Source: Micromonospora sp. WMMD980
GTDB taxonomy: Bacteria > Actinomycetota > Actinomycetes > Mycobacteriales > Micromonosporaceae
Direction of reading: 5' to 3'
Assembly: GCF_029626035.1 (NCBI RefSeq)
Contig: NZ_JARUBE010000003.1
Coordinates: forward strand, 4,154,001-4,218,000
DNA length: 64,000 bases
The position numbers and the translations under genes are program-made. This document shows positions 1 to 64,000 of the stretch, piece by piece. Position 1 is the stretch's first letter. Every line of letters begins with the position of its first letter. Under the pieces are notes generated by a model. That model was not told where the DNA came from and searched no databases. It saw only the letters and a list, made by a program, of their open reading frames with translations.

Positions 1-716
1 TGCTCGGCGGCCTGGCGCTCGCGGTGGTCGGGGCCCTGATCGGGTACGCCGTCGGCGGCCGTCGTGCCCACCGGGGCCGCCCGGCGTCGCGGCGCGGCTA
101 CCTGGTCGGCTGCCTCGCCGTCGTGTTCGGGGCGTTGCTGGCGCAGTCCGCGGTCCGGCTCGGCGCCGAGGGCAGCACGAGCGGGCTGGTCCCGAGCGAG
201 TACGGCGGAACGGGCCCCTACGCCACGTCGGCCGGGCGGGTCACGGTGCCGGCGCCCGGCGCGTACGCGATCTTCGGGGTGGGTGACGCCCCGGCGGGCG
301 CGGACTGCCGGCTCACCGACGCCGCCTCGACGGTCCGGGTGGCCGAGCCGGTCTCCGTGCCGCCCGGCAACTTCGGCGGTGACGCCACCGCGTTCGCCTG
401 GGTCGCATCGGTCCGGTTGCCGGCGGCCGGCGCGTGGACGCTGGAGTGCCGGTCGTCGGACCCGCAGGCGTCCTACGTGCTCAGTGAGGTGCCCCGGGTG
501 CGGGGCGCGGTCGGCGCGCTGATCCACTGGCCGGTGGGCCTGATCTGGCTGCTCGGCGCGCTTCCCGGCCTGCTGATCGGCGCGGACACCGCCCGGCGGC
601 GGCGCACCGGCCGCCGTCCGGGTGGGACCGGGTCCGGGGGTGCGTCCGCGCCGCCGGACGAGGTCGCGGGCGGGGGTGCGGTCGGTGCGCCGGGAAGTGT
701 CGTAGCCGGCTCGTAG
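1..716 (+). CDS. membrane protein, 5' end outside window
   Basis: The reading frame is open from the left edge (first full codon at base 3), so the start lies outside the window. The visible ~237 residues begin in a hydrophobic Gly/Ala/Leu/Val segment, followed by a short Arg-rich loop, a second membrane segment (YLVGCLAVVFGALLAQ), an extracytoplasmic stretch of about 110 residues with two cysteines, and a third membrane segment (GLIWLLGALPGLLIGA) before a basic, Gly-rich cytoplasmic tail. No family is recognised. The GTG at 24 is in frame but has no clear ribosome-binding site and would cut the first membrane helix, so I treat the gene as partial. Confidence 0.7.
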   Translation, partial: LGGLALAVVGALIGYAVGGRRAHRGRPASRRGYLVGCLAVVFGALLAQSAVRLGAEGSTSGLVPSEYGGTGPYATSAGRVTVPAPGAYAIFGVGDAPAGADCRLTDAASTVRVAEPVSVPPGNFGGDATAFAWVASVRLPAAGAWTLECRSSDPQASYVLSEVPRVRGAVGALIHWPVGLIWLLGALPGLLIGADTARRRRTGRRPGGTGSGGASAPPDEVAGGGAVGAPGSVVAGS

Positions 717-751
717 CCTGGCGGGGTCATCGGCGATCAGCGGGAGGCGAC

Positions 752-1117
752 GTGCTCGACCACTTCTCCGTAGCGGTGCGCGACCTGAAGGCCAGCGCCG
801 CGTTCTACGACACGGTGCTCGCCCCGCTGGGCGGGCGGCGGATCATGGAGCCCGGCCCGATCGGCTACGGCGTCGACGCGCCCGACTTCTGGGTCGAGCC
901 CGCGCCGGCCGACTCCGCCCCGGCGCCGCTGCACATCGCGTTCACCGCGCCCGACCGGGCGGCCGTGCGGGCGTTCCACGAGGCGGCGGTGGCGGCCGGC
1001 GCCGAGGTGTTGCACGCGCCGAAGGTGTGGCCGGAATACCACGCCGGCTACTACGGCGCGTTCGTCCGCGACCCCGACGGCAACAACGTCGAGGCGGTCT
1101 GCCACCGGCCGGAGTGA
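752..1117 (+). CDS. VOC family (glyoxalase/dioxygenase-like) protein
   Basis: A 121-residue single-domain vicinal oxygen chelate protein. It opens with the typical LDHFSVAVRDLKASAAFYDTVL beta-alpha module split over residues 2-22, and ends with the second module, FVRDPDGNNVEAVCH, whose Glu (residue 115) is the usual metal ligand. His4 and Glu115 are visible metal ligand candidates. Length fits the single-VOC-domain group often annotated as glyoxalase/bleomycin resistance proteins; the substrate cannot be told. The GTG start at 752 follows GGGAGG at 742-747. The downstream DUF2071 gene starts 32 bp later on the same strand and may be co-transcribed. Confidence 0.88.
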   Translation: MLDHFSVAVRDLKASAAFYDTVLAPLGGRRIMEPGPIGYGVDAPDFWVEPAPADSAPAPLHIAFTAPDRAAVRAFHEAAVAAGAEVLHAPKVWPEYHAGYYGAFVRDPDGNNVEAVCHRPE

Positions 1118-1149
1118 CCGGCCGGCCCGCCGGGAGGCAGGATGGGCGG

Positions 1150-1884
1150 GTGGAGATCGAGCCGGTCGAGCACGCGCCCACCCGCGCCATCCGTCGGGCC
1201 TGGCTGGCGCAGCGCTGGCACGACCTGACGTTCCTGCACTGGGCGGCCCCGCCGGAGCGGGTCGCGCCGCTGCTGCCGGCCGGCACCCGGCCCGACACGA
1301 TCGACGGGCTCACCTACGTCGGGCTGATCGGTTTCCGGATGGTCGGGCTGGGGTTCGGCCGGGGGCCGGGCATCCCTTATTTCGGCACGTTCTGGGAGAC
1401 CAACGTGCGGCTCTACTCGGTCGACGGCGCCGGCCGGCGGGCGGTGGTGTTCCGCTCGCTGGACGCGTCCCGGCTGGTGCCGGTGCTGGTCGCCCAGCTG
1501 AGCCTCCGCCTGCCCTACAAGTGGTCGGCGATGCGGCTGGACCGCGCCGGCGAAACGCTCACCTACCGCTGCCGACGCCGCTGGCCCGGCCCGGCCGGCG
1601 CGTCCAGCCGGATGACCGTCCGCGTCGGCGCGCCGATCGCCGAGCCGACGCCGCTGGAGCACTTCCTCACCGCCCGCTGGGGCCTGCACACCCGGGCCCA
1701 CGGGCGCACCCTTCACCTGCCGAACTGGCATCCGCAGTGGCCGCTGCACCGCGCCGAGCTGCTGCACCTGGACGACGAGCTGGTCACCGCCGCCGGCCTA
1801 CCCGCGCCGGACGGCCCACCGGTCAGCGTGCTGCACTCCCCCGGCGTCCCGGTCGTCTTCGGCGGCCCCACACCGCTCCCCTGA
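1150..1884 (+). CDS. DUF2071 family protein (YqjF-like)
   Basis: A 244-residue protein of the DUF2071/YqjF family. Family landmarks are the opening WHDLTFLHWAAPPERVAPLLP, the LTYVGLIGFRM strand and FGTFWETNVRLYSVD around residues 80-95. These proteins are soluble, with a lipid-binding-like fold, and have no established reaction. The GTG at 1150 is chosen because GGGAGG lies at 1132-1137, just after the stop of the VOC gene; an in-frame start further upstream would overlap that gene. The close spacing suggests one transcript with the VOC gene. Confidence 0.85.
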   Translation: MEIEPVEHAPTRAIRRAWLAQRWHDLTFLHWAAPPERVAPLLPAGTRPDTIDGLTYVGLIGFRMVGLGFGRGPGIPYFGTFWETNVRLYSVDGAGRRAVVFRSLDASRLVPVLVAQLSLRLPYKWSAMRLDRAGETLTYRCRRRWPGPAGASSRMTVRVGAPIAEPTPLEHFLTARWGLHTRAHGRTLHLPNWHPQWPLHRAELLHLDDELVTAAGLPAPDGPPVSVLHSPGVPVVFGGPTPLP

Positions 1885-1893
1885 CTTCCAGTC

Positions 1894-1970
1894 CAGCCCG
1901 GTCTGGCGCGGTCAGCCCGGTCCCGCGCGGTCAGCCCGGTCCAACCGGTCCAGCCGACCGGCCAGCGCGG
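1894..1970. repeat. 19-bp degenerate tandem repeat, about four units
   Basis: Units starting CAGCCCGGTC run at 1894-1912, 1913-1931 and 1932-1950, with a more diverged fourth unit to about 1970. The array lies between the 3' ends of the convergent DUF2071 and yidD-like genes. Confidence 0.7.
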
Positions 1971-1980
1971 CCCGATATGG

Positions 1981-2361
1981 TCAGAGCAGCGGGTCGTGGG
2001 TGCCGCGCGGGACGCCCGGGCGGCAACGGCGTACCCGATCGGCGGCCAGCCGCCCGCCCACCGCCAGGCCGTGCCGTTCCACCGCCGCCAGTCCGTACGC
2101 GCTGCACGTCGGCGTGAAGCGGCAGGTCCCCGGCCAGCGGTGCGACAGCCGACGCCGGTAGCCGAGGATCGCCGCCCGCCCGGCCCGGTCCACGACCGGG
2201 GCGCGCGCGATGCCGGCGGTCACCGAGCCGAGGGTGAGCAGTGTCGAGAAGAGTCCGAGGTCGCAACAACCGGGGCCGTCGCAGTCGACCAGGTCGCAGT
2301 CGCAGTCACACCAGTCCCGGTCCTTCTTCTTTTTCTTGTGGCGCCGCTTCCAGTTGATCAC
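1981..2361 (-). CDS. yidD: YidD family membrane insertion factor with Cys/Asp-rich N-terminus
   Basis: A 126-residue protein whose last ~65 residues are a clear YidD/Haemolytic domain: YRRRLS, then CRFTPTCSAYGLAAVERHG, then RVRRCRPG and a terminal DPL. In other bacteria YidD aids YidC-dependent membrane protein insertion and usually sits in the rnpA-yidC cluster, which is absent here. The N-terminus is unusual: a run of lysines (residues 9-13) followed by a stretch rich in alternating Cys and Asp (CDCDCDLVDCDGPGCCD). The GTG at 2361 is the first start that removes an improbable upstream extension overlapping the divergent regulator gene. This looks like a second, specialised YidD-like paralogue rather than the housekeeping copy; that is inference. 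Confidence 0.75.
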   Translation of the reverse strand: MINWKRRHKKKKKDRDWCDCDCDLVDCDGPGCCDLGLFSTLLTLGSVTAGIARAPVVDRAGRAAILGYRRRLSHRWPGTCRFTPTCSAYGLAAVERHGLAVGGRLAADRVRRCRPGVPRGTHDPLL

Positions 2362-2484
2362 GACGCCATGATGCGACACCCCCGCCAGTCGCCCCGGCCG
2401 GGCGACCGGAACGGGTCCGGTGAGGTCGAATCGGCGGGTGGGCGGCACCCTAGCGTCGTAGGCGTAACCAGGAGGGAGCATCGG

Positions 2485-3344
2485 GTGCTGGATCGGCTCA
2501 ACCACGCCATGGACCACCTCGAACAACGGCTCGACCAGCCGCTCGACGTGGCCGCGCTGGCCCGGGTCGCCTGCGTGTCGGAGCACCACTTCCGGCGGCT
2601 GTTCTCGGCGCTGGCCGGGGTGCCGCTGTCGGAGTACGTACGCCGCCGCCGGCTCACAGTGGCCGCCGCCGACGTGCTCGCCGGCCGGGAGTCGCTGCTC
2701 GACGTGGCGGTCCGCTGGGGGTACGGCTCGAACGAGGCGTTCGCCCGCGCGTTCCGGGCCGTGCACGGCGTCGGCCCGGCCGAGGCGAGGCGCGTCGGAT
2801 CGGTGCTGCGGTCCCAGCCCCGGATGTCCTTCCGGCTCGTCGTCGAAGGGAGCACAAGCATGGACTATCGAATCGTGACCAAGGAGGCGTTCCGGCTCGT
2901 CGGGTTGAAGGCGCGGGTGCTGCTGGTCCACGAGGGGATGAACCGCACATCGTGGCGTTCCTCAAGAGCGTGGACCCGGAGACCGTACGCCGGATCGAGG
3001 CGCTCTCCGACCAGGAGCCGCGCGGCGTCGTCAACGTCAGCGACGACCTGGCCGGTGACCGCGCGGAAGGCACCGAGCTGGACTACTGGCACGGTGTGGT
3101 GACCGGCGCGGAGGTGCCGGAGGGGCTGGACAGCCTGCCGGTGGCGGCCGGCGACTGGGCGGTGTTCCGCAGCTCCGGGGCGTTCCCGCAGGCGTTGCAG
3201 CATCTGTGGCGGGACGTGTTCACGCAGTGGTTCCCGTCGAACCCCTACGAGACGCGGCCCGGGCCGGAGATCTCCCAGGTGCGGATCGCCGAGGGCGGCG
3301 ACACCGCCGACGCGGAGTTGTGGATCCCGGTACGCCGGGTCTAG
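2485..3344 (+). pseudogene. AraC-family regulator with GyrI-like domain, frameshifted
   Basis: Two overlapping frames together give a normal AraC/GyrI-like effector-binding regulator of about 286 residues. The first frame (GTG 2485, after AGGAGGG at 2470-2476) encodes the AraC HTH pair (LARVACVSEHHFRRLFSAL and WGYGSNEAFARAFRAVHG) and the first strands of the GyrI-like domain (EAFRLVGLKARVLLVHEGMN). At about 2949-2952 the frame breaks; one missing C in AACCGCAC restores 'NPHIVAFLKSVDPETVRR'. The second frame continues to a stop at 3342-3344 with the family's EGTELDYWHGVVTG and WFPSNPYETRPGPE motifs. Either a real recent inactivation or a sequencing indel. Its 3' end overlaps the convergent kinase gene by 4 bp. 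Confidence 0.8.
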
Positions 3345-4594
3345 CGTCGCGCCTCGGCTGCGGCCTGCGCCAACGCGGCCGGCACGTCGTGTACGTGGTA
3401 GGGATGTTCGCTCGGCTCGATGCCGGCGAGGAACATCGCGTACACGGCGGCCAGCCGCAGCGGCGCGACCGGCCGGAGCAGGTCGAGCGCCCGGCGCGGG
3501 TCGCCGCCCGGCGCGGCGGCCCGCCACCGGTCGGCCCACGCCTCGACCAGCCGGGCGGCGGCGGACGGGGCGAGGTCCTCGGTGAGGCGCAGGATGTCGA
3601 ACCCGGGGTGGCCGACGAACGCGTCCGCCCAGTCGATGACGACCGGGCGGGTGCCGTCGCCGCGCACGTTGCCCGGGTGCAGGTCGCCGTGCACGAGCGT
3701 GTCCGGCAGCCCGCAGTCGCGGACCCGCCGCAGCCGCTCGTCGAGCCCGTCGAGCAGCCCGGCGGCCACGGACACGTCGTGCCCGGCCAGCCGAGCCCGG
3801 ACCCATTCCGCCAGCCGCGCTCCCCGAAGATCGGGTACGCCGTTCCCGACCAGCCGGTCCACCGCCCCCACGGCCCTCATCTGCACCGCGTGGTGCGCCA
3901 CCGCGATCCCGGCCCGCTCGACCTCCCCCGCCCCGTACCGGTCCTCCCCCCGCACGTCCTCCACCAGCACCCGCCCCTCCCCACCCACCGCCAGCACCAC
4001 CGGCCCGCCGACGAGCCAGGTCAGGACGGTGGGCTCGTGGTGGGCGAACGTGGGGAGCTGCTTCAGCCAGGCCGGGCCGTGCGGGGTGTCCAGGCGCCAG
4101 ATCGCGGAGAGGTTCCAGGTGCGCTGCTGCGCCACGGCGGTCACCGGGCGGCCGAGGCGGCGCAGCTCGTCGGTGGCCCAGGCGACGCTGCGGGCCGGGC
4201 CGCCGGCCTCCGCCCACGGCTGGCGCAGCGGATGCGGCGCGAGGTCCACGGCCGCCGGTTCCAGGGGTACGCCGGCGGGCTCGCGTTCCCGCGCGCCGTG
4301 CCCGGCGGGATCGCGTTCCCGCGCACCCTGCCGGCCGAGATCGCGTTCCGGCGCACCGTGACCGGCGGGCGGGCCGAGGAGCTGGGCGAGGTAGCGGACG
4401 TGGCCGCCGGGTGGGTGCGGACGGTCGGCGCCGAGCAACCGCAGCACGGCCACGTCGACGCCGTGCCGCCGGCGGGCGCCGTCGACGACCGAGGCCACCT
4501 GCTGCCACCACGGGTCCGGCACCTCGAACGGGGGCAGCGCGCCGAGCGGCCGTCCGGCGGCGTCGACCAGGACCACTGTCACGGTGCGGGACAC
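3341..4594 (-). CDS. aminoglycoside phosphotransferase (APH) family protein
   Basis: A 417-residue protein with a ~75-residue N-terminal domain and a C-terminal APH kinase-like domain. Catalytic signatures are visible: a Lys in AWLKQLP, the catalytic loop HGDLHPGN (about 302-309) and the metal-binding VIDWADAFVGHPGFDI. Such proteins phosphorylate small molecules, but the substrate is unknown and drug resistance cannot be assumed. Between the two domains (about residues 78-110) an insert is made of near-repeats of GHGAREREPAG; see the repeat entry. The start is GTG at 4594; there is no strong ribosome-binding site. The stop overlaps that of the convergent AraC-like gene. Confidence 0.82.
   Translation of the reverse strand: MSRTVTVVLVDAAGRPLGALPPFEVPDPWWQQVASVVDGARRRHGVDVAVLRLLGADRPHPPGGHVRYLAQLLGPPAGHGAPERDLGRQGARERDPAGHGAREREPAGVPLEPAAVDLAPHPLRQPWAEAGGPARSVAWATDELRRLGRPVTAVAQQRTWNLSAIWRLDTPHGPAWLKQLPTFAHHEPTVLTWLVGGPVVLAVGGEGRVLVEDVRGEDRYGAGEVERAGIAVAHHAVQMRAVGAVDRLVGNGVPDLRGARLAEWVRARLAGHDVSVAAGLLDGLDERLRRVRDCGLPDTLVHGDLHPGNVRGDGTRPVVIDWADAFVGHPGFDILRLTEDLAPSAAARLVEAWADRWRAAAPGGDPRRALDLLRPVAPLRLAAVYAMFLAGIEPSEHPYHVHDVPAALAQAAAEARR
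4262..4368. repeat. in-frame minisatellite inside the APH gene
   Basis: Roughly 30-bp units containing GATCGCGTTCC and CGCGCACC recur about three times. They encode imperfect copies of GHGAREREPAG in the interdomain linker, so length changes here would be tolerated by the protein. Confidence 0.65.
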
Positions 4595-4702
4595 GGCCGG
4601 ACGCTAACCGAGCACCCCTACGGGAGGCGAGCGGATTCATCCGGGAGCGGCGCGGGGCCGACCCCTGATGTCCCGGCGGCCGGCGGCGGACAGGCTGAGG
4701 CA

Positions 4703-5296
4703 ATGAGCCTTCTCGATTCCCCGACGCATGCGGCGATCCGCTGGTTGCGGCCGGTAGGTGTGACATCGGCGTCGCTGCTGCTCGGCTACGGGCTGCTGCG
4801 CCTGCTCGACCGCCTGGACGGGCACAGCGACAAGGGCGCCTGGGCGTGAAACACCGGGCACACCCTGTTCCTGGTCGGCGTGCTCGGGTTCGCCGCGCTC
4901 ATCGTCGGGCTGCACGGTGTGCTGCGTACCCGGTCGGGCCGGCTGCGGACGCTCGACGACGTGGCCGCGCTGGCCGGCCTGGTCGGCGCCGCCGCGTTCG
5001 TCTGGGTGATCCTCGGTGACCTGTTCCCGCGCCTCGCCGACGCGGTGGACACCCCGGGCGTGGTGCTGTTCGGTGGCCCGGCGCTGTTCGAGCTGGGCCT
5101 GCTGGTGCTGCTCTACCGGGCGGCGGCGACGCGGCTGCTGCCGGTGTGGGCGCCGGTGCTGGTGCTGCTCGGGTTCGTGGCGATCGCGGTGAACCTGGAC
5201 CTGCTGCCGGTCGGCGCCGCGCTGGTCCTGTCCGGCCTGCTGCCGCTGCGCGCCCAGGGTGTTAAGCGGGGGCCCCGCCTATACCGGAAGCGTTAA
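4703..5296 (+). pseudogene. multi-helix membrane protein interrupted by in-frame TGA
   Basis: The frame starting ATG 4703 encodes a first membrane helix (VGVTSASLLLGYGLLRLL), then meets TGA at 4847-4849 in the context GGC GCC TGG GCG TGA AAC ACC GGG. The same frame stays open after the TGA for another 148 codons, with four more hydrophobic helices (for example LVGVLGFAALIVGLHGVL and VLVLLGFVAIAVNLDLL) up to the stop at 5294-5296. A single G-to-A change of a Trp codon (TGG to TGA) explains it best. The last dozen codons are encoded by the 56-bp interspersed repeat at 5260-5315. I do not recognise the family. Possible alternatives are a sequencing error or two separate peptides. Confidence 0.65.
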
Positions 5297-5315
5297 CAGG
5301 GGGCCCCTCCTTACA
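5260..5315. repeat. 56-bp interspersed repeat, copy 1
   Basis: Starts TGTTAAGCGGGGGCCCC and ends GTTAACAGGGGGCCCCTCC-TTACA. It lies between convergent genes and supplies the stop codons of both. Copies 2 and 3 are at 18797-18852 and 19307-19362. Confidence 0.85.
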
Positions 5316-6465
5316 TCCAGACGGTGCGGCGCGGGCCGCGGTGGCCGGCGCACACGTCGCGCTGCCCGCCGGTGCGGCTGATCGCGCCGTCGCGGCACTG
5401 CACCAGCCAGCCCCGGCCGGACCAGAACCCGGACGCGCACTCGAACCAGTCGCACACCTCGGCGGCGGGCCTGCGGACCCGCTGGCCGCCGCAGAAGTCG
5501 TACCCGAAGGGGTTCGGCGGCGCGCCGCAGCGGCGCTCGACGGTCGGCTGCGGGTCGGCGCCGCGCGGCGCGGACGGGCTGCGGCGCGGCTCCGGGCCGG
5601 TGCTGGGCCGGACCTGCACGGCGGGGGCGACCGCCGGCGGCGCGGGCGAGGCGGTGGCGGCCGGGGTGGCGGCGGCGGCGCGTTCCGACCCGGCCCGGGT
5701 GGGCGGGTTGGACTCGACGAGCATCGCCGGCACCGCCAGCGCGAGCGCCGCGCCGACCGCCACGGTGCGCCGGCCGCCCGGCAACCGTGCGGAGAACCGG
5801 GCCTGGGCCGGGGTGAGCACCGCCGGGCGTCGCGGGCGCAGCTCGGCGTGTTCGGCGAGCAGCTCGTCCAGTTCGGCGACGACCGCGGCACGCTGCTCGA
5901 TCGCGTCGGCGAACGCCAGCGTGAGCGTGAACCGGAAGTCGGCCGCCGCGCCGGTGGGCAGCAGCAGGCCCGAGGTGCGCCGCCGGTCCAGCACCTGGAT
6001 CAGGGTGACCGGCGCCGCCGGGTCGTGGGACAGTCCGGTCATCCGGCCGTACGTCCAGTCGCGCCGGCCGCGGCCGCCGAGCAGGACGAGGCGGCGGTTG
6101 GTGAGCACGGCCAGCCCGGCGTCGACGACCCGGATCCCCTCCGGGCGGCGTGGGCGCAGCACCGGCGGGTCCGGGTCGACGGTCAGGTCGGGGGCCGGCA
6201 GCACGGCGGTGTGCCGCACCTCGACCAGTTGCGCGGCCGGCAGCGTCCAGAAGACCACCTCGCCGGGGGTCAGCTCCATCGGCAGGCCCACGCCGGCCCG
6301 CTCCGACCCGTGGAAGGACACCGCGAGGGTACGCAGGCGGCGCAGCTCGTCGTCGCGGCGGCGCCACGCCTCGTCGGCCGCGCGGAACGCGCGCTGCCGC
6401 CGCTCGTTCTGCCGGTGCGCCCACCGGTAACGCCATGTGGAACCCGTCGAATCAGTCATCGCCAC
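5311..6465 (-). CDS. membrane-anchored protein with Cys-rich extracytoplasmic tail
   Basis: A protein of about 384 residues of unknown function. The first ~250 residues are soluble and charged, beginning with a basic Arg-rich region (YRWAHRQNERRQRAF). One membrane helix follows (TVAVGAALALAVPAMLV), then a Pro/Ala-rich linker and a compact C-terminal domain with six cysteines (for example RRCGAPPNPFGYDFCGG and VCDWFECASGF), probably disulfide-bonded outside the cell. The GTG at 6465 is preferred because GGAGGA lies six bases upstream; ATG 6459 is the alternative. The TAA stop is inside the 56-bp repeat. The gene diverges from gntK. Confidence 0.7.
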   Translation of the reverse strand: MAMTDSTGSTWRYRWAHRQNERRQRAFRAADEAWRRRDDELRRLRTLAVSFHGSERAGVGLPMELTPGEVVFWTLPAAQLVEVRHTAVLPAPDLTVDPDPPVLRPRRPEGIRVVDAGLAVLTNRRLVLLGGRGRRDWTYGRMTGLSHDPAAPVTLIQVLDRRRTSGLLLPTGAAADFRFTLTLAFADAIEQRAAVVAELDELLAEHAELRPRRPAVLTPAQARFSARLPGGRRTVAVGAALALAVPAMLVESNPPTRAGSERAAAATPAATASPAPPAVAPAVQVRPSTGPEPRRSPSAPRGADPQPTVERRCGAPPNPFGYDFCGGQRVRRPAAEVCDWFECASGFWSGRGWLVQCRDGAISRTGGQRDVCAGHRGPRRTVWM

Positions 6466-6730
6466 GCCGACTCCTCCGCCGCGCGAGCCCACCAACCGGG
6501 GTGTCACCGGTATCAACGGCCGGGCAGGGGTGCGAAGACACGCGAAAGTCACTAATTAGACCGATTGGTTGATTGACGGACGCGATCGGCGGAAAACGCC
6601 GCGTCGATCCATGTTTCGTGCCGGGCCTCGTCCGGTCGCTCCGCTTCGCCATGCGGGCCGCTGGACTCGTCGGTAACGTCAGCCGCAGGGCCGGGCGTAC
6701 GCGGCCCCCGCTGGGAGCGGAGGTGCACCG

Positions 6731-8272
6731 GTGGGCGACCCGACCGTCGTGCTGGGCGTGGACATCGGCACCACCAGCAGCAAGGCGGTCGCGTTCGACA
6801 CCGACGGCCGGCAACTGGCCAGTCACTCGATCGGCTATCCGCTCCAGGAGCCGCACCCGGGCTGGGCCGAGCAGGACCCGGACGTCATCTACCAGGCCGT
6901 GCTCGGGGTGATCCGCGCGGTCGTCGACGAGCTGGGCGCGCCGGTCGCCGGCCTGTCCTTCAGCACCGCCATGCACAGCCTGATCGGGCTGGACGCCGAG
7001 GGCAACCCGCTCACCCCGTCGATCACCTGGGCCGACTCCCGGGCCAGCGCGCAGGCCGAGCGCCTGCGGGCGGCGCCGTCCGGGCTGGCGCTGCACCGGC
7101 GCACCGGCACCCCGGTGCACCCGATGGCGCCGCTGCCCAAGCTGGTGTGGTTCGCCGAGCAGGAACCCAAGCTGCACGAGCGGGTCTCGCACTGGGTCGG
7201 GATCAAGGACCTCGTCCTGCGGCGACTGGCCGAGGCGCTGGTCACCGACCACTCGGTCGCCTCGGCCACCGGCCTGATGGACATCCACCGGCTGGCCTGG
7301 GACACCGAGGCGCTGCGCATCGCCGGCATCACCGAGGAGCAGCTCCCCCAGCTCGTCCCCACCACCCACGTGCTGCCCGGGTTGACCGCCGACGCGGCCC
7401 GGGCCACCGGCCTGCCGGCGGACACCCCGCTGGTGGTGGGTGCCGGCGACGGCCCGCTGGCCAACCTCGGCCTCGGCGCGGTACGCCCCGGCGTGGTCGC
7501 CTGTTCGATCGGCACCAGCGGCGCGATGCGGGTAATGGTGGAGCGCCCGGGCGTGGACCCACTCGGAGGCGTCTTCTGCTATGCGCTGACCGAGGACCGG
7601 TGGGTGGTCGGCGGCGCGATCAACAACGGCGGGATCGTGCTCCAGTGGGCGCACGACGCGCTCGCCCCGGAGCTGGGCGAGGACGCCGAGGAGGAACTGC
7701 TCGGCCTGGCCGTGCAGGCGCCGGTCGGCTCCGGTGGGCTGATCATGCTGCCGTACCTGCTCAGCGAGCGGGCGCCGCACTGGAGCGCGCTGCCGCGCGG
7801 CGCGTACATCGGGTTGACCCACGGCCACGGCCGCCCGCACCTGGTGCGGGCCGCGCTGGAGGGGGTCTGCCAGCAGCTCGCGCTGGTCCTGGCGTCGGTG
7901 CGCGCGGCCGGCAACGAGGTCCGCGAGGTGCGCGCCAGCGGCGGCTTCGCCCGCAGCCCGCTGTGGCGGCAGATCCTCGCCGACGCGCTGGGCACGCCGG
8001 TGCGCTTCCCGGCCGGGCACGAGGGGTCGGGTTTCGGGGCCGCCCTGCTCGGCATGCAGGCGCTCGGCCTGATCTCCTCGGTCGAGGTCGCCGCCGACCT
8101 GGTCCGGATCGACGAGACGGTCCACCCCGATCCCGCCGCCGCCGCGACGTACGCGGCGCTGCTCCCCCTCTTCTCCGAGTTGTACGACGCGCTCGTGCCC
8201 ACGTTCGCGTCGCTGCGACGGCTGGCCCCGAGCCTGCCGCCGGAGCCACCACCGACCGCCCCTCCCCGATGA
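6731..8272 (+). CDS. gntK: gluconokinase, FGGY family
   Basis: A 513-residue FGGY carbohydrate kinase, the normal family length. It carries the N-terminal phosphate-binding GVDIGTTSSKAV (residues 8-19), SFSTAMHSLIGLD and ITWADSR typical of gluconate kinases, and the C-terminal LEGVCQQLA and ASGGFARSPLWRQILAD motifs. It would phosphorylate gluconate to 6-phosphogluconate with ATP, feeding the pentose phosphate pathway. The gluconate assignment over xylulose rests on those motifs and on the GntP permease gene 13 bp downstream. The GTG start follows GGAGGT at 6719-6724. No GntR regulator is next to it in this window. Confidence 0.87.
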   Translation: MGDPTVVLGVDIGTTSSKAVAFDTDGRQLASHSIGYPLQEPHPGWAEQDPDVIYQAVLGVIRAVVDELGAPVAGLSFSTAMHSLIGLDAEGNPLTPSITWADSRASAQAERLRAAPSGLALHRRTGTPVHPMAPLPKLVWFAEQEPKLHERVSHWVGIKDLVLRRLAEALVTDHSVASATGLMDIHRLAWDTEALRIAGITEEQLPQLVPTTHVLPGLTADAARATGLPADTPLVVGAGDGPLANLGLGAVRPGVVACSIGTSGAMRVMVERPGVDPLGGVFCYALTEDRWVVGGAINNGGIVLQWAHDALAPELGEDAEEELLGLAVQAPVGSGGLIMLPYLLSERAPHWSALPRGAYIGLTHGHGRPHLVRAALEGVCQQLALVLASVRAAGNEVREVRASGGFARSPLWRQILADALGTPVRFPAGHEGSGFGAALLGMQALGLISSVEVAADLVRIDETVHPDPAAAATYAALLPLFSELYDALVPTFASLRRLAPSLPPEPPPTAPPR

Positions 8273-8285
8273 CCAACCAGAGGTC

Positions 8286-9812
8286 GTGATTGCCGTGGTA
8301 ACACTGCTCGCCGCGCCGGCGGAACCACTCACGAACGCCGGCGACACGCAACTCGTCATCGCGGCCCTGCTGGGCATCGCCGCGGTGGTGCTGCTCATCG
8401 CCTGGGGCAAGGTGCACCCGTTCCTGGCGCTGATCCTCGGCGCCGCGGTGCTGGGCGTGGTCGCCGGCGTCTCCGCCGACAAGGTCGTCACCTCGTTCAG
8501 CGGCGGGGTCGGCTCCACGGTCGGCGGCGTCGGCCTGCTGATCGCGCTCGGCGCGATGATCGGCGGCATGCTCGCCGAGTCGGGCGGGGCGGACAGCATC
8601 GTCGAACGGGTCGTCGGCCGGGTCTCCGGCGGCGCGCTGCCCTGGGCGATGGCCGGGGTGGCCGCGCTCATCGGCCTGCCGCTCTTCTTCGAGGTCGGCG
8701 TGGTGCTGCTGGTGCCGATCGTGCTGCTGGTCTCCCGCCGGGTGGACGTGCCGCTCATGAAGATCGGCATCCCGGCGCTGGCCGGCCTGTCGGTGCTGCA
8801 CGGCCTGGTGCCGCCGCACCCGGGCCCGCTGGTGGCGATCGACGCGCTCGGCGCCAACCTCGGCCAGACGCTCGCGCTGGGCCTGCTGGTGGCGATCCCC
8901 ACGGTGATCATCGCCGGCCCGGTCTTCGGCAACTTCATCGCCCGCTACGTGCCGGCCACCGCGCCCGAGGCGCTGCTGCCCACCCGCCGCGACCTGGCGG
9001 TCGCCGGTGACCGCAGCCCGACCCGCCCGGGTGACGGCCGGGTCGACGCCGACGGCGACCTGGTCACCGAGGACGACCTTCTCAACCCCGGCGCGGGGCG
9101 TCCGGGCGCGTCGATCGACGAGCCGGCCGGGCCGCGCTCCCGCCGCGCGCCCGCCCTCTGGGCCGCCGTGGTCACCGTGCTGCTGCCGGTGGTGCTGATG
9201 CTGCTGCGGGCCGTCGGCGAGCTGACCCTCGACGAGGGCACCGCCGGCCGCAGGGCGCTGGACATCGCCGGCACCCCGATCGTGGCCCTGCTCGCCGGCG
9301 TCATCTTCGCCATGATCTTCCTGGGCTACCGCAACGGCTTCAGCCGCAGCCAGGTCTCCGGCTTCCTGGGCGGCTCGCTGCCGGCGATCGCCGGCATCCT
9401 GCTGATCGTCGCCGCCGGCGGTGGTTTCAAGCAGGTCCTGGTCGACGCCGGCGTGGGCAACCTGGTCGCGAACGCGGCCGAGGGCGCCAACCTGTCACCG
9501 CTGCTGCTGGGCTGGCTGGTCGCGGTCGGCATCCGGGTCGCCACCGGCTCGGCGACGGTCGCCACCATCACCGCCGCCGGCATCGTCGCGCCGCTGGCCG
9601 GCACGCTCCAGGGCCCCGAGGTGGCGCTGCTGGCGCTGGCGGTCGGCTGCGGCTCGCTGTTCTTCTCGCACGTCAACGACGCCGGTTTCTGGCTGGTCAA
9701 GGAATACTTCGGGCTGACCGTGGGGCAGACCATCAAGAGCTGGTCGGTGATGGAGACCATCATTTCCGTGGTCGGCTTCCTCGGCGTCCTCCTGCTCGAC
9801 GTCTTCATCTAG
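8286..9812 (+). CDS. gntP: gluconate:H+ symporter, GntP family
   Basis: A 508-residue membrane transporter of the GntP family with about 12 hydrophobic segments. Family features include the early LIAWGKVHPFLALILGA, GLIALPLFFEVG-type segment (IGLPLFFEVGVVLLVPI) and LHGLVPPHPGPLVAI. A hydrophilic, mostly acidic and Arg-rich loop of about 60 residues (around 235-295) separates the two halves and is longer than in enteric homologues. It imports gluconate for the upstream kinase; 13 bp separate the genes, so they form an operon. The GTG at 8286 overlaps weak AGAGGT; a later GTG at 8295 is possible. Confidence 0.87.
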   Translation: MIAVVTLLAAPAEPLTNAGDTQLVIAALLGIAAVVLLIAWGKVHPFLALILGAAVLGVVAGVSADKVVTSFSGGVGSTVGGVGLLIALGAMIGGMLAESGGADSIVERVVGRVSGGALPWAMAGVAALIGLPLFFEVGVVLLVPIVLLVSRRVDVPLMKIGIPALAGLSVLHGLVPPHPGPLVAIDALGANLGQTLALGLLVAIPTVIIAGPVFGNFIARYVPATAPEALLPTRRDLAVAGDRSPTRPGDGRVDADGDLVTEDDLLNPGAGRPGASIDEPAGPRSRRAPALWAAVVTVLLPVVLMLLRAVGELTLDEGTAGRRALDIAGTPIVALLAGVIFAMIFLGYRNGFSRSQVSGFLGGSLPAIAGILLIVAAGGGFKQVLVDAGVGNLVANAAEGANLSPLLLGWLVAVGIRVATGSATVATITAAGIVAPLAGTLQGPEVALLALAVGCGSLFFSHVNDAGFWLVKEYFGLTVGQTIKSWSVMETIISVVGFLGVLLLDVFI

Positions 9813-9857
9813 CCGGCCGCCGCGCCGGCCCGCCTGGGCGGATGTCCGTCCGCGACC

Positions 9858-9986
9858 GCCTTTGGAGCTGATAGCACCGACGACTCGGTCGGTCATGCCG
9901 ACCGGCGGCGCTGTCGGGGACAGCGGGCACGGCCGGGCGCGGGCCCCGCCGGCCGGTGACATCACCAACGACTCAGCTCCAAAGGC
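9858..9986. repeat. 129-bp segment bounded by a perfect 14-bp inverted repeat
   Basis: GCCTTTGGAGCTGA at 9858-9871 is repeated exactly as TCAGCTCCAAAGGC at 9973-9986. It lies between gntP and the ABM gene. It could be a MITE-like remnant or an extended hairpin at the end of the gntKP transcript. No flanking target duplication is visible. The rest of the 9813-10085 gap shows nothing else. Confidence 0.6.
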
Positions 9987-10085
9987 AGTCCGAAGCGCAC
10001 TCTGGCGGAGACGCGGAGACGCGGACGAACCGGCGGGACCGGTCCGCGGAGCGCCGCCGCCGAGGTCGGGCGGCGGCGGTGGCGG

Positions 10086-10370
10086 TCAGGGGGCCTCGAC
10101 GCCGGCGATGCGGAACTTGTGCACCTCGGCGCCGAGGATCGCCGTGATCTGCTCGGCGTCCGGTCCGGAACTCCGGAACGCGAGCAACTGCTCGTCGGAC
10201 TCCCACCGCTCGTACACGTTGATCCGGCCCGGCTCGACCAGGTCGGCGCTGACCGCGAAGTCGACGCAGCCGGGCGCGGCGCGGGCGGCGCGGACGGCGT
10301 CGGCGCAGGACGCCAGATAGGCGTCCCGCCGGGCCGGATCGACGTAGAGGGTGCCGGCGACGATGAACAT
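10086..10370 (-). CDS. antibiotic biosynthesis monooxygenase (ABM) domain protein
   Basis: A 94-residue single ABM-fold protein: MFIVAGTLYVDPARRD, GCVDFAVSADLVEPGRINVYERWESDEQL and a C-terminal helix. Members are small dimeric cofactor-less monooxygenases, heme oxygenases or quinol monooxygenases; the specific substrate cannot be read. The ATG at 10370 begins the conserved first strand. It lies 35 bp downstream of the TipA-like regulator gene on the same strand and probably shares its transcript, which suggests a role in responding to a toxic aromatic or drug-like compound. That role is inference. Confidence 0.83.
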   Translation of the reverse strand: MFIVAGTLYVDPARRDAYLASCADAVRAARAAPGCVDFAVSADLVEPGRINVYERWESDEQLLAFRSSGPDAEQITAILGAEVHKFRIAGVEAP

Positions 10371-10405
10371 CCGGCCATCGTGCCAGGAGTGCCGGCGATG
10401 CCGGG

Positions 10406-11164
10406 TCAGGACCGGCTGATCGCGTTGGCGTGGATCGCCTCGTTCAGATAGGCGGCCATCCCCGGCCGGATCGCCTCGAAGTACGCGGTGAACCGGGGGT
10501 CCGCCACGTACATGTCGGCCAGCCCGGTGTGCATCTCCAGCGGGCAGTCGTACCACCACTCGGTGATGAGCCGGCGGTGCTCCTCGGCCAGCGCCATCGC
10601 CTCCGGCCCGTCGGCCGGCGCGCCCGAGTCCATCAGCGCGGCGAACCGCCGGCCCCAGTCCTCGTTCACCTCCTTGTTGCGCAGCCAGTCCTCCTTCGAG
10701 TAGCGACCGGCCCGCTCCTGCGACTGCCGGTACGCCTCGGTGTCGCCCCAGCGCCGCTCGACCTCCTCGGCGTGCTCGTCCGGGTCGACGTCCCCGAACA
10801 CCTCGAACCGCTCCTCCGGCGTCAGGTGGATCCCCAACTTCCTCGCCTCCATCGCGCGTTCGATCGCCGCCACCATCTCCTGGAGCTTGCCGATCCGCCC
10901 GGACAGCAGCTCGTGCTGCCGGTTCAGGTGCGCCACCGGGTCGGCGGCCGGGTCGTCCAGGATCTCGGCGATCTCGTCCAGCGGGAACCCCAGCTCGCGG
11001 TAGTAACGGATGAGCTGCAGGCGGTCCAGGTCCGCGTCGTCGTAGCGGCGGTAGCCCGCCGGCGTGCGTCCGCTGGGCCGCAACAGCCCGACCTCGTCGT
11101 AATGGTGGAGCGTGCGGACCGTCACCCGGGCCGCACGCGCCACCTGTCCCACCGTGTATGCCAT
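10406..11164 (-). CDS. MerR-family regulator with TipAS drug-binding domain
   Basis: A 252-residue protein with an N-terminal MerR winged helix (YTVGQVARAARVTVRTLHHYDEVGLL, residues 3-28, and SGRTPAGYRRYDDADLDRL), a coiled-coil linker (residues 80-110) and a C-terminal TipAS-type all-helical domain ending in MADMYVADPRF-like LADMYVADPRFTAYFE. TipA-type regulators bind thiopeptides and other multidrug ligands and activate their own promoter. Length matches TipAL. The ABM gene follows directly and is the likely co-regulated gene. ATG 11164 is preceded by GGGAGGGAACC. Confidence 0.9.
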   Translation of the reverse strand: MAYTVGQVARAARVTVRTLHHYDEVGLLRPSGRTPAGYRRYDDADLDRLQLIRYYRELGFPLDEIAEILDDPAADPVAHLNRQHELLSGRIGKLQEMVAAIERAMEARKLGIHLTPEERFEVFGDVDPDEHAEEVERRWGDTEAYRQSQERAGRYSKEDWLRNKEVNEDWGRRFAALMDSGAPADGPEAMALAEEHRRLITEWWYDCPLEMHTGLADMYVADPRFTAYFEAIRPGMAAYLNEAIHANAISRS

Positions 11165-11218
11165 GGTTCCCTCCCTTCCACGACCGAGGCTCCCGCCTCC
11201 CGCGGCGTGAGGGTCAAG

Positions 11219-11851
11219 TCAGGTGGTGATTCTCTCCTGCGCCGGAGCGGCGAAGGCGGCGTTCGCCGGGGTACGCACGGCGTGCACCAGGCCGGCGGCC
11301 GAGAGCAGCAGGAGCAGCGCCGCGCCGAGGTACATGGCCAACGCGCCCTGCTCGGCCTTGCGGCCGAACTCGCTGAAGCCGTACGAGGTGAGCAGCAGGC
11401 CGCGCAGCGTCTCGCCCTTGAACACGGTGTCCCGCTGGGCGCTGACGTCGGCGAGCTGCTTCTGCAGGTCGGCCAGGTTGGCGGCCTTCGCCTGCTCGGC
11501 CTGGGCCACCTGCTCGCCCAGCGCGGTCTGCGGCTCGCCGAGGTCGGCGTACGTCTTGCCGCCGGCGATCGACGTCAGGTGCAGGCCGATGAACTCGTTG
11601 GCGTAGCACTCGGCCTGCTTGCCGGTGGTGAGCTGCTGTCCGGCGTACTCGCGCAGGCAGGCCGACTTCTGCTCCTCGTCGGTGAGCTGTCCGGCCGGCT
11701 TGAAGCTGATGTGCTGGGCGGCGAGCTGGTCGTGCACGTAGTTGTTGGCGAAGTTGGCGTTCGTCGTCAGGACGACGCCGACGACGAGCAGCAGGACCGC
11801 GAGACCCAGTCCGCAGATGCTGAACAACAGGTCGAGTGTGCGTCGCTTCAT
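11219..11851 (-). CDS. two-helix membrane protein, unknown function
   Basis: A 210-residue protein with an N-terminal membrane helix (ICGLGLAVLLLVVGVVL), a long extracytoplasmic segment (about residues 30-165) with two cysteines (SACLREYAG and AECYANEF) and coiled-coil character (VAQAEQAKAANLADLQKQLADV), then a C-terminal helix (ALAMYLGAALLLLLSAAGLV). No enzyme motif is seen. The start is ATG 11851. The gene is followed by the TipA-like regulator on the same strand, 54 bp away, but there is no obvious functional link. Confidence 0.75.
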   Translation of the reverse strand: MKRRTLDLLFSICGLGLAVLLLVVGVVLTTNANFANNYVHDQLAAQHISFKPAGQLTDEEQKSACLREYAGQQLTTGKQAECYANEFIGLHLTSIAGGKTYADLGEPQTALGEQVAQAEQAKAANLADLQKQLADVSAQRDTVFKGETLRGLLLTSYGFSEFGRKAEQGALAMYLGAALLLLLSAAGLVHAVRTPANAAFAAPAQERITT

Positions 11852-11970
11852 CTCTGGCTCCCGGCTGGAGGGGATTGACGAGAACCATCGTGGCGGCGGC
11901 CGGGGTGCCCGGAGCAGGGTCGAACCCCCCGTCCCGGCCGGGACCTTCGACCCGTGTGGGCCCGGGCCGG

Positions 11971-14250
11971 TCAGCGGGTGGCGTCCGCGGCGGCCAGCGC
12001 GGGCAGCAGGTCGGGCAGGGCGGTCGGGCGGCCGTACCGCCAGCCCTGACCCTGCCGGCAGCCGATCGCGGTGACCGCGGCGTGCTGCGCGCCGGTCTCC
12101 ACCCCCTCCGCCACCACCGCCAGGTCGAACGCGCCGGCCAGCCGGTTGACCATCTCCACGGTGGCGTACGCGCGGGCGTCTCCGGCATCCAACCGGGACA
12201 CGAAGGACCTGTCGATCTTCAGCTCGGTGGCCGGGATCCGATGCAGGTAGCTCAGCGACGAGTAGCCGGTGCCGAAGTCGTCGATGGCGATGCGGATGCC
12301 GAGGTCACGCAGTTGCGCCAGCCGGTCGAGCACCGCCTCGCTGCCCTCGATCAACGCCGACTCGGTGAGTTCCAGCGTGAGCGCGCGGGGCGGCAGGCCC
12401 GCCGCGCCCATCGCGCCGGTGACGGTGGCGATCAGGTCGGGCCGGCACAGGTGGGCGGCGGCGATGTTGACCGCGACGGTCACCTCGGGCGCGTGCTCAC
12501 GCCAGGTCGCCGCCGCCCGGCACGCCTCGTGGATCACCCACCGGTCGATGGCCAGGATCAGCCCGGTCTCCTCGGCCAGCGGCAGGAACCGCGCCGGGGT
12601 GAGCACGCCGAGACGGGGATGCCGCCAGCGGACCAGCGCCTCGGCGCTGCGGACCGTGCCGGTGGCCAGGTCGACGATGGGCTGGAACTCCATCAGCAAC
12701 TGGCCCTCGTCGACCGCGCGGCGCAGGTCGGCGATCAGCTCGGCCCGGCTGACCGCCGACTCGCGCAGCTCCGGCGTGCACGTCCGCCAGGCGGACTTGC
12801 CGGACGCCTTCGCCGCGTACATCGCGATGTCGGCGTCGCGGAGCAGGTCGGTGTGCGAGCTGTGCTGCGGGCCGTACTCGGCGACGCCGATGCTGGCCGA
12901 CGGGTGGACGCCGAGGTCCTCCTCGCCGGGCAGCGGTTCGAGCGCGGCGAGCAGCCGGACCGCGAGCCGCTCGGGCGACACCGGGCGGTCCCCGGCGACC
13001 AGCACGGCGAACTCGTCGCCGCCGAGCCGGGCGATCATCCCGTCCGGGCCGATCGCGTCCCGCATGCGCTCCGCGGTGGTGGTGAGCAGGCGGTCCCCGG
13101 CGGCGTGCCCGAACCGGTCGTTGACCTGTTTGAAGCCGTCGAGGTCGAGCAGCACCACGGCGACCGGCCCGCCCTCGCGCAGGGCCCGGCGCAGCCGCCG
13201 GATGAAGGTCAGCCGGTTGGGCAGGCCGGTGAGCTGGTCGGAGTAGGCGAGTCGGCGCAGCCGGGCGACCAGCCGCAGGTTCTCGTTGGCGGCCAGACCC
13301 TGCCGCAGCGCGAGCACCCCGAGCAGCGCCATCATGCCGACGAAGACCAGGTGCGGGGTCTGCCCGGTGGGCCGCCGGGACAGCATCACCGCGACGATCG
13401 CGCCGCCCACCGGCAGGTACGGCAGCGCGACCCGCCACCACGGCGGCAGCGGCGACTCACCGGCGTCGTCGTCGGCGTCCCCGCCGCCCGGCGGCGGGTA
13501 GCGGGTGGCGAGGCCGACCAGCAGGTAGCTCAGCGGCCAGCAGACGTCGACCGGGTGCCCCGGGGCGTAGCTGCCGTGCGCGACGAGGGAGACGTAGACC
13601 GCGTCGGCGCCGGCCCGGATCGCCAGCCCGGCGCCGATCACGGTGAGCGCCCGCCACATGTGCCGGCCCGGCCCGGCGACCGCCACCAGGATGGTGAGCT
13701 GCATCAGGTCGAACATCGGGTAGAGCAGCCCGAACGTGCGCAGCGGGTCGGACAGGTCGGCGTCGGCCAGGTCGCGGAACACCACCACCCAGCCGACCGG
13801 GATGAGGGCCAACGCGACGATCACGCCGTCGAGCAGCGTGCGGGCCTGCCCGACCAGGCTGCGCGGGCCGGCCCGGGAGCACAGCAGCGCGGCGGTGCCG
13901 GTGACGATGCCGGCGGTGAAGAGGCCGCCGACCAGCGGCGTGTGCGGCAGGTCGATCCCGCCGAGCCGTTCCACGGTCCACACCGCCCGGCCCAGCGCGG
14001 CGAGCAGCATGGTGGCCGCGAGGAGCCCCCAGAACCGCCGCAGCGCGACCGGGTGCCGGCGGGCCGCGCCGACGCAGAGCACCGCCGACCAGCTCGACAC
14101 CGCCATCGCACCGAGGTCGCTGACCAGGGCCGCGCCGGGCAGCGCGGCGACGAGCCAGATCATCTCCCCGAGTACGACGACGGCGGCCGCGACGAGTCCG
14201 ACACGGCCGGCGAGCGGTTGACGGGCCGGCGCCGCGACGGCGAGGCTCAC
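11971..14250 (-). CDS. membrane GGDEF-EAL cyclic di-GMP protein
   Basis: A 759-residue protein. The first ~310 residues contain about nine membrane segments forming a sensory module. A GGDEF domain follows (LAYSDQLTGLPNR at about 325, active site RLGGDEFAVLV intact), then an EAL domain (SAEALVRWRHP, ELTESALIEG, IDDFGTGYSSLSYLHR, LKIDRSFV, VVAEGVET). Both catalytic signatures are intact, so it may both make and break c-di-GMP; a regulatory I-site RxxD is not obvious. The start is GTG 14250. The closing QGWRYGRP replaces the usual QGYLFSKP. c-di-GMP controls development in actinomycetes, but no partner lies nearby. Confidence 0.92.
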   Translation of the reverse strand: MSLAVAAPARQPLAGRVGLVAAAVVVLGEMIWLVAALPGAALVSDLGAMAVSSWSAVLCVGAARRHPVALRRFWGLLAATMLLAALGRAVWTVERLGGIDLPHTPLVGGLFTAGIVTGTAALLCSRAGPRSLVGQARTLLDGVIVALALIPVGWVVVFRDLADADLSDPLRTFGLLYPMFDLMQLTILVAVAGPGRHMWRALTVIGAGLAIRAGADAVYVSLVAHGSYAPGHPVDVCWPLSYLLVGLATRYPPPGGGDADDDAGESPLPPWWRVALPYLPVGGAIVAVMLSRRPTGQTPHLVFVGMMALLGVLALRQGLAANENLRLVARLRRLAYSDQLTGLPNRLTFIRRLRRALREGGPVAVVLLDLDGFKQVNDRFGHAAGDRLLTTTAERMRDAIGPDGMIARLGGDEFAVLVAGDRPVSPERLAVRLLAALEPLPGEEDLGVHPSASIGVAEYGPQHSSHTDLLRDADIAMYAAKASGKSAWRTCTPELRESAVSRAELIADLRRAVDEGQLLMEFQPIVDLATGTVRSAEALVRWRHPRLGVLTPARFLPLAEETGLILAIDRWVIHEACRAAATWREHAPEVTVAVNIAAAHLCRPDLIATVTGAMGAAGLPPRALTLELTESALIEGSEAVLDRLAQLRDLGIRIAIDDFGTGYSSLSYLHRIPATELKIDRSFVSRLDAGDARAYATVEMVNRLAGAFDLAVVAEGVETGAQHAAVTAIGCRQGQGWRYGRPTALPDLLPALAAADATR

Positions 14251-14449
14251 GTCGTGCTGGGGGACAACGATGCGCTCCGGCTCTCTTCCAGACGTGCGCC
14301 CTCGGCGACGAGGACCGGACGGCGGACGACGAACGGCGCAAGCCTAGTCAGCGCCGGGAGCCGCCGCCAGAGTCGTGCGTTGTCGGTCACCGGACCTGCG
14401 CGGGCTCGCGGTCCGGCCCGGCGCGGTGGCCGGGCCGGACCTGTCGTCC

Positions 14450-16003
14450 TCACTGGACGCTGACGTTGTCCACGTAGATCGCCGAGGTGCCGCTCGCACC
14501 GGAGCCCGGCACGAACTGCACGCCGATCTCCCGCACGTCGCCGAGGTTGGCCACACCGGACAGCGACAACGACAGGTTCACCCCGGCCGACGTCACCGCC
14601 ACCGTGCCGCCGTCGAACCACTGCCAGCCGGCGCCGGTCTTGACGTACAGCTTGGCCTGACTGCCGGCGCCGAAGCTGCCCCACGGCGCGACCCGCGCGG
14701 TGGCCCGCAACGTGCCGCGCCCGCTCAGGTTGGTGGTGGCGGTCTTCTTCAGGTACGCCGCCCCGGCGGCCAGGTTGACGTCGGACTTGAGTGAGCGGAT
14801 GCCCTGCGAGGCCCACTCGGTGACCTGCCACGGCCCGCCGGTGACGCCTGCGCCGGTCCAGCCCTCGGTGCCGGTCTCGAAGCCGTTGAGCAGCGTCCCG
14901 CCGGACGGGGGCGGGGTGGTGCCGCCGCCACCCGGCTCGGTCACGGCGCCCAGGTCGACCTCGCCCCGGTTGGCGATCCAGGAGTTGTTGAACAGCGTGC
15001 TGCCACCGGAGTTGCGGGCCGGGCCCCAGCCGTCGTTCCAGGCCAGGAAGTAGGAGGTCTTCGGGTAGCTCTGCTGGAACGCGGTGACCCAGCGCCCGTA
15101 GTCGAAGGAGCCCTGGCTGTCCGGCCCGATCTCGGCGAACGCGAACGGCTTGCCCAGCCCGACCAGTTCCCTGTACGCGGACTGGATGCCGGAGACCTGC
15201 GGGTTGTCGTCGTAGGCGTCCATCCCGACGATGTCGACGTAGGAGCCGCCCGGGTAGTAGGCGGTGCGGTTGCCCCGGCTGAAGTCGGCGGAGTAGACCC
15301 AGAGCAGGTTGTCCAGCCCCTTGGTGGTGGTGAGGTAGCCGTACATCTGCTGCCAGACCTGCCGGAACGTGTTGGGGTCGCGGTTGCCCCACCAGAACCA
15401 GTCGCCGTTGACCTCGTGGAACGGCCGGAACAGCACCGGCACCCCGGCGTTCTCCAGGTCCTGGAGGCCGGCGGCCATCTTGTCCTGGAGCTGGCGCCAG
15501 CGGGCGCCGGCGGCGGTGGACGGGTTGAGCAGGTCGGCGAAGTTGCCCATCGGCGTGTTCAGCCCGCCGCCGTTGGCGTTGGCCGGGCTGGGCAGGTGCA
15601 CGCTGATGGTGACCAGGCCCCCGTTGGCGGACCAGGACTTCAGCGACGGGTTGCAGGAGTGGTCGACGAGCGCGGTGATGTCGTTGTTGGTCGCCCAGCC
15701 GGAGCCGTAGTCACAGCTCAGGATCGCCGGGTACTGGCCGGTGGCGGAGCGCAACTCCTCGGTCTGGGTCAGCGAGAAGCCGCTGTTGCTGTAGCCGCCG
15801 AAGAAGCCGGAGGCGATCCGGTTGCTGCTCCGGTTGGGCAGGTGGGCGAGCCAGTTGAGCACGGAGCGGGTGGCGGTGGACGCGTTGGCGTTGACCGGGG
15901 AGACGGTGTGCGCCTCGGCCGGGGTGACGACGGAGAGCGCGGTGGCGGCGGCCAGGACGGTGGCGGCGGCGGTCGACGCGAGGCGGAACCTGCTTCGTCG
16001 CAT
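14450..16003 (-). CDS. secreted GH26 beta-mannanase with C-terminal carbohydrate-binding module
   Basis: A 517-residue secreted enzyme. A signal peptide (MRRSRFRLASTAAATVLAAA, cleavage near AEAHT at about 32) precedes a GH26 catalytic domain with the acid/base Glu in FRPFHEVNGDWFWWG and the nucleophile Glu in FAEIGPD. A Gly/Pro/Thr linker (GGGGTTPPPSGG) leads to a ~150-residue beta-sandwich module (LLNGFETGTEGWTG to SAIYVDNVSVQ) that looks like a mannan-binding CBM. It should cleave beta-1,4-mannan outside the cell. ATG 16003 follows AAAGGTG. A GAAACTTAATC sequence upstream may be a sugar-response operator half-site. Confidence 0.87.
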   Translation of the reverse strand: MRRSRFRLASTAAATVLAAATALSVVTPAEAHTVSPVNANASTATRSVLNWLAHLPNRSSNRIASGFFGGYSNSGFSLTQTEELRSATGQYPAILSCDYGSGWATNNDITALVDHSCNPSLKSWSANGGLVTISVHLPSPANANGGGLNTPMGNFADLLNPSTAAGARWRQLQDKMAAGLQDLENAGVPVLFRPFHEVNGDWFWWGNRDPNTFRQVWQQMYGYLTTTKGLDNLLWVYSADFSRGNRTAYYPGGSYVDIVGMDAYDDNPQVSGIQSAYRELVGLGKPFAFAEIGPDSQGSFDYGRWVTAFQQSYPKTSYFLAWNDGWGPARNSGGSTLFNNSWIANRGEVDLGAVTEPGGGGTTPPPSGGTLLNGFETGTEGWTGAGVTGGPWQVTEWASQGIRSLKSDVNLAAGAAYLKKTATTNLSGRGTLRATARVAPWGSFGAGSQAKLYVKTGAGWQWFDGGTVAVTSAGVNLSLSLSGVANLGDVREIGVQFVPGSGASGTSAIYVDNVSVQ

Positions 16004-16098
16004 GGGGCACCTTTTCGGGTCGGGACGGTGGTGGTGCGGTGCCCACAAGTGCACTACTGAACCGATTAAGTTTCAAGCATGTAAATGAGTTGATACCA

Positions 16099-17571
16099 CT
16101 ACTCCTCGTGGTGCTGCGGTGGGCCACCGTGCGTCCACGGCGTCTCCTCCGGCGCCGGAAACGCGCCACCCGGCAGGAAGCCGTCCGACAGGCCGGTCAG
16201 ACAGACCCGCTCCCCCACCTCCGGCACGCTGCCGGCCGGCGCGGACAACCCCCGACCCATCCCGCCGGACAACTCCAGCACCACAGCGGTCTTCCCGTCC
16301 GCGCCCGGCGTCACGAACACCACAGTCGCGTTCTGCCCCGGCCGGGCCGGCGAATACAGCGTCGCGCCCACCGGCATCGGCACCGGCTCGGTGGTCACCA
16401 CCTGGATCCGGGGCCGCAACACCGGCCGCCTACCCGAGTCGTCCACCCGCTTCGGGTCGGCCAGCGTCACCTCACCCACGAACGCCTCCCCGGCCAGCCG
16501 GTGCTCCGCCATCACCAGCGGATCGTCGTAGGCCCGCTGCACCGCCCACGCGGTCAGCGCCCGCTCCAGCCGCTGCAACCGCAGCGCCGCCGCGACCGCG
16601 CCGTCGCGGCGCGGCTGCGGACCGCCACCGGCGTCCACGTGCTCCGCGAACCCGGTGAACGCGTCCCGGTCACCGGCCCACCGGCCGGCCACCCGCGCGC
16701 CGGGCGGCAGCGCCCGGAGCAACCCGACGCCGCGCCACATCAGCTCCCAGGTCGGCGCGAGCTGGTCGCGCAGCAGCCCGCGGAGTTCGTCGTACGCGGC
16801 GGCGCGGGCGGCCGGGTCGTCCTCGGCCGCCGCGTACGCCTCGATCGCCGGGGCCAGCCGGTGGTTGTCGAAGTCCGGGTCGGTGGCCGGTCCGGCCGGC
16901 GGGCACACCGCCGGATCCTCGGCCCACGCCGCCGCCTCGGCGCCGGTCGACCCCGGCGGCGGATCCAGCCAGCCCAGCACCGCCGGCAGGTGCAGATCCT
17001 CCACCGCGCTCTGCCCGGTCGCCCATTGCAGCGTCAACGCGTCGGTCAACGCCAGCAACGCCGACGAGCCGGGCTGCTCGGCCCGCTCCGCGAAGAACGT
17101 CAACCAGCGGCCCAGCAGCGGCACCGACGGGTGCACCGGATGGTCGCCGTCCGGGCGGCGGAACCGGGTGGACCGGCCGAACAACCGCAGGAACGTGATC
17201 CCGGCCGGGTTCGGCACCAGCAGTTGCGGCGCGTCCACGTAGCGGTGGCGGACGTCGCGGCCCCGGTCCACCGCGACCGCCTCGGTCACCTGACGGAACG
17301 AGTCCAGCCAGGGCAGCAGCACACCGGCCAGCTCGGCGGCGAACGCGAACCGCTGGTCCCGGTTGCGCGGCTGCGGCACGACCAGCAGCCGGGCGTCGTC
17401 CGGCGCGGACCCGACCAGCGCGGCCAGCGGGGCGTTCGCCTCCCCGGCGAGGGACAGCGGCACCAGCACCAGCGGCCGGTCCGACAGGTGCAGGTGCCGG
17501 ACCGTGGCCACCGGCTGGGCCCGGCCGGCGGCGACCGCCTGCGCCCGGGCCAACGCGCGCAGCGTGCTCAC
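16099..17571 (-). CDS. conserved protein of unknown function beside a RecB-like nuclease
   Basis: A 490-residue, Ala/Pro-rich soluble protein with no recognised domain. The last ~110 residues form a beta-rich region (RIQVVTTEPVPMPVGATLY, VVFVTPGADGKTAVVLELS). The start is GTG 17571. The PD-(D/E)XK nuclease gene lies 145 bp upstream on the same strand; together they may form an operon, suggesting a nucleic-acid transaction. Two exact copies of CACGCGACGGTCACC (17607-17621 and 17670-17684) lie in the gap between the genes. Confidence 0.65.
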   Translation of the reverse strand: MSTLRALARAQAVAAGRAQPVATVRHLHLSDRPLVLVPLSLAGEANAPLAALVGSAPDDARLLVVPQPRNRDQRFAFAAELAGVLLPWLDSFRQVTEAVAVDRGRDVRHRYVDAPQLLVPNPAGITFLRLFGRSTRFRRPDGDHPVHPSVPLLGRWLTFFAERAEQPGSSALLALTDALTLQWATGQSAVEDLHLPAVLGWLDPPPGSTGAEAAAWAEDPAVCPPAGPATDPDFDNHRLAPAIEAYAAAEDDPAARAAAYDELRGLLRDQLAPTWELMWRGVGLLRALPPGARVAGRWAGDRDAFTGFAEHVDAGGGPQPRRDGAVAAALRLQRLERALTAWAVQRAYDDPLVMAEHRLAGEAFVGEVTLADPKRVDDSGRRPVLRPRIQVVTTEPVPMPVGATLYSPARPGQNATVVFVTPGADGKTAVVLELSGGMGRGLSAPAGSVPEVGERVCLTGLSDGFLPGGAFPAPEETPWTHGGPPQHHEE

Positions 17572-17716
17572 CGTGACCCCTCGACCCGCCGTCGGAGCCC
17601 GGCGGACACGCGACGGTCACCCCACATCCGACCCACCGGCGCGGCACCACCCGACACCGCCCCGGCGGGCACGCGACGGTCACCTGGCGGGGGTCGACGC
17701 GCGCTTCGGGGCGTAC

Positions 17717-18787
17717 TCATGCGGGGTCTCCGGTGAGGGCGTCGGCGCGCAGGCGCGCGGCGGCCCGCAGCAACGCGGCGGCCTCCGCCTGCTCCGGCTC
17801 CGGGGCGCGCCCGCCCTCGGCGAGCGCCAGCACGTCCGCCACCTCGACCACGCCGCCGAGCGCCTCCCGCACCGGGCGGCCCAGCGCCCCGGTCTGGCCG
17901 CGCGCCTCGTGCCGGCAGAAGTAGGCCAGCTCGCAGACGGCCAGGCAGTCCGGCGCGTAGCGGGCCGGCACCCGGCGCAGCGCGGCGGCCAGCGCCGCCG
18001 GGTCGGCGGCCGGATCGGCGGTGAAGTCGGCCGGCACGGTCGCCAGCAGGTCGTCGACGCGGGCCATCCGGGCCAGTTGGCGGCGCAGCACCAGCAACTG
18101 CTTGCGGACGTCGAGCAGGCTCGCCACCGGCCGGTTGCCGAAGTCGCGCGGACAGACCAGCACCACCTCGTGCGAGACCAGCTCCGGGTCGCGTCCCCCG
18201 GCGGCGAGCAGCTCACGCAGCGCCAGCACGTAGACCGCGGACTGGATCGCGGCGGCGGCCACCTTGGCCGGGTCGGCCTGCCCGTCGATCACCGGGAACG
18301 ACTTGATCTCCACCACGTGGAACCGGCCGGCCAGCCGGGCGGCGACCAGGTCCGGCTCCAGGTGCACCCGCCGGCCGGCCACGTCCAGCCCGAGCAGCGG
18401 ATGGTCGAACAACGCCGGGCCGTCACCGTCCGCGGTCAACGCCGCGCGGGACCGCTCCGGCCGATCGTCGTCACCACCCAGATCCGTCCAGGTCGCGCCG
18501 GGCGGCACCGGTACGCCGAGCCGCTCCGCCACCAGCCGCAGCAGTTCCACCCCGCCGTCCGCCTTGAGCTGCGCCTCGAACGCGTTGCCCCGGCCGATGG
18601 CGAACCGGGACTGGCCGAAGCGGGCCGGGAAGCCCAGCCGCTCGGCCAGCGCCGGCTTGTCCGCGCCGGCGCTGTCCAGCACGGCCCGCCGGGTGCATCC
18701 GGGATTACCGGTCAGCGCCGCGATGGTGCGGGCGTTGTGCCGCCGCGGCGGCCCCCCACCCCGAATCTCCCCCAGCCGATCTTCCAC
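17717..18787 (-). CDS. TM0106-like RecB-family nuclease
   Basis: A 356-residue protein with a PD-(D/E)XK nuclease core: HLEPDLVAARLAGRFHVVEIKSFPV, where the Asp and the E-x-K give the active site, and a C-terminal CELAYFCRHEARG segment. It resembles the TM0106/RecB family of uncharacterised nucleases. The reading frame stays open through the 56-bp repeat to 18862, but residues from the repeat are unlikely to be native, so GTG 18787 is chosen; no good ribosome-binding site is visible because the repeat abuts the start. The repeat may have displaced the original promoter. Confidence 0.7.
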   Translation of the reverse strand: MEDRLGEIRGGGPPRRHNARTIAALTGNPGCTRRAVLDSAGADKPALAERLGFPARFGQSRFAIGRGNAFEAQLKADGGVELLRLVAERLGVPVPPGATWTDLGGDDDRPERSRAALTADGDGPALFDHPLLGLDVAGRRVHLEPDLVAARLAGRFHVVEIKSFPVIDGQADPAKVAAAAIQSAVYVLALRELLAAGGRDPELVSHEVVLVCPRDFGNRPVASLLDVRKQLLVLRRQLARMARVDDLLATVPADFTADPAADPAALAAALRRVPARYAPDCLAVCELAYFCRHEARGQTGALGRPVREALGGVVEVADVLALAEGGRAPEPEQAEAAALLRAAARLRADALTGDPA

Positions 18788-18796
18788 CCGGTGAAG

Positions 18797-18852
18797 TGTA
18801 AGGAGGGGCCCCTTGTTAACGCCTCCGGTAGAGGAGGGGGCCCCTGTTAACA
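18797..18852. repeat. 56-bp interspersed repeat, copy 2
   Basis: Starts TGTAAGGAGGGGCCCC and ends with AGGGGGCCCCTGTTAACA, the reverse orientation of copy 1. It directly precedes the RecB-like nuclease gene. Confidence 0.85.
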
Positions 18853-19045
18853 CCTGCGCCACCGGCTCAGCGGCCGGCGGAGCGGTTCCACGGGGAGCGG
18901 GGAGACAGCGCTCCCGCCGTCGGGCGGCTACGGCGACGGTGCCGACGGCCGGGCGTGCACGGCGGGCGGGCAGCGGTGTGCACCGGTACGGCGGGCGGGG
19001 TGGCCGGCTGCCGCCCGATCAGCCAGCAGAGGAAGCGGGTCACGG

Positions 19046-19279
19046 TCAGCCGACCGGGAGGCGCTCGGCCTCGGCGCGGGAGATGTCGTACTGGGCGCCG
19101 CAGAACGTGCACTGCTGCGCGTAGCGGGTGCGAACCGGGATCAGCGGGATGAAGAAGAGGCTGAACTTGGTGATCCGCCGGGTGATCACCTGGGCCGCCT
19201 GGTTCCCGCAGTGGCGGCAGACCTGGTTGACGACGCCGGATCGGTCGACCTTGGTCCGCAGCCCGAAGATGAAGAACAT
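19046..19279 (-). CDS. small zinc-ribbon protein
   Basis: A 77-residue protein with two CxxC knuckles, CRHCGNQ (residues 21-27) and CTFCGAQ (57-63), separated by a conserved basic/hydrophobic segment (ITRRITKFSLFFIPLIPVRTRYAQ). This matches the zinc-ribbon family with a short hydrophobic middle, often thought to be membrane-associated; function is unknown. ATG 19279 begins MFFIFGLRTKVDRSG. Copy 3 of the 56-bp repeat lies just upstream. Confidence 0.8.
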   Translation of the reverse strand: MFFIFGLRTKVDRSGVVNQVCRHCGNQAAQVITRRITKFSLFFIPLIPVRTRYAQQCTFCGAQYDISRAEAERLPVG

Positions 19280-19306
19280 CGCCCGCCATTACCCACCGGC
19301 GGCAGG

Positions 19307-19362
19307 TGTTAAGCGGGGCCCCCTGCTATGCCGAACGCGTTAACAGGGGGCCCCTCCTTACA
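19307..19362. repeat. 56-bp interspersed repeat, copy 3
   Basis: Same orientation and length as copy 1, with GTTAACAGGGGGCCCC in the second arm. It sits immediately after the stop codon of the SRPBCC gene and before the zinc-ribbon gene. Confidence 0.85.
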
Positions 19363-19364
19363 CC

Positions 19365-20192
19365 TCAGAGCCAGATGGGGTGCCAGGCGGGGAGTTCGTG
19401 GAAGCGGCGCAGCTCGGCCAGGCCGGCGACCGTGCCGGTCCAGGCCGCGTACGGGGGGTTGCCCTCGTCGAAGCCGGACTGCACGAACGTCAGCTTCGTC
19501 CGGCCGCCGGACTCGGCCAGCTCCCACGTGCTCACGCCGGTGGGTCCCCAGTCGACGGAGAGGGCGCGCCCCGGCGTCACGTCGAGGATCTTGGCCGCGT
19601 AGCCGGTCTCGAAGCCGCCCATCGCGTAGCGGCCGCCCGCCCAGGGCTCGATGCCGATCGGGTAGCCGAACCAGGCGCTGGCCTGCTCCGAGTCGGTCAG
19701 CGAGGTCCACACCTTGTCGACCGGGGCGTCGATCAGCAGCTCGCCGCGCAGGTCGGCGGAGGTGAAGTCGGTGCGCGGCAGCAACGGCCGGCCCTCCAGG
19801 TGGGCGTTGAGGTTGGCGACGCAGAGCGCCCAGTAGGTCTGGAGCACGCCCCGGATGGTGCTGCCGTTCATCGCCTCCTCCAACGAGAAGTGGCTCTGCC
19901 GCAGGGTGAGGACGGTGGCGTCGCCGTCGGGCGCCAGCTCGAACTCGGTGGTGGTCTCCACCCCGTCGAGCGTCCAGGCGAAGCGCAGCGACTTGTCGTC
20001 GGCGTGCAGCAGCCGTTGGTGCGGCGCGTCGCCCTCGGGCGTGAAGCGGCCCCAGAACTCGTAGCGCCGGGGCAGGTCGACCTCGACGTGCTCGGCCAGC
20101 CACACGCGCAGCTCGCCGGGGTCGGTCAGGGCGCGGCGGACGGTCGCCACGTCGGCGGCGAGGCGGGCGCGGACGGTCAGCGGCTCACTCAT
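19365..20192 (-). CDS. tandem SRPBCC (AHSA1-like) domain protein
   Basis: A 275-residue protein made of two START/SRPBCC helix-grip domains: residues 1-140 (TVRARLAADVATVRRALTDPGE, DGDATVLTLRQSHFS) and 145-275 (GELLIDAPVDKVWTSLTDSE, GGRTKLTFVQSGF). AHSA1-like proteins bind hydrophobic ligands or act with chaperones. It is translationally coupled to the ArsR-type regulator: the ATG overlaps that gene's stop (8-base overlap at 20185-20192). ArsR-SRPBCC pairs are common in actinobacteria; the regulator probably controls both genes. Confidence 0.85.
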   Translation of the reverse strand: MSEPLTVRARLAADVATVRRALTDPGELRVWLAEHVEVDLPRRYEFWGRFTPEGDAPHQRLLHADDKSLRFAWTLDGVETTTEFELAPDGDATVLTLRQSHFSLEEAMNGSTIRGVLQTYWALCVANLNAHLEGRPLLPRTDFTSADLRGELLIDAPVDKVWTSLTDSEQASAWFGYPIGIEPWAGGRYAMGGFETGYAAKILDVTPGRALSVDWGPTGVSTWELAESGGRTKLTFVQSGFDEGNPPYAAWTGTVAGLAELRRFHELPAWHPIWL

Positions 20193-20745
20193 GGTTGTCG
20201 CCTTTCGGGTAGCAGGCCACGGCGAGCTTGAAGGCGTCCCCTTCGGCGCCGCCGTAGCGGGTGAACAGGTCCCGCAGCGTCGACTGCAGGTCGTGCAGGA
20301 ACTCCTGGCGCCGCTCGGCGGGCACCCGGATCTCGCCGGACACGCCGATCGAGGGCAGTTCGGGGGCGGCCCGGTCCAGCGCGGCGATGTCGGCCTGGAC
20401 CTCTTCCATCAGGTCGAGCAGGTAGCCGAGGCTCAGCTCGTCGCGCGCCCGGCGCCCGTCGCCGATGCGGCCGACCAGCTTCGGGGAGAGCCAGTAGGAG
20501 CGGGCGACGGCCTGGTAGATGCCTTCGGTGATGCCGCGCACCCGCCGGTCGGCGACCTGCTCGGCCAGGCCGGCCGCGACCAGTTGCTTGACGTGGTAGT
20601 AGACGCGCTGCGGCGTCTGGTCCAGCCGGGCCGCGACCTCGGTGCAGGTGTGGGGCTCGGCGAGTTGCCGCAGCACCTCGATGCGTTGCGGCTTGAGCAG
20701 GGCTTCGGCCTGCTCGCGTTCTTCCAGGTACAGGACGTCTCTCAT
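20185..20745 (-). CDS. ArsR-like winged-helix regulator
   Basis: A 186-residue regulator with a winged HTH at residues 18-75 (LLKPQRIEVLRQLAEPHTCTEVAARLDQTPQRVYYHVKQLVAAGL) and a helical C-terminal half of unknown ligand. ATG 20745 is chosen over 20769 because the latter lies inside a perfect palindrome that looks like the operator. No ribosome-binding site precedes 20745, and the putative promoter would place transcription start close to the ATG, so the message may be leaderless. It heads a two-gene operon with the SRPBCC protein. Confidence 0.85.
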   Translation of the reverse strand: MRDVLYLEEREQAEALLKPQRIEVLRQLAEPHTCTEVAARLDQTPQRVYYHVKQLVAAGLAEQVADRRVRGITEGIYQAVARSYWLSPKLVGRIGDGRRARDELSLGYLLDLMEEVQADIAALDRAAPELPSIGVSGEIRVPAERRQEFLHDLQSTLRDLFTRYGGAEGDAFKLAVACYPKGDNHE

Positions 20746-20756
20746 GGCAAAATCAG

Positions 20757-20783
20757 TTTGTACGTACAAAACTTCTTTGTCAA
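20757..20783 (-). promoter_or_regulatory. promoter and palindromic operator of the ArsR-SRPBCC operon
   Basis: On the minus strand TTGACA (complement of 20778-20783) is followed about 15-17 bp later by TACAAAC-like sequence, and the perfect 14-bp palindrome TTTGTACGTACAAA covers 20757-20770. The overlap of palindrome and promoter suits auto-repression by the ArsR-like protein. Confidence 0.6.
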
Positions 20784-20833
20784 TAGGATCGACGAGAGGC
20801 CGCGCGGTCGGCGCGGCCTCTCGTCGGTACGGG

Positions 20834-22177
20834 TCAGGGCGTCCAGTCGGGACGCAACGGATAGCCGTTGACCCCCTGCGGGCCGTTCTGGGTGGCCAGC
20901 ACCTGGTGCAGTTGGATGCCGTTGCGCTCGAACGCCATCCGGGAGCCGGCCATGTAGAGGCCCCACACCCGAGCGGTGCCCGCGCCGACCTCGTTCACGC
21001 AGAAGTCCCAGTTGTCGACCAGGTTGCGGCACCAGCCGGCGAGCGTCAGCGCGTAGTGCTGGCGCAGGTTCTCCTCGTGGTGCACCTCGAACCCGGCGTC
21101 GTGGATCTCGCTGACCAGTCGCCCGGGGCCGGCCAGCTCGCCGTCCGGGAAGACGTACCTGTCGATGAACGCGCCGGAGCGGTGCGGCGCCCGGTTGTCG
21201 GCGCGGGTGATGCAGTGGTTGAGCAGCCGCCCGCCCGGCTTGAGCCGGGACCGCAGCGCGCCGAAGTAGGCCGGGTAGTTGCGCACCCCGATGTGCTCGG
21301 TCAGCCCGATCGAGGAGATCGCGTCGAACTGCTCGCGCGGCGCGTCCCGGTAGTCGAGGTGCCGCACCTCGGCCAGGTCGCCCAGCCCCTCCCGCTCGAT
21401 CGCGGCCCGCGCCCACTCGGCCTGCGCCCGGGACAGCGTCACCCCGAGCGCCTTGACGCCGTACTCCCGGGCCGCGTGCCGGACCATGCCGCCCCAGCCG
21501 CAGCCGACGTCCAGCAGCCGCATCCCCGGCTTGAGCGCCAGCTTGCCGGCGACCAGGTCGTACTTGGCCCGCTGCGCCTCCTCCAGCGTGTCGCCCGGGC
21601 TGCGGAAGACCGCGCAGGTGTACGTCATGGACGGGCCGAGCACCTTCTCGTAGAAGGCGTTCGACACGTCGTAGTGGTGCGAGATCGCGCTGCTGTCCCG
21701 GACCTTCGAGTGGCGCAGCCCGGTCATCACCCGCCGCCAGCGCGGCGCGGCCTCCTGCGGCGGAGGCGGCGGTGGTCGCAGCCGCTCCCAGCCCAGCCCC
21801 TTGACCAGGGCCAGCGCGTCGGCGACCGGCGGCATCCGCAGCGGCATCTCGTCCTTGAGCACCCGCAACGCCTCGTAGGGGTCGCCCGGGTGCACGCCGT
21901 CCAACCCCAGGTCACCGCTGACGTACGCCCGGGCCATGCCCAGGTCACCCGGCGCGGTGAGCAGGTAGGACAGGCCCCGCTCGGTGCGGATCGAGAGGGT
22001 GATCCCGGCGTCGGCCGGGCCCACCGCGCTGCCGTCGTAGCCGGTCACCCGGACCGGCAGGTCCCCGGTGGTGACCGCGCGGATGACGTCCGCCACGGTG
22101 GGTCCGGTGCGCCGGCCGCCCGCCGGGGGGCCGGCGGAGGCGCTCGCCGCCCCCGGTGTTCGGTCGGTCAGGCTCAT
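20834..22177 (-). CDS. tmsB: CFA-synthase-like fatty acid methyltransferase (TmsB/UfaA1 type)
   Basis: A 447-residue cyclopropane-fatty-acid-synthase family methyltransferase. SAM-binding motif I is LLDVGCGWGGMVRHA, followed by GVTLSRAQAEWA, the family SIGLTEHIG around the bicarbonate-binding Glu, and a C-terminal HYALTLAGWCRNLVDNW. CFA-type enzymes methylate unsaturated phospholipid acyl chains. Because its start overlaps the stop of a FAD-linked oxidoreductase gene (ATGA at 22174-22177), this pair matches the actinobacterial tmsA-tmsB/bfaAB modules that make 10-methyl (tuberculostearic-type) fatty acids: this enzyme would add the methylene, and the flavoprotein would reduce it. The pathway call is inference from gene pairing. 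Confidence 0.8.
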   Translation of the reverse strand: MSLTDRTPGAASASAGPPAGGRRTGPTVADVIRAVTTGDLPVRVTGYDGSAVGPADAGITLSIRTERGLSYLLTAPGDLGMARAYVSGDLGLDGVHPGDPYEALRVLKDEMPLRMPPVADALALVKGLGWERLRPPPPPPQEAAPRWRRVMTGLRHSKVRDSSAISHHYDVSNAFYEKVLGPSMTYTCAVFRSPGDTLEEAQRAKYDLVAGKLALKPGMRLLDVGCGWGGMVRHAAREYGVKALGVTLSRAQAEWARAAIEREGLGDLAEVRHLDYRDAPREQFDAISSIGLTEHIGVRNYPAYFGALRSRLKPGGRLLNHCITRADNRAPHRSGAFIDRYVFPDGELAGPGRLVSEIHDAGFEVHHEENLRQHYALTLAGWCRNLVDNWDFCVNEVGAGTARVWGLYMAGSRMAFERNGIQLHQVLATQNGPQGVNGYPLRPDWTP

Positions 22178-23559
22178 GCTCGGGATACCGCCTTCTCGTA
22201 CAGTCCGGTGAGTCGGTGATCCGGGTCGTAGCGGTCCTTCACGGCGCGCCAGGTCTCCCCGCCGTAGAGCCGGTCGAACGCGGCCCGGTCGTAGTACGCG
22301 TCGGAGTAGAGCGACTTGTGGCCGCCCGACTCCGACACCATGTGCTCGATCCGTCGGTTGACGTCGCCGTCGGCCGCGCCCGCGGTGATCGGCACGCTTC
22401 CCCAGAAGCCGATGTTCACATACGTTTCGCCCGGTCGGAGCGGATATAACGGCCAGGCCCGGGCCGATCCCGGACCGGCCGGCTCGCGCAGCCGCAGCGG
22501 GCAGAGCCACACCGGATTCATTTTCACGTGCCCCGCGAACCAGCGGAGGAACTCGGGCGTCCGGTCCAGCGGGATCTCCACGTCCTGCACGACCCGCTCG
22601 CGCGCCGGGCGGCCCCGCCACCTGTCGACCCGGGCAGCCACCTGATGGCGGTGCTCCAGCCGCACGATCCTGTGATAGACGTCGCTGCGCCGGTAGCGCT
22701 GCGGCCAGACCCGCCGGACCAGCGGGTGCTGCACGCCGAACGCCGACGAGCACCAGAACCAGTCGGTGTCCCACCGCCAGAGATAGTCGTACCCGGTGAG
22801 CGTGTCCCGTGTGCGGCGGCGCAGCGAGCGGTAGTAGATCTCCTGGCCGGTGTAGTCGGACGGGCGCCCCTCGGCCTCGTCGGTGAACGTGGCGAGCACC
22901 AGGTAGGACTCGCCGGGGCTGAACATCACGCCGTCCATGGCGTCGACCGGCTCGCCCGCGAACGCGCCCTTGTCGACCACCTCGCCGATCGCGTCGACGA
23001 GCTCCGCCAGCCGGGTGAACCGGATGTTGCGCAGCGCCACCCGCCGGCCCACCGGCTGCAGCTCGATGCGCAGCCGGGTGGCGTAGCCGAGGCTGCCCAG
23101 CGAGTTGGGGAACGCCCGGTGCAGGTCGGCGTGCTCGCCCTGGGGCCGGGTGGTGACCAGCTCCCCCGCTCCGGTGAGCACGTCCATCTCCACCACCGAC
23201 TCGTGCGGCAGGCCGTTGCGGAACGAGGTGGACTCGATGCCCAGCCCGGTCACCGCGCCGCCCAGCGTGATGGTGCGCAACTGCGGCACGACGAGCGGCA
23301 TCAGCCCGTGCGCAAGCGTCGCGTCGACCAGGTCCTCGTAGGCGCACATGCCCTGCACGTCGGCGGTGCGGCCCGCCGCGTCCACGGCGAGCACCCCGGT
23401 CAGCCCGCGCACGTCGAGCCCCGGCGTCCGCGGCGCGGAACGAGGGCGGAACAGGTTCGAGGTCTGCTTGGCCAGCCGCACCGTCTCGCCGGCGGGCACC
23501 GCGGCGTAGGACCGCCGGAGGGCGTCCACCGCCCGTTCATGATCACGGACAGCTCGCAT
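22174..23559 (-). CDS. tmsA: FAD-linked oxidoreductase, probable 10-methylene fatty acid reductase (TmsA type)
   Basis: A 461-residue FAD-binding PCMH-type oxidoreductase. The N-terminal flavin domain shows LDVRGLTGVLAVDAAGRTADVQG, YEDLVDATLAHG and LRTITLGGAVTGLGIESTSFRNGLPHE; the C-terminal half resembles DHCR24-like enzymes (LYPLRPGETYVNIGFWGS, GGHKSLYSDAYY). In the 10-methyl fatty acid pathway the partner flavoprotein reduces the 10-methylene intermediate made by the methyltransferase encoded next, whose start codon overlaps this stop. ATG 23559 lacks a ribosome-binding site, and TAAAAT lies six bases upstream, consistent with a leaderless transcript. Confidence 0.8.
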   Translation of the reverse strand: MRAVRDHERAVDALRRSYAAVPAGETVRLAKQTSNLFRPRSAPRTPGLDVRGLTGVLAVDAAGRTADVQGMCAYEDLVDATLAHGLMPLVVPQLRTITLGGAVTGLGIESTSFRNGLPHESVVEMDVLTGAGELVTTRPQGEHADLHRAFPNSLGSLGYATRLRIELQPVGRRVALRNIRFTRLAELVDAIGEVVDKGAFAGEPVDAMDGVMFSPGESYLVLATFTDEAEGRPSDYTGQEIYYRSLRRRTRDTLTGYDYLWRWDTDWFWCSSAFGVQHPLVRRVWPQRYRRSDVYHRIVRLEHRHQVAARVDRWRGRPARERVVQDVEIPLDRTPEFLRWFAGHVKMNPVWLCPLRLREPAGPGSARAWPLYPLRPGETYVNIGFWGSVPITAGAADGDVNRRIEHMVSESGGHKSLYSDAYYDRAAFDRLYGGETWRAVKDRYDPDHRLTGLYEKAVSRA

Positions 23560-23565
23560 GAGATC

Positions 23566-23571
23566 ATTTTA
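23566..23571 (-). promoter_or_regulatory. -10 element of the tmsAB-like operon, leaderless
   Basis: TAAAAT on the minus strand ends six bases before the ATG at 23559, so transcription would begin at or very near the start codon. No good -35 box is seen. Confidence 0.5.
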
Positions 23572-23652
23572 CGCCAGGGTACGACAGTTCGTGGGATGTC
23601 CACGGTGGCCTTTCGCCGTCCCGTCGGCGACGCGCGGGTTACCGTGACGACC

Positions 23653-24123
23653 ATGGTCAACCCCGCGCTCAGCGCCCTCGACGCCGCCGGACTGCCCTAC
23701 CGCGTCATCCGGCACGGGGCGGTCGCGAGCCTGTCCGAGGCGGCCGCGGCGCGCGGCGTCGAGGTGCCCGACGTGGTCAAGACGATCGTGGTCCGCCGTG
23801 GCGAGGGCGACCACCTGTTCGTGCTCACCCCGGGTGGCCGGGTCGTCTCCTGGCCGAAGCTGCGCGCCCTGCTCGGGGTGAGACGGATGTCCCTGCCCGA
23901 CGCCGCCGCCGCGAAGGAGGCCACCGGCTACGCGCGCGGCACCATCACGCCGTTCGGGTCCACCACGGCCTGGCCGGTCGTCGCCGACGAGCGGCTGCGC
24001 GGCCGGGAGATCACGCTCGGCGCGGGCGAGCCCGGCCTCGCCGTCGCGGTGGACGCCGACACGGCGCTGGCCGCACTCGACGCCACCGTCGCCGACGTCA
24101 CCGACCCGGAGCCCACCCGCTGA
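23653..24123 (+). CDS. YbaK/EbsC-type aminoacyl-tRNA deacylase
   Basis: A 156-residue YbaK/ProRS-associated domain protein. Typical elements are the start LSALDAAGLPYRVIRHG, the substrate-site Lys in PDVVKTIVVRRG and the GTITPFGSTTAWPVVADE segment. Family members hydrolyse mischarged tRNAs such as Cys-tRNA(Pro) or Ala-tRNA(Pro). Length is normal. ATG 23653 begins the conserved first helix; an upstream in-frame ATG at 23596 would add a 19-residue, poorly conserved extension. It diverges from the tmsA-like gene. Confidence 0.87.
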   Translation: MVNPALSALDAAGLPYRVIRHGAVASLSEAAAARGVEVPDVVKTIVVRRGEGDHLFVLTPGGRVVSWPKLRALLGVRRMSLPDAAAAKEATGYARGTITPFGSTTAWPVVADERLRGREITLGAGEPGLAVAVDADTALAALDATVADVTDPEPTR

Positions 24124-24163
24124 CCGGTGGCCGGCGCGCGGCCACCGGCATAGCGTGGAGGGC

Positions 24164-24448
24164 ATGCCGAAAGCAGTCTGGAACGACCTTGTCGTCGCGG
24201 AGAGCGACGACACCGTGCTGGTCGAGGGAAACCACTACTTCCCCCGGTCCGCCCTGCGCGACGACCTGATCCGCCCCTCCGACACGCACACGGTGTGCCC
24301 GTGGAAGGGCATCGCCTCCTACTACACGCTGGAGCACGACGGCGCCACCAGCGCGGACGCGGTCTGGTACTACCCGGAGCCGAAGCCGGACGCGGAGATG
24401 GTCCGCGACCGGGTGGCGTTCTGGAAGGACGTCCGGGTCGTCGACTGA
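24164..24448 (+). CDS. DUF427 family protein
   Basis: A 94-residue DUF427 protein with the family pattern AVWNDLVVAESDDTVLVEGNHYFP, then SDTHTVCPWKGIASYYTLE and the closing VWYYPEPKPDAEMVRDRVAFWKDV. The fold is a small beta-barrel; no activity is established, although it is widespread in actinobacteria. ATG 24164 follows GGAGGGC. It may be co-transcribed with the YbaK-type gene ending 40 bp upstream. Confidence 0.9.
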   Translation: MPKAVWNDLVVAESDDTVLVEGNHYFPRSALRDDLIRPSDTHTVCPWKGIASYYTLEHDGATSADAVWYYPEPKPDAEMVRDRVAFWKDVRVVD

Positions 24449-24506
24449 GCCACCGGCCGGCCCTGTCGACTGGCCCTCGGACGCCTCGGTGGGTCAGGAT
24501 GCCCCC

Positions 24507-25217
24507 ATGGCCGAGGAGCACACCGACCCGCCCGGCACCGTCTACGGCGCCCGCCCCGCCCGTGGCGCCCGGCTGCCCGGGGACCCGCTGATGCGCGTGG
24601 CGCTGGGCGTCGGCCTGGTCGGCGTACTCCTGGGGGTCTTCTTCGCCACCGGCGTGCTGGGTGGCGGGGCCGACCGGCAGGTGGTGCCGGCGGCGGCCGC
24701 GCCGACCCCGGCGGAGAGCGAGTCGAGCGCGGCCCCGCCGACGACGGAGGCCGCGCCCCCGCCCACGCCGAGCGCCGGGCCGACCACGCCCGCCGCGCCG
24801 GTGGCCACCCCGAAGGTGGTCCGGGGCGTGCCGTCCGGGCGCTGCGTCGGCGTCACCGGCGACGAGCCGGAGGGCGCGCGGGCCGCGCTCGCCGACTGCA
24901 CCGGCGGGCCGGAACAGCAGTGGGTGGTCACGCCGGTCTCCGCCGACACCTACCTGCTGGTCAACGCGGCCAGCGGCAAGTGTCTGGACGTCAACGCCGC
25001 CAGCGGCGACGACGGCGCCGCCGTGTTGCAGTGGTCCTGCAACGGTCAGCCCAACCAGCAGTGGAAGCTCAACCCGACCGGCGCCGGCCCGGTGCTCCTG
25101 GTCGCCGTGCACAGCGGCAAGTGCGCGCAGGTCCACGACGCCGGCACCGACGCCGGGCGGGAACTCGAACAGGCGCCGTGCACCGGCGCCGCCGAGCAGC
25201 AGTGGGCGCTCGGCTGA
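24507..25217 (+). CDS. membrane-anchored ricin-type beta-trefoil lectin domain protein
   Basis: A 236-residue protein with a short cytoplasmic N-terminus, one membrane helix (VALGVGLVGVLLGVFFATGVLG, about 31-52), an Ala/Pro/Thr-rich spacer and a C-terminal beta-trefoil domain. The three lectin repeats are marked by paired cysteines and QxW-type motifs: EQQWVV, NQQWKL and EQQWAL. It probably binds a sugar polymer outside the membrane. ATG 24507 gives a sensible cytoplasmic start; no strong ribosome-binding site is visible. Confidence 0.83.
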   Translation: MAEEHTDPPGTVYGARPARGARLPGDPLMRVALGVGLVGVLLGVFFATGVLGGGADRQVVPAAAAPTPAESESSAAPPTTEAAPPPTPSAGPTTPAAPVATPKVVRGVPSGRCVGVTGDEPEGARAALADCTGGPEQQWVVTPVSADTYLLVNAASGKCLDVNAASGDDGAAVLQWSCNGQPNQQWKLNPTGAGPVLLVAVHSGKCAQVHDAGTDAGRELEQAPCTGAAEQQWALG

Positions 25218-25221
25218 CCGG

Positions 25222-26511
25222 TCAGCCCCGGTAGCTCCAGGCCCGCCGGCCGACCGGCGCCGGCAGCGCGAACGCCGGCTCCCCGACGCGCCGGCGCAGC
25301 AACAGCGAGAGCCCGGCCGCGCCGACCGACAGCGCGCCGGCCACGTACCAGGCCACCGCGTAGTCGCCGAGCCGGTCGCGGACCAGGCCGGCGCCGGTCG
25401 CGGCGACCGCGGCGCCCGCCTGGTGCGCGGCGAACACCCAGCCGAAGACCACCGCCCCCGACGCGCCGAACCACTCCCGGCACAACGCCACCGTCGGCGG
25501 CACGGTCGCCACCCAGTCCAACCCGTAGAAGACGATGAAGACCAGCATGCTCGGCCGGGCCGCGCCGGCGAAGAGGCTCGGCAGCACCAGCAGCGACGCC
25601 CCGCGCAGCGCGTAGTAGGCGCCGAGCAGCAGCCGGGCGTCGACCCGGTCGGTGAGCCAGCCGGAGACGATCGAACCCGCGATGTCGAAGAGCCCCACCA
25701 CGGCGAGCAGCCCGGCGGCCGTCGTCTCCGGCATCCCGTGGTCGTGCGCGGCCGGCACGAAGTGCGTGCCGACCAGCCCGTTGGTGGTCGCGCCGCAGAT
25801 CGCGAAGCCGCCCGCGAGCAGCCAGAACGGCCGGGTCCGGGCGGCGGCGGCCAACGCGCCGACCGCGCGGGCCGCCGCACCGCCCTCCGGCCGGACCGGC
25901 GGGGCGACAGCGGTAGCGCCGTAGGGCGGCCGGCCCAGGTCCGCCGGGTGCTCGCGCAACAACCACACCACCAGGGGTACGACCGCCAGCGCGGCCCCGG
26001 CGACGACGAGCGCCGCCGTGCGCCAGCCGTGGTCGCGCACCAGCACCGCGAGCAGCGGGAGGAACACGAGCTGACCGGCCGCCCCACCGGCGGTGAGCAC
26101 GCCGGTGACCAGGCCCCGACGCCTCACGAACCAGCGTCCGGTCACCGTCGCCACGAAGGCCAACGCCATCGACCCGGTGCCCAGCCCGACCAGCACGCCC
26201 CAACAGAGGACGAGCTGCCAACTCTCGGTCATCGCCACGGTCAGGCCGCTGCCGGCCGCCACCAGCAGCAGCGCGCAGGCGACCACCCGGCGGATCCCGA
26301 ACCGGTCCATCAGCGCCGCGGCGAACGGGGCGGTGACGCCGTAGAGCAGCAGGTTCACCGAGACGGCGGCGGAGATCGTGGCGAGCGGCCAGCCGAACTC
26401 GGCGTGCAGCGGGTGCAGCAGCACCCCGGGGGTGGCGCGGAAGCCGGCCGCGCCGACCAGCGCCACGAAGGCGACCGCGGCGACGAGCCAGGCCGGATGC
26501 AGTCTTCTCAC
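25222..26511 (-). CDS. MFS transporter (monocarboxylate-type)
   Basis: A 429-residue major facilitator with 12 predicted membrane helices. The A-loop after helix 2 reads LMDRFGIRRVVA, and a second copy (WLTDRVDARLLLGAYYALRG) follows helix 8, the usual internal duplication. The start resembles bacterial monocarboxylate/oxalate-formate type carriers, but the substrate is unknown. The GTG at 26511 begins VRRLHPAW. It diverges from the GlxA-like regulator gene over 71 bp, so that regulator may control it. Confidence 0.87.
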   Translation of the reverse strand: MRRLHPAWLVAAVAFVALVGAAGFRATPGVLLHPLHAEFGWPLATISAAVSVNLLLYGVTAPFAAALMDRFGIRRVVACALLLVAAGSGLTVAMTESWQLVLCWGVLVGLGTGSMALAFVATVTGRWFVRRRGLVTGVLTAGGAAGQLVFLPLLAVLVRDHGWRTAALVVAGAALAVVPLVVWLLREHPADLGRPPYGATAVAPPVRPEGGAAARAVGALAAAARTRPFWLLAGGFAICGATTNGLVGTHFVPAAHDHGMPETTAAGLLAVVGLFDIAGSIVSGWLTDRVDARLLLGAYYALRGASLLVLPSLFAGAARPSMLVFIVFYGLDWVATVPPTVALCREWFGASGAVVFGWVFAAHQAGAAVAATGAGLVRDRLGDYAVAWYVAGALSVGAAGLSLLLRRRVGEPAFALPAPVGRRAWSYRG

Positions 26512-26582
26512 CCCGCGAGTCTCGGCCGGCCGGGGGGTGGTGGACGAGTGGCCGGGAAGCCATCGTGCGCAACAATCGGGCC

Positions 26583-27587
26583 ATGGCCGTCGTACCGCAC
26601 CGCGTCGCGGTGCTCGCCCTGGACGGGGTGGTCGCCCTCGACCTCGGCACCCCGGCCCAGGTCCTCGGCGCCGCCCGCACCGAGGACCGCACCCCGCTCT
26701 ACGCGGTGACCACCTGCACCGCGGGCGGGCGGCCGGTCCGCAGCACCGCCGGCTTCCAGGTGCTCCCCGACCACGGGCTCGACCTGCTCGACACCGCCGA
26801 CTCGGTGATCGTCCCCGGCATCCACGCCGGCCCACCGCTCGCCGACGGCACGGTCACCGAGGAGGTGGCGACCGCGCTGCGCGCCGCCCACGACCGGGGC
26901 GCCCGGATCATGTCCATCTGCACCGGCGCGTTCGTGCTCGCCGCCGCCGGTCTGCTCGACGGCCGCCCCGCCACCACCCACTGGGCGTACGCGTCCCGCT
27001 TCCGCAAGCTGCACCCGGGCGTACGCCTCGACCCCGAGGTGCTCTTCGTCGACGACGGCCGGGTGCTCACCTCGGCCGGGGTGGCCGCCGGCATCGACCT
27101 CTGCCTGCACGTGATCCGCACCGACCACGGCAGCGCGGTGGCCAACCGGGCGGCCCGACGCTGCGTCGTGCCGCCGTGGCGCGACGGCGGTCAGGCACAG
27201 TACATCGAACGACCGGTGCCCCGGGTCGCGGAGACCGGCACCGCCGCCACCCGGGAGTGGGCCCGGCAGCGCCTGCACGAACCGGTCACGCTGCGCGACC
27301 TGGCCGGGCACGCGCGGATGAGTGTCCGCACGTTCACCAGACGCTTCCGTTCCGAGACCGGGCTCAGCCCGGCGCAGTGGCTGCTCCAGCAGCGCACCGA
27401 ACACGCCCGGGTGCTGCTGGAAACCACCGACCTGAGCGTCGACCGGGTCGCCCGCGATGCCGGCTTCGGCACCACCGCCGCCCTGCGCCAGCACTTCCAC
27501 ACCCGGGTGGGCGTGGCGCCGACGGCCTACCGCCGCACCTTCCGCGCGCCCTCAGGCCAGGTGGGGTTGGCGGCGCAACGCGCGTAG
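26583..27587 (+). CDS. GlxA-family regulator (DJ-1/PfpI plus AraC HTH)
   Basis: A 334-residue protein: an N-terminal DJ-1/PfpI-like domain (residues 5-180, with the elbow Cys in SICTGAFVLAAAGLLDGR) and a C-terminal AraC double HTH (residues 235-325: LRDLAGHARMSVRTFTRRFRSE and LSVDRVARDAGFGTTAALRQHF). GlxA-type regulators sense small metabolites and act as activators. ATG 26583 is the only good start. The 3' end overlaps the convergent DinB-like gene by 36 bp. The divergent MFS gene is its most likely target. Confidence 0.9.
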   Translation: MAVVPHRVAVLALDGVVALDLGTPAQVLGAARTEDRTPLYAVTTCTAGGRPVRSTAGFQVLPDHGLDLLDTADSVIVPGIHAGPPLADGTVTEEVATALRAAHDRGARIMSICTGAFVLAAAGLLDGRPATTHWAYASRFRKLHPGVRLDPEVLFVDDGRVLTSAGVAAGIDLCLHVIRTDHGSAVANRAARRCVVPPWRDGGQAQYIERPVPRVAETGTAATREWARQRLHEPVTLRDLAGHARMSVRTFTRRFRSETGLSPAQWLLQQRTEHARVLLETTDLSVDRVARDAGFGTTAALRQHFHTRVGVAPTAYRRTFRAPSGQVGLAAQRA

Positions 27588-28037
27588 CTGGGTCAGGTGC
27601 AGCGGCAGGTGCACCCGCACGTGCAGGTCCAGCGCCCGCCCCCAGGGCAGCGACTCGTCCACGTCCAGGTCGAAGCCCTCCCGCAGCACGGTCTCCACGG
27701 GCGTCTCGGCGGCCGGGCCGAGCCGCGCGGCCAGGGCACAGAGCTTCTGACTGGTGCCGCGCAGCAGCGCGGCGAGCCCGTCCAGCCCGCCGCACTCGGA
27801 GACGAGCGCGTCGAGCTGCGGCCGGTGGATGGTGTCCACGTCGTAGTAGGCGAACGGCGAGCCGGCCAGCACCGCCTCCGTCGCCTCGCTCATCAACTCG
27901 TCGTTGGCGGCGAGGTGCGCGACGATCTGCTCAGCGCTCAGCTCGCCCTCCGGCGGCGGCCCGAACCCGCCCGCGTCCACCTCCGCGAGCAGCTCGTCGT
28001 ACGCCCGCCGCAGGTCGGCGGCGTCCACCTCGTCCAT
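27552..28037 (-). CDS. DinB/maleylpyruvate isomerase-like protein
   Basis: A 161-residue helical protein with the DinB/mycothiol-dependent maleylpyruvate isomerase-like layout: an early His (EQIVAHLAANDELMSEA, about residue 45) and a late HVRVHLPLHLTQLRAL in which His residues could complete a metal site. Substrate unknown. Start ATG 28037. The last 36 bp overlap the end of the GlxA-like gene on the other strand. Confidence 0.7.
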   Translation of the reverse strand: MDEVDAADLRRAYDELLAEVDAGGFGPPPEGELSAEQIVAHLAANDELMSEATEAVLAGSPFAYYDVDTIHRPQLDALVSECGGLDGLAALLRGTSQKLCALAARLGPAAETPVETVLREGFDLDVDESLPWGRALDLHVRVHLPLHLTQLRALRRQPHLA

Positions 28038-28111
28038 GCCCGCATCCAACCCCGGCCGCCGCCGGCCGCACCCCGGCTACCCGGCCCGGTTCACCCGTTC
28101 CGGGTACGCGG

Positions 28112-28146
28112 AAAGGCCGGCACCCGTCGTTCGGGTGCCGGCCTTT
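28112..28146 (-). terminator. strong hairpin terminator
   Basis: AAAGGCCGGCACCCG (28112-28126) pairs perfectly over 15 bp with 28132-28146, five-base loop. It lies just after the stop of the transglycosylase-like gene. Confidence 0.8.
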
Positions 28147-28157
28147 CGCGATGCTGC

Positions 28158-28709
28158 TTACCTGGTCCAGTGCTGGGCGACCAGGTCGGTGGCCTGCTTC
28201 TCCCACTGGGCGTAGGCGTCCGGGTACGCGCTGACCTGCACGGTCTGGGCGGCCTCGGTCAGCGGCATGTCCTGCCAGCCGTCGACCTGCTTCAGGCCCT
28301 TCAGGAACGCCAGGGTGGCGTGCTCGGGGTCGGTGATCTCCTCGGGCGTGCCCCAACCACTGGAGGGGCGCTGCTGGAACAGGCCCAGCGAGTCGTGATC
28401 GTTCTTGTCGCCGAGGTGGCCGAGGTTCTCCAGCTTCGACTCCTGCAGGGCGGTGGCGATCGAGACGACCGCGGCGCGCTCGGGCAGGCCGGCCTTCTTC
28501 GTCGCCGCGACGATCGCCTTCACGTTCGCGGTCTGCTCGTCGTTCAGGCTGATGCTCGACTGCTCACCCTGCGCGCTCGCGGCGGCCGTGACCGGCGTGG
28601 CGGCGTGGGCGGGAGTGTCGGCGTGCGCGGCGATCGGACCGGCGAACACACCACCGGTGAAAGCCAGACCAGCGACACCCAGGATGCTCTTACGCAGGAT
28701 CGTGTTCAT
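28158..28709 (-). CDS. secreted transglycosylase-like protein
   Basis: A 183-residue secreted protein. A signal peptide (MNTILRKSILGVAGLAFTGG, cleavage near AAHADT at about 31) precedes a lysozyme/SLT-like domain: IVAATKKAGLPERAAVVSIATALQESKLENL, with the likely catalytic Glu, then DSLGLFQQRPSSGWGT. Related actinobacterial proteins cleave cell-wall peptidoglycan. It is smaller than Rpf proteins and has no LysM. ATG 28709 has GGGGGCTCC upstream. A long structured leader precedes it and a perfect terminator follows. Confidence 0.83.
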   Translation of the reverse strand: MNTILRKSILGVAGLAFTGGVFAGPIAAHADTPAHAATPVTAAASAQGEQSSISLNDEQTANVKAIVAATKKAGLPERAAVVSIATALQESKLENLGHLGDKNDHDSLGLFQQRPSSGWGTPEEITDPEHATLAFLKGLKQVDGWQDMPLTEAAQTVQVSAYPDAYAQWEKQATDLVAQHWTR

Positions 28710-28739
28710 GGTGGGGGCTCCATTCGGGGGTCGACACAC

Positions 28740-28905
28740 CCGCGGGGGCGGGGTGTGGGCACCGTCAGGCGCTCAAAAGATCAGGGGGGTCGGCTGCTCG
28801 CGGTGCGGCGCCGGGAGTGTGTGCAACGACCGGCCGGCCACGGTCATTCCCGCGGGGGCGGGGCTGTGGGGCTTGCCTTCCTCGGTCGTTCACCGGGTTA
28901 CAACG
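28740..28905 (-). promoter_or_regulatory. candidate structured 5' leader of the transglycosylase-like gene
   Basis: In the leader strand a GTAACCCGGTGAACGACCG segment (complement of 28876-28904) contains AACGACCG, which pairs with CGGTCGTT made by 28825-28832. A CACACCC/GGGTGTG hairpin follows near 28740-28760. The 3' half recalls ydaO (c-di-AMP) riboswitches that precede actinobacterial cell-wall hydrolase genes, but the full consensus is not matched by eye. Confidence 0.3.
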
Positions 28906-29112
28906 CCCCGCACCCCGCCCCGATTCCACCGCCCGAGTGCCGCCCACCACCCCCGAACCGGACAACACACCCACCCGGGTGGATACCACCCCCGGTCGCG
29001 GCGCGGGAGCCGGTCGTGCTCTGGCCGGCCGCCCACCGGTTCGCCCCCGTGCACAGCGGTCGCGCCCACCCGATGGAACGCCATGGGCGCAGCCCGCCCG
29101 CGCGTTGTCACC
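28906..29112. other. non-coding upstream region
   Basis: Between the candidate leader and the VWA gene no credible gene is seen. The sequence is C-rich on the plus strand and probably holds the promoter of the transglycosylase-like gene. Together with the leader this is a gap of about 400 bp. Confidence 0.4.
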
Positions 29113-31065
29113 TCAGCGGCGGCCGTGGCGGGCGCGTAGGTAGTCGGAGACCACGTACTCGCCGAGGTCGTCCAGGTCGGGGGTGAACATCCGGCCCTTC
29201 GACCGACGGGCCACCGCGTCGACGAACCGGCGCAGCCCCGGGTCGTCACCGAGCATGAACAGGTTGAGCGTGGCGCCGTAGCGGGTCAGCCGGTCCACCT
29301 CCCGGATCGTCGCCTCGATCGTCTCCGGCAGCGGCGGCCAGTGGAAGTACGCCTCGCCGTCGTCGGGGTCCAGGTGGGCGGTGGGCTCGCCGTCGGTGAC
29401 CACGAGCACCACCGGCTCGGCCCCCGGGTGGCGGCGCAGGTGCCGGCCGGCCAGCCGCAACGCGTGCTGGAGGTTGGTGCCCTGTTGCATGTCCGGCTCC
29501 GCCGCCGCCAACTCCTGCTGGGTCAGCGGCATCGCCTCCCGACCGAAGCCGACGATCTGCAACGCGTCCTGCGGGAAACGGGTGGCCGTCAGGTGCGACA
29601 GGGCCAGCGCGGTCTGCTTCATCGGGCCCCACCGCCCCTGCGAGATCATCGAGTAGGACAGGTCGACGCAGAGCACCACCGCCGCCGACGCCCGCCGCTC
29701 GGTCTCCACCACCTCGAAGTCCTCCAGCGCGAGCTGCACCGGCACACCGGTGCCGGCCCGGCGGACGGCGCGGGTGAGCGTGCGCACCACGTCCAGTGGC
29801 TGCTCGTCGCCGTACTCCCATTGGCGGGAGCTGCCGCTCACCTCGCCGGCCGCGCCCGCCGTACGCAGGTCGTGCTGGCCGCGCGGGCCGGCGGTCAGGT
29901 CGGCGAAGATCCGTCGCAGCGCGGTGCCGGCGAGCCGGCGCAGCGCCTTCGGGCTGAGCGTCAGCCCGTCGGAGTCCCGGCTCACCCAGCCCTGGCGGCG
30001 CAGCTCGCGTTCCAGGTCGCGCAGGCGGCGCACGTCGTCGGCGGCGTCGCGGCCCAGCGTCCGGGCCACCGTGTCGACGTCGACGTCGTCCAGGGTGGCG
30101 CCGGCCTGGTCCTGGTCGAGGGAGTCGAGCAGCTCGTCGAGTTCGGCGATCTCGTCGAGCGCGCCGGCAGCCTCGCCGTAGCCGAGCGGCTGGTCGCCGC
30201 GCACCCGCTCGCCGCGCTGCCAGTTCAGGTCGGGACGCAGCGACCGCAGGTGGTCGTCGAGTTGGGACAGCTCCCCGGCGAGCCGGTCGCCGAGCGACTG
30301 GCGCATCAGCCCGGCCAGTTCCTCGCGTTGCCGGTCGGACAGCGACCGCATCAGCCGCTCCCCCGCCGCCGCCCGGCGGGCCAGCACGTCGATCAGCTCC
30401 TCGACGTCCCGGGGCTGTTCCGGGAAGAACCGGCCGTGCCGGCGCATGAACTCGGCGAACGCGTCGGTGGTGTCCTCCGCGCGGGCGTGCCGGGCGAGCA
30501 GGTCGTTGAGGTCACGCATCATGTCGGCGAGTTGCTGCTGCGCCTCCGGGTCGGCGGCGGCGCGCGCCGCGTCCCGCAGGCCGGTGAAGCGCTGCTCCAG
30601 CACCTCGCCGCGCAGCCCGTCCATGATCCGCTGGTAGGTCCGGCGCGCCTCGGCGCTGGTCCAGTCGTACCCCGCCAGCTCGGCCACCGCGCGGGCGGTG
30701 GAGCGGGGCAGGTTGTCCAGCACCGCCTCGGCGAACCGGGCGTCGTCGCCGTCGCGCCCGCGCAGCTCGTCGCGTTCGGCCGCGAGCGCCTGGTCGAGCA
30801 GGGCGCGGGCCCGGGTGACCGCGCCGTCGAGGTCACCGCGGCGCAACGCCTCCCGGCGCAGCCGGCGGGCCCGGGCGGCCAGGTCGGCCAGACCGCCGCG
30901 CCCGTCGGGGCCGCGTCGCAGCAGGTCCCGCAGCGCCTCCCGCAGGCTGCCGCCGTTCAGCACCTCCGCGCCGACCGCGTCCACCGCGGCGCGCACGTCG
31001 TACGGCGGGGCGAGCGGATCGGGTCCGCCGCGCCACTGCCCGTACCGGAACCGGTTGCCGGCCAT
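29113..31065 (-). CDS. VWA-domain protein (CoxE/BchD-like), partner of MoxR ATPase
   Basis: A 650-residue cytoplasmic protein. Residues 1-430 are helical and charged with coiled-coil character; residues 440-640 form a von Willebrand A domain with a MIDAS-like site (VLCVDLSYSMISQ, then GTNLQHAL and VVTDGEPTAHLD). It follows the AAA+ ATPase gene by 2 bp, so the two are co-transcribed. MoxR/BchI-like plus VWA pairs act as metal-chelatase-like or chaperone-like remodelling machines; no cobalamin or chlorophyll genes are nearby, so the client is unknown. Confidence 0.87.
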   Translation of the reverse strand: MAGNRFRYGQWRGGPDPLAPPYDVRAAVDAVGAEVLNGGSLREALRDLLRRGPDGRGGLADLAARARRLRREALRRGDLDGAVTRARALLDQALAAERDELRGRDGDDARFAEAVLDNLPRSTARAVAELAGYDWTSAEARRTYQRIMDGLRGEVLEQRFTGLRDAARAAADPEAQQQLADMMRDLNDLLARHARAEDTTDAFAEFMRRHGRFFPEQPRDVEELIDVLARRAAAGERLMRSLSDRQREELAGLMRQSLGDRLAGELSQLDDHLRSLRPDLNWQRGERVRGDQPLGYGEAAGALDEIAELDELLDSLDQDQAGATLDDVDVDTVARTLGRDAADDVRRLRDLERELRRQGWVSRDSDGLTLSPKALRRLAGTALRRIFADLTAGPRGQHDLRTAGAAGEVSGSSRQWEYGDEQPLDVVRTLTRAVRRAGTGVPVQLALEDFEVVETERRASAAVVLCVDLSYSMISQGRWGPMKQTALALSHLTATRFPQDALQIVGFGREAMPLTQQELAAAEPDMQQGTNLQHALRLAGRHLRRHPGAEPVVLVVTDGEPTAHLDPDDGEAYFHWPPLPETIEATIREVDRLTRYGATLNLFMLGDDPGLRRFVDAVARRSKGRMFTPDLDDLGEYVVSDYLRARHGRR

Positions 31066-31067
31066 GG

Positions 31068-32510
31068 TCAGCCCCGGCCGCCGTAGACGGTGCGCCCGGA
31101 GTCGGTGAGGTCCTTGCCCAGCCGGCGGGTCAGGTGCAGCCCTTCCAGGACGAACTCGACGCCGGCGGCGGCCTCCTCCGGCCTGGGCGCGTCGCCGAGG
31201 CCGAGCCGGTCGAGCACCTTGGCCAGCCCCGGCACGGTGCCGACCTGACGCAGCAGCTCCGCCGAGGAGACCAGCTCACCGGTCTCGATCACGGCGCCCT
31301 CGGCGACCAGCGCGGTGAAGCCGGACAGGTCCAGCCCGGCCAGCCGGGCCCGGAACGTCTCGGCGGTGGCGGTCCGCAGCAGGTGCCCGAGCACCTCGAT
31401 CTCGCGCCCCTCCTCGCCGCTCTCGAACTCCACCTTGCCGCGCAGCGTGGAGGTCACCGAGGTGGCGTCGCCGACGCGCGCCACGGGCGCCTCGGCCGAG
31501 CCGGAACCGGCGGCGAGCAGGCCGGAGCGGCGCAGCGCGGCGGCGGCGACGGTCTCCGCGGCGGCGATGGCGAACCGGGCGGAGACGCCGGAGCGCGGGT
31601 CCACCGACGGCGACTCGCGCACCTCGCGGGCGAACCGGGCGAGCACCTCCAGCACGTGCTCCGGCACGTCGGCGACCAGCTCGGCCTCCTGCCGGATCAG
31701 GGCCAGCTCCACCTCCAGGTCGAGCGGGTAGTGGGTGCGGATCTCGGCGCCGAAGCGGTCCTTCAGCGGGGTGATGATCCGGCCCCGGTTGGTGTAGTCC
31801 TCCGGGTTGGCGCTGGCCACCAGCAGCAGGTCCAGCGGCAGCCGGAGCTGGTAGCCGCGCACCTGGATGTCGCGCTCCTCCAGCACGTTGAGCAGCGCCA
31901 CCTGGATGCGTTCGGCCAGGTCGGGCAGCTCGTTGACGGCGAAGACGCCCCGGTTGGTGCGGGGCACCAGCCCGAAGTGGATGGTCTCCGGGTCGCCGAG
32001 GGTGCGCCCCTGGGCGAGCCGCACCGGGTCGACGTCGCCGATCAGGTCGCCGACGCTGGTGTCCGGGGTGGCGAGCTTCTCACCGTAGCGCATCGCGCGG
32101 TGCAGCCAGCCGATCGGCAGGTCGTCGCCGGCCGACTCGACGAGCGCCCGCGACGCCGGGGTGAGCGGGTGCATCGGGTGTTCGTTGAGCACCGAGCCGG
32201 GGAGCACCGGCGTCCACTCGTCGAGCAGCGCGCCGAGCGAACGGATGAGCCGGGTCTTGCCCTGCCCGCGCTCACCGAGCAGCACCATGTCGTGGCCGGC
32301 GAGCAACGCCCGCTCGACCTCGGGCAGCACCGTGTCCTGATAACCGACGACGCCGGGGAAACGGTCCTCGCCGGCGCGCATCCGGGCGAGGAGGTTCTCG
32401 CGAAGCTCCTGCTTGACCGTGCGGTAGCGGTGACCGGTCGCGCGCAGCGCGCCGAGCGTGCCGGGCAGCTCGGCGGGCGGGACCGGGGAGATCTGGGTGT
32501 GAACGCTCAC
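31068..32510 (-). CDS. MoxR/Mg-chelatase-type AAA+ ATPase
   Basis: A 480-residue AAA+ protein. Walker A is LLGERGQGKTRLI (about 75-87), Walker B/sensor region GVFAVNELPDLAER, and LLLVASANPEDYTNRGRIITPLKDRF contains the sensor-1 Asn and Arg finger region. The C-terminal ~200 residues are helical. It resembles magnesium chelatase subunit I and MoxR, which couple ATP hydrolysis to remodelling by a VWA partner, encoded immediately downstream. Start GTG 32510. Confidence 0.88.
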   Translation of the reverse strand: MSVHTQISPVPPAELPGTLGALRATGHRYRTVKQELRENLLARMRAGEDRFPGVVGYQDTVLPEVERALLAGHDMVLLGERGQGKTRLIRSLGALLDEWTPVLPGSVLNEHPMHPLTPASRALVESAGDDLPIGWLHRAMRYGEKLATPDTSVGDLIGDVDPVRLAQGRTLGDPETIHFGLVPRTNRGVFAVNELPDLAERIQVALLNVLEERDIQVRGYQLRLPLDLLLVASANPEDYTNRGRIITPLKDRFGAEIRTHYPLDLEVELALIRQEAELVADVPEHVLEVLARFAREVRESPSVDPRSGVSARFAIAAAETVAAAALRRSGLLAAGSGSAEAPVARVGDATSVTSTLRGKVEFESGEEGREIEVLGHLLRTATAETFRARLAGLDLSGFTALVAEGAVIETGELVSSAELLRQVGTVPGLAKVLDRLGLGDAPRPEEAAAGVEFVLEGLHLTRRLGKDLTDSGRTVYGGRG

Positions 32511-32587
32511 CGCACCACGCTAGCTCGGATTTCCCGCACCGCCCGGTGGTCGGTCCCGCCCCGTGACCGGGACCGACCACCAGTGGG

Positions 32588-33646
32588 TCAGCGCCCGCAG
32601 CGCCGGCAGACGCCGCGGCGGCGCAGCAGGTAGGCGTACGTGGCCGCGCCGAGCGCGACACCCCAGAGCGGCCAGAGCAGCATGGGCAGCGTGGTGAGGC
32701 TGAGTCCGCCGGTCAGCTCCCAGAACCGGGGGGCGGTGACCAGCCCGAGGGAACCCGCGGTGACCGCGAGCGCGACGAGCGTGGCGGGCACGACCGCGAG
32801 CGACACCGGCACCCGGCGGCCGGCCAGGCCGACGGTCCACCGGGGGAACCGCTCGCCCCAGGGGCGGACCAGCCCGAGCGTGAGCACCGCCCCGACCAGC
32901 GCGAAGGCGGCCAGCCCGGCGCCCGCCCAGACGAGCCCGGTGTCGCGCATCTCGTCGAGGAAGTCGCGGGAGATGCCGAGCGGGATGCCGGCGGCCCAGG
33001 CGAGCCGGGTCAGCGCGTACAGGGCGGGGATGACCGCGGCGGTCCAGGCCGCCCGGCGGCCCCAGCGCGCCGCGGCGGCCGCGGTGGTCCAGCCTTCGAC
33101 CGCGTCGTCCCGGCCGCAGGCGGCGCAGGCCCCGGCGGTACGGCGTTGCCAGCCGAGCACGGTCAGGGCGAGCAGCACCCCGCCCGCCATCGCGGCGGCC
33201 TTGCACAGCAGCGTCCAGGTGAACGCGTCGGCGTAGTCGACGGGCGGCCAGCCGAACGGCGCGCCGACGAGCAGGATCGGCGCGTAGCCCAGGGTGATCA
33301 GCACCCGGGTGTCCGGCACCACCACGGCCAGCACGAACGCGACCGTCCAGCCGTAGCCGAGCAGCAGCGCGCGCAGCGGTCGGGACGGGTGGGCGACCGG
33401 ACCGGCCGTGGCCAGCGCGACGATCGCGGCGGTGAGCAGCAGCGCCGCGAACAGCGCCGGCCCGACCGACTCCGGCACCAGCCGGAGCAGGTTGACCTCG
33501 CGGTCCCGGTCGTGGTGGCCGAACGGATAGCCGGCCCCGGTCACGGTGCAGATCAGGGCGAGCACGCCCCAGAGCGCGAGCCAGCCGACGGCGAGCGGCG
33601 CGGTCCGGGACCGGTGACGGGTCGGTGCGAGCAGCGTGGCGGTCAT
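32588..33646 (-). CDS. multi-pass membrane protein, unknown function
   Basis: A 352-residue protein with about eight hydrophobic helices, a CAACGRD zinc-knuckle-like motif in a cytoplasmic loop (around residue 174) and a CRRCGR C-terminus that could complete a four-Cys metal site. It resembles a group of actinobacterial integral membrane proteins with no assigned role. The two-component system genes lie 73 bp upstream on the same strand, suggesting possible co-regulation. Start ATG 33646. Confidence 0.75.
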   Translation of the reverse strand: MTATLLAPTRHRSRTAPLAVGWLALWGVLALICTVTGAGYPFGHHDRDREVNLLRLVPESVGPALFAALLLTAAIVALATAGPVAHPSRPLRALLLGYGWTVAFVLAVVVPDTRVLITLGYAPILLVGAPFGWPPVDYADAFTWTLLCKAAAMAGGVLLALTVLGWQRRTAGACAACGRDDAVEGWTTAAAAARWGRRAAWTAAVIPALYALTRLAWAAGIPLGISRDFLDEMRDTGLVWAGAGLAAFALVGAVLTLGLVRPWGERFPRWTVGLAGRRVPVSLAVVPATLVALAVTAGSLGLVTAPRFWELTGGLSLTTLPMLLWPLWGVALGAATYAYLLRRRGVCRRCGR

Positions 33647-33719
33647 GGTTCGAGCGTCGCCTCCCGGCGCTCCGGAACCCTCCCGTGGCGGGGTGAGCCG
33701 CCTCCCCCGCCCGGGGGAC

Positions 33720-34370
33720 TCAGCCGGTCGGGACCACGAACCCCGACTCGTACGCGGCGATCACCGCCTGGGTGCGGTCCCGCACCCCGAGCTTGGCGAG
33801 CACGTTCCCGACGTGGGTCTTGACCGTCTCCACGCCGAGCACCAGCCGGGCGGCGATCTCCGGATTGGAGAGCCCGGCCGCCATCAGCCGCAGCACCTCG
33901 CCCTCCCGCTCGGTCAGCCGGGCGGCGTCCAGCCGGTCCCCGCCGCGCCGCCCGTACGCGCCGACGAGCTGCCGGATGGCGGCCGGGAAGAGCAGCGACT
34001 CGCCGGCCGCCACCACCCGGATCGCCTCCACCACCTCGCCCGGGCGGGCCCGTTTGAGCAGGAATCCGCTCGCGCCGGCGCGCAGCGCCTCGTAGACGTA
34101 CTCGTCGTTGGCGAACGTGGTGACCACCAGCACGCGCGGCGGGTCGGCGGAGGCGGCGAGCAGCCGGCGGGTGGCCTGGATGCCGTCGATGGCCGGCATC
34201 CGCACGTCCATCAGCACCACCCGCGGTCGCAGCCTGGCCACCAGCGGCGGCACCTCCGCGCCGTCCGCCGCCTCGCCGACGACGCGCAGGTCCGGCTGGG
34301 CGTCGACGATGGCCCGCAGGCCGACCCGGATCAGCTCGTCGTCGTCGACGACGAGCACGTCGATGGTCAC
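33720..34370 (-). CDS. NarL/LuxR-type response regulator
   Basis: A 216-residue response regulator. Receiver domain residues 1-120 with the acidic pocket VVDDDE, phospho-acceptor Asp in [12 protein letters not shown] and the Lys in GFLLKRARP; LuxR HTH at 150-210 ([44 protein letters not shown]). It forms a two-component pair with the overlapping histidine kinase gene: the kinase stop and this GTG start share GTGA at 34367-34370. Target genes are unknown; the membrane protein downstream is a candidate. Confidence 0.93.
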
Positions 34371-35617
34371 CCGCTCTCCTCCCGGGGCGCCGGCAGGGTG
34401 GCCCGGACCCGCCAGCGCTCCCCGTCCGGGCCGGCGTCGAGCCGCCCGCCGAGCAGCAGCACCCGTTCCCGCATGCCGTCCAGCCCGCGCCCGCCACCGG
34501 TCGCCCGGGCGCCGCCACGCACGGCGTTGACCAGCTCGATCTCCAACCCCTCCGGGGGTACGCCGACCCGCAGCGTCACCGGCCCCCGGCCGTGTCGGGC
34601 CGCGTTGGTCAGCCCCTCCTGCACGATGCGGTAGCCCTCGCGGGACACCACCGCGGGCAGCGCGTCCAGCGGACCGCCGACCCGGGAGTCGACCGCCAGC
34701 CCGGCGGCCCGGGCGGCGGTGACCAGCCCGTCCAGCCCGGCCAGGGTGGGTTGCGGCGCGGTGGGCGCCGGCCGCCGCCCGGCGTCGCCGTCGCGGAGCA
34801 GCCCGAGCACCTGGTCGAGGTCGTCCATGGCCCGCCTGCTGGTCTCCTCGATGGCCCGCAGCGCCCGCCTGGTGAACTCGGGGTCGGTGTCGAGCAACTC
34901 CCGCGCGGCCCCGGCCTGGAGCGTCGCCACGGTCAGCGCGTGTCCCACCGAGTCGTGCAGCTCCCGGGCCAGCCGGTTGCGCTCGGCCAGCCGCACGGCG
35001 CGGGCCTCCAGCGCGGCGATCCGCTCGGCCTGGGCCGGGCCGAGCAGCACCGGCGCCATCGAGGCGGCGAGCGCGCCCAGCCCGGCCACCGCGTAGCCGA
35101 GCGCGACGAGCACGACCATCCCGGCCAGCCCGGCCGGCACCGGGCGGGCCGGGTCGAGCGGGCCGAACCGCTCGCCCGGCCCGGCCCCGGTGTCGATCCC
35201 GGTCAACCCGACGAGGAACACGAGCGCCATCGGGAACGCGCTGATCGCGGCGAACAGCACCGCCGCGCCGGTGCCCAGGTGCATGGCGATCCAGAGCGCG
35301 GACCGCAGCCGGGTCTCCCGGTCGACGCGGTGACCCGGCAGCGGCTCCGGCAGGTCGACCGCGAGCAACGCCCGGGCGGCGGCGATCTCCAACGCCCGGC
35401 TGCCGGCCAGGAACACCGGCACCACGGCCAGCCCGGCGCCGACCAGCAGCAGCCCGAACCCGAGCGGCCGTGGCACCTCAGTGCTGGTCAGCAACTGCGC
35501 GAACGCGACGGCCAGCAGCACGTAGGGCAGCGCGAGCACGCCGCCGAGGAGCAGGAACACGGCACGTCGCCAGGTGCTGCCGCGCACCAGCGGCGCGAAC
35601 ACCACCCGGACCGTCAT
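34367..35617 (-). CDS. sensor histidine kinase, NarL/DesK-type
   Basis: A 416-residue kinase with about four to five N-terminal membrane helices and no large extracellular sensor loop, then the dimerisation/phospho-acceptor helix [18 protein letters not shown] (His about 232) and a C-terminal HATPase with NAARHGRG and [12 protein letters not shown]. It partners the response regulator encoded next with a 4-bp overlap. Such short-loop sensors detect membrane or envelope state; the stimulus is unknown. Start ATG 35617. Confidence 0.92.
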
Positions 35618-35677
35618 CCGGTCATTGTCCCGCCGCCACCGGCCGCGCGACTCCCCCGCGCCGGGGAGATCGGCCGA

Positions 35678-36175
35678 TCAGCGGTGCTCGCGCACGTAAC
35701 CCTGCGGGTCCTTGTCGCGGAACGGCAGGTCCCGGCCGTTCTTGTGCTCGCCGTAGAACGTCAGCCAGCGCGCCCCCAGCTCGGCCCGCAACTCCACGCT
35801 CGCGTGCCGGCGGAAGTCGGGCAGCGCCTCGTCCTCCTCCTCGGCCAGGTGCTCACTGTTCTCCTTGCGCGCCTCACCCACGGCCGCCCACCAGGCGTCC
35901 GAGCCGACCTCGTGCAGCTTGGCCTCGGCGATCGCGTCGCGGATCTTGTTGTGGTCGCCGATCGCGTCGGCGGTCTCGTCCTCGCCGTCGTCGCCGTGCT
36001 TCACCAGGTGCGGATAGAGGATCGCCTCCTCCGCCTCGGCGTGGATGTCCAGGTGCAGGGCGAGCGCCTCCCAGACCGCCAGCATCTCGGCCGGGTCGCG
36101 CGCGTCGTCGAGTCGGGCGAAGCCGCGCCGGAAGGCGGCGTGGTCGTCGAGGATCAGTGCGGTGATGTCGTCCAT
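35678..36175 (-). CDS. hemerythrin HHE-domain protein
   Basis: A 165-residue HHE cation-binding protein. Helical segments carry the iron ligands: DDHAAFRRGF (His), HLDIHAEAEEAILYPHL (His, Glu, His), GDHNKIRDA (His) and ENSEHLAEEEDEALPDF (His, Glu). Expected to bind a di-iron centre and O2, NO or act in iron/redox handling. The aldo/keto reductase gene ends 4 bp upstream on the same strand, so they are probably one operon. Confidence 0.9.
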   Translation of the reverse strand: MDDITALILDDHAAFRRGFARLDDARDPAEMLAVWEALALHLDIHAEAEEAILYPHLVKHGDDGEDETADAIGDHNKIRDAIAEAKLHEVGSDAWWAAVGEARKENSEHLAEEEDEALPDFRRHASVELRAELGARWLTFYGEHKNGRDLPFRDKDPQGYVREHR

Positions 36176-36179
36176 GCGG

Positions 36180-37151
36180 TCACTTCTTTCCCAGTCGGGC
36201 GCGGATCATCCGGGGCACCGCGGCCAGGCCGGTGACCGGCCGGAACGCGTGCGCGGCGGCGACCAGCGCGGCGTACTCGTCGTCGGTGAGGTCGATGTCG
36301 GCGGCGGCGGCGTTGCGTTCCATCTGCTCCACCCCGGACGCGCCGGGGATCGCCACCACGTTCGGGTGCCGCAGCACGTAGGCGAGCGCGATCTGGCTGG
36401 GCGTGGCGTCGTGCGCGTCGGCCACCTCGCGCAGGGTGGCGACCAGCTCGGTGCCGCGTGCCAGGTTCTCCGGCAGGAAGTACGGGTTGGCCCGGCGCAC
36501 CGCCCCGGCCGGCGGGTTGGTGGCGTCGTAGCGGCCGGAGAGGAACCCCTGCGCCAACGGGCTGTAGGCGATGACGATCCGGCCGGCCTGTTCCGCGTAC
36601 GGGATCAGATCGCCTTCGGGGCCGCGGTCGATCATGCTGTAGCGGACCTGGTTGCTCAGCACCCGGCGGCCCAGCGCGGCCTCGGCGAACCGCCACCGGC
36701 GCAGGTCGTAGTTGCTGACCCCGACCTCGCCGACCAGCCCGACGTCCTGCAACGAGCGCATGCCGCGCATGGTGGTGGTGTCGGCGACCACCGGGTTCGC
36801 CTGGTGCACCTGGTAGAGGTCGATGCCGTCGACGCCGAGCCGGGCCGCGGAGGCGACCGCCCGCTGCTGCACCACCGGGGCGACCGGGAGCAGCGGGAAG
36901 ATCTTGCTGGCCACCACCACCTTGCCCCGGTCGTCACCGAGCGCCGCGCCGAGGATCCGTTCGCTGCGGCCGAAGCCGTACAGCTCGGCGGTGTCGAAGA
37001 GGGTGACCCCGAGGTCGAGCGCCCGCCGCACGATCTCGGCCGCCCGGCGCTCGTAGTCGGGGCCGTAGCCCCACTCCCGGGAACCGAACTGCCACGTGCC
37101 GAGGCCGATCTTGGAGATGGGCTTGGGGGTGTCGAGCCGCACGAAACGCAT
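36180..37151 (-). CDS. aldo/keto reductase
   Basis: A 323-residue (beta/alpha)8 NADPH-dependent reductase. The catalytic tetrad is visible as Asp in LFDTAELYG (with Tyr), Lys in VVVASKIFP and His in DLYQVHQANP; the C-terminal NADP-binding segment is VVAIPGASGVEQMERNAAA. Substrate unknown. It lies directly upstream of the hemerythrin-like gene. Sixty-five bp away on the other strand begins a second aldo/keto reductase gene, which is the one interrupted by the island. Confidence 0.9.
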   Translation of the reverse strand: MRFVRLDTPKPISKIGLGTWQFGSREWGYGPDYERRAAEIVRRALDLGVTLFDTAELYGFGRSERILGAALGDDRGKVVVASKIFPLLPVAPVVQQRAVASAARLGVDGIDLYQVHQANPVVADTTTMRGMRSLQDVGLVGEVGVSNYDLRRWRFAEAALGRRVLSNQVRYSMIDRGPEGDLIPYAEQAGRIVIAYSPLAQGFLSGRYDATNPPAGAVRRANPYFLPENLARGTELVATLREVADAHDATPSQIALAYVLRHPNVVAIPGASGVEQMERNAAAADIDLTDDEYAALVAAAHAFRPVTGLAAVPRMIRARLGKK

Positions 37152-37216
37152 GTCGACGACGCTACCCGCGCCGGTGGCACCGCACGCCTGTTCGCCGGGC
37201 GCGGCAGAATGATCGG

Positions 37217-37255
37217 GTGGCCTACCTCGCCAGCGACGACCGTTACGACTCGATG
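37217..37255 (+). pseudogene. 5' fragment of a second aldo/keto reductase gene (YghZ-like)
   Basis: From GTG 37217 the frame reads VAYLASDDRYDSM, which is the family's usual opening (MTYLASxDRYDSMxYRRCGRSGL). Homology stops after codon 13: the next codons (His, Val, Ser, Val, Glu) do not belong, and the frame hits TGA at 37295. The rest of the gene resumes at about 41552, 4.3 kb away. The gene was clearly interrupted by the DNA between. Confidence 0.8.
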
Positions 37256-37259
37256 CACG

Positions 37260-37367
37260 TTTCCGTGGAATGCCGCAAGTTTCGTCAGTTCTGGTGAGTA
37301 TACCTAGCGAGGGAGAGAGAACTAAGAACTAACCGGGGATGACGGAACTTCGTCAGTTCCACGGAAA
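37260..37367. repeat. compound inverted and direct repeats at the left island end
   Basis: TTTCCGTGGAA (37260-37270) recurs inverted as TTCCACGGAAA (37357-37367), and TTCGTCAGTTC is directly repeated at 37281-37291 and 37349-37359. The arrangement starts within a few bases of the point where reductase homology stops, as expected for a recombinase site. The rest of the stretch to 37567 contains only a GC-rich stem-loop near 37455-37510. Confidence 0.6.
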
Positions 37368-37567
37368 ACCATCACTCGCTTTTGCCACGCCTCTGCCCCG
37401 GCGCTGCCCCCGGCGTCGTTCAGCGGCGGCACCCGCTCACCCGGCGCGTGTAAACAGGCCCGCCCCAGGTCGTCCCTCACGGGGGAAGGAGACGGCCCCA
37501 GGGCGGGCGGCTCAGGTGGCGCGGGTCGGTGTCAACGTGGCGCGAGGCTGGGTGCCATGCTGGCGGT

Positions 37568-37822
37568 ATGAGCGAGCTAACCCGGGAAGAGCTGCTTACG
37601 CTGCTTCAACTGGTGGTGCGACTTCAAGGTGAGGTGATGCTGAAGCTTCTGGGGGACGGGTCCGTCCGCCACCTCGCCAACTCCTTTGACGGCTTCGACG
37701 AGCTGCCGTCGGCGGAATCGGACTCTGCCCGGTTGATTCAGGGGCTAGAGCGCTTGGGCCCCCGCTTGCGGCTGGCGCTGGGGGAGATCGTGCACCCCGA
37801 CGAGGCCCGGCCGCTGACGTGA
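37568..37822 (+). CDS. small hypothetical protein of the island
   Basis: An 84-residue, acidic, helical protein (MSELTREELLTLLQLVVRLQ, then ERLGPRLRLALGEIVHPDEA). Codon use is plausible but less GC-biased than in the flanks (for example CTTACGCTGCTTCAA). No family recognised. The ribosome-binding site is weak. It is the first gene in the island. Confidence 0.5.
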   Translation: MSELTREELLTLLQLVVRLQGEVMLKLLGDGSVRHLANSFDGFDELPSAESDSARLIQGLERLGPRLRLALGEIVHPDEARPLT

Positions 37823-37849
37823 CCGAGCCTCGCTGCGCGCTAGCGGGGG

Positions 37850-38425
37850 TTACCGCTGGCGAAGTCCTCCGCCCCCGCCCGAGGCGGACAGGGTCACGCA
37901 GGCGTAGTGGCTGGCGGTCACCTTGGCCGTGTTCCCGTTGGACGAGACATAGTAGTAGGCGAAGCCGATCGTGTCCACGCAGTACTTCACGGTGCTGGTG
38001 GCGGGCCACCGCACGCCGTAGCTCGGGCCGGTCCGGTCGCAACTGGTGATCGGACCGGTTGCGCCCGTGCCGGAGTTGCTGCCGGTCTTGACGATCGATC
38101 CGCCGTTGTCGCGGATCTTCCACTCCAGGTTGAGCTTCCGGTACGCCCGGTTGCTGGTCGCCCACCCGCTCGACAGGCCGGTCGTGTAGACCGTGGCGTC
38201 GCAGATCTTCACGCCGCTCTGGACGGCGCAGATGGGGGTGCCCTGGTAGATCGTGCCGCGCACGTTGCCAGCGGCGGGCGGCGGCCAGGTGGAGAACGAC
38301 GACGGCTTGACGGCGGCCCCGGCCGATCCGGTCATCAGCGCCAGTGCCGCGATGCAGACGGCCATCCCGGTGACGGCGGCCCGCATCAGTCGCGCGAAGG
38401 TGCGGGGTGTGCTGCAGGGGTGCAT
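37850..38425 (-). CDS. secreted protein of unknown function
   Basis: A 191-residue protein with a signal peptide (LMRAAVTGMAVCIAALALMTG, cleavage near AGAAV at about 38) and a mature beta-rich region with six cysteines (for example ICAVQSGVKICDATVY and SHYACVTLSA), likely disulfide-bonded. It ends in a Gly-rich tail. Unrecognised. AAGGGC lies before ATG 38425. It is intact, unlike most longer genes of the island. Confidence 0.65.
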   Translation of the reverse strand: MHPCSTPRTFARLMRAAVTGMAVCIAALALMTGSAGAAVKPSSFSTWPPPAAGNVRGTIYQGTPICAVQSGVKICDATVYTTGLSSGWATSNRAYRKLNLEWKIRDNGGSIVKTGSNSGTGATGPITSCDRTGPSYGVRWPATSTVKYCVDTIGFAYYYVSSNGNTAKVTASHYACVTLSASGGGGGLRQR

Positions 38426-38581
38426 AGAAAGCCCTTCTGTGCTCTCGCTGCGGATGGGGGATTCCTTATTCGCGTTGCGTGCTGGTAGGGCCTAAGGCGT
38501 GTGCGGCAAGGTCGTCTCCGTCCGATAGCGGGGGCCGGTTCGGCGTGCGGCCGGCGGACGGGAACGGCAGCATCGACGAGA

Positions 38582-38818
38582 TCACCACCGGCCCCCGTTC
38601 GCGCGGAACGTCTGGGCCGGCGTCAGGTTGCCGACCCGGCCCGGGGCCATCACGGGAAGATCGTCGGCCGGCTCGGTGGCCGTCGGGTAGCCATGGCTCG
38701 GGACAGTCATGGTCGGGAAGACCTCAGTCGGAGCGGTAGCCCACGCCGGGCGCTGCGGTACCGGGCGCGGGCCGGGCTTCGGCGAATCGGGGTCACAGCG
38801 CCACAACCGGAGTCGCAT
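38582..38818 (-). CDS. small hypothetical protein divergent from the XRE regulator
   Basis: A 78-residue Pro-rich protein (MRLRLWRCDPDSPKPGPRP...) with no recognised domain. Support comes from AAGGAG nine bases before ATG 38818 and its position divergent from the XRE gene, as small proteins often are in actinomycete islands. The 38426-38581 gap beyond it holds nothing obvious. Confidence 0.5.
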   Translation of the reverse strand: MRLRLWRCDPDSPKPGPRPVPQRPAWATAPTEVFPTMTVPSHGYPTATEPADDLPVMAPGRVGNLTPAQTFRANGGRW

Positions 38819-38949
38819 GGTGGTGTCTCCTTCGCGGTGGCCTTATGTGGGGCCGCTCCGCTGACCCTCGGAGCGGCCCCGATACGTACACGATCGCCGG
38901 GCTACTCACCTCCACCGGCCGCGCCGTCTACAGAGCACCTGCCGGAGGG

Positions 38950-38979
38950 TTGCCGTCCAAACACACTCCGTAAGACAAT
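38950..38979 (+). promoter_or_regulatory. possible promoter of the XRE-DUF397 pair
   Basis: TTGCCG (38950-38955) and GACAAT (38974-38979) are separated by 18 bp, giving a start about 35 bp before the ATG at 39020. Found by eye; weak -35. Confidence 0.3.
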
Positions 38980-39019
38980 GTCTTTCGGGCATCTGGTTTG
39001 GGACGGAATTGAGCCCGCA

Positions 39020-39788
39020 ATGAATCACTCGTTCGTCGCAGCGACGACCGAGACAGGGCAGATACCCGAAAGCCTCGCAGCTCAGCTCGCCGTAGACCCG
39101 AAGACGGTCGCCCGCTGGGCAAACCCAGGACACATCCCGCAGAGTCGGCACCGCGCGAAGGTCGCTCAGGCTTTGGGGCGGGAGGTTCCCGACCTCTGGC
39201 CGGATGTCCAGAAGCGACGCGAGTCGGTGTGGTTCCGGCCATGGACCGAGCACGAACGCGACGCGCTCACCCTGCGGTGGTTCGAGCTGGCATGGGTACC
39301 CGGCCTCCTTCAGACCGAGGCACACGCGCGGGCCACCCTCGCGGGCGAAACGCTGACCGGCGAGGGAGGTCGACCGGCTGGTCTCCGCGCGCATCGGCCG
39401 CCAGTCCGTCCTACGCCGCGAACGCTCGCCCCTGCTGACCGCCGTTATGGACCAGGGGGTCCTTCACCGGACGGCCGGCGGGGACCGGGCCATGATGCGG
39501 GCCCAGTGCGACTACCTCGCCGAGTGCGCCGAGCTGCCATCGGTGCAGATTCTCATCGTGCCGTCGTCCGTCGGCATGTACGCGGGCCTGGGTGGGGCGT
39601 TCATCCTGGCTGACCTGCCCGACGGTTCGCGGATGGCGCACGTAGACGGCCAGGCCAGCGCGCAAATCATCGACGCGAAGGCGGAAATTGCTACCCTTGA
39701 CCGGCGGTGGTCCCGTATCACTGGAGACGCGCTTCCGCGAGCGCTGTCACTAGAACTCATCAGGAAAGCGGCCGAAGCATGGACGTGA
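39020..39788 (+). pseudogene. XRE/DUF5753 family regulator, frameshifted
   Basis: Two frames join into a normal helix-turn-helix plus DUF5753 protein of about 255 residues. The first frame gives the DNA-binding part (LAAQLAVDPKTVARWANPGHIPQ) and the DUF5753 start (FELAWVPGLLQTEAHARATLAG). At the GGG run 39364-39366 one extra G shifts the frame; removing it restores EEVDRLVSARIGRQSVLRRE and the second frame runs to 39788 with TAGGDRAMMRAQCDYLAE and IPSSVGMYAGLGGAF-like motifs. DUF5753 regulators pair with DUF397 proteins, as here: the next start lies inside this gene's end. Confidence 0.75.
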
Positions 39789-39979
39789 CCGGCGCGCAGT
39801 GGTGCAAGAGCACGAAGAGCGGCAACAACGGCGGTGCGTGCGTGGAGGTCGCCGACAACCTTTCCGGTGTCGTCCTGGTTCGTGACACCAAGGACCGCGA
39901 GGGCGGAACGCTCGCCTTCCCGCCGTCCGTGTGGGCGAGCCTCGTCAGCATGGCGAAGGAGATCGGCCCGCTCGGCTGA
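39779..39979 (+). CDS. DUF397 domain protein
   Basis: A 66-residue DUF397 protein: WCKSTKSGNNGGACVEVADN, VLVRDTKDREGGTLAFPPSVWASLV. These small proteins are encoded beside XRE/DUF5753 regulators throughout actinomycetes (WhiJ-like systems) and probably modulate them. Start ATG 39779 overlaps the regulator's 3' end by 10 bp. A hairpin terminator follows at 39994-40019. The gene itself is intact. Confidence 0.88.
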   Translation: MDVTGAQWCKSTKSGNNGGACVEVADNLSGVVLVRDTKDREGGTLAFPPSVWASLVSMAKEIGPLG

Positions 39980-39993
39980 CTCACGTACGGCAG

Positions 39994-40019
39994 GAGCCCC
40001 GGCGATTCGCTCGGGGCTC
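39994..40019 (+). terminator. hairpin terminator after DUF397 gene
   Basis: GAGCCCCG pairs with CGGGGCTC around an internal GCG/CGC stem; no long T-run follows. Confidence 0.6.
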
Positions 40020-40028
40020 TCGCGTGGG

Positions 40029-40157
40029 TCAACGGTTGAGCAGCGACCGCCAGGCGGCGAAGCCGGCATCATCGGGCCGCAGCACTTCATAGCCGGCGGG
40101 CACCGGGCCGTCCGGCGTCAGGGTCATCCGGCGGACCAGGATTGACCCGTCCGGCAT
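40029..40157 (-). CDS. short conserved-looking ORF, possibly a gene fragment
   Basis: A 42-codon frame (MPDGSILVRRMTLTPDGPVP...) with protein-like composition, convergent with the DUF397 gene. A different frame just upstream begins MPYQEQPVAAARPDP at 40208, and a single-base indel near 40160 would join them, so this may be the 3' part of another frameshifted island gene. Confidence 0.3.
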   Translation of the reverse strand: MPDGSILVRRMTLTPDGPVPAGYEVLRPDDAGFAAWRSLLNR

Positions 40158-40254
40158 CCGGCGCGGGGATCGGGCCGGGCGGCGGCCACGGGTTGCTCTT
40201 GGTAGGGCATGGGCGGAACTCCGGGGTGTCGGGCGTATCGGTACGGTACCCAGC

Positions 40255-40365
40255 ATGGGTTCTCTCAGGCCGTGGCATGTTGCCACGCTTTGCTGTCTCG
40301 TCTCGTCCGCCGCGCTCATTGGCGGCGTGCTCTGGCTGCTGGCTAAGCGGAGGAACCGCGGATAG
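40255..40365 (+). CDS. 36-residue single-helix membrane protein
   Basis: ATG 40255 to TAG 40363-40365 encodes MGSLRPWHVATLCCLVSSAA followed by a hydrophobic run and a basic KRRNRG tail, a typical small membrane protein. Similar tiny proteins occur in actinomycete integrative elements. No good ribosome-binding site; recognition is by composition only. Confidence 0.4.
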   Translation: MGSLRPWHVATLCCLVSSAALIGGVLWLLAKRRNRG

Positions 40366-40407
40366 CCGGGGCCGACCGGTGACGTTCCGGCCGACCCCGG
40401 CGGGCGG

Positions 40408-40557
40408 TCAAGCGGTGGCCGGGGCGGCGGCCATGGCCGGGCGGATCGCGGCCAGGTGCCGGCGGGCAAGCTCCCGCATGTGGTCGTAGCTGCCGACGGC
40501 GGCGATGACGGTTACGGCCACCGTCCCGGCCAGCGAGGCGACGCGGCGGGCGTTCAC
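40408..40557 (-). pseudogene. DUF2637-like N-terminal fragment
   Basis: A 49-codon frame from GTG 40557, overlapping the stop of the HTH gene, reads as one membrane helix followed by SYDHMRELARRH, which resembles the start of DUF2637 (Spd-like) membrane proteins of actinomycete plasmids and integrative elements. Those proteins are much longer, so this would be a truncated remnant. Confidence 0.35.
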
Positions 40558-41180
40558 AGGTCACCGGCCAGCGCTTCGGAGCGGCAGGGGCCGCAGTTGC
40601 CGGCAGGGGATCCCCGGTGCCGCGCACAGTGCGCGGCGGTGGGGTTGGGGGAAGGGCTGCGCCGCGATGCGAGCGCTTGCCCTCTTGGTTATTGATGGGC
40701 AAGGACGGTTCGTAGGACGGGGGCGTCCGGCCGCTCGGTCGTGTACGTCCGGTCGCTCGGTCGCCTACGTCCGCCCCCGCCCGGTGCTGTAGCGGGAGGA
40801 CGCGGCCGTACGGTCGGTTATCCACAGGCTCCGGCGTCTCGGTCGGGCGGCCCGACTGCGGCTCCGCGAACGGGTCGAGCGCGCCGGGAAGCGGCCGACG
40901 GCGCTCCGTCGCCAGGTCATAGACAACGGGCCGGCGGTCCGCCGTGTGCCGCTGGTCGCCGCGCCGGATCAGGCCGAGCCGTAGCAGCTCGTCCAGGTCA
41001 CGCCGGGCCGACCGGACCGACCGGACCGACTTGCGGGCGTATTGCGCAAGACGCTCCTGAGACGGGAACGCCGCGCGGCCGTTGGCGTGCGCGTGGTTAG
41101 CGAGGCGATCAGCACCGCGAGGCACTGCGGCGGCACGTCGGGGCGTCACTGAGCGCCCACGACACAGCTTCGATGCTCAT
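40554..41180 (-). pseudogene. plasmid-type helix-turn-helix protein with three frameshifts
   Basis: From ATG 41180 the pieces MSIEAVSWALSDAP, DVPPQCLAVLIAS and NHAHANGRAAFPSQERLAQYARKSVRSVR lie in three successive frames and together match the start of the HTH proteins encoded in actinomycete integrative elements. Breaks are near 41138-41141 and 41100-41102 (one base missing each). The long middle frame is intact (LRLGLIRRGDQRHTADRRPVVYDLA). A third shift near 40631-40642 is needed to reach a Cys-rich end (HRGSPAGNCGPCRSEALAGDL) and its stop at 40554. Confidence 0.6.
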
Positions 41181-41466
41181 CAGGCAGCCGCCCCGGCGAA
41201 CACCTCGGCCAGGGCCACCACCGGCACACCGGCATACGCGGCGGCGACCGGTTCGGCCAGCGCCGAGCAGTCGCCAACTGTGACGACCAGCTCAGCGGCG
41301 TACACCGCCGCACGATCGGCGGCCATCGCGTCGAGCAGCCCGTAGCGTCCAGCCCGGCGGACGGGGTCGCGGTGGTCACGGCACAGCCGGCGGCTGTCAG
41401 CAGGGCGGCGGCGCTGTTCAGCGCGGCGGAACGGTCAGCGGCGGCGCACAGGCACCATGTGGTCAC
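41180..41466 (-). pseudogene. frameshifted hypothetical gene of the island
   Basis: GTG 41466 starts a frame reading VTTWCLCAAADRSAALNSAA; near 41345-41347 one base appears missing, and the protein continues in another frame as RYGLLDAMAADRAAVYAAEL and VVTVGDCSALAEPVAAAYAG up to a TGA that overlaps the ATG of the HTH gene (TGATG). The reconstructed ~96 residues look like an alpha/beta fold reminiscent of nucleoside-deoxyribosyltransferase-like proteins, but I do not recognise it with confidence. Confidence 0.45.
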
Positions 41467-41551
41467 TGGTCGGGGGCTCCGTCCCGATCTGCGGCCCCGG
41501 CGGTGGTAGGACACCCCGGGGCCGAACCGTCGGCGAGGCCGAAACTAGGTT

Positions 41552-42358
41552 CACTACGGCTTGCCGCCGGGCGCGGCGGAGGAGGCGTTCGGCCGGCTAC
41601 TCGCCACCGACCTCAAGGCCCACCGGGACGAGCTGGTGGTGTCCAGCAAGGCCGGCTACCTGATGTGGCCCGGCCCGTACGGCGAGTGGGGCTCCCGGAA
41701 GTACCTCATCTCGTCGCTGGACCAGTCGCAGCGCCGGCTGGGTCTGGACCACGTCGACATCTTCTACTCGCACCGGTTCGACCCGGACCCGCCGCTCGAG
41801 GAGACGATGGGCGCGCTGGACACCATCGTCCGCTCGGGGCGGGCGCTCTACGTCGGCATCTCGAACTACGACTCGGAGCAGACGCTGCGGGCCGCCGAAA
41901 TCCTCCGCGACCTGGGCACGCCGCTGCTGATCAACCAGCCGTCGTACTCGATGCTCAACCGCTGGACCGAGGCCGACGGGCTGCGGGACACGCTGGCGCG
42001 GGTCGGCGCCGGCTGCATCGCCTTCAGCCCGCTGGCCCAGGGTCTGCTCACCGACCGCTACCTGGGTGGCATCCCGGCCGACTCGCGCGTGCGCACCAGC
42101 GCCTTCCTCAACGAGAGCGACCTGGACGAGGCGACCATGGCGACCATCCGCGCGCTCGCCGAGGTGGCCCGCCGGCGGGGGCAGACGCTGGCGCAGCTCG
42201 CCCTGGTGTGGGCACTGCGGAACCCGCGGATGACCAGCCTGATCATCGGCGCGAGCAGCGTCGCCCAGTTGGCGGGAAACGTCGCCGCGCTGGACGGTCT
42301 GGACCTGGCCGGCGAGGACCTGGCCGAGATCGACCAGATTCTCGCCGGAGCGCGGTGA
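41552..42358 (+). pseudogene. 3' part of the interrupted aldo/keto reductase gene (YghZ-like)
   Basis: About 268 residues of an AKR14-like reductase from HYGLPPGAAEEAFGRLLATD to the stop at 42356. It retains the Lys (VVSSKAGYLMWPGPYG), His (VDIFYSHRFDPDPPLEETMG), LINQPSYSMLNRW, IAFSPLAQGLLTDRYL and the NADP-binding LIIGASSVAQL. It lacks the N-terminal strands with the catalytic Asp and part of the Tyr region, whose first 13 codons are at 37217. An internal start cannot yield an active enzyme. Family members reduce glyceraldehyde phosphate or methylglyoxal-like aldehydes. Confidence 0.8.
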
Positions 42359-42397
42359 CGGCCCCGCCGGTCGACCGCGTCGACCGGGCAGCCGGCC

Positions 42398-43318
42398 TCA
42401 CCAGATCCGGCGCCGTCCGGCACGGTGGTTGCGGACCCCGCAGGGCCGTCCGGGGGGCGGACCGCCAGCGCGCCGCAGGCGCAACCCGACCACGGCCGCG
42501 AACAGCACCGTGAGCCCGACGACCGCCGCGCCGACGAGCATCGGCCGGGAGAGCGGGCCGGTCTCGGTCACCGCCGCCACCGGCACCCCCGCCGGCTCGC
42601 CGCCGGTCGCCGACTCCGAGCGGGTACGCGGGGCCGCCGCGCTCGCCGCCGGTGTGCCCGACCGGGTGACCCGCGTCCCCGAACCGCCCTGGGCGGCCCG
42701 GAAGACCACGTCGGCGCAGGAGTAGTAGGTGTCCTGGGTGTTGGAGTTCTGCCAGATGACGTAGATGACGTGCCGGCCCGTGCGCCCGGTCGGCAACCGC
42801 CCCGGCATCTCGTACGCGCCGTCGCGGATCGGCGGGTCGGTGACCGCGAGGAACGGCTTGGTCTCCACGTCGGCCCAGGTCAGCCGCTGCGGCGGGGCGT
42901 ACGAGTCGGTGGTGACGTAGAACCGGAACGTGCCCCGGTGCGGGATCGTGGTGCGGTAGCGGAAGGTGTGCCGGGCACCGGCGGTGAGCGTGGTGGCCGG
43001 CCAGTCGGCCCGGGGCAGGTCCAGCCCCCGGTAGGCGGAGAGCCCGCCGCTGCACAGCTCGCCGTCCGGGATGCGCTCCCGGTCGCGCCCGTCGATCCGG
43101 GCCACCCGGATGGTGTCCCACTCGCGGACCGCCGCGCCGGCGGCGATCGCCGCCCGACAGGCGGGCGTCGCGGCCCGGCCGCCTTCCGGTCCGCACGCCG
43201 CTGCCCGGCTCATCGGGCTGGTCGGCGCCCCGTGGGCACCCGCCGGTGCGGCGGTGAGCAGCAGCATCGCGGCGACGGCGACGGCGGCGAACGCGGCGAA
43301 CGCGCGGCGTGTGCTCAT
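42398..43318 (-). CDS. AA10 lytic polysaccharide monooxygenase with C-terminal membrane anchor
   Basis: A 306-residue exported protein. The signal peptide ends at PAGA, exposing His1 of HGAPTSPMSRAAACG, the copper-binding N-terminus of AA10 LPMOs. The second His is in GARHTFRYRTT and the axial aromatic region is YVIWQNSNTQDTYYSCADVVF. AA10 enzymes oxidatively cleave chitin or cellulose. After the catalytic domain comes a low-complexity Ala/Thr/Arg linker and a membrane helix (LVGAAVVGLTVLFAAVVGL) with a basic tail, so it should stay on the cell surface. GGAGG lies eight bases before ATG 43318. Confidence 0.87.
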   Translation of the reverse strand: MSTRRAFAAFAAVAVAAMLLLTAAPAGAHGAPTSPMSRAAACGPEGGRAATPACRAAIAAGAAVREWDTIRVARIDGRDRERIPDGELCSGGLSAYRGLDLPRADWPATTLTAGARHTFRYRTTIPHRGTFRFYVTTDSYAPPQRLTWADVETKPFLAVTDPPIRDGAYEMPGRLPTGRTGRHVIYVIWQNSNTQDTYYSCADVVFRAAQGGSGTRVTRSGTPAASAAAPRTRSESATGGEPAGVPVAAVTETGPLSRPMLVGAAVVGLTVLFAAVVGLRLRRAGGPPPGRPCGVRNHRAGRRRIW

Positions 43319-43480
43319 GTGATCGACCTCCCGCGCACTGGTACGTGCCGAAGGCGGCAAAGGTTCGATGCCGCCGGTGCCACGACCGGTCAGGCTCGGT
43401 CGGCCGAACGGAAGACCGGGGCGGCGGGGCGACCGGAGTGGGCCCTACAGTGACGGCACCCTGTGATCAAGGAGCGCGCC

Positions 43481-45556
43481 TTGCCCGAGCCGGCACAGCC
43501 TTCCGAGCCCCCCCGCATCCCCCCGGCGGACGGGTCCCCGCCCGGTGAGATCCCGCCCGGCGCCCGGCCGTACCTGCTGGTGCTGCCCACGACGGAGGGC
43601 GCGCCGCCGCCGGTGGCGTGGCCCGGCGCGGCGGGTGAGCCGGCCTGGGCCATCCCGGTCAGCGTGCCGCCCGGCACGCTGGGCTACGCGCTGTTCGTGC
43701 CGCTGGTCCCACCGGTCCCGGCCGGCGTGCCGGCGCAGCCGTCCGCGCCGGCCGTCGAGTCCCGGCCGGACCAGCGCTCCGCCGGGGCCCCCGCACCGGG
43801 CAGCGCGGCCGGGCCCGTGCAGTCCACCCCGGCACCGCCCGGTCCACAAGCCACCCCGGCGCCGCCGAACCCGCATGGCCCCCCGGCGCCCTCCGGTCCG
43901 CAGGCGGCCCCGCCAGTGGCCGGTCAAACCGCCCCGGCGCCGTCCGGCGCAACGCTGCCGCCGGGGACCGGGCCGGCGTACCAGGACGTCCGGCCCTGGG
44001 CCAACTACCCGCCACCGCCGGGCTGGGCCCCCCGACCGCCGAAGCCCCGCACCTCCTTCCTCGGCGCGACGTGGCCCGGGCCGAAACCGGCCACCGGCCG
44101 GGCGGTGCCGCTGGCGGTGCTGGCCGGGGCGCTCGGCAGCGCGGTCTTCGTGCCGCTGGGCCGCGTCGGCGTCGGCTGGTTCCTCGGCTGGCTCACGCTC
44201 ACGCTCGGGGTGCTGCTGGCGGTCCGCACCCGGACCGCCGAGCTGCCCCGCGCCGACCGGCTGATCCGGGCCGGCTGGGCGGCGGCGGCCCTGGCGCTGC
44301 TCGCCGTGCCGGCGTTCCGCAACGCCTGGTGGCTGGTGACGTTCTGCGTGCTCGGCGCGCTGGGCTGCGCCACCCTGGCGATCGTCGGCGGCCGGCTGGT
44401 CCGCTCCATCCTGTTCGGCCTGTTCGCCACGCCCTTCGCGGCGCTGCGCGGCCTGCCCTGGGTCCGCCGGCACGTCGCCGCCTCGCCGGAGGCCGGCGCG
44501 GTCCGCAAGGTCACCGTCTCGGTGGCCGCCACGCTGGCCGTGCTTGTCGTCTTCGGCAGCCTGCTCGCCTCGGCCGACGCGGCGTTCTCCGAGGCGGTGG
44601 GCGCGCTCGTGCCCGACGTCGACCTCGGCGTGGTGTTCCGGGGCCTGTTTCTGGCCGCGGTAGGCGGGCTGATCGCGGTCGCCGCGGTCTACACGCTCGC
44701 CGCCCCGCCCGAGCTGTCCACCGTGGACTGCACGAGCGAACGCCGGCTCAGCCTGCTGGAGTGGGCGCCGGCCATCGGGGCGCTGACCGTGCTCTTCGCC
44801 GGCTTCGTGGTGGTGCAGTTCACCACGCTCTTCGGCGGGCAGCGACACGTGCAGCGGGTCGCCGGGCTCAGCTACGCCGAGTACGCGCGCAGCGGCTTCT
44901 GGCAGCTGCTCTTCGTCACGCTGCTGACCGTGGCGGTGCTCGGCGGCGTGACCCGCTGGGCCGGCCGCGAGCGGCCGATCGAGCGCACGCTGCTGCGCGT
45001 GCTGCTCGGGCTGCTCAGCGCGCTGAGCGTGGTGATCGTGGTGTCCGCGCTGTCCCGGATGTGGACCTATCAGAAGGTCTACAGCTTCACCGGCGAGCGG
45101 ATCTTCGTGATGGCGTTCGAGATGCTGCTCGGCGCGGTCTTCCTGATGATCCTGGCCGCGGGCGTGCGGTGGCGGGGCCGGTGGATCCCGGGCACCACCG
45201 TGGCGCTGACCGTGGCGATGCTGCTCGGCCTGGCGCTGCTCAACCCGGAGGACTACGCCGCCCGGCGCAACACCCTCCGGTACGAGCAGACCGGCAAGAT
45301 CGACGCCTGGTACCTGCGCGCGCTCTCCGCCGACGCCACACCGGCGCTCACCAAGCTCCCCGACCCGGTGCGTCGCTGCACGTTGAGCTGGATCGCCGAC
45401 GAACTCGCCGAGCCCGACCCCTGGTACGCCTGGAACCTGGGCCGGCACCGGGCCCGCCAGGCCCTCGACCGGGTCGGCCCGGGCGCGGTCGGCGGCCCGA
45501 AGGACTGCCGCCGCGCGGACCAGTTCGACCTGCCGAAGACCCGGCGACCCCGCTGA
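43481..45556 (+). CDS. DUF4153/DUF4173 family membrane protein
   Basis: A 691-residue protein. The first ~195 residues are a Pro/Ala-rich cytoplasmic tail; the rest has about 12 membrane helices and the family hallmarks LSLLEWAPAIGALTVLFAGFVVVQFTTLFGG and LSYAEYARSGFWQLLFVTLLT. A ~90-residue soluble C-terminus (YEQTGKIDAWYLRALSADA) follows. Function unknown. TTG 43481 is preferred because AAGGAG lies exactly six bases upstream; GTG 43463 is the longer alternative. Confidence 0.82.
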   Translation: MPEPAQPSEPPRIPPADGSPPGEIPPGARPYLLVLPTTEGAPPPVAWPGAAGEPAWAIPVSVPPGTLGYALFVPLVPPVPAGVPAQPSAPAVESRPDQRSAGAPAPGSAAGPVQSTPAPPGPQATPAPPNPHGPPAPSGPQAAPPVAGQTAPAPSGATLPPGTGPAYQDVRPWANYPPPPGWAPRPPKPRTSFLGATWPGPKPATGRAVPLAVLAGALGSAVFVPLGRVGVGWFLGWLTLTLGVLLAVRTRTAELPRADRLIRAGWAAAALALLAVPAFRNAWWLVTFCVLGALGCATLAIVGGRLVRSILFGLFATPFAALRGLPWVRRHVAASPEAGAVRKVTVSVAATLAVLVVFGSLLASADAAFSEAVGALVPDVDLGVVFRGLFLAAVGGLIAVAAVYTLAAPPELSTVDCTSERRLSLLEWAPAIGALTVLFAGFVVVQFTTLFGGQRHVQRVAGLSYAEYARSGFWQLLFVTLLTVAVLGGVTRWAGRERPIERTLLRVLLGLLSALSVVIVVSALSRMWTYQKVYSFTGERIFVMAFEMLLGAVFLMILAAGVRWRGRWIPGTTVALTVAMLLGLALLNPEDYAARRNTLRYEQTGKIDAWYLRALSADATPALTKLPDPVRRCTLSWIADELAEPDPWYAWNLGRHRARQALDRVGPGAVGGPKDCRRADQFDLPKTRRPR

Positions 45557-45609
45557 CCTCCGCCGCCCCGGGCCGCGCACGTCGTGGCCCGGGGCCCGGT
45601 TGGCCCTCC

Positions 45610-46953
45610 TCAGCCGCCGACGCGCAGCGCGAGGATCGCGATGTCGTCGGCGACCGGGCCGAGCTGGTAGGCGGCCACCCCGTCGCGCACCAGCTCGACC
45701 AACCGCCGCGGTTCGCCGTCGGGCGCGCCGCGCAGCAGTGCCACGAGTCGTTCCTCGCCGAAGAGGCCGCCCGGCCCGCGCGCCTCGATCACCCCGTCGG
45801 TGTAGAGCAGCACGGTGTCGCCCGCCGCCAGGGCCACCGACCGGTGCCCCAGCCGCACCTCGGGGAAGGCCCCCAGCAGCACACCGGGCAGGTTGATCAC
45901 CTCGACCCGCCCGTCGGCCCGCCGGACCAGCGCCGGCGGGTGGCCACCCGAGGCCAGCTCCAGGTCGGCACCGCCGTCGCGCAGCCGCAGCCGCAGGCAC
46001 ACCACGCTGAGGAACCGGTCCACGTCCGGGTCGTTGCGCAGCCGGGCGTGCAACTGGCGCAGCGCGGTGGCCGGCTCGGCCAGGGCCGCGGTGATCCGCA
46101 GCGTGTGCCGGGCCAGGCCGGTGACGGAGGCGGCGTCCACGCCCCGGCCGGCCACGTCGCCGACCACGAGGACCCACTCCCGGCCGGCGGCGCCGTCGAC
46201 CGGGAACACGTCGTAGAAGTCGCCGCCGACCCCGACCGAGTCACCGGCCAGGTAGACGGCGGCCAACTCCGCGCCGGGCACGTGCGGCAGCCGCGAGGGC
46301 AGCAGACTGCGTTGCAGGCGGACGGCGGTGGCGTGCTCCCGCTCGTAGAGCTGCGCCCGGGCGAGCGCCTGACCGGCCAGCCCGGCCAGGGTGACGAGGA
46401 AGGTGCGGTGCGCCGGCTCGAACTCCTGCGCGTCGGCGTACCCGAAGATGAGCACCCCGGCGGCGGTCCCTCGGCCGTGCAGCGGCACCATCGCCCACGA
46501 CCGGTGCGGGCTGCGTCGCACCGCCTCGGCCACCTCGGGATAGTCGTCGACCAGGGGTCGGATGTCCGGGAAGAAGCGGGGTTCCTCGTCGCGGAAGGTC
46601 GCCGCGATCGGATGGACGGCGTCCCGCCCGACGGCCTTCCACCGTGCCGGTGGCTCCTGGCCGGTGGGCGCGAACCGGATCTGCCGGCCGCTCTCGTCCA
46701 TCAGCGCGACGGCGGCGAGGGCCGCCTCGGCGGCCGCGCCGGCGCCGTCCCGGACCGCCTCGACCACCTCGGCCACGGAGGCCGCCTGGGAGAGCGCGGC
46801 GGTGAACTCCTGCACCCGGCGGGCCCGCAGCTTCTCCCGCCTGCGGCGGGTCACGTCGGTGACCAGGACGGCCACCGCACCGGCCCGGCCACCGCCGCCG
46901 GGCACGGCGAGGAAACTGCCGAGGTACGTCCGCCCCGCCCGGACGAACTCCAC
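45610..46953 (-). CDS. SpoIIE/PP2C-type phosphatase, C-terminal half of a split sensor gene
   Basis: 447 residues: the end of a PAS domain (EFVRAGRTYLGSFLAVPG and VAVLVTDVTRRR), a GAF domain (about 45-200) and a SpoIIE-type PP2C phosphatase (GDSVGVGGDFYDVFPV, VGDVAGRGVDAA, SGGHPPALV, LYTDGVIEARG). Such phosphatases act on anti-sigma antagonist proteins. The upstream gene ends in the first part of the same PAS domain 11 bases earlier in another frame, so the two are halves of one sensor with a deletion or frameshift between them. GTG 46953 could allow re-initiation. Confidence 0.75.
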   Translation of the reverse strand: MEFVRAGRTYLGSFLAVPGGGGRAGAVAVLVTDVTRRRREKLRARRVQEFTAALSQAASVAEVVEAVRDGAGAAAEAALAAVALMDESGRQIRFAPTGQEPPARWKAVGRDAVHPIAATFRDEEPRFFPDIRPLVDDYPEVAEAVRRSPHRSWAMVPLHGRGTAAGVLIFGYADAQEFEPAHRTFLVTLAGLAGQALARAQLYEREHATAVRLQRSLLPSRLPHVPGAELAAVYLAGDSVGVGGDFYDVFPVDGAAGREWVLVVGDVAGRGVDAASVTGLARHTLRITAALAEPATALRQLHARLRNDPDVDRFLSVVCLRLRLRDGGADLELASGGHPPALVRRADGRVEVINLPGVLLGAFPEVRLGHRSVALAAGDTVLLYTDGVIEARGPGGLFGEERLVALLRGAPDGEPRRLVELVRDGVAAYQLGPVADDIAILALRVGG

Positions 46954-46963
46954 GTCGCGGACC

Positions 46964-48061
46964 TCACCGGCGGCCGAGATGATCCGCCACCGGGTGGCCG
47001 TCCCACTCCGCCAGGACGGCGTTGATCCGGAGGTAACGCAGGTCGGTGTCGAGCAACGCGACGCCGATCGGCGCGTTCTCGACGAGCGTGTCGAGCGCGG
47101 TGAGCATGGTGGCCCGCTCGGCGGTGACCTGCTCGACGCCGAGCGTCGCCCGGTCGGCCACCTCGTCGAAGACGGCCGCGACGCCGACCGGCCCGACCGG
47201 CGTCGCCCCGTGCACCGGGTAGTAGCTGCCCCGCCACCGTCGCCGGCCGGGCCGGCCCGGGGTGGCGCCGACGACGTCCAGGTTGACGATCGGTCGCCCC
47301 GTGTCGAGCACCTGCCGGAGCTGCCCGGCGAACGACTCGGGCAGGTCCGGCAGCACCTCGCGCAGGTGCCGCCCCACGTGGTCGGCGGCGGGCCGCCCGT
47401 TGATCTCGGCGGCCCGCTGGTTGACCGTGACGAAGCGCAAGTCCCGGTCCAGCACGCTCACCCCGACCGGCAGGTGGAGCAGGACCGTCGCCAGCAGCGC
47501 CTGGTCGATGGCGGTGCCCGTCGGCGCCCGCCCCAGAGCGGCCACCGGCGAGGGACCGGGCGGCCCGGGTTCGTCGGCGACCGGCCGGCGCGCGCCGTGC
47601 CGCAGACCGGCCGCGCGTACCCGCCGGGCGGCGGTCGCGGCGAGTGTCGTCGCCGCCGACGCCGTACCGGGCGGCACCACGCCACGGAAGCCGAGGCTGA
47701 TCGCTCCGATGATCGTGCCGTCGGCGCCGGGATGCCAGAGCGGCGCGGCCACCAGACCCTCGACGTCGGCGGTCGGCAGGCTCGCGGTCGCCGGGAAGCG
47801 GATCAACCGATCCCGGAACGAGTCCGCCTCGATCACCTCGCCGGTGCGGGCGGCCCGGGAGATCCCGACCGGGGCGGCGAGCGGGAAGCGGGCCCAGGTC
47901 TCGGCCAGCTCGGGCACCATGCCGACCTGGTCGACCAGGTCGAGCTGCGTGCCGCCCGGGTCGAGCAGCACGAGGACCGCCACCTCCGCCCCGGTGCGCC
48001 GCAGGACGTCGGACGGAAGCAACTCACCGTCACCGACCGCGAGCCCGGTCCGATACGTCAC
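46964..48061 (-). CDS. GAF-PAS sensor, N-terminal half of the split phosphatase gene
   Basis: About 365 residues: a GAF domain (VAVLVLLDPGGTQLDLV to AISLGFRG), a first PAS domain (VGVSVLDRDLRFVTVNQRAAEINGRP, about 200-225) and the first strands of a second PAS (IGVALLDTDLRYLRINAVLAEWDGHP) before a TGA at 46964. The missing end of that PAS begins the next gene. The order GAF-PAS-PAS-GAF-SpoIIE is common in actinomycetes as a single ~850-residue protein, supporting a split. Start GTG 48061. Confidence 0.7.
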   Translation of the reverse strand: MTYRTGLAVGDGELLPSDVLRRTGAEVAVLVLLDPGGTQLDLVDQVGMVPELAETWARFPLAAPVGISRAARTGEVIEADSFRDRLIRFPATASLPTADVEGLVAAPLWHPGADGTIIGAISLGFRGVVPPGTASAATTLAATAARRVRAAGLRHGARRPVADEPGPPGPSPVAALGRAPTGTAIDQALLATVLLHLPVGVSVLDRDLRFVTVNQRAAEINGRPAADHVGRHLREVLPDLPESFAGQLRQVLDTGRPIVNLDVVGATPGRPGRRRWRGSYYPVHGATPVGPVGVAAVFDEVADRATLGVEQVTAERATMLTALDTLVENAPIGVALLDTDLRYLRINAVLAEWDGHPVADHLGRR

Positions 48062-48192
48062 GCTGCATTCCCCACCCGACCCCAGGGCCGAACGCACGGG
48101 CCCGAGCAGACGCTACCGCCGCCGGCACGTCCGGGCGAGCCTTCGCACACCGGGCCGCTCCGGGGCTGTCGGTCAGCTCACACGCGCTCCGG

Positions 48193-48949
48193 TCAGTCGG
48201 CCCTGCCGGGCCCGTCGACGTGCTGACGCGGGCTCACGCCGTAGCGGCGTTTGAAGGCGGTGCTCAGCGCGAACGAGCTGCCGTAGCCCACCCGGCGGGC
48301 CACCGCGCCGACCGTGGTCCCGGGCTCGCGCAGCAGGTCCGCCGCGAGCGCCAGCCGCCACCCGGTGAGATACGACATGGGCGGCTCGCCGACCAGCCCG
48401 GTGAAGCGCCGGGCCAGCGCCGCCCAGCACCGCCTCCTGACCGAGGTCGTCCTTGACGATCTCGGCGGCCAGCAACGGGACCAACGGCGAGTCCCAGGAC
48501 GCGTGCGGGACGACCGCGAGCGTCGGCAACGCGTCCAACAGCCGCCGCCCGACCGCGCCCCGGATCGGGTACGTGCCGGTGAGCAGCACGGTCCGGCCGT
48601 CCGGGCCGTTGCCCCAGGTGCGTACGCCGAGGGTCGTCATCTCGAACAGCTCGCGCCCGTCCGGCGTGGTGCAGCGCTGGCCCGGGTGGATCACCACCTG
48701 CGGCGGCGTGGCCGGCTCGTCCGCGACGGTGTACGGGTCGGGGCCGCGCACGATCGCCACGTCACCGGCGCCGAGCGACACCGGTGTGCCGGCTCCGGGC
48801 ACGATCCAGGCATCCCCGCGCACCACCGCGACCACGGTGAGCGGCGCCTCGTCCCGGATCAGCATCGACCAGGGCGGGGTCAGGATCGAGCGGAGCAGGA
48901 AGGCGCCCCGGGCCCGGGGCCCGTCGAGCAGGCCGGCGACGGCGTCCAC
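48193..48949 (-). pseudogene. cupin-AraC regulator with internal deletion
   Basis: The N-terminal ~170 residues form the cupin-type AraC ligand domain (SILTPPWSMLIRDEAPLTVV, VVRGDAWIVPGAG). At about 48425-48432 the sequence jumps from EIVKDDLGQEAVLG straight into AALARRFTGLVGEPPMSYLTG in another frame, skipping about 60 residues that include the first HTH. The second HTH is intact (VGAVARRVGYGSSFALSTAFKRRYG). So the gene has both a deletion and a frame change and should be inactive. It diverges from the DUF1772 gene, its likely former target. Confidence 0.75.
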
Positions 48950-49020
48950 GGAGACGATTACACACAGGATCGCCCGTCCTGGCCATGGGCCGTCTCACCG
49001 CGTGGCGGTGGGATGGACAC

Positions 49021-49509
49021 ATGCGACTCGTACAGCACCTGTCGTTGCTCGCGGCCACGGTCGGGGCCGGGTTGATGGCCGGGCTCTTCGCCGCCTTCGC
49101 CTACGCCGTGATGCCGGCGTTGCGGGGCGCCGACGACCGCACGTTCGTGGACGCCATGCAGCGGATCAACGTGACCATCGTCAACGGCCTCTTCCTGCTG
49201 GTCTTCCTGGGCACGCCGGTGCTCGCCGCGTTGTCGGCGTTCCTGGCCCGGCGGGGCGTGGGCCGGGCGGCGCTGCCGTGGATCGTCGCCGGGCTGGTCC
49301 TCTACCTGGTGATGTTCGCGGTCACCGCCGCGGTCAACGTGCCGCTGAACGACGCGCTCGCCGCGGCCGGCACGGCGGACTTCGCCGCCGCGCGGCAGCG
49401 GTTCGAGGCGTCCTGGGTGGCCTGGAACGTGGTCCGGGCGCTGGCGAGCACGGCCGGCTTCGGCGCGCTGTGCGGGGCGCTGCTGGTCACCGGCCGCCCG
49501 GTCGGTTGA
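49021..49509 (+). CDS. DUF1772 family membrane protein (anthrone oxygenase-like)
   Basis: A 162-residue protein with four membrane helices and the DUF1772 pattern: GLMAGLFAAFAYAVMPALRGADDRTFVDAMQRIN and NVPLNDALAAAG, ending WVAWNVVRALASTAGF. Some relatives are anthrone oxygenases, but most are uncharacterised. ATG 49021 is chosen as the first codon of the conserved helix. It is divergent from the damaged cupin-AraC regulator, a pairing common in actinobacteria. Confidence 0.85.
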   Translation: MRLVQHLSLLAATVGAGLMAGLFAAFAYAVMPALRGADDRTFVDAMQRINVTIVNGLFLLVFLGTPVLAALSAFLARRGVGRAALPWIVAGLVLYLVMFAVTAAVNVPLNDALAAAGTADFAAARQRFEASWVAWNVVRALASTAGFGALCGALLVTGRPVG

Positions 49510-49571
49510 CGCGGTCGCGGCGACCCACCGCCGTCCGGGTCCGGACGGCGGTGGGTGACGGAGGCCGCCGG

Positions 49572-50459
49572 CTAGAACCCGCTCCACGGGCGGGCCGAGC
49601 ACTTCCAGGTCTTCCCGTCGTCGTGCGAGACGCAGACCGCGAGCACCTTCCCGATGACCGGAAGGCTGAAGGTGAAGATGTGCGCCCGCGTCTTCGCGTA
49701 CGGGACACCGGACTTCTCGGCCACGTCGACCAACGCCCAGTCGGGATCCGGTGCATCCACGGTCGCCACCCGCCGCAGCGATTCCACGGCCCCGCCGTCG
49801 AGGAGCGTCCTGACCTCGTCGGCCGAGGGCTCCCGGTCGCCGACCAGGGTGTCCACGGCGTCCGGTCCGGTGACGTCGACGCCGTTGGCCTTCTCGAAGG
49901 CACTCTTCACCCCGCCCACGGTGGTGTCACCGGTGAGGTCGAGGGTGAGGATCTGGTCGGCTCCCCGGCGCGACAGGAGGCATTCCCAGATGGACTTGCC
50001 GTTGGCGACGCACATGGTCAGACACCAGTCCCGACCGCCGGGCACCGACGAGGCGAAGATCAGCGACGTGGTCGCGGTCCCCCCGCCGTCGACACCGTCG
50101 TAGCTGCCGTCGGCGAGGTCGGCCATGGTCGTGTCGAGGATGCCACGGTCGCCCGGCATCGTGCCCACGACCTCGACGCCCTCGACCTTCTCGCCGGCGA
50201 CGAGCGCTTCGAGCTGATCGCCGGTGAGGCTTCGACCCCCGGCGTCGATGGCCAGCACCGTGTCCAGGTCGCCGACGGGCCGGCCGGTCAGGTCCTCGAA
50301 CTGTCGAAGCATCGTCCCCGGAGCGCCGGGGTGGTCGGTGATCGTCGTCCGCGCCTCCTCCTCGGCCGCCTGCGACGGGGAGTACGAGGCAGTCAGCGCG
50401 ACGATCAGGGCCGCGGCGACGACGGTGGCGCGCCTGGTGATGTTCCGTGGAGCTGTCAT
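49572..50459 (-). CDS. secreted protein, paralogue of its upstream neighbour
   Basis: A 295-residue exported protein: signal peptide (ITRRATVVAAALIVALTASY, cleavage near SQAAEE), then a region with four well-spaced cysteines (DWCLTMCVANGKSIWECLL) and a C-terminal CVSHDDGKTWKCSARPW. A segment DQLEALVAGEKVEGVEVVGTM followed by an acidic 'TTMADLADG' matches the neighbouring protein's QVAALLAGKDDTGVRVLGTV and 'DIVDEAGG', so the two are paralogues. Function unknown. GGAGGA lies five bases before ATG 50459. Confidence 0.75.
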   Translation of the reverse strand: MTAPRNITRRATVVAAALIVALTASYSPSQAAEEEARTTITDHPGAPGTMLRQFEDLTGRPVGDLDTVLAIDAGGRSLTGDQLEALVAGEKVEGVEVVGTMPGDRGILDTTMADLADGSYDGVDGGGTATTSLIFASSVPGGRDWCLTMCVANGKSIWECLLSRRGADQILTLDLTGDTTVGGVKSAFEKANGVDVTGPDAVDTLVGDREPSADEVRTLLDGGAVESLRRVATVDAPDPDWALVDVAEKSGVPYAKTRAHIFTFSLPVIGKVLAVCVSHDDGKTWKCSARPWSGF

Positions 50460-50496
50460 TTCGTCCTCCTCGTTGTCTCGGTACGGTCGCGACGGC

Positions 50497-51219
50497 CTAC
50501 CACCGGCACTCGAACACGGCGCCCACGCCGCTGGTCGACGGCCACCAGCGGCAGTGCCGGTCGATCCAGTCGTCGATCCCGCTGATCGTGTCCACGATCC
50601 ACGCGAACACCGCCTTGATCGCGCCCCAGAGGCTGAAGTAGACGACAGTCGTCTCGGGTGTGCCGCCGGCCTCGTCGACGATGTCCTTCACCGACATGGC
50701 GGCATCCGGCTTCTCGACGGTGCCCAGCACCCGCACCCCGGTGTCGTCCTTGCCGGCCAGCAACGCCGCGACCTGCTCCGGGGTCCGCTGCTTGCCGTCG
50801 TCGACCGCCACGATCGCGCGATCGATCACCGTTCGCCCGCTGCCGGAGACGGCCTGCTCGATGGCGGCGATCTCGCCCAGCGTGAGGTCGCCGCCGAGCG
50901 CGGGGCCGGTGAAGCGGCGTACCGAGACGGCGCCGGACGGACTGATCCAGATCTCGTCCGACGTGATCATGTCGTCCGCGTCGAACGGCGCCCAGGCGAA
51001 CGTCCACTTCCCGCCGACGCAGCGGAACTGGCCCTGCTCCCGGCCCTCGGGCTCGGTGCCGGTCCGGACGACCGTGCCCTGGTCGTCGGTGTACTGGACC
51101 ACACAGTCGGTGTCCTTGTCCGGTGTCTCGTCGGTCCCGGCCACGGCTGCGGAGGACATGGCCAGCAACGTCCCGCTGACCACCCCGAGCACCGCGAGGC
51201 GGCGCGCCAAGCGATTCAT
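50497..51219 (-). CDS. secreted protein of unknown function (paralogue pair)
   Basis: A 240-residue exported protein with signal peptide (RLAVLGVVSGTLLAMSSAAVAG) and a mature N-terminal part with DCVVQYTDD and FRCVGGKWTFAWAPF, then the core shared with the downstream gene (ALLAGKDDTGVRVLGTVEKP). It ends with IDRHCRWW and FECRW. ATG 51219 follows GGAG with six bases between. It is 37 bp upstream of its paralogue and 84 bp downstream of the BTAD regulator, all on one strand. Confidence 0.75.
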   Translation of the reverse strand: MNRLARRLAVLGVVSGTLLAMSSAAVAGTDETPDKDTDCVVQYTDDQGTVVRTGTEPEGREQGQFRCVGGKWTFAWAPFDADDMITSDEIWISPSGAVSVRRFTGPALGGDLTLGEIAAIEQAVSGSGRTVIDRAIVAVDDGKQRTPEQVAALLAGKDDTGVRVLGTVEKPDAAMSVKDIVDEAGGTPETTVVYFSLWGAIKAVFAWIVDTISGIDDWIDRHCRWWPSTSGVGAVFECRW

Positions 51220-51303
51220 CGCACACTCCATTCCTGGAAGGAATCTGGTGTCCGCAGCGTGCCGGGCCGCGCGGAAACGGCCCGGAAAGGACGTGGAAAG
51301 CGG

Positions 51304-54066
51304 TCAGCGACGGGGGGCGGCGTCGAGCTGTCGCAGGTCGGCGCGGATCGAGTCGGCGTCGGCGTCGCCGAGTTCGTCGAGGATGCTCAGCGCGCGGTGC
51401 CATGCGGCGCGGGCGGCGTCGAGATCCGCGAGTGCTCGGTGGCTGCCGCCGAGCTTGACGTACGTGCTCGCTTCGGCGTAGCGGTCGTGGACCTGCGTGA
51501 AGAGCTCCAGGGCGTGCTCGTAGCAGGCGATCGCCCGCCGGTCGTCCCCGAGCTGGTGTTGGGCGTGGCCGAGGCTGTCCCAGGTGTCGGCCTCGCCCTG
51601 CACGTCGTCCACCTCCCGCAGGATCCGCAGTGCCTCGCCGCACGATTCGAGGGCCCGGTGGTAGTTGCCGAGCAGCGCCTCCTGCCAGCCGACCGCGTTG
51701 AGCGTGTAGCCCAGCCCGGCCCGGTTGCCCGCCGCCCGGAACAGGGCCAGCGCCCGCCGGGAGTGGTCCAGCGCCTGCCGGTGGTGCCCCTGCCGCTCGG
51801 CCAGTTGACCGAGGTTCAGGCAGGTGTGTGCCCGCCCGGCGTCGTCGCCGACGTCGGTGAACAGGTCCAGTGCCTGGCCCAGGTGGTCGCCGGCCTCGTC
51901 GTACCGACGGAGCCGGGAGCAGGCGAGGCCGAGGCTGCGATGCGTGTGGGCCTGCCCGGCCCGGTCCCCGATCCGGGACGCGGCGGCGAGCGCGATCTGC
52001 TGGCTGCCGAGCCAGTCCTGCCAGTGCCCCTGCCGGTGCAGGAAGCCGGCCATGGTCCAGGCGAGCCGCCAGGCGTGTCCCTCGAACCCGGACCGCGCCG
52101 CGAGCGGCACCGCGGCGAGCAGGACGGGAAGTTCGGCGGTGAGCCACGCCGTGGCGGCCGCCTTGCCGGCGGGGCGTTCCGGCGTCACGCCCGCCCGGGG
52201 CGGCGCGAGGCTGATGTCGCTGAAGTGCGGATGCAGGGCCAGGTCGGCGGCGTACGCGGCGTGCAGGTAGTGGTCCAGCAGCCGGTGCACGGCGGTCCGG
52301 CGCTCGGCCGCCGGTTCGGCGGTGTCGGCGAGACCCGCGGCGTACGCGCGCAGCAGGTCGTGGAACGCGAACCGCCCGTAGGTGTGCTCGGTGAAGAGGT
52401 TAGCCCGGGTCAGCTCGGCGAGCAGCGGGCCGCTCCCCTCCCGGGCGACGCCGGCCAGGCTGGCCACGGCCGGGGCCGAGACGTCCGGGCCAGGATGGAG
52501 GCTCAGCAGCCGGAACAGCCGGATCGCGGGCGGGCTGAGTGTCCGGCACGACCAGGAGAAGACCGCCCGGACGTCGGTGACCTCGTCGCCACCGTGGAAG
52601 GCGTCCAGGTCGCCCAGCTCATCGGCGATCGCGGCCAGTGAGAAGTGCCGGTTGGTCGCGGCGCGGGACGCGACGACGGCCAGAGCGAGGGGCAGCCGCG
52701 CGCATCGGACGGCGATGTCGTCGGCCGCGCCGGGGTCGGCGTCGACCTGGCCGGCGCCCAGTCGACGGACCAGCATGTCCCGGGCTTCGTCGAGGCTCAG
52801 CAGGCCGAGGTTCACCGGTTCGGCGCTCTGGGTGACGACCAGCGGGACGAGTTGGTCGCGGCTGGTGACGACCGCGAGGCAGCCGGGCGAACCGGGCAGC
52901 AGCGGTCGGACCTGGTCCGCGTCTCGTGCGTTGTCCAGCACCACCAGCAGGCGCTTGCCCGCCACCGAGGTTCGGTACAGGCTCACCATGAGATCCGGTT
53001 CGGTGGGTATCCGCGCCGGCGGAACCCCGAGCGCCTCCAGGAACCCGTGCAGCACTCTGGCCGGCTCGGTCGGTGTGGCCGCCGGGTCGAAGCCACGCAG
53101 GTTGGCGTAGAGCTGCCCGTCGGGGAAGCGCGCCGCCGCACGGTGCGCCCAGTGCACGGCGAGCGCGGTCTTGCCGACGCCTGCGGTGCCGGACACCACC
53201 ACCGCGCCGCCTCGCCCGGCGAGCGCGTCGAGCGTGGCGATCTCCGCGTCCCGCCCGGTGAACGTCGGCAGCGCGGGCGGGAGCTGCGCCGCCACCGGGG
53301 TGGGTGCCGGCACGGGCGCGGCTATCGCCGGGTCCTGCCGCAGGACGGCACACTCCAGGTCCCGCAGCCGCGGGCTCGGGTCGACACCGAGGTTCTCCCG
53401 GAGAGAGTCGCGCAGCCGGCGGTACGTGGCGACCGCCTCGCCCTGCCGGCCGTCCCGGTAGAGGGCGAGCATGAGCTGCGCGTGCAGGTGCTCGTCGAAG
53501 GGGTGCTGCCGGACCAGCCGTTCCAGTCCGGGGACGAGCCGGGCGTGCTCGCCGGCGGACAGCCGGGCCTCGACGAGCGCCCGTTCGGCGTCCAACCGCA
53601 GGCGGGCCAGGTATTCCGCCTGCTCCTCGAGCCATCCGGCGCCGGCCACGTCGGCCAGCGGCGGGCCACGCCACAGGGTCACCGCGGCGGTCAGGTGGGC
53701 CAGCTGTTCGGTCCGGTCCGCCGAGCGCCGGGCCAGGTCGAGCAGGTGCTCGGCGACCTGGACGTCCGTCGAGCCCGGCCCGGTGTCGAGCAGGTAGCCC
53801 GGCCGGCGGGCCACGATCGACCCGGGATCGCCGAGCACCGCGCGCAGGTAGGACACGTGGCGCTGCAGCGTGGTCGCGGCGGTGGCCGGTGGCTGCCCGC
53901 CCCACACCACCTCGACGAGCCGGTCCACGCTCACCACCCGACCCGCCCGCAACGCCAGGGTGGCCAGCACCGCACTGCGGCGTACGCCGTTGACCGCCTG
54001 CGGGCGGTCGGCGACGACCACCTCCACCGGCCCGAGCAGCCGGACGCGGACGCCCGCACCATCCAT
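51304..54066 (-). CDS. AfsR/SARP-type regulator with NB-ARC and TPR domains
   Basis: A 920-residue regulator. Residues 5-95 form the OmpR-like winged helix (RLLGPVEVVVADRPQAVNGVRRSAVLATLAL, SVDRLVEVVWG), 100-245 a BTAD domain (LVRQHPFDEHLHAQLMLALYRDGRQGEAVATYRRL), 280-560 an NB-ARC ATPase (Walker A SGTAGVGKTALA, kinase-2 KRLLVVLDNA) and 690-900 about six TPR repeats. AfsR-like proteins activate secondary-metabolite or developmental genes. No biosynthetic cluster adjoins; the two secreted paralogues downstream are the closest candidates. ATG 54066 follows GGTGGGA; GTG 54075 is possible. Confidence 0.9.
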   Translation of the reverse strand: MDGAGVRVRLLGPVEVVVADRPQAVNGVRRSAVLATLALRAGRVVSVDRLVEVVWGGQPPATAATTLQRHVSYLRAVLGDPGSIVARRPGYLLDTGPGSTDVQVAEHLLDLARRSADRTEQLAHLTAAVTLWRGPPLADVAGAGWLEEQAEYLARLRLDAERALVEARLSAGEHARLVPGLERLVRQHPFDEHLHAQLMLALYRDGRQGEAVATYRRLRDSLRENLGVDPSPRLRDLECAVLRQDPAIAAPVPAPTPVAAQLPPALPTFTGRDAEIATLDALAGRGGAVVVSGTAGVGKTALAVHWAHRAAARFPDGQLYANLRGFDPAATPTEPARVLHGFLEALGVPPARIPTEPDLMVSLYRTSVAGKRLLVVLDNARDADQVRPLLPGSPGCLAVVTSRDQLVPLVVTQSAEPVNLGLLSLDEARDMLVRRLGAGQVDADPGAADDIAVRCARLPLALAVVASRAATNRHFSLAAIADELGDLDAFHGGDEVTDVRAVFSWSCRTLSPPAIRLFRLLSLHPGPDVSAPAVASLAGVAREGSGPLLAELTRANLFTEHTYGRFAFHDLLRAYAAGLADTAEPAAERRTAVHRLLDHYLHAAYAADLALHPHFSDISLAPPRAGVTPERPAGKAAATAWLTAELPVLLAAVPLAARSGFEGHAWRLAWTMAGFLHRQGHWQDWLGSQQIALAAASRIGDRAGQAHTHRSLGLACSRLRRYDEAGDHLGQALDLFTDVGDDAGRAHTCLNLGQLAERQGHHRQALDHSRRALALFRAAGNRAGLGYTLNAVGWQEALLGNYHRALESCGEALRILREVDDVQGEADTWDSLGHAQHQLGDDRRAIACYEHALELFTQVHDRYAEASTYVKLGGSHRALADLDAARAAWHRALSILDELGDADADSIRADLRQLDAAPRR

Positions 54067-54202
54067 CGATCCCACCGAATCACGCTAATTCCCGGACCTG
54101 GCGGGCCCGATCCGTTCGTCGCGCATTGGACACCACCCGCGCGAGGAGGTGTGGTCCCCGCCGGTGCGTTCACGGCGGGGCCTTGACCCCGGCAAGAGCA
54201 GC

Positions 54203-54235
54203 ACCCCAAACTTCTTCAACATCAGGAAAGTTTGT
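54203..54235 (+). promoter_or_regulatory. AT-rich inverted repeat upstream of the chitinase
   Basis: CAAACTT and AAGTTTG form a perfect 7-bp inverted repeat with a 14-bp centre in an otherwise GC-rich region, about 45 bp before the chitinase start. A candidate operator; it does not match the DasR consensus. Confidence 0.4.
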
Positions 54236-54271
54236 TCACTGTTTCGCATCGCCAACCGCCCGGGAGGGCAC

Positions 54272-55597
54272 ATGCGCGGAACGTTCCCCCGCCGGCTCGC
54301 CACCTTCGTCACCGCTCTGACCGTCCTCGCCGCCGGCACCCCGGTCGCCGCCGCCCAGGCCTCGCCATCCAGGGCGTCGCAGCCCGACGGCTTCCACCGG
54401 GTCGGCTATTTCACCCAGTGGGGCATCTACGGCCGGGCCTTCCCGGTCAAGAAGCTCGACACCTCCGGGGCCGCCGCGAGGCTGACCCACATCAACTACG
54501 CGTTCGGCGACGTCACCGCCGACGGGCTCTGCGCCTCGGGCGACGTCTGGGCGGACTACCAGCGCCCGGTGTCGGCCGAGGAGAGCGTCGACGGGGTCGC
54601 CGACGCGGCCGGCGAGTCGCTGAACGGCAACTTCGACCAACTGCGCAAGATCAAGGCGAAGCACCCCGGCCTGCGGGTGCTCCTCTCGCTCGGCGGCTGG
54701 AGCTGGTCGACGTACTTCTCCGACGCGGCCCTCACGCCGGCGTCCCGGCGGGCCTTCGTCACCTCCTGTGTGGACCGGTTCATCAAGGGCGACCTGCCGG
54801 TGGTCGGCGAGGTCGGCGGAGCCGGCTCGGCCGCCGGTGTCTTCGACGGCATCGACCTGGACTGGGAGTGGCCCGGCTCGGCGGGTGAGCCCGGCAACAT
54901 CGTCCGCCCGGAGGACAAGCAGAACTTCACCGCGCTGGTCGCCGAGTTCCGCCGCCAGCTCGACGGCTACGGCCGGGTCACCCGCAAGCACTACGAGCTG
55001 ACCGCGTTCCTCCCGGCCAACCCGGTCGCGATGGACGCCGGCTTCGAAACCAGGAAGATCTTCAAGGACCTGGACTTCGCCACCGTCCAGGGCTACGACT
55101 TCCACGGCACCTGGGAGCCGGTGACCAACCAGCAGTCCGCGCTGCGCCGGCCGCCCGCCGCTCCGGACAACCCGGACTTCACCGTCGATCGGGCCGTTGG
55201 CGGATGGCTCGACCGGGGCGCTCCGCGCGGCAAGCTGGTGCTCGGCATCCCCTACTACGGCCAGGGCTGGACCGGCGTGACCGGCGGCGGCAACGGCCTG
55301 TTCAAGCCGGCCACCGGCCCGGCGGCGGGCACCTGGGCGCCCGGCAACGAGGACTACAAAGTGCTCAAGAACCTGCCCGCGCGGGGCTACCGGGTGCACC
55401 GCGACCTGCGTGCCGGGCACGCCTGGCTCTTCGACGGCACCACCTTCTGGACCTACGACGACCCGGTCACCGTGCTGCAGAAGACGCTCTACATCCGCAA
55501 GGAGCGCCTCGGCGGGGCGATGGTCTGGTCGCTCGACGGTGACGACGACCGGGCCACCCTGACCCGGACGATCGCCGCCGGCCTCTGGACCCCCTGA
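54272..55597 (+). CDS. secreted GH18 chitinase
   Basis: A 441-residue secreted chitinase. Signal peptide (FPRRLATFVTALTVLAAG, cleavage near AAAQA), then a complete GH18 barrel: RVGYFTQWGIYGR, LLSLGGWSWSTYFS, the catalytic DGIDLDWEWPG (DxxDxDxE), VQGYDFHGTWEP and a final GGAMVWSLDGDD. No carbohydrate-binding module is attached. It hydrolyses chitin outside the cell and would work with the AA10 LPMO encoded 12 kb away. GGGAGG lies five bases before ATG 54272. Confidence 0.93.
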   Translation: MRGTFPRRLATFVTALTVLAAGTPVAAAQASPSRASQPDGFHRVGYFTQWGIYGRAFPVKKLDTSGAAARLTHINYAFGDVTADGLCASGDVWADYQRPVSAEESVDGVADAAGESLNGNFDQLRKIKAKHPGLRVLLSLGGWSWSTYFSDAALTPASRRAFVTSCVDRFIKGDLPVVGEVGGAGSAAGVFDGIDLDWEWPGSAGEPGNIVRPEDKQNFTALVAEFRRQLDGYGRVTRKHYELTAFLPANPVAMDAGFETRKIFKDLDFATVQGYDFHGTWEPVTNQQSALRRPPAAPDNPDFTVDRAVGGWLDRGAPRGKLVLGIPYYGQGWTGVTGGGNGLFKPATGPAAGTWAPGNEDYKVLKNLPARGYRVHRDLRAGHAWLFDGTTFWTYDDPVTVLQKTLYIRKERLGGAMVWSLDGDDDRATLTRTIAAGLWTP

Positions 55598-55610
55598 CCC
55601 ACCCGCGCCG

Positions 55611-55651
55611 CCGCGCCGCCGCGCTTCCCGAGTGGAGACGCGGCGGCGCGG
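55611..55651 (+). terminator. hairpin terminator after the chitinase
   Basis: CCGCGCCGCCGCG (55611-55623) pairs perfectly with 55639-55651 over 13 bp. Confidence 0.7.
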
Positions 55652-55691
55652 CCGTTCGAGGGCGCGGGCAGGCCGCGGCCAGATCAAGCAG

Positions 55692-55720
55692 AACGGCACC
55701 TCACGACGAGAGATGCCGTT
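55692..55720. repeat. hairpin resembling the tRNA-Ala terminator
   Basis: AACGGCA...TGCCGTT hairpin whose sequence and spacing resemble the hairpin at 59396-59426 (about two thirds identical over 37 bp). The two bracket the IS/VapBC region. The 55598-55808 gap otherwise shows nothing. Confidence 0.4.
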
Positions 55721-55808
55721 TGAGGCGGTCTCACCATGAGTCGGCGACTCCGCGCGGACCTGCCGCCCCGACCAACGCCGAGGCGGCAGTCGGATCCCGC
55801 CAGACCAC

Positions 55809-56264
55809 CTAATCGCGCCGAGGACCCGTTCTGATCAACGCGAGTGAGATCACGATTACGGCTAGGCCGAGGCTTGCCAGGACGGTCGGCGCCTGCAGGA
55901 GCAGATCCTCCGTCGCGTACCCGTCGGGCGTGGCAGCCCGGGTCGGATCCGTCCGGTCGACGCGTACGTCGAGTACCTCCCCGACGCGGAACTCACTCTC
56001 GTCGAGTTCGCTGGAGAACCGCTCCCGGTGCCGCACGCCGTCGAACGTGTAGTCCACAGTCAACCTCGTGGCGGCGAACGACCGGCTTATCCTGAACCGA
56101 TCGACGTGGACCACGTGGCCCGTCGTCTCGGCGCCGACGCGAACCCGCTCGTCGATCGCCTGGTTCAGCCGCACGGTGAGCAGCATCCCCCCGGCGACCA
56201 GAAGGGTGCCCAGGGCAACCCAGAGGACCAGCTTCACCTCTCGCCGGCCGAACGGGCTCGCCAC
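55809..56264 (-). CDS. DUF3592-like membrane protein
   Basis: A 151-residue protein with two membrane helices (KLVLWVALGTLLVAGGMLL and TVLASLGLAVIVISLALI) flanking a beta-rich extracytoplasmic domain (TTGHVVHVDRFRISRSFAATRLTVDYTFDG, EVLDVRVDRTDPTRAATPDG), the DUF3592 arrangement. Function unknown. The GTG at 56264 follows AGGAGG with six bases between. It is the first gene of the tRNA-Ala-side island. Confidence 0.75.
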   Translation of the reverse strand: MASPFGRREVKLVLWVALGTLLVAGGMLLTVRLNQAIDERVRVGAETTGHVVHVDRFRISRSFAATRLTVDYTFDGVRHRERFSSELDESEFRVGEVLDVRVDRTDPTRAATPDGYATEDLLLQAPTVLASLGLAVIVISLALIRTGPRRD

Positions 56265-56340
56265 TGCCGGCCCTCCTAATTTCTCGGTTCACACCGGTCA
56301 GCTGCCGGGGGGAACTTCACATGTATCAGATCAAGTTCTT

Positions 56341-57284
56341 TCAGAGCGCGTTTGGTTTGTGGGTGGGTCGGGTGTGTCGCACAGTGGGTCCGGTCGATGG
56401 TTGTAGCCGGTTCGGTAGACAGGTATGGATCGAGTGCGGCGATACCCGTCTGACCTGACCGACGCCGAGTGGGAGATCATCGAGCCGATGCTGCCGTCCC
56501 CGCAGTGGATGGGCAGACCGGAGAAGCATCCACGGCGGGCGGTCATCGACGCCATCTTGTACGTGGTGCGCACCGGTTGCGCGTGGCGGTACCTGCCGGT
56601 GGACTTCCCGCCGTGGCAGACCGTGTACGCGCACTTCGCCCGGTTGAACAGGCGGGGTGTGACCGAGCGGATCCTGACCGAGTTACGCGAGCAGATCCGG
56701 GTGGCTCACGGCCGCGAGCCCGAGCCCACGGCGGGAATCATCGACTCGCAGAGCGTGAGAGGCGCCGACACCGTGCCACGGGACTCCCGCGGCTACGACG
56801 CCGGGAAGAAGATCAACGGCCGGAAACGGTTCATCGTCACCGACACCCTCGGCTTGCTGGTCACCGTCTGGGTACTCGCGGCGTCATGGCAGGACCGCGA
56901 CGGCGCCAAAGGCGCCCTGCTCGCCACCTACGCGGCCACCCCCATCCGGCACGTCTTCGCCGACTCCGGCTTCGCCGGCCGTCTCGTCGACTGGGCCCGT
57001 GACCTGCTGCGCACGACCGTCGAGATCGTCCGCAAACCCGCCGACCAACGAGGGTTCGTCGTGCACCCACGCCGCTGGGTCGTGGAGCGGACCCTGGCCT
57101 GGCTCACCGCGCACCGCCGCCTGGCCCGCGACTACGAAACCCACCGCGCGACGTCCGAGGCCATGATCAGATGGGCTGCGCTCGGCGGCATGCTCCGCCG
57201 CCTTGCCCGAGGCGAAGCCGCCACCCGCCAACAACGCCTCACCTTCAACACACCCGACTGACAGCAATGTGAAACGCGCTCTGA
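56341..57284 (+). mobile_element. IS5-family insertion sequence
   Basis: The transposase gene is bounded by perfect 13-bp terminal inverted repeats, TCAGAGCGCGTTT at 56341-56353 and AAACGCGCTCTGA at 57272-57284, giving a 944-bp element. No matching target duplication is visible at the outer edges. Confidence 0.85.
56425..57261 (+). CDS. IS5-family transposase
   Basis: A 278-residue DDE transposase in one uninterrupted frame. The N-terminal DUF4096 region reads YPSDLTDAEWEIIEPMLPSP; catalytic residues are in GIIDSQSVRGAD, HVFADSGFAGR and WVVERTLAWLTAHRRLARDYE (the YREK-like signature). Length is normal, so the element may still be active. ATG 56425 is the only good start. Confidence 0.93.
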   Translation: MDRVRRYPSDLTDAEWEIIEPMLPSPQWMGRPEKHPRRAVIDAILYVVRTGCAWRYLPVDFPPWQTVYAHFARLNRRGVTERILTELREQIRVAHGREPEPTAGIIDSQSVRGADTVPRDSRGYDAGKKINGRKRFIVTDTLGLLVTVWVLAASWQDRDGAKGALLATYAATPIRHVFADSGFAGRLVDWARDLLRTTVEIVRKPADQRGFVVHPRRWVVERTLAWLTAHRRLARDYETHRATSEAMIRWAALGGMLRRLARGEAATRQQRLTFNTPD

Positions 57285-57298
57285 GAAGGGGCGGCCGT

Positions 57299-57469
57299 TT
57301 ATTGCAGGAACCTGAGGCGAAATAGCCGAGCGCCGGATCCGGCGGTTGCGCATCGGCGCCGACGGGCATCCCGAACGAGCACGACCAGCAGGCCAACCGC
57401 CACCGGCAAGGCAGCGGCGGTGGCAGACCAACCAAGGTCGACAGGCAGCTCCGCACCCGGCGCCTCCAT
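57299..57469 (-). CDS. possible small membrane protein
   Basis: A 56-codon frame (MEAPGAELPVDLGWSATAAA, then a hydrophobic helix and a basic RDARRRR tail) next to the IS right end. Composition is membrane-protein-like, but no ribosome-binding site or homologue is recognised; it may be a gene remnant cut by the IS. Confidence 0.3.
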   Translation of the reverse strand: MEAPGAELPVDLGWSATAAALPVAVGLLVVLVRDARRRRCATAGSGARLFRLRFLQ

Positions 57470-58019
57470 CTACGTGCGGCAAGGCCACAGGCGAGGACGT
57501 CGCCCTCGGTGAACGGCGTGCCCCGACCTGCAGCAACTGGTGGACAGCGGCCAACAACAGGCTCGCCCTCGAAGATGTCATCTCAGTATCGCAAGCGTCC
57601 GCCGTCAGCACCGTGTCACACCTCGTACAGGCGCAGTGACGGCTGGGCCGACGAGACCTGCTGTCATCCAAGGGACAGTCAAGGCGAAGTGTCAACGACG
57701 GCGGGACTGAGTTGCGTCGATGCGACTGATGAGCAGCTGGATCGCTGTGACGGCCTGCGTACATCGGCCGGCACGTAGTCTTCAAGGCCCTCGGCTGCCG
57801 CCGAGTATAGGTAGGCCGGAGAACGAGCACGATAGCACGTACGGGTCGCCCCTGTACCACCACCCGGAAGCCGAAAGATTTCATGAAGGAGCAGTGCTCC
57901 GGGCCGAGACCGGCCTCGGCCTGGGCCTGGGCCTGCAGCACAAGTTTCTTATCAGGGAGGTAGGAGCGGCGGTCGGATCCGTCCCACGTCACCGCCAGCA
58001 TGATATCGTGATAACACCC
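57470..58019. other. non-coding gap between the IS and vapBC
   Basis: No credible gene on either strand: long frames here have poor composition and no ribosome-binding site. Base use is mixed and less GC-rich than the core genome. Near 58000-58015 TGATATCGTGATAAC, a partly palindromic AT-rich sequence, is a likely VapB operator/promoter. Confidence 0.4.
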
Positions 58020-58033
58020 GAGGGAGGTGTCAC

Positions 58034-58258
58034 ATGCCCAACATCCTCGTCCGCGATCTCAGTCAAGAAGCCGTCGACCGCATCGACGCGGCAGCCGCCA
58101 GCCTCGGACTGTCTCGCAACGAGTACCTACGCCGCAAGTTCGAGGAGAACATCAGCCCCGCCGGCGAGCGGACGGTCACAGCCGAGGACTGGCAACGGTC
58201 CGCAGAGGCATTCGCTGATCTCGCCGACCCCACGGTGATGGAGGCAGCGTGGCGGTGA
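58034..58258 (+). CDS. vapB: VapB-type ribbon-helix-helix antitoxin
   Basis: A 74-residue antitoxin. N-terminal RHH DNA-binding segment ([32 protein letters not shown]) and an acidic C-terminal toxin-binding tail ([18 protein letters not shown]). It should bind and silence the PIN toxin encoded next and repress the shared promoter. ATG 58034 follows GGGAGG at 58022-58027. Its stop overlaps the toxin gene start by 10 bp. Confidence 0.9.
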
Positions 58259-58665
58259 CGAGCTGGCTGATCGACAAGTCCGCGTACGTACGACTCCAAC
58301 TGGGCCAAACGACGAACCGCGACGAGTGGAGCGCACGCATCAGCCGCGGGCTCGTCCGACTCTCCACCATCACCCGCCTCGAACTCGGCTACTCCGCACG
58401 CTCCGGAGAAGCGGGACGCCGACAGTTCGCCGCCCCACCGCTGTCCCTGATGCCAGTCGAACACCTCACACCTGCCATCGAAGACCGGGCACTGGAAGTG
58501 CAGATGCTGCTCGCTGACCGCGGCCAGCACCGCGCCCCGTCAATCCCCGACCTGCTGATCGCGGCGACCGCTGAAAAGACCGGCCTGACCGTCCTGGCCG
58601 TCGACAAGGACTTCGACCTCATCGCCGCGCTCACCGGCCAGCCGATCGAAACCCTGCCCGGCTGA
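58249..58665 (+). CDS. vapC: VapC-type PIN-domain ribonuclease toxin
   Basis: A 138-residue PIN-domain toxin. The acidic catalytic residues are visible: Asp in [11 protein letters not shown], Glu in [11 protein letters not shown], and Asp in [12 protein letters not shown] and [12 protein letters not shown]. VapC toxins cleave tRNA or rRNA when VapB is lost. Starting at GTG 58249 it overlaps vapB, so the two are translationally coupled. The module can stabilise the surrounding island. Confidence 0.9.
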
Positions 58666-59395
58666 GCCCACAGACCACGTACGCATGCCGCCACCGTCAA
58701 TCGGCACCGCCCGCCACCCAACCGTGCATTGACGCGGCAGCGCCTCCTACGTCCGGTCAATATGCCTCCCGCCGTCCGGCGGCAACTGTTCACCGCTGCA
58801 CCACTCGGCTCGACCGCGACAACCGCAGCGCGCAACCCGAGCCAACCTGTTGGCCCACCGCGTCTGCCGATTAGCTCACGGTCAGCTGACGCCCTCAACA
58901 AGCGCACCAGATCAGCTGGCGACGCATCGCCGGATGGTAGGACCGCCGTGGTAGACACCGCCGAACGCGATCACGCACGGTACCATCTCGACGACGCGCT
59001 GCATGGCCGGTGATGATCAACTGTCTTGGACGGCACGTTCAGACCATCCCTCATCGATCGACACGACCGCCTGCACGACACGGGCAACCCTGAGCGCTTC
59101 GGCAGCGGCCGGGGCCCCGAACGTCCACCAGTCCATGATCACCCGCTGTGATGTCCGTCCCCGAGAACAGGCATCGAGCGGGTAACACAGCGGCGGATCC
59201 GCACGTAGCGGCATTCAGCGACACCCGCCGCACCACACCAATCTGCGCCCCACATTTCGACCTGGGCACCTCGGACGGCCCGAGGGGCAGCAATAACCCC
59301 TGTTCAGAGGCGACTTCCTCGGGCGCTTCAACACTGGCTGCCGCAGCGCAGTGTGGGGCGCTGCGTGACCAAATCTGTGACCAAAAAATCAAGAA
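58666..59395. other. non-coding/decayed stretch between vapC and tRNA-Ala
   Basis: About 730 bp with no credible complete gene. One frame ending at 59414 closes with ALRDQICDQKIKK, which recalls the C-terminal tails of actinomycete tyrosine integrases located beside tRNA genes, so this may be the remains of an integrase. The rest is degenerate. Confidence 0.35.
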
Positions 59396-59426
59396 AAGCG
59401 GCATTCCTCGATGAGAAATGCCGCTT
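59396..59426 (-). terminator. rho-independent terminator of tRNA-Ala
   Basis: On the minus strand AAGCGGCATT pairs perfectly over 10 bp with AATGCCGCTT, followed by TTCTTGATTTTTT. It lies 20 bp beyond the tRNA 3' end. Confidence 0.8.
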
Positions 59427-59445
59427 GACCTGCACAAACACAAGG

Positions 59446-59518
59446 TGGAGCCGAGGGGACTCGAACCCCTGACCCCCACACTGCCAGTGTGGTGCGCTAC
59501 CAGCTGCGCCACGGCCCC
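59446..59518 (-). tRNA. tRNA-Ala (GGC)
   Basis: A 73-nt cloverleaf: acceptor arm GGGGCCG with CGGCTCC (one G-U pair), D-arm with AGCTGGTAGCGC, anticodon stem CCACA/TGTGG with loop CTGGCAG (anticodon GGC) and T-arm GGGGTTCGAGTCCCC. The 3' CCA is not encoded. The 3' end faces the IS/VapBC region, the side on which integrative elements insert. Confidence 0.95.
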
Positions 59519-59608
59519 TTGCGGTCGTCCCCGGTCGCCCGGGCACGGGAAGAACTATACACACGCCGCCAGGCATGGTCATCTCGCGGGGGGTCCCCCC
59601 GGCGAGGG

Positions 59609-60163
59609 TCAGTTGAGCGCCACGTCGGGCGGGAAGTGGGCCACCGCCGCCATCATGCCGCCCTGGCGGCGCAGCACCATCGGCCAGAGGTCGTCCGGCC
59701 GGTCGACGAAGGCGTCACCGGGCAGCGCGTCCAGCACGAACCAGGACCCCTCCTCGATCTCCCGCTCCAACTGGCCGGCGCCCCAGCCGGAGTAGCCCGC
59801 GAACACCCGGATCCCGCCGACCGCGTCGCGCAGCTTCTCCGGGTCGACCGAGAGGTCGATGGTGCCGACCGCACCGGAGACCCGGTGGAAGCCCTTCACC
59901 GGTTTGACCGGGTGGCGCATCCGGGCCAGACAGATGGCGGAGTCGGGCTGGACGGGACCGCCCTCGAAGAGCACCGCGGGTTCCCGCGCCAGATCGCTCC
60001 AGTCGCCCAGGACGTCGGCCACCGGGACCTCGGTGGCCCGGTTCAGCACCACACCGAGGGCACCGCCGGGCTCGTGGGCGACCAGCAGCACGACCGTACG
60101 GTCGAAGTTCGGGTCCTTGAGCACAGGTGTCGCGACCAGCAGTCGTCCGGTCATCGACTCCAT
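59609..60163 (-). CDS. YqgE/AlgH family protein (UPF0301)
   Basis: A 184-residue UPF0301 protein: GRLLVATPVLKDPNFDRTVVLLVAHEPGGALGVVLNR, then LFEGGPVQPDSAICLAR and the conserved RVFAGYSGWGAGQLEREI. Function in actinobacteria is unknown; AlgH in pseudomonads affects alginate regulation. ATG 60163 (MESMTGRLLVATP) is used; in-frame ATG 60199 would add 12 residues and cannot be excluded. Confidence 0.88.
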   Translation of the reverse strand: MESMTGRLLVATPVLKDPNFDRTVVLLVAHEPGGALGVVLNRATEVPVADVLGDWSDLAREPAVLFEGGPVQPDSAICLARMRHPVKPVKGFHRVSGAVGTIDLSVDPEKLRDAVGGIRVFAGYSGWGAGQLEREIEEGSWFVLDALPGDAFVDRPDDLWPMVLRRQGGMMAAVAHFPPDVALN

Positions 60164-60348
60164 GGCTCGGCCACCGATCGCCTGCCCCTCACCCTGCATG
60201 TCCGACACCCGTCAGTCGTGCGCCCGTGCGGGCCCGACGCCGCCAACCGTCCACCCTGTCGACGCCATGTCACGCACCATAGCTTGCGTCCCGCCCGCTG
60301 GCTAAGGTCTGACCGGCGGGTGATCGCAACGGATCGAGGGAGGGTCGG

Positions 60349-61188
60349 ATGGCTGCGGAGGCCGAACTGGCGGTGATCGGCGGGTCGGGTCTCTACGCCC
60401 TGCTCGACGGGGTGGAGCACGTCCTCGACACCCCGTACGGCGCGCCGTCGGATCCGGTCACGATCGCCGAGGTGGGCGGGCGCCGGGTGGCGTTCCTGCC
60501 CCGGCACGGACGCGACCACCGGCACCCGCCGCACCGGATTCCCTACCGGGCCAACCTCTGGGCGTTGCGCTCGCTGGGCGTACGCCAGGTGCTGGCGCCC
60601 TGCGCGGTCGGCGGCCTCCGGCCGGAGCTGGGCCCGGGCACGTTCGTGGTGCCGGACCAGTTGATCGACCGCACCAGCGGGCGGGCGCAGACCTACTACG
60701 ACCGGGGCGCGGTGCACGTCTCCTTCGCCGACCCCTACTGCCCGGCCGGGCGACGGACGCTGCTGAACGTGGCGGCCAGGCGGGACGTGCCGGCGGTGGA
60801 CGGTGGGACGGTGGTGGTGGTCGAGGGCCCGCGCTTCTCGACCCGGGCGGAGTCGCGCTGGTACACCTCGATCGGCGGCACCGTGGTCAACATGACCGGG
60901 CACCCGGAGGCGGTCCTCGCCCGCGAGTTGGCGCTCTGCTACACGTCGATCGCACTGGTCACCGACCTGGACGCGGGTGTCGAGGCGGGTGAGGCGGTCA
61001 CCCAGGAGGAGGTGTTCCGGGTCTTCGCGGAGAACACCGACCGCCTGCGCGCGCTGCTGCTGGACGCGGTCGCCGCGCTGCCCACCGAGCGGGGCTGTCC
61101 CTGCGGGGCCGCGCTGGACGGCATCAGGCTCCCGTTCCCGCTGCCCGGAGACCCCGAAGCGCCCGAAAAGTCGGCTTCCGCCCGCTAG
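60349..61188 (+). CDS. mtnP: S-methyl-5'-thioadenosine phosphorylase
   Basis: A 279-residue member of the PNP/MTAP family 2. Motifs: phosphate loop VIGGSGLY (9-16) and LPRHGRDHRHPPHRIPYRAN, substrate-binding EGPRFSTRAESRWY, NMTGHPEAVLARE and TDLDAG, whose two Asp residues favour a 6-amino purine such as methylthioadenosine. It cleaves MTA with phosphate to adenine and methylthioribose-1-phosphate in methionine salvage/polyamine recycling. ATG 60349 follows GGAGGGTCGG. The decarboxylase gene starts 9 bp downstream. Confidence 0.87.
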   Translation: MAAEAELAVIGGSGLYALLDGVEHVLDTPYGAPSDPVTIAEVGGRRVAFLPRHGRDHRHPPHRIPYRANLWALRSLGVRQVLAPCAVGGLRPELGPGTFVVPDQLIDRTSGRAQTYYDRGAVHVSFADPYCPAGRRTLLNVAARRDVPAVDGGTVVVVEGPRFSTRAESRWYTSIGGTVVNMTGHPEAVLARELALCYTSIALVTDLDAGVEAGEAVTQEEVFRVFAENTDRLRALLLDAVAALPTERGCPCGAALDGIRLPFPLPGDPEAPEKSASAR

Positions 61189-61197
61189 ATTCAGGCG

Positions 61198-62793
61198 ATG
61201 GCGACGGTGCGCGAGGCGACCTACGACCTGCTGCGCGCGCTCGGGTTGACCACCCTCTTCGGCAACCCCGGCTCGACCGAGGAGCCGTTCCTCGCCGACT
61301 TCCCGGCCGACTTCCACTACGTGCACGCACTCCAGGAGGCGTCCGCCGTCGCCATGGCCGACGGCTACGCCCAGGGCACCGGCCGGCCCGCGCACGTCAA
61401 CCTGCACACCGCGCCGGGCACCGGCAATGGCATGGGCAACCTGGTCACCGCGTGGCACAACCGCACCCCGCTGATCGTCAGCGCCGGCCAGCAGACCCGC
61501 GAGATGCTGCTGATCGAACCCCGGCTGGCCAGCCCCCGGGCGGTCGAGCTGGCCCAGCCGTACGTCAAGTGGGCCCACGAACCGGCCCGCGCGCAGGATA
61601 TCCCGGCGGCCTTCATGCGGGGGTACGCGTCGGCGGTGCAACCTCCCGCCGGGCCGGTCTTCCTCTCCCTGCCGATGGACGACTGGGACCGGACCGCCGA
61701 CCCGCCGCCGCAGGTGCGTACCGTCGCCACGCGGATCGGGCCGGACCCGGACCGGCTGCGCGGCTTCGCCACCGCGCTCGCCGCCGCCCGCGCCCCGGTC
61801 CTGGTGCTCGGCGCGGCGGTGGACCGGGCCGACGCCTGGCCGGCGGCCGTGGCGTTGGCCGAGCGGCTGGCCGCCCCGGTGTGGGCGGCCCCGGCGCCGG
61901 AGCGCGGCGTCTTCCCCGAGCGCCACCCGCAGTTCCGGGGCGTGCTGCCCTATGCGATCGGGCCACTGTCGGAGGCGTTGCGCGGGCACGACACGGTGCT
62001 GGTGGTCGGCGCGCCGGTGTTCCGCTACTACCCGCACGTGCCCGGCGACTACCTGCCCGGCGACGCCCGGCTGCTGCACGTCACCGACGACCCCGACGAG
62101 GCGGGCCGGGCACCCGTCGGCGACAGCCTGCTCGGCGATCCCGGGCTGACCATGACCGCGTTGCGGGAGCTGCTGCCGCCGACCGACCGGCCGCCGCCCC
62201 CGCCGCGCGAGCCGCCGGCGCCGCCGGAGCCCGCCGACCCGCCCAGCGCGGACGGACTCTTCGCCGCGCTGGCCGACGCCTGGCCGGCGGAGGGCGTGCT
62301 GGTGCAGGAGTCACCGTCCAACCTGTCCGCGCTGCGCCGACGGCTCCGGATCGACCGGCCGCGCTCGTACTTCACCATGGCCAGCGGCGGGCTGGGCTTC
62401 GGGCTGCCCGCGGCGGTGGGCCTGGCACTCGCCGAGCGGGACACCGGGCGCGGCCGACCGGTGGTCGCGGTGATCGGCGACGGCTCGTTCCACTACTCGG
62501 TGCAGGCGTTGTGGACCGCGGCGCGGCTGCGCCTGCCGCTCGCCGTCGTGGTGCCGGTGAACCAGCAGTACGCGATCCTGAAGGCGTTCGCCGAGCTGAA
62601 GCACACCCCCGGCGTGCCCGGGCTGGACCTGCCCGGACTGGACGTGGCGGCGGTGGCGCGCGGCTACGGCTGCGCGGCGGTCGCGGCGGTGTCGCCGGAT
62701 CGGCTCAACGTGGCGCTCGCCGACGCGCTCGCCGCGGACCGGCCCACGGTGCTGCCGGTGCCGATCAGCACCGAGGTGCCCCGGATCCTGTGA
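61198..62793 (+). CDS. mdlC: benzoylformate decarboxylase-like ThDP enzyme
   Basis: A 531-residue thiamine diphosphate enzyme of the benzoylformate decarboxylase group. The PYR domain has LFGNPGSTEEPFLADF with the ThDP Glu and HALQEASAVAMADGYAQGTG, then NLHTAPGTGNGMGNL; the PP domain has the GDGSFHYSVQALWTAAR cofactor motif. It should decarboxylate benzoylformate or a related 2-oxo acid to the aldehyde. Length is normal. It follows mtnP by 9 bp and is probably co-transcribed, although no mandelate-pathway gene is near, so the true substrate is uncertain. Confidence 0.83.
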   Translation: MATVREATYDLLRALGLTTLFGNPGSTEEPFLADFPADFHYVHALQEASAVAMADGYAQGTGRPAHVNLHTAPGTGNGMGNLVTAWHNRTPLIVSAGQQTREMLLIEPRLASPRAVELAQPYVKWAHEPARAQDIPAAFMRGYASAVQPPAGPVFLSLPMDDWDRTADPPPQVRTVATRIGPDPDRLRGFATALAAARAPVLVLGAAVDRADAWPAAVALAERLAAPVWAAPAPERGVFPERHPQFRGVLPYAIGPLSEALRGHDTVLVVGAPVFRYYPHVPGDYLPGDARLLHVTDDPDEAGRAPVGDSLLGDPGLTMTALRELLPPTDRPPPPPREPPAPPEPADPPSADGLFAALADAWPAEGVLVQESPSNLSALRRRLRIDRPRSYFTMASGGLGFGLPAAVGLALAERDTGRGRPVVAVIGDGSFHYSVQALWTAARLRLPLAVVVPVNQQYAILKAFAELKHTPGVPGLDLPGLDVAAVARGYGCAAVAAVSPDRLNVALADALAADRPTVLPVPISTEVPRIL

Positions 62794-62794
62794 C

Positions 62795-63754
62795 TCAGCC
62801 GGCGCGCAGCAGCAGCGGGGCACCACTGCCGACGTCGAGCACGGTCCGGGCGCCCAGCGGGGCGGCGAGCGTGACGCTCACCGGCTTCAGGACGAGCTGC
62901 GCGGTGCAGATGACGGTGGACCTGACCACCGAGGCGCCGACCACCACCACGTCCGGCCGTTCCAGCAGCAGCGGGGTGGGCGCGCCGTCGCAGGCCCCGA
63001 CGCCGACCACGTAGTCGAGGCGGTTGCCCGCCACCGCCCGCAGTTCCTGCGCGGCGACCAGACCGTCCGGCAACCGCCGGCCGTCCGCCGCGCCGCCTGG
63101 CGCATCGCCCACCGCGCGCGGCGCTACCGCCACCCGGACCACCGGCGCGGTCAGCTCGTCCACGGTGAACACCCAGGCCGGCACGTCGACCCGGCCCCGG
63201 CTGGTCCACACCGGCGTGGTGTCGAGCCGCGCCGCGGTGACGGTGAGCGGCACGCACGGCGTGGGCGCGGTCGTCGACACCGGGGAATCCGGACCGGGCT
63301 CGACGGTGGGCCCGCCCGCCGCCGGCCGTCCGGGCCCCGACGGCGCGCCGGGCCGGCCGTCGCAGGGCGGCGGATCCCCCTGGTCGAGCTGGGCGTAGGC
63401 GTCGGCGGCGCTGACCAGCGGCACCCGCAACACGCCGTCGGGGAACCGGATGGTGCCGTCCGGTGGCACCGCGGTCGGCATCCGGATCTGGTCCCGGTAC
63501 CACCCCGCGGCGAAGGCCACCTTCGTCTCGTCAGTGAAGCCCGGTTCGCCGGCGAGCACGGTGGCGTCCTGGAGCGGGACGTATCCCTGGTGCCACCGCG
63601 GCCCGGGGCGCCAGCGCCCGGCCACCTCCTCGGCCCGCTGGGTGAACTCCGGCCGCTGGTCCGGGGCGGTGGGCGGTGCCGAGCCGGCGCCGGGCGCAGC
63701 GCAACCGGAGAGGACCAGGAGCGGCAGCCCGAGCAGGGCGAGAGATCGGCGCAT
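62795..63754 (-). CDS. lipoprotein of unknown function
   Basis: A 319-residue exported lipoprotein: signal LALLGLPLLVLSGC with lipobox LSGC (Cys about 18), then a mature protein with a Pro/Gly/Ser-rich linker around 125-170 that splits it into two beta-rich halves (WHQGYVPLQDATVLAGEPGF; VPAWVFTVDELTAPVVRVAV). Three further cysteines are present. No family is recognised. It is convergent with mdlC, their stops only 1 bp apart. Start ATG 63754. Confidence 0.78.
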   Translation of the reverse strand: MRRSLALLGLPLLVLSGCAAPGAGSAPPTAPDQRPEFTQRAEEVAGRWRPGPRWHQGYVPLQDATVLAGEPGFTDETKVAFAAGWYRDQIRMPTAVPPDGTIRFPDGVLRVPLVSAADAYAQLDQGDPPPCDGRPGAPSGPGRPAAGGPTVEPGPDSPVSTTAPTPCVPLTVTAARLDTTPVWTSRGRVDVPAWVFTVDELTAPVVRVAVAPRAVGDAPGGAADGRRLPDGLVAAQELRAVAGNRLDYVVGVGACDGAPTPLLLERPDVVVVGASVVRSTVICTAQLVLKPVSVTLAAPLGARTVLDVGSGAPLLLRAG

Positions 63755-64000
63755 ACGGATCGGACGACGCGCGGGCCCGATCGGTTCCCCACCGTCCCGT
63801 CGACGGCCGTCACGCGACGTGATGCCCCCAAAGGAACAACCTACTTCTCAACGGTATACCTCCTGGTCATGAATATGACTCTCCGGCATGTCGCTCGAGA
63901 CCGGTGCATACCGTTCGCCGCGACACGCCCGACGTCCCGCCGCCGCCGGTCGGCGAGGCGCCGGGCATCACCTCATCTGGCTCATCGGCACCGGCTGCCC
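63755..64000. other. right-end region, no gene called
   Basis: Contains AGGAGGTATACC on the minus strand and several short open frames that run off the right edge on the plus strand (for example from 63873 or 63887). None has a good ribosome-binding site or recognisable product, so none is called. Confidence 0.3.

Follow-up and report, generated by a model that had tools for sequence, protein, structure and literature searches.

A YghZ/AKR14A-type reductase gene split by a probable integrative-element remnant in Micromonospora sp. WMMD980

The split reductase gene and its orthologs

The window analysed here is a stretch of 64,000 nucleotides from Micromonospora sp. WMMD980 (contig NZ_JARUBE010000003.1, positions 4,154,001 to 4,218,000), and all coordinates are counted from its first letter. 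A YghZ/AKR14A-type reductase gene is present in two parts, 37217-37258 and 41553-42358, which are separated by ~4.29 kb of foreign DNA. The features of the locus, several of which are defined by comparison with an element in genome G042 of the same genus, are as follows.

37217..37258, + strand: N-terminal fragment of the reductase, 14 codons with a GTG start (translation and blastn against relatives)
37256..37258, + strand: CAC at the left junction, found again at 41552-41554 at the right junction (3 bp, weak)
37259..41551, no strand: probable remnant of an inserted element, ~4.29 kb (blastn against orthologous loci; uninterrupted gene in 143 genus genomes)
37259..37369, no strand: left end of the insert, an imperfect inverted repeat (arms 37260-37299 and 37328-37367) forming a strong hairpin
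37568..37822, + strand: g97, a small cargo gene, open (ORF listed from 37529), protein ~96% identical to that of G042
37850..38425, - strand: gene of a 191-aa protein, open, whose start resembles a signal peptide by eye; 95% identity to the G042 protein
39020..39788, + strand: XRE-type regulator with DUF5753, frameshifted inside DUF5753
39779..39979, + strand: DUF397 protein, open
40408..40557, - strand: 5' stub of a DUF2637 gene, the remainder absent relative to G042 (homology to the G042 gene)
40563..41180, - strand: HTH_36 replication-initiator pseudogene, three matching pieces in two frames
41180..41466, - strand: counterpart of the last gene (95 aa) in the G042 element, reduced to a remnant in which 27 residues align as protein (5' limit approximate)
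41553..42358, + strand: remaining C-terminal part of the reductase, open as far as its stop codon at 42356-42358 (translation, profile match and relatives)

A comparison of positions 35500-44000 with 19 orthologous loci (L002-L020, from 19 of 24 other genomes of the genus) by blastn reveals that the right-hand match begins at 41553 or 41554 in every locus, and that the left-hand match extends to 37246-37258 in six of them (L002-L006 and L010). In L002 (genome G018), the left match ends at 37258 with 95.3% identity and the right match begins at 41553. The neighbouring divergent reductase gene (36180-37151) is matched in 13 of the 19 loci. The gene translates across the breakpoint in all 19, so the proposal of a preceding sequence-only reading that both parts belong to a single reductase is borne out, and the alignment to related genomes that it suggested yields an intact gene without the insert at this locus in each relative. 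The 14 codons from the GTG at 37217 read V-A-Y-L-A-S-D-D-R-Y-D-S-M-H; the start given in that reading is correct, whereas the 13 codons that it placed at 37217-37255 become 14, ending at 37258. The downstream part is likewise confirmed, with homology starting at 41553 rather than 41552.

The intact reductase protein was additionally searched against 160 genus genomes, WMMD980 included, at a threshold of E<=1e-60. Matches are obtained in 145 genomes, the remaining 15 being without one, and among the matches listed the alignment starts from residue 1 or 2 in 143 genomes. The WMMD980 genome matches over residues 65-328 only, and G001 has a weaker match (1.4e-110). No second break in the gene is seen across the 160 genomes among the matches listed, WMMD980 standing alone, and the reductase gene as a recurrent insertion site was rejected for want of another broken copy in this set.

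The breakpoints were taken directly from the flanking sequences, and the spacing of the ACTAC repeat described below was computed separately. The left junction of the insert is ATGCAC|GTTTCC and the right one GGTTC|ACTACGG, and the uninterrupted targets in G018 and G089 read ATGCACTACCGG on the left and AACAACTACGG on the right. Relative to the nearest relatives, 153 bp are absent, which correspond to 51 codons (residues 15-65; about 50 had been estimated) and leave the reading frame intact when the insert is disregarded. The missing stretch is flanked by a 5-bp direct repeat, ACTAC, that is native to the reductase gene and whose copies lie 153 bp apart; we estimate that five bases would agree by chance at any one register in ~1 of 1000 cases. 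The sequence CACTAC is common to the right junction of the window and the left target of the relatives. The CAC at both junctions is a possible, weak sign of a recombination core or of a short target duplication. Two events, a deletion between the ACTAC repeats and an insertion flanked by CAC, would account for the junctions, whichever came first. The earlier claim that the insertion was coupled to the deletion is therefore not upheld, since a separate deletion via the ACTAC repeat, before or after the insertion, fits equally well.

Six changes in the remnant fall at columns that are invariant in nine relatives. Treated in the same way, each relative has 0-3 such changes versus the remaining eight, except for the most distant one, G021, with 5; the neighbouring reductase has 2 (0-5 in the relatives). 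The dN/dS of the remnant versus the relatives is 0.15-0.31, within the range of 0.12-0.32 found among the relatives, so it is the unique changes by themselves that point to relaxed selection. The remnant scores 335 bits against NF007388 and fails the cut-off of 448 bits, which an intact ortholog (P0002) passes with 471. This ortholog aligns nearly full-length with the YghZ/AKR14A1 structures PDB 3n6q and 4aub; compared with these, the window copy is split and lacks residues 15-65. The missing stretch takes in the first barrel strands. It also presumably includes the catalytic Asp, to judge by its motif. On these sequence grounds the reductase is most likely dead, through loss of the first barrel strands and presumably of the catalytic Asp; the unique changes in the remnant lend mild support to lost function, for which the missing fold core would be the stronger argument.

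The insert and a related element in genome G042

The insert spans 37259-41551, and its measured ~4.29 kb agrees with the ~4.3 kb first proposed, as do its contents: an XRE/DUF5753 gene, a DUF397 gene, an HTH_36 gene and a DUF2637 stub were recovered where XRE/DUF397, plasmid-type HTH and DUF2637-like genes had been described. Nor was a surviving integrase found, again as described: of 12 serine recombinases (that of G042 included), none matches the insert by tblastn with an E value better than 0.052, and the insert ORFs scanned with Pfam contain no integrase domain. No FtsK match of the kind that a TraB translocase would give is present among the insert ORFs scanned or among ten ORFs of the G042 element. 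The insert has no blastn match in plasmid or phage collections, and all 151 of 151 genomes match it, mostly via the common XRE/DUF5753-DUF397 stretch, which is uninformative about the element. A tRNA target was also considered and rejected: the tRNA-Val of 93 nt that ARAGORN calls at 41344-41436 falls within what is left of the 95-aa gene, reaches the gathering score of no Rfam model and is probably spurious.

A search for a related element with an integrase, which had been suggested as a check, identifies an element of ~11 kb in G042 (locus L051, about 2049-13147), and the window insert is collinear with its right part. The blocks 37452-38481, 38496-38645, 38712-39896 and 40465-41446 match L051 with 93, 86, 71 and 70% identity, respectively, their order and orientation being unchanged. 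Order and orientation are shared for g97, the 191-aa protein, XRE/DUF397, DUF2637, HTH_36 and the 95-aa gene. The right ends are also alike, in that the last (95-aa) gene is followed by some 75-95 bp up to the host gene in both, the distance in G042 being about 75-80 bp. Both sit inside a protein-coding gene, the G042 element splitting a Mg_chelatase gene that we take to be of the ComM type. This gene is uninterrupted in all five genomes compared (G000, which is WMMD980, G089, G018, G157 and G081), and the matches of these genomes to the two G042 flanks overlap by 11-15 bp, compared with CAC only as the sequence shared by the junctions in the window.

The G042 element differs in its host gene, in ~6 kb more on the left and in an intact large serine integrase of 500 aa with which it starts (Resolvase, Recombinase and Zn_ribbon_recom domains; phrog_95, E 2e-106), and its scanned genes are open. 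The window copy has neither the integrase nor the part of the element left of the cargo block, and a 61-aa gene, most of the DUF2637 gene and the neighbour of the latter are also gone. In this copy the XRE gene matches the G042 homolog in two frames, and the G042 homolog of the HTH_36 initiator matches phrog_1032 (E 3e-18). The two cargo genes, g97 and that of the 191-aa protein, are 93% identical to their G042 counterparts and the rest is about 70% identical, which indicates that the element is a mosaic. G042-like integrases (E<=1e-60) occur in 10 of 160 genus genomes, WMMD980 not being one of them, and 4 of 160 carry a gene that belongs to the left part of the G042 element.

At the left end of the insert, the first 193 bp (37259-37451) match neither the G042 element nor a second copy in the WMMD980 genome (described below), so this end may not be native. 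Its hairpin (37259-37369) has a z value of -4.2 as DNA; it may act as an origin or terminator, or form one arm of an attachment site. The outer arm has no exact match in genome_contigs and the inner arm none in viral_contigs, collections from which the window's own genome is possibly left out. Some match to the left 196 bp is found in all 300 of 300 family genomes at E<=1; among the matches listed, only WMMD980 matches over the full length and no other match covers query positions 1-80, and a multi-copy MITE at this end was rejected on these results.

The cargo pair and its other copies

The 191-aa protein could be assigned to no Pfam, PHROG or NCBIfam family, and PDB yields no convincing match to it; from its sequence it is probably secreted. 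It occurs in three of 160 genus genomes, namely WMMD980 (two full copies), G042 and G023, and is open in all four copies, with no integrase found beside three of them. Comparison of the four copies gives dN/dS values of 0.17-0.38 (191-aa gene) and 0.16-0.37 (g97); in the window copy, another residue replaces a cysteine that the other three share. This unclassified protein is the part of the element that might merit more work.

The second full copy in WMMD980 lies in an element of about 4.1 kb with the same cargo (L052, G000:C3:3124000-3142000, about 5338-9439, or about 5338-9570 at its widest), in which no integrase was detected (best match of 12 serine recombinases, E 0.026). This element adjoins an ABM gene, the last 132 bp of which are repeated at the far end with 90% identity. 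It differs from the window insert in site, its ends are unrelated to those of the insert, and the identity between the two is 82%. Additionally, a 51-residue partial match to the 191-aa protein (71%) is present, identical, on contigs C1, C3 and C4, and C1 carries a distant serine recombinase unlike that of G042. The small contigs C1, C4 and C2 and both ends of C3 (L092, L094, L095, L093 and L096) repeat each other at 100%, and C1 and C2 connect the C3 ends through a region holding small genes and a serine recombinase, which could reflect either an element that exists there in more than one state or an unresolved assembly graph.

The G023 copy of the 191-aa protein adjoins the start of an NHL-repeat gene. 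G042-type DNA or a remnant of it is found at the 5' end of this same gene in G023, G064 and G153 (L053, L097 and L098), which is perhaps a recurrent insertion site; in the G064 DNA, one ORF encodes a recombinase in which Resolvase and Recombinase domains are recognised.

Origin of the insert and comparison with known elements

The collinear homology links the insert, via G042, to a serine-integrase element, and the reading of an integrative-element remnant is supported at the level of sequence. The insert is probably a decayed remnant of such an element, a judgement that covers the remnant reading as such and overlaps with entry by a route other than an integrase. In the proposed history, a small element of the serine-integrase kind, related to that of G042, would have entered codon 14 of the reductase gene in the WMMD980 lineage, would since have lost its integrase side and would now be decaying; the 153 bp between the ACTAC repeats would have been lost before, during or after the insertion. 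That a serine integrase performed the insertion is somewhat favoured. The ends share CAC only, with no clear long att repeat left, and specificity for the reductase gene is unsupported because no other break was seen in the 160-genome set among the matches listed.

These same observations, together with the failure to find a serine integrase in the insert and with a left end unrelated to the other copies, would also suit the entry of an integrase-less fragment by illegitimate recombination or a transposase that simultaneously replaced the 153 bp. We consider this unlikely, though the strongest of the alternatives, since the layout of the right end agrees with that in G042 as far as the host gene, and since copies of ACTAC delimit the missing stretch, a feature that a random replacement would not need.

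A wider and rather improbable scenario is a narrow family of small serine-integrase elements that swaps integrases and hence host genes (Mg-chelatase, NHL-repeat, ABM and reductase genes), with integrase-less derivatives kept or moved in trans for the conserved cargo pair. It is more doubtful still that the remnant itself is not dead and can be moved in trans, as a cis-mobilisable or non-autonomous element. WMMD980 does hold two such copies without an integrase, the second with the same cargo and the 132-bp repeat of the ABM gene end; however, the two lie at different sites with unrelated ends, their 82% identity argues against recent spread, and WMMD980 has no G042-like integrase (E<=1e-60), though there is the distant serine recombinase on C1. 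The least credible explanation is an assembly artefact, which might be suspected from an incompletely resolved graph, three small contigs being 100% identical to end sequences of the chromosome contig; these repeats lie at contig ends, whereas the insert is internal to a 6.78-Mb contig and its best other match listed in WMMD980 is 82% over ~1 kb, so a repeat-driven misjoin is unlikely, and the left neighbour gene adjoins the reductase in 13 of 19 relatives.

The favoured history, in which an integrating element was inserted and then decayed, offers a clean example of a widely kept metabolic gene lost in one lineage, and the tie to the intact G042 relative reveals how the element formerly looked. 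The sequence-only reading had called integration into a protein-coding gene, without a surviving integrase, unusual for actinomycete elements. This is not supported, because the related G042 element also splits a gene and because both protein-coding insertions and decayed elements are in print, in passages of PMC3218068 and PMC9513070. According to part of PMC3218068, 19 of 144 AICEs have serine recombinases, some of them residing in protein-encoding genes and one disrupting an endonuclease gene. These share with the proposed element the kind of recombinase and the disruption of a host gene (e.g. Frankia Faln2929), and are counted there as AICEs by a gene content that was not found among the insert ORFs scanned. 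Membership of the AICEs is likewise unsupported by our scans, since no TraB was seen in the insert or among the scanned G042 genes, and in this the insert also differs from the DAICEs of Streptomyces as portrayed in sections of PMC9513070. Those sections assign 36 AICE sites to tRNA genes, 14 to protein-coding genes and one to an intergenic region, and describe decay via loss of the integrase or the replicase. The DAICEs there have lost the integrase and/or the replicase, as the insert appears to have done; some are recognised by occupied versus empty sites, and protein-coding sites occur among them too. Set beside these elements, the split reductase is a clear but ordinary gene loss of an already known kind.
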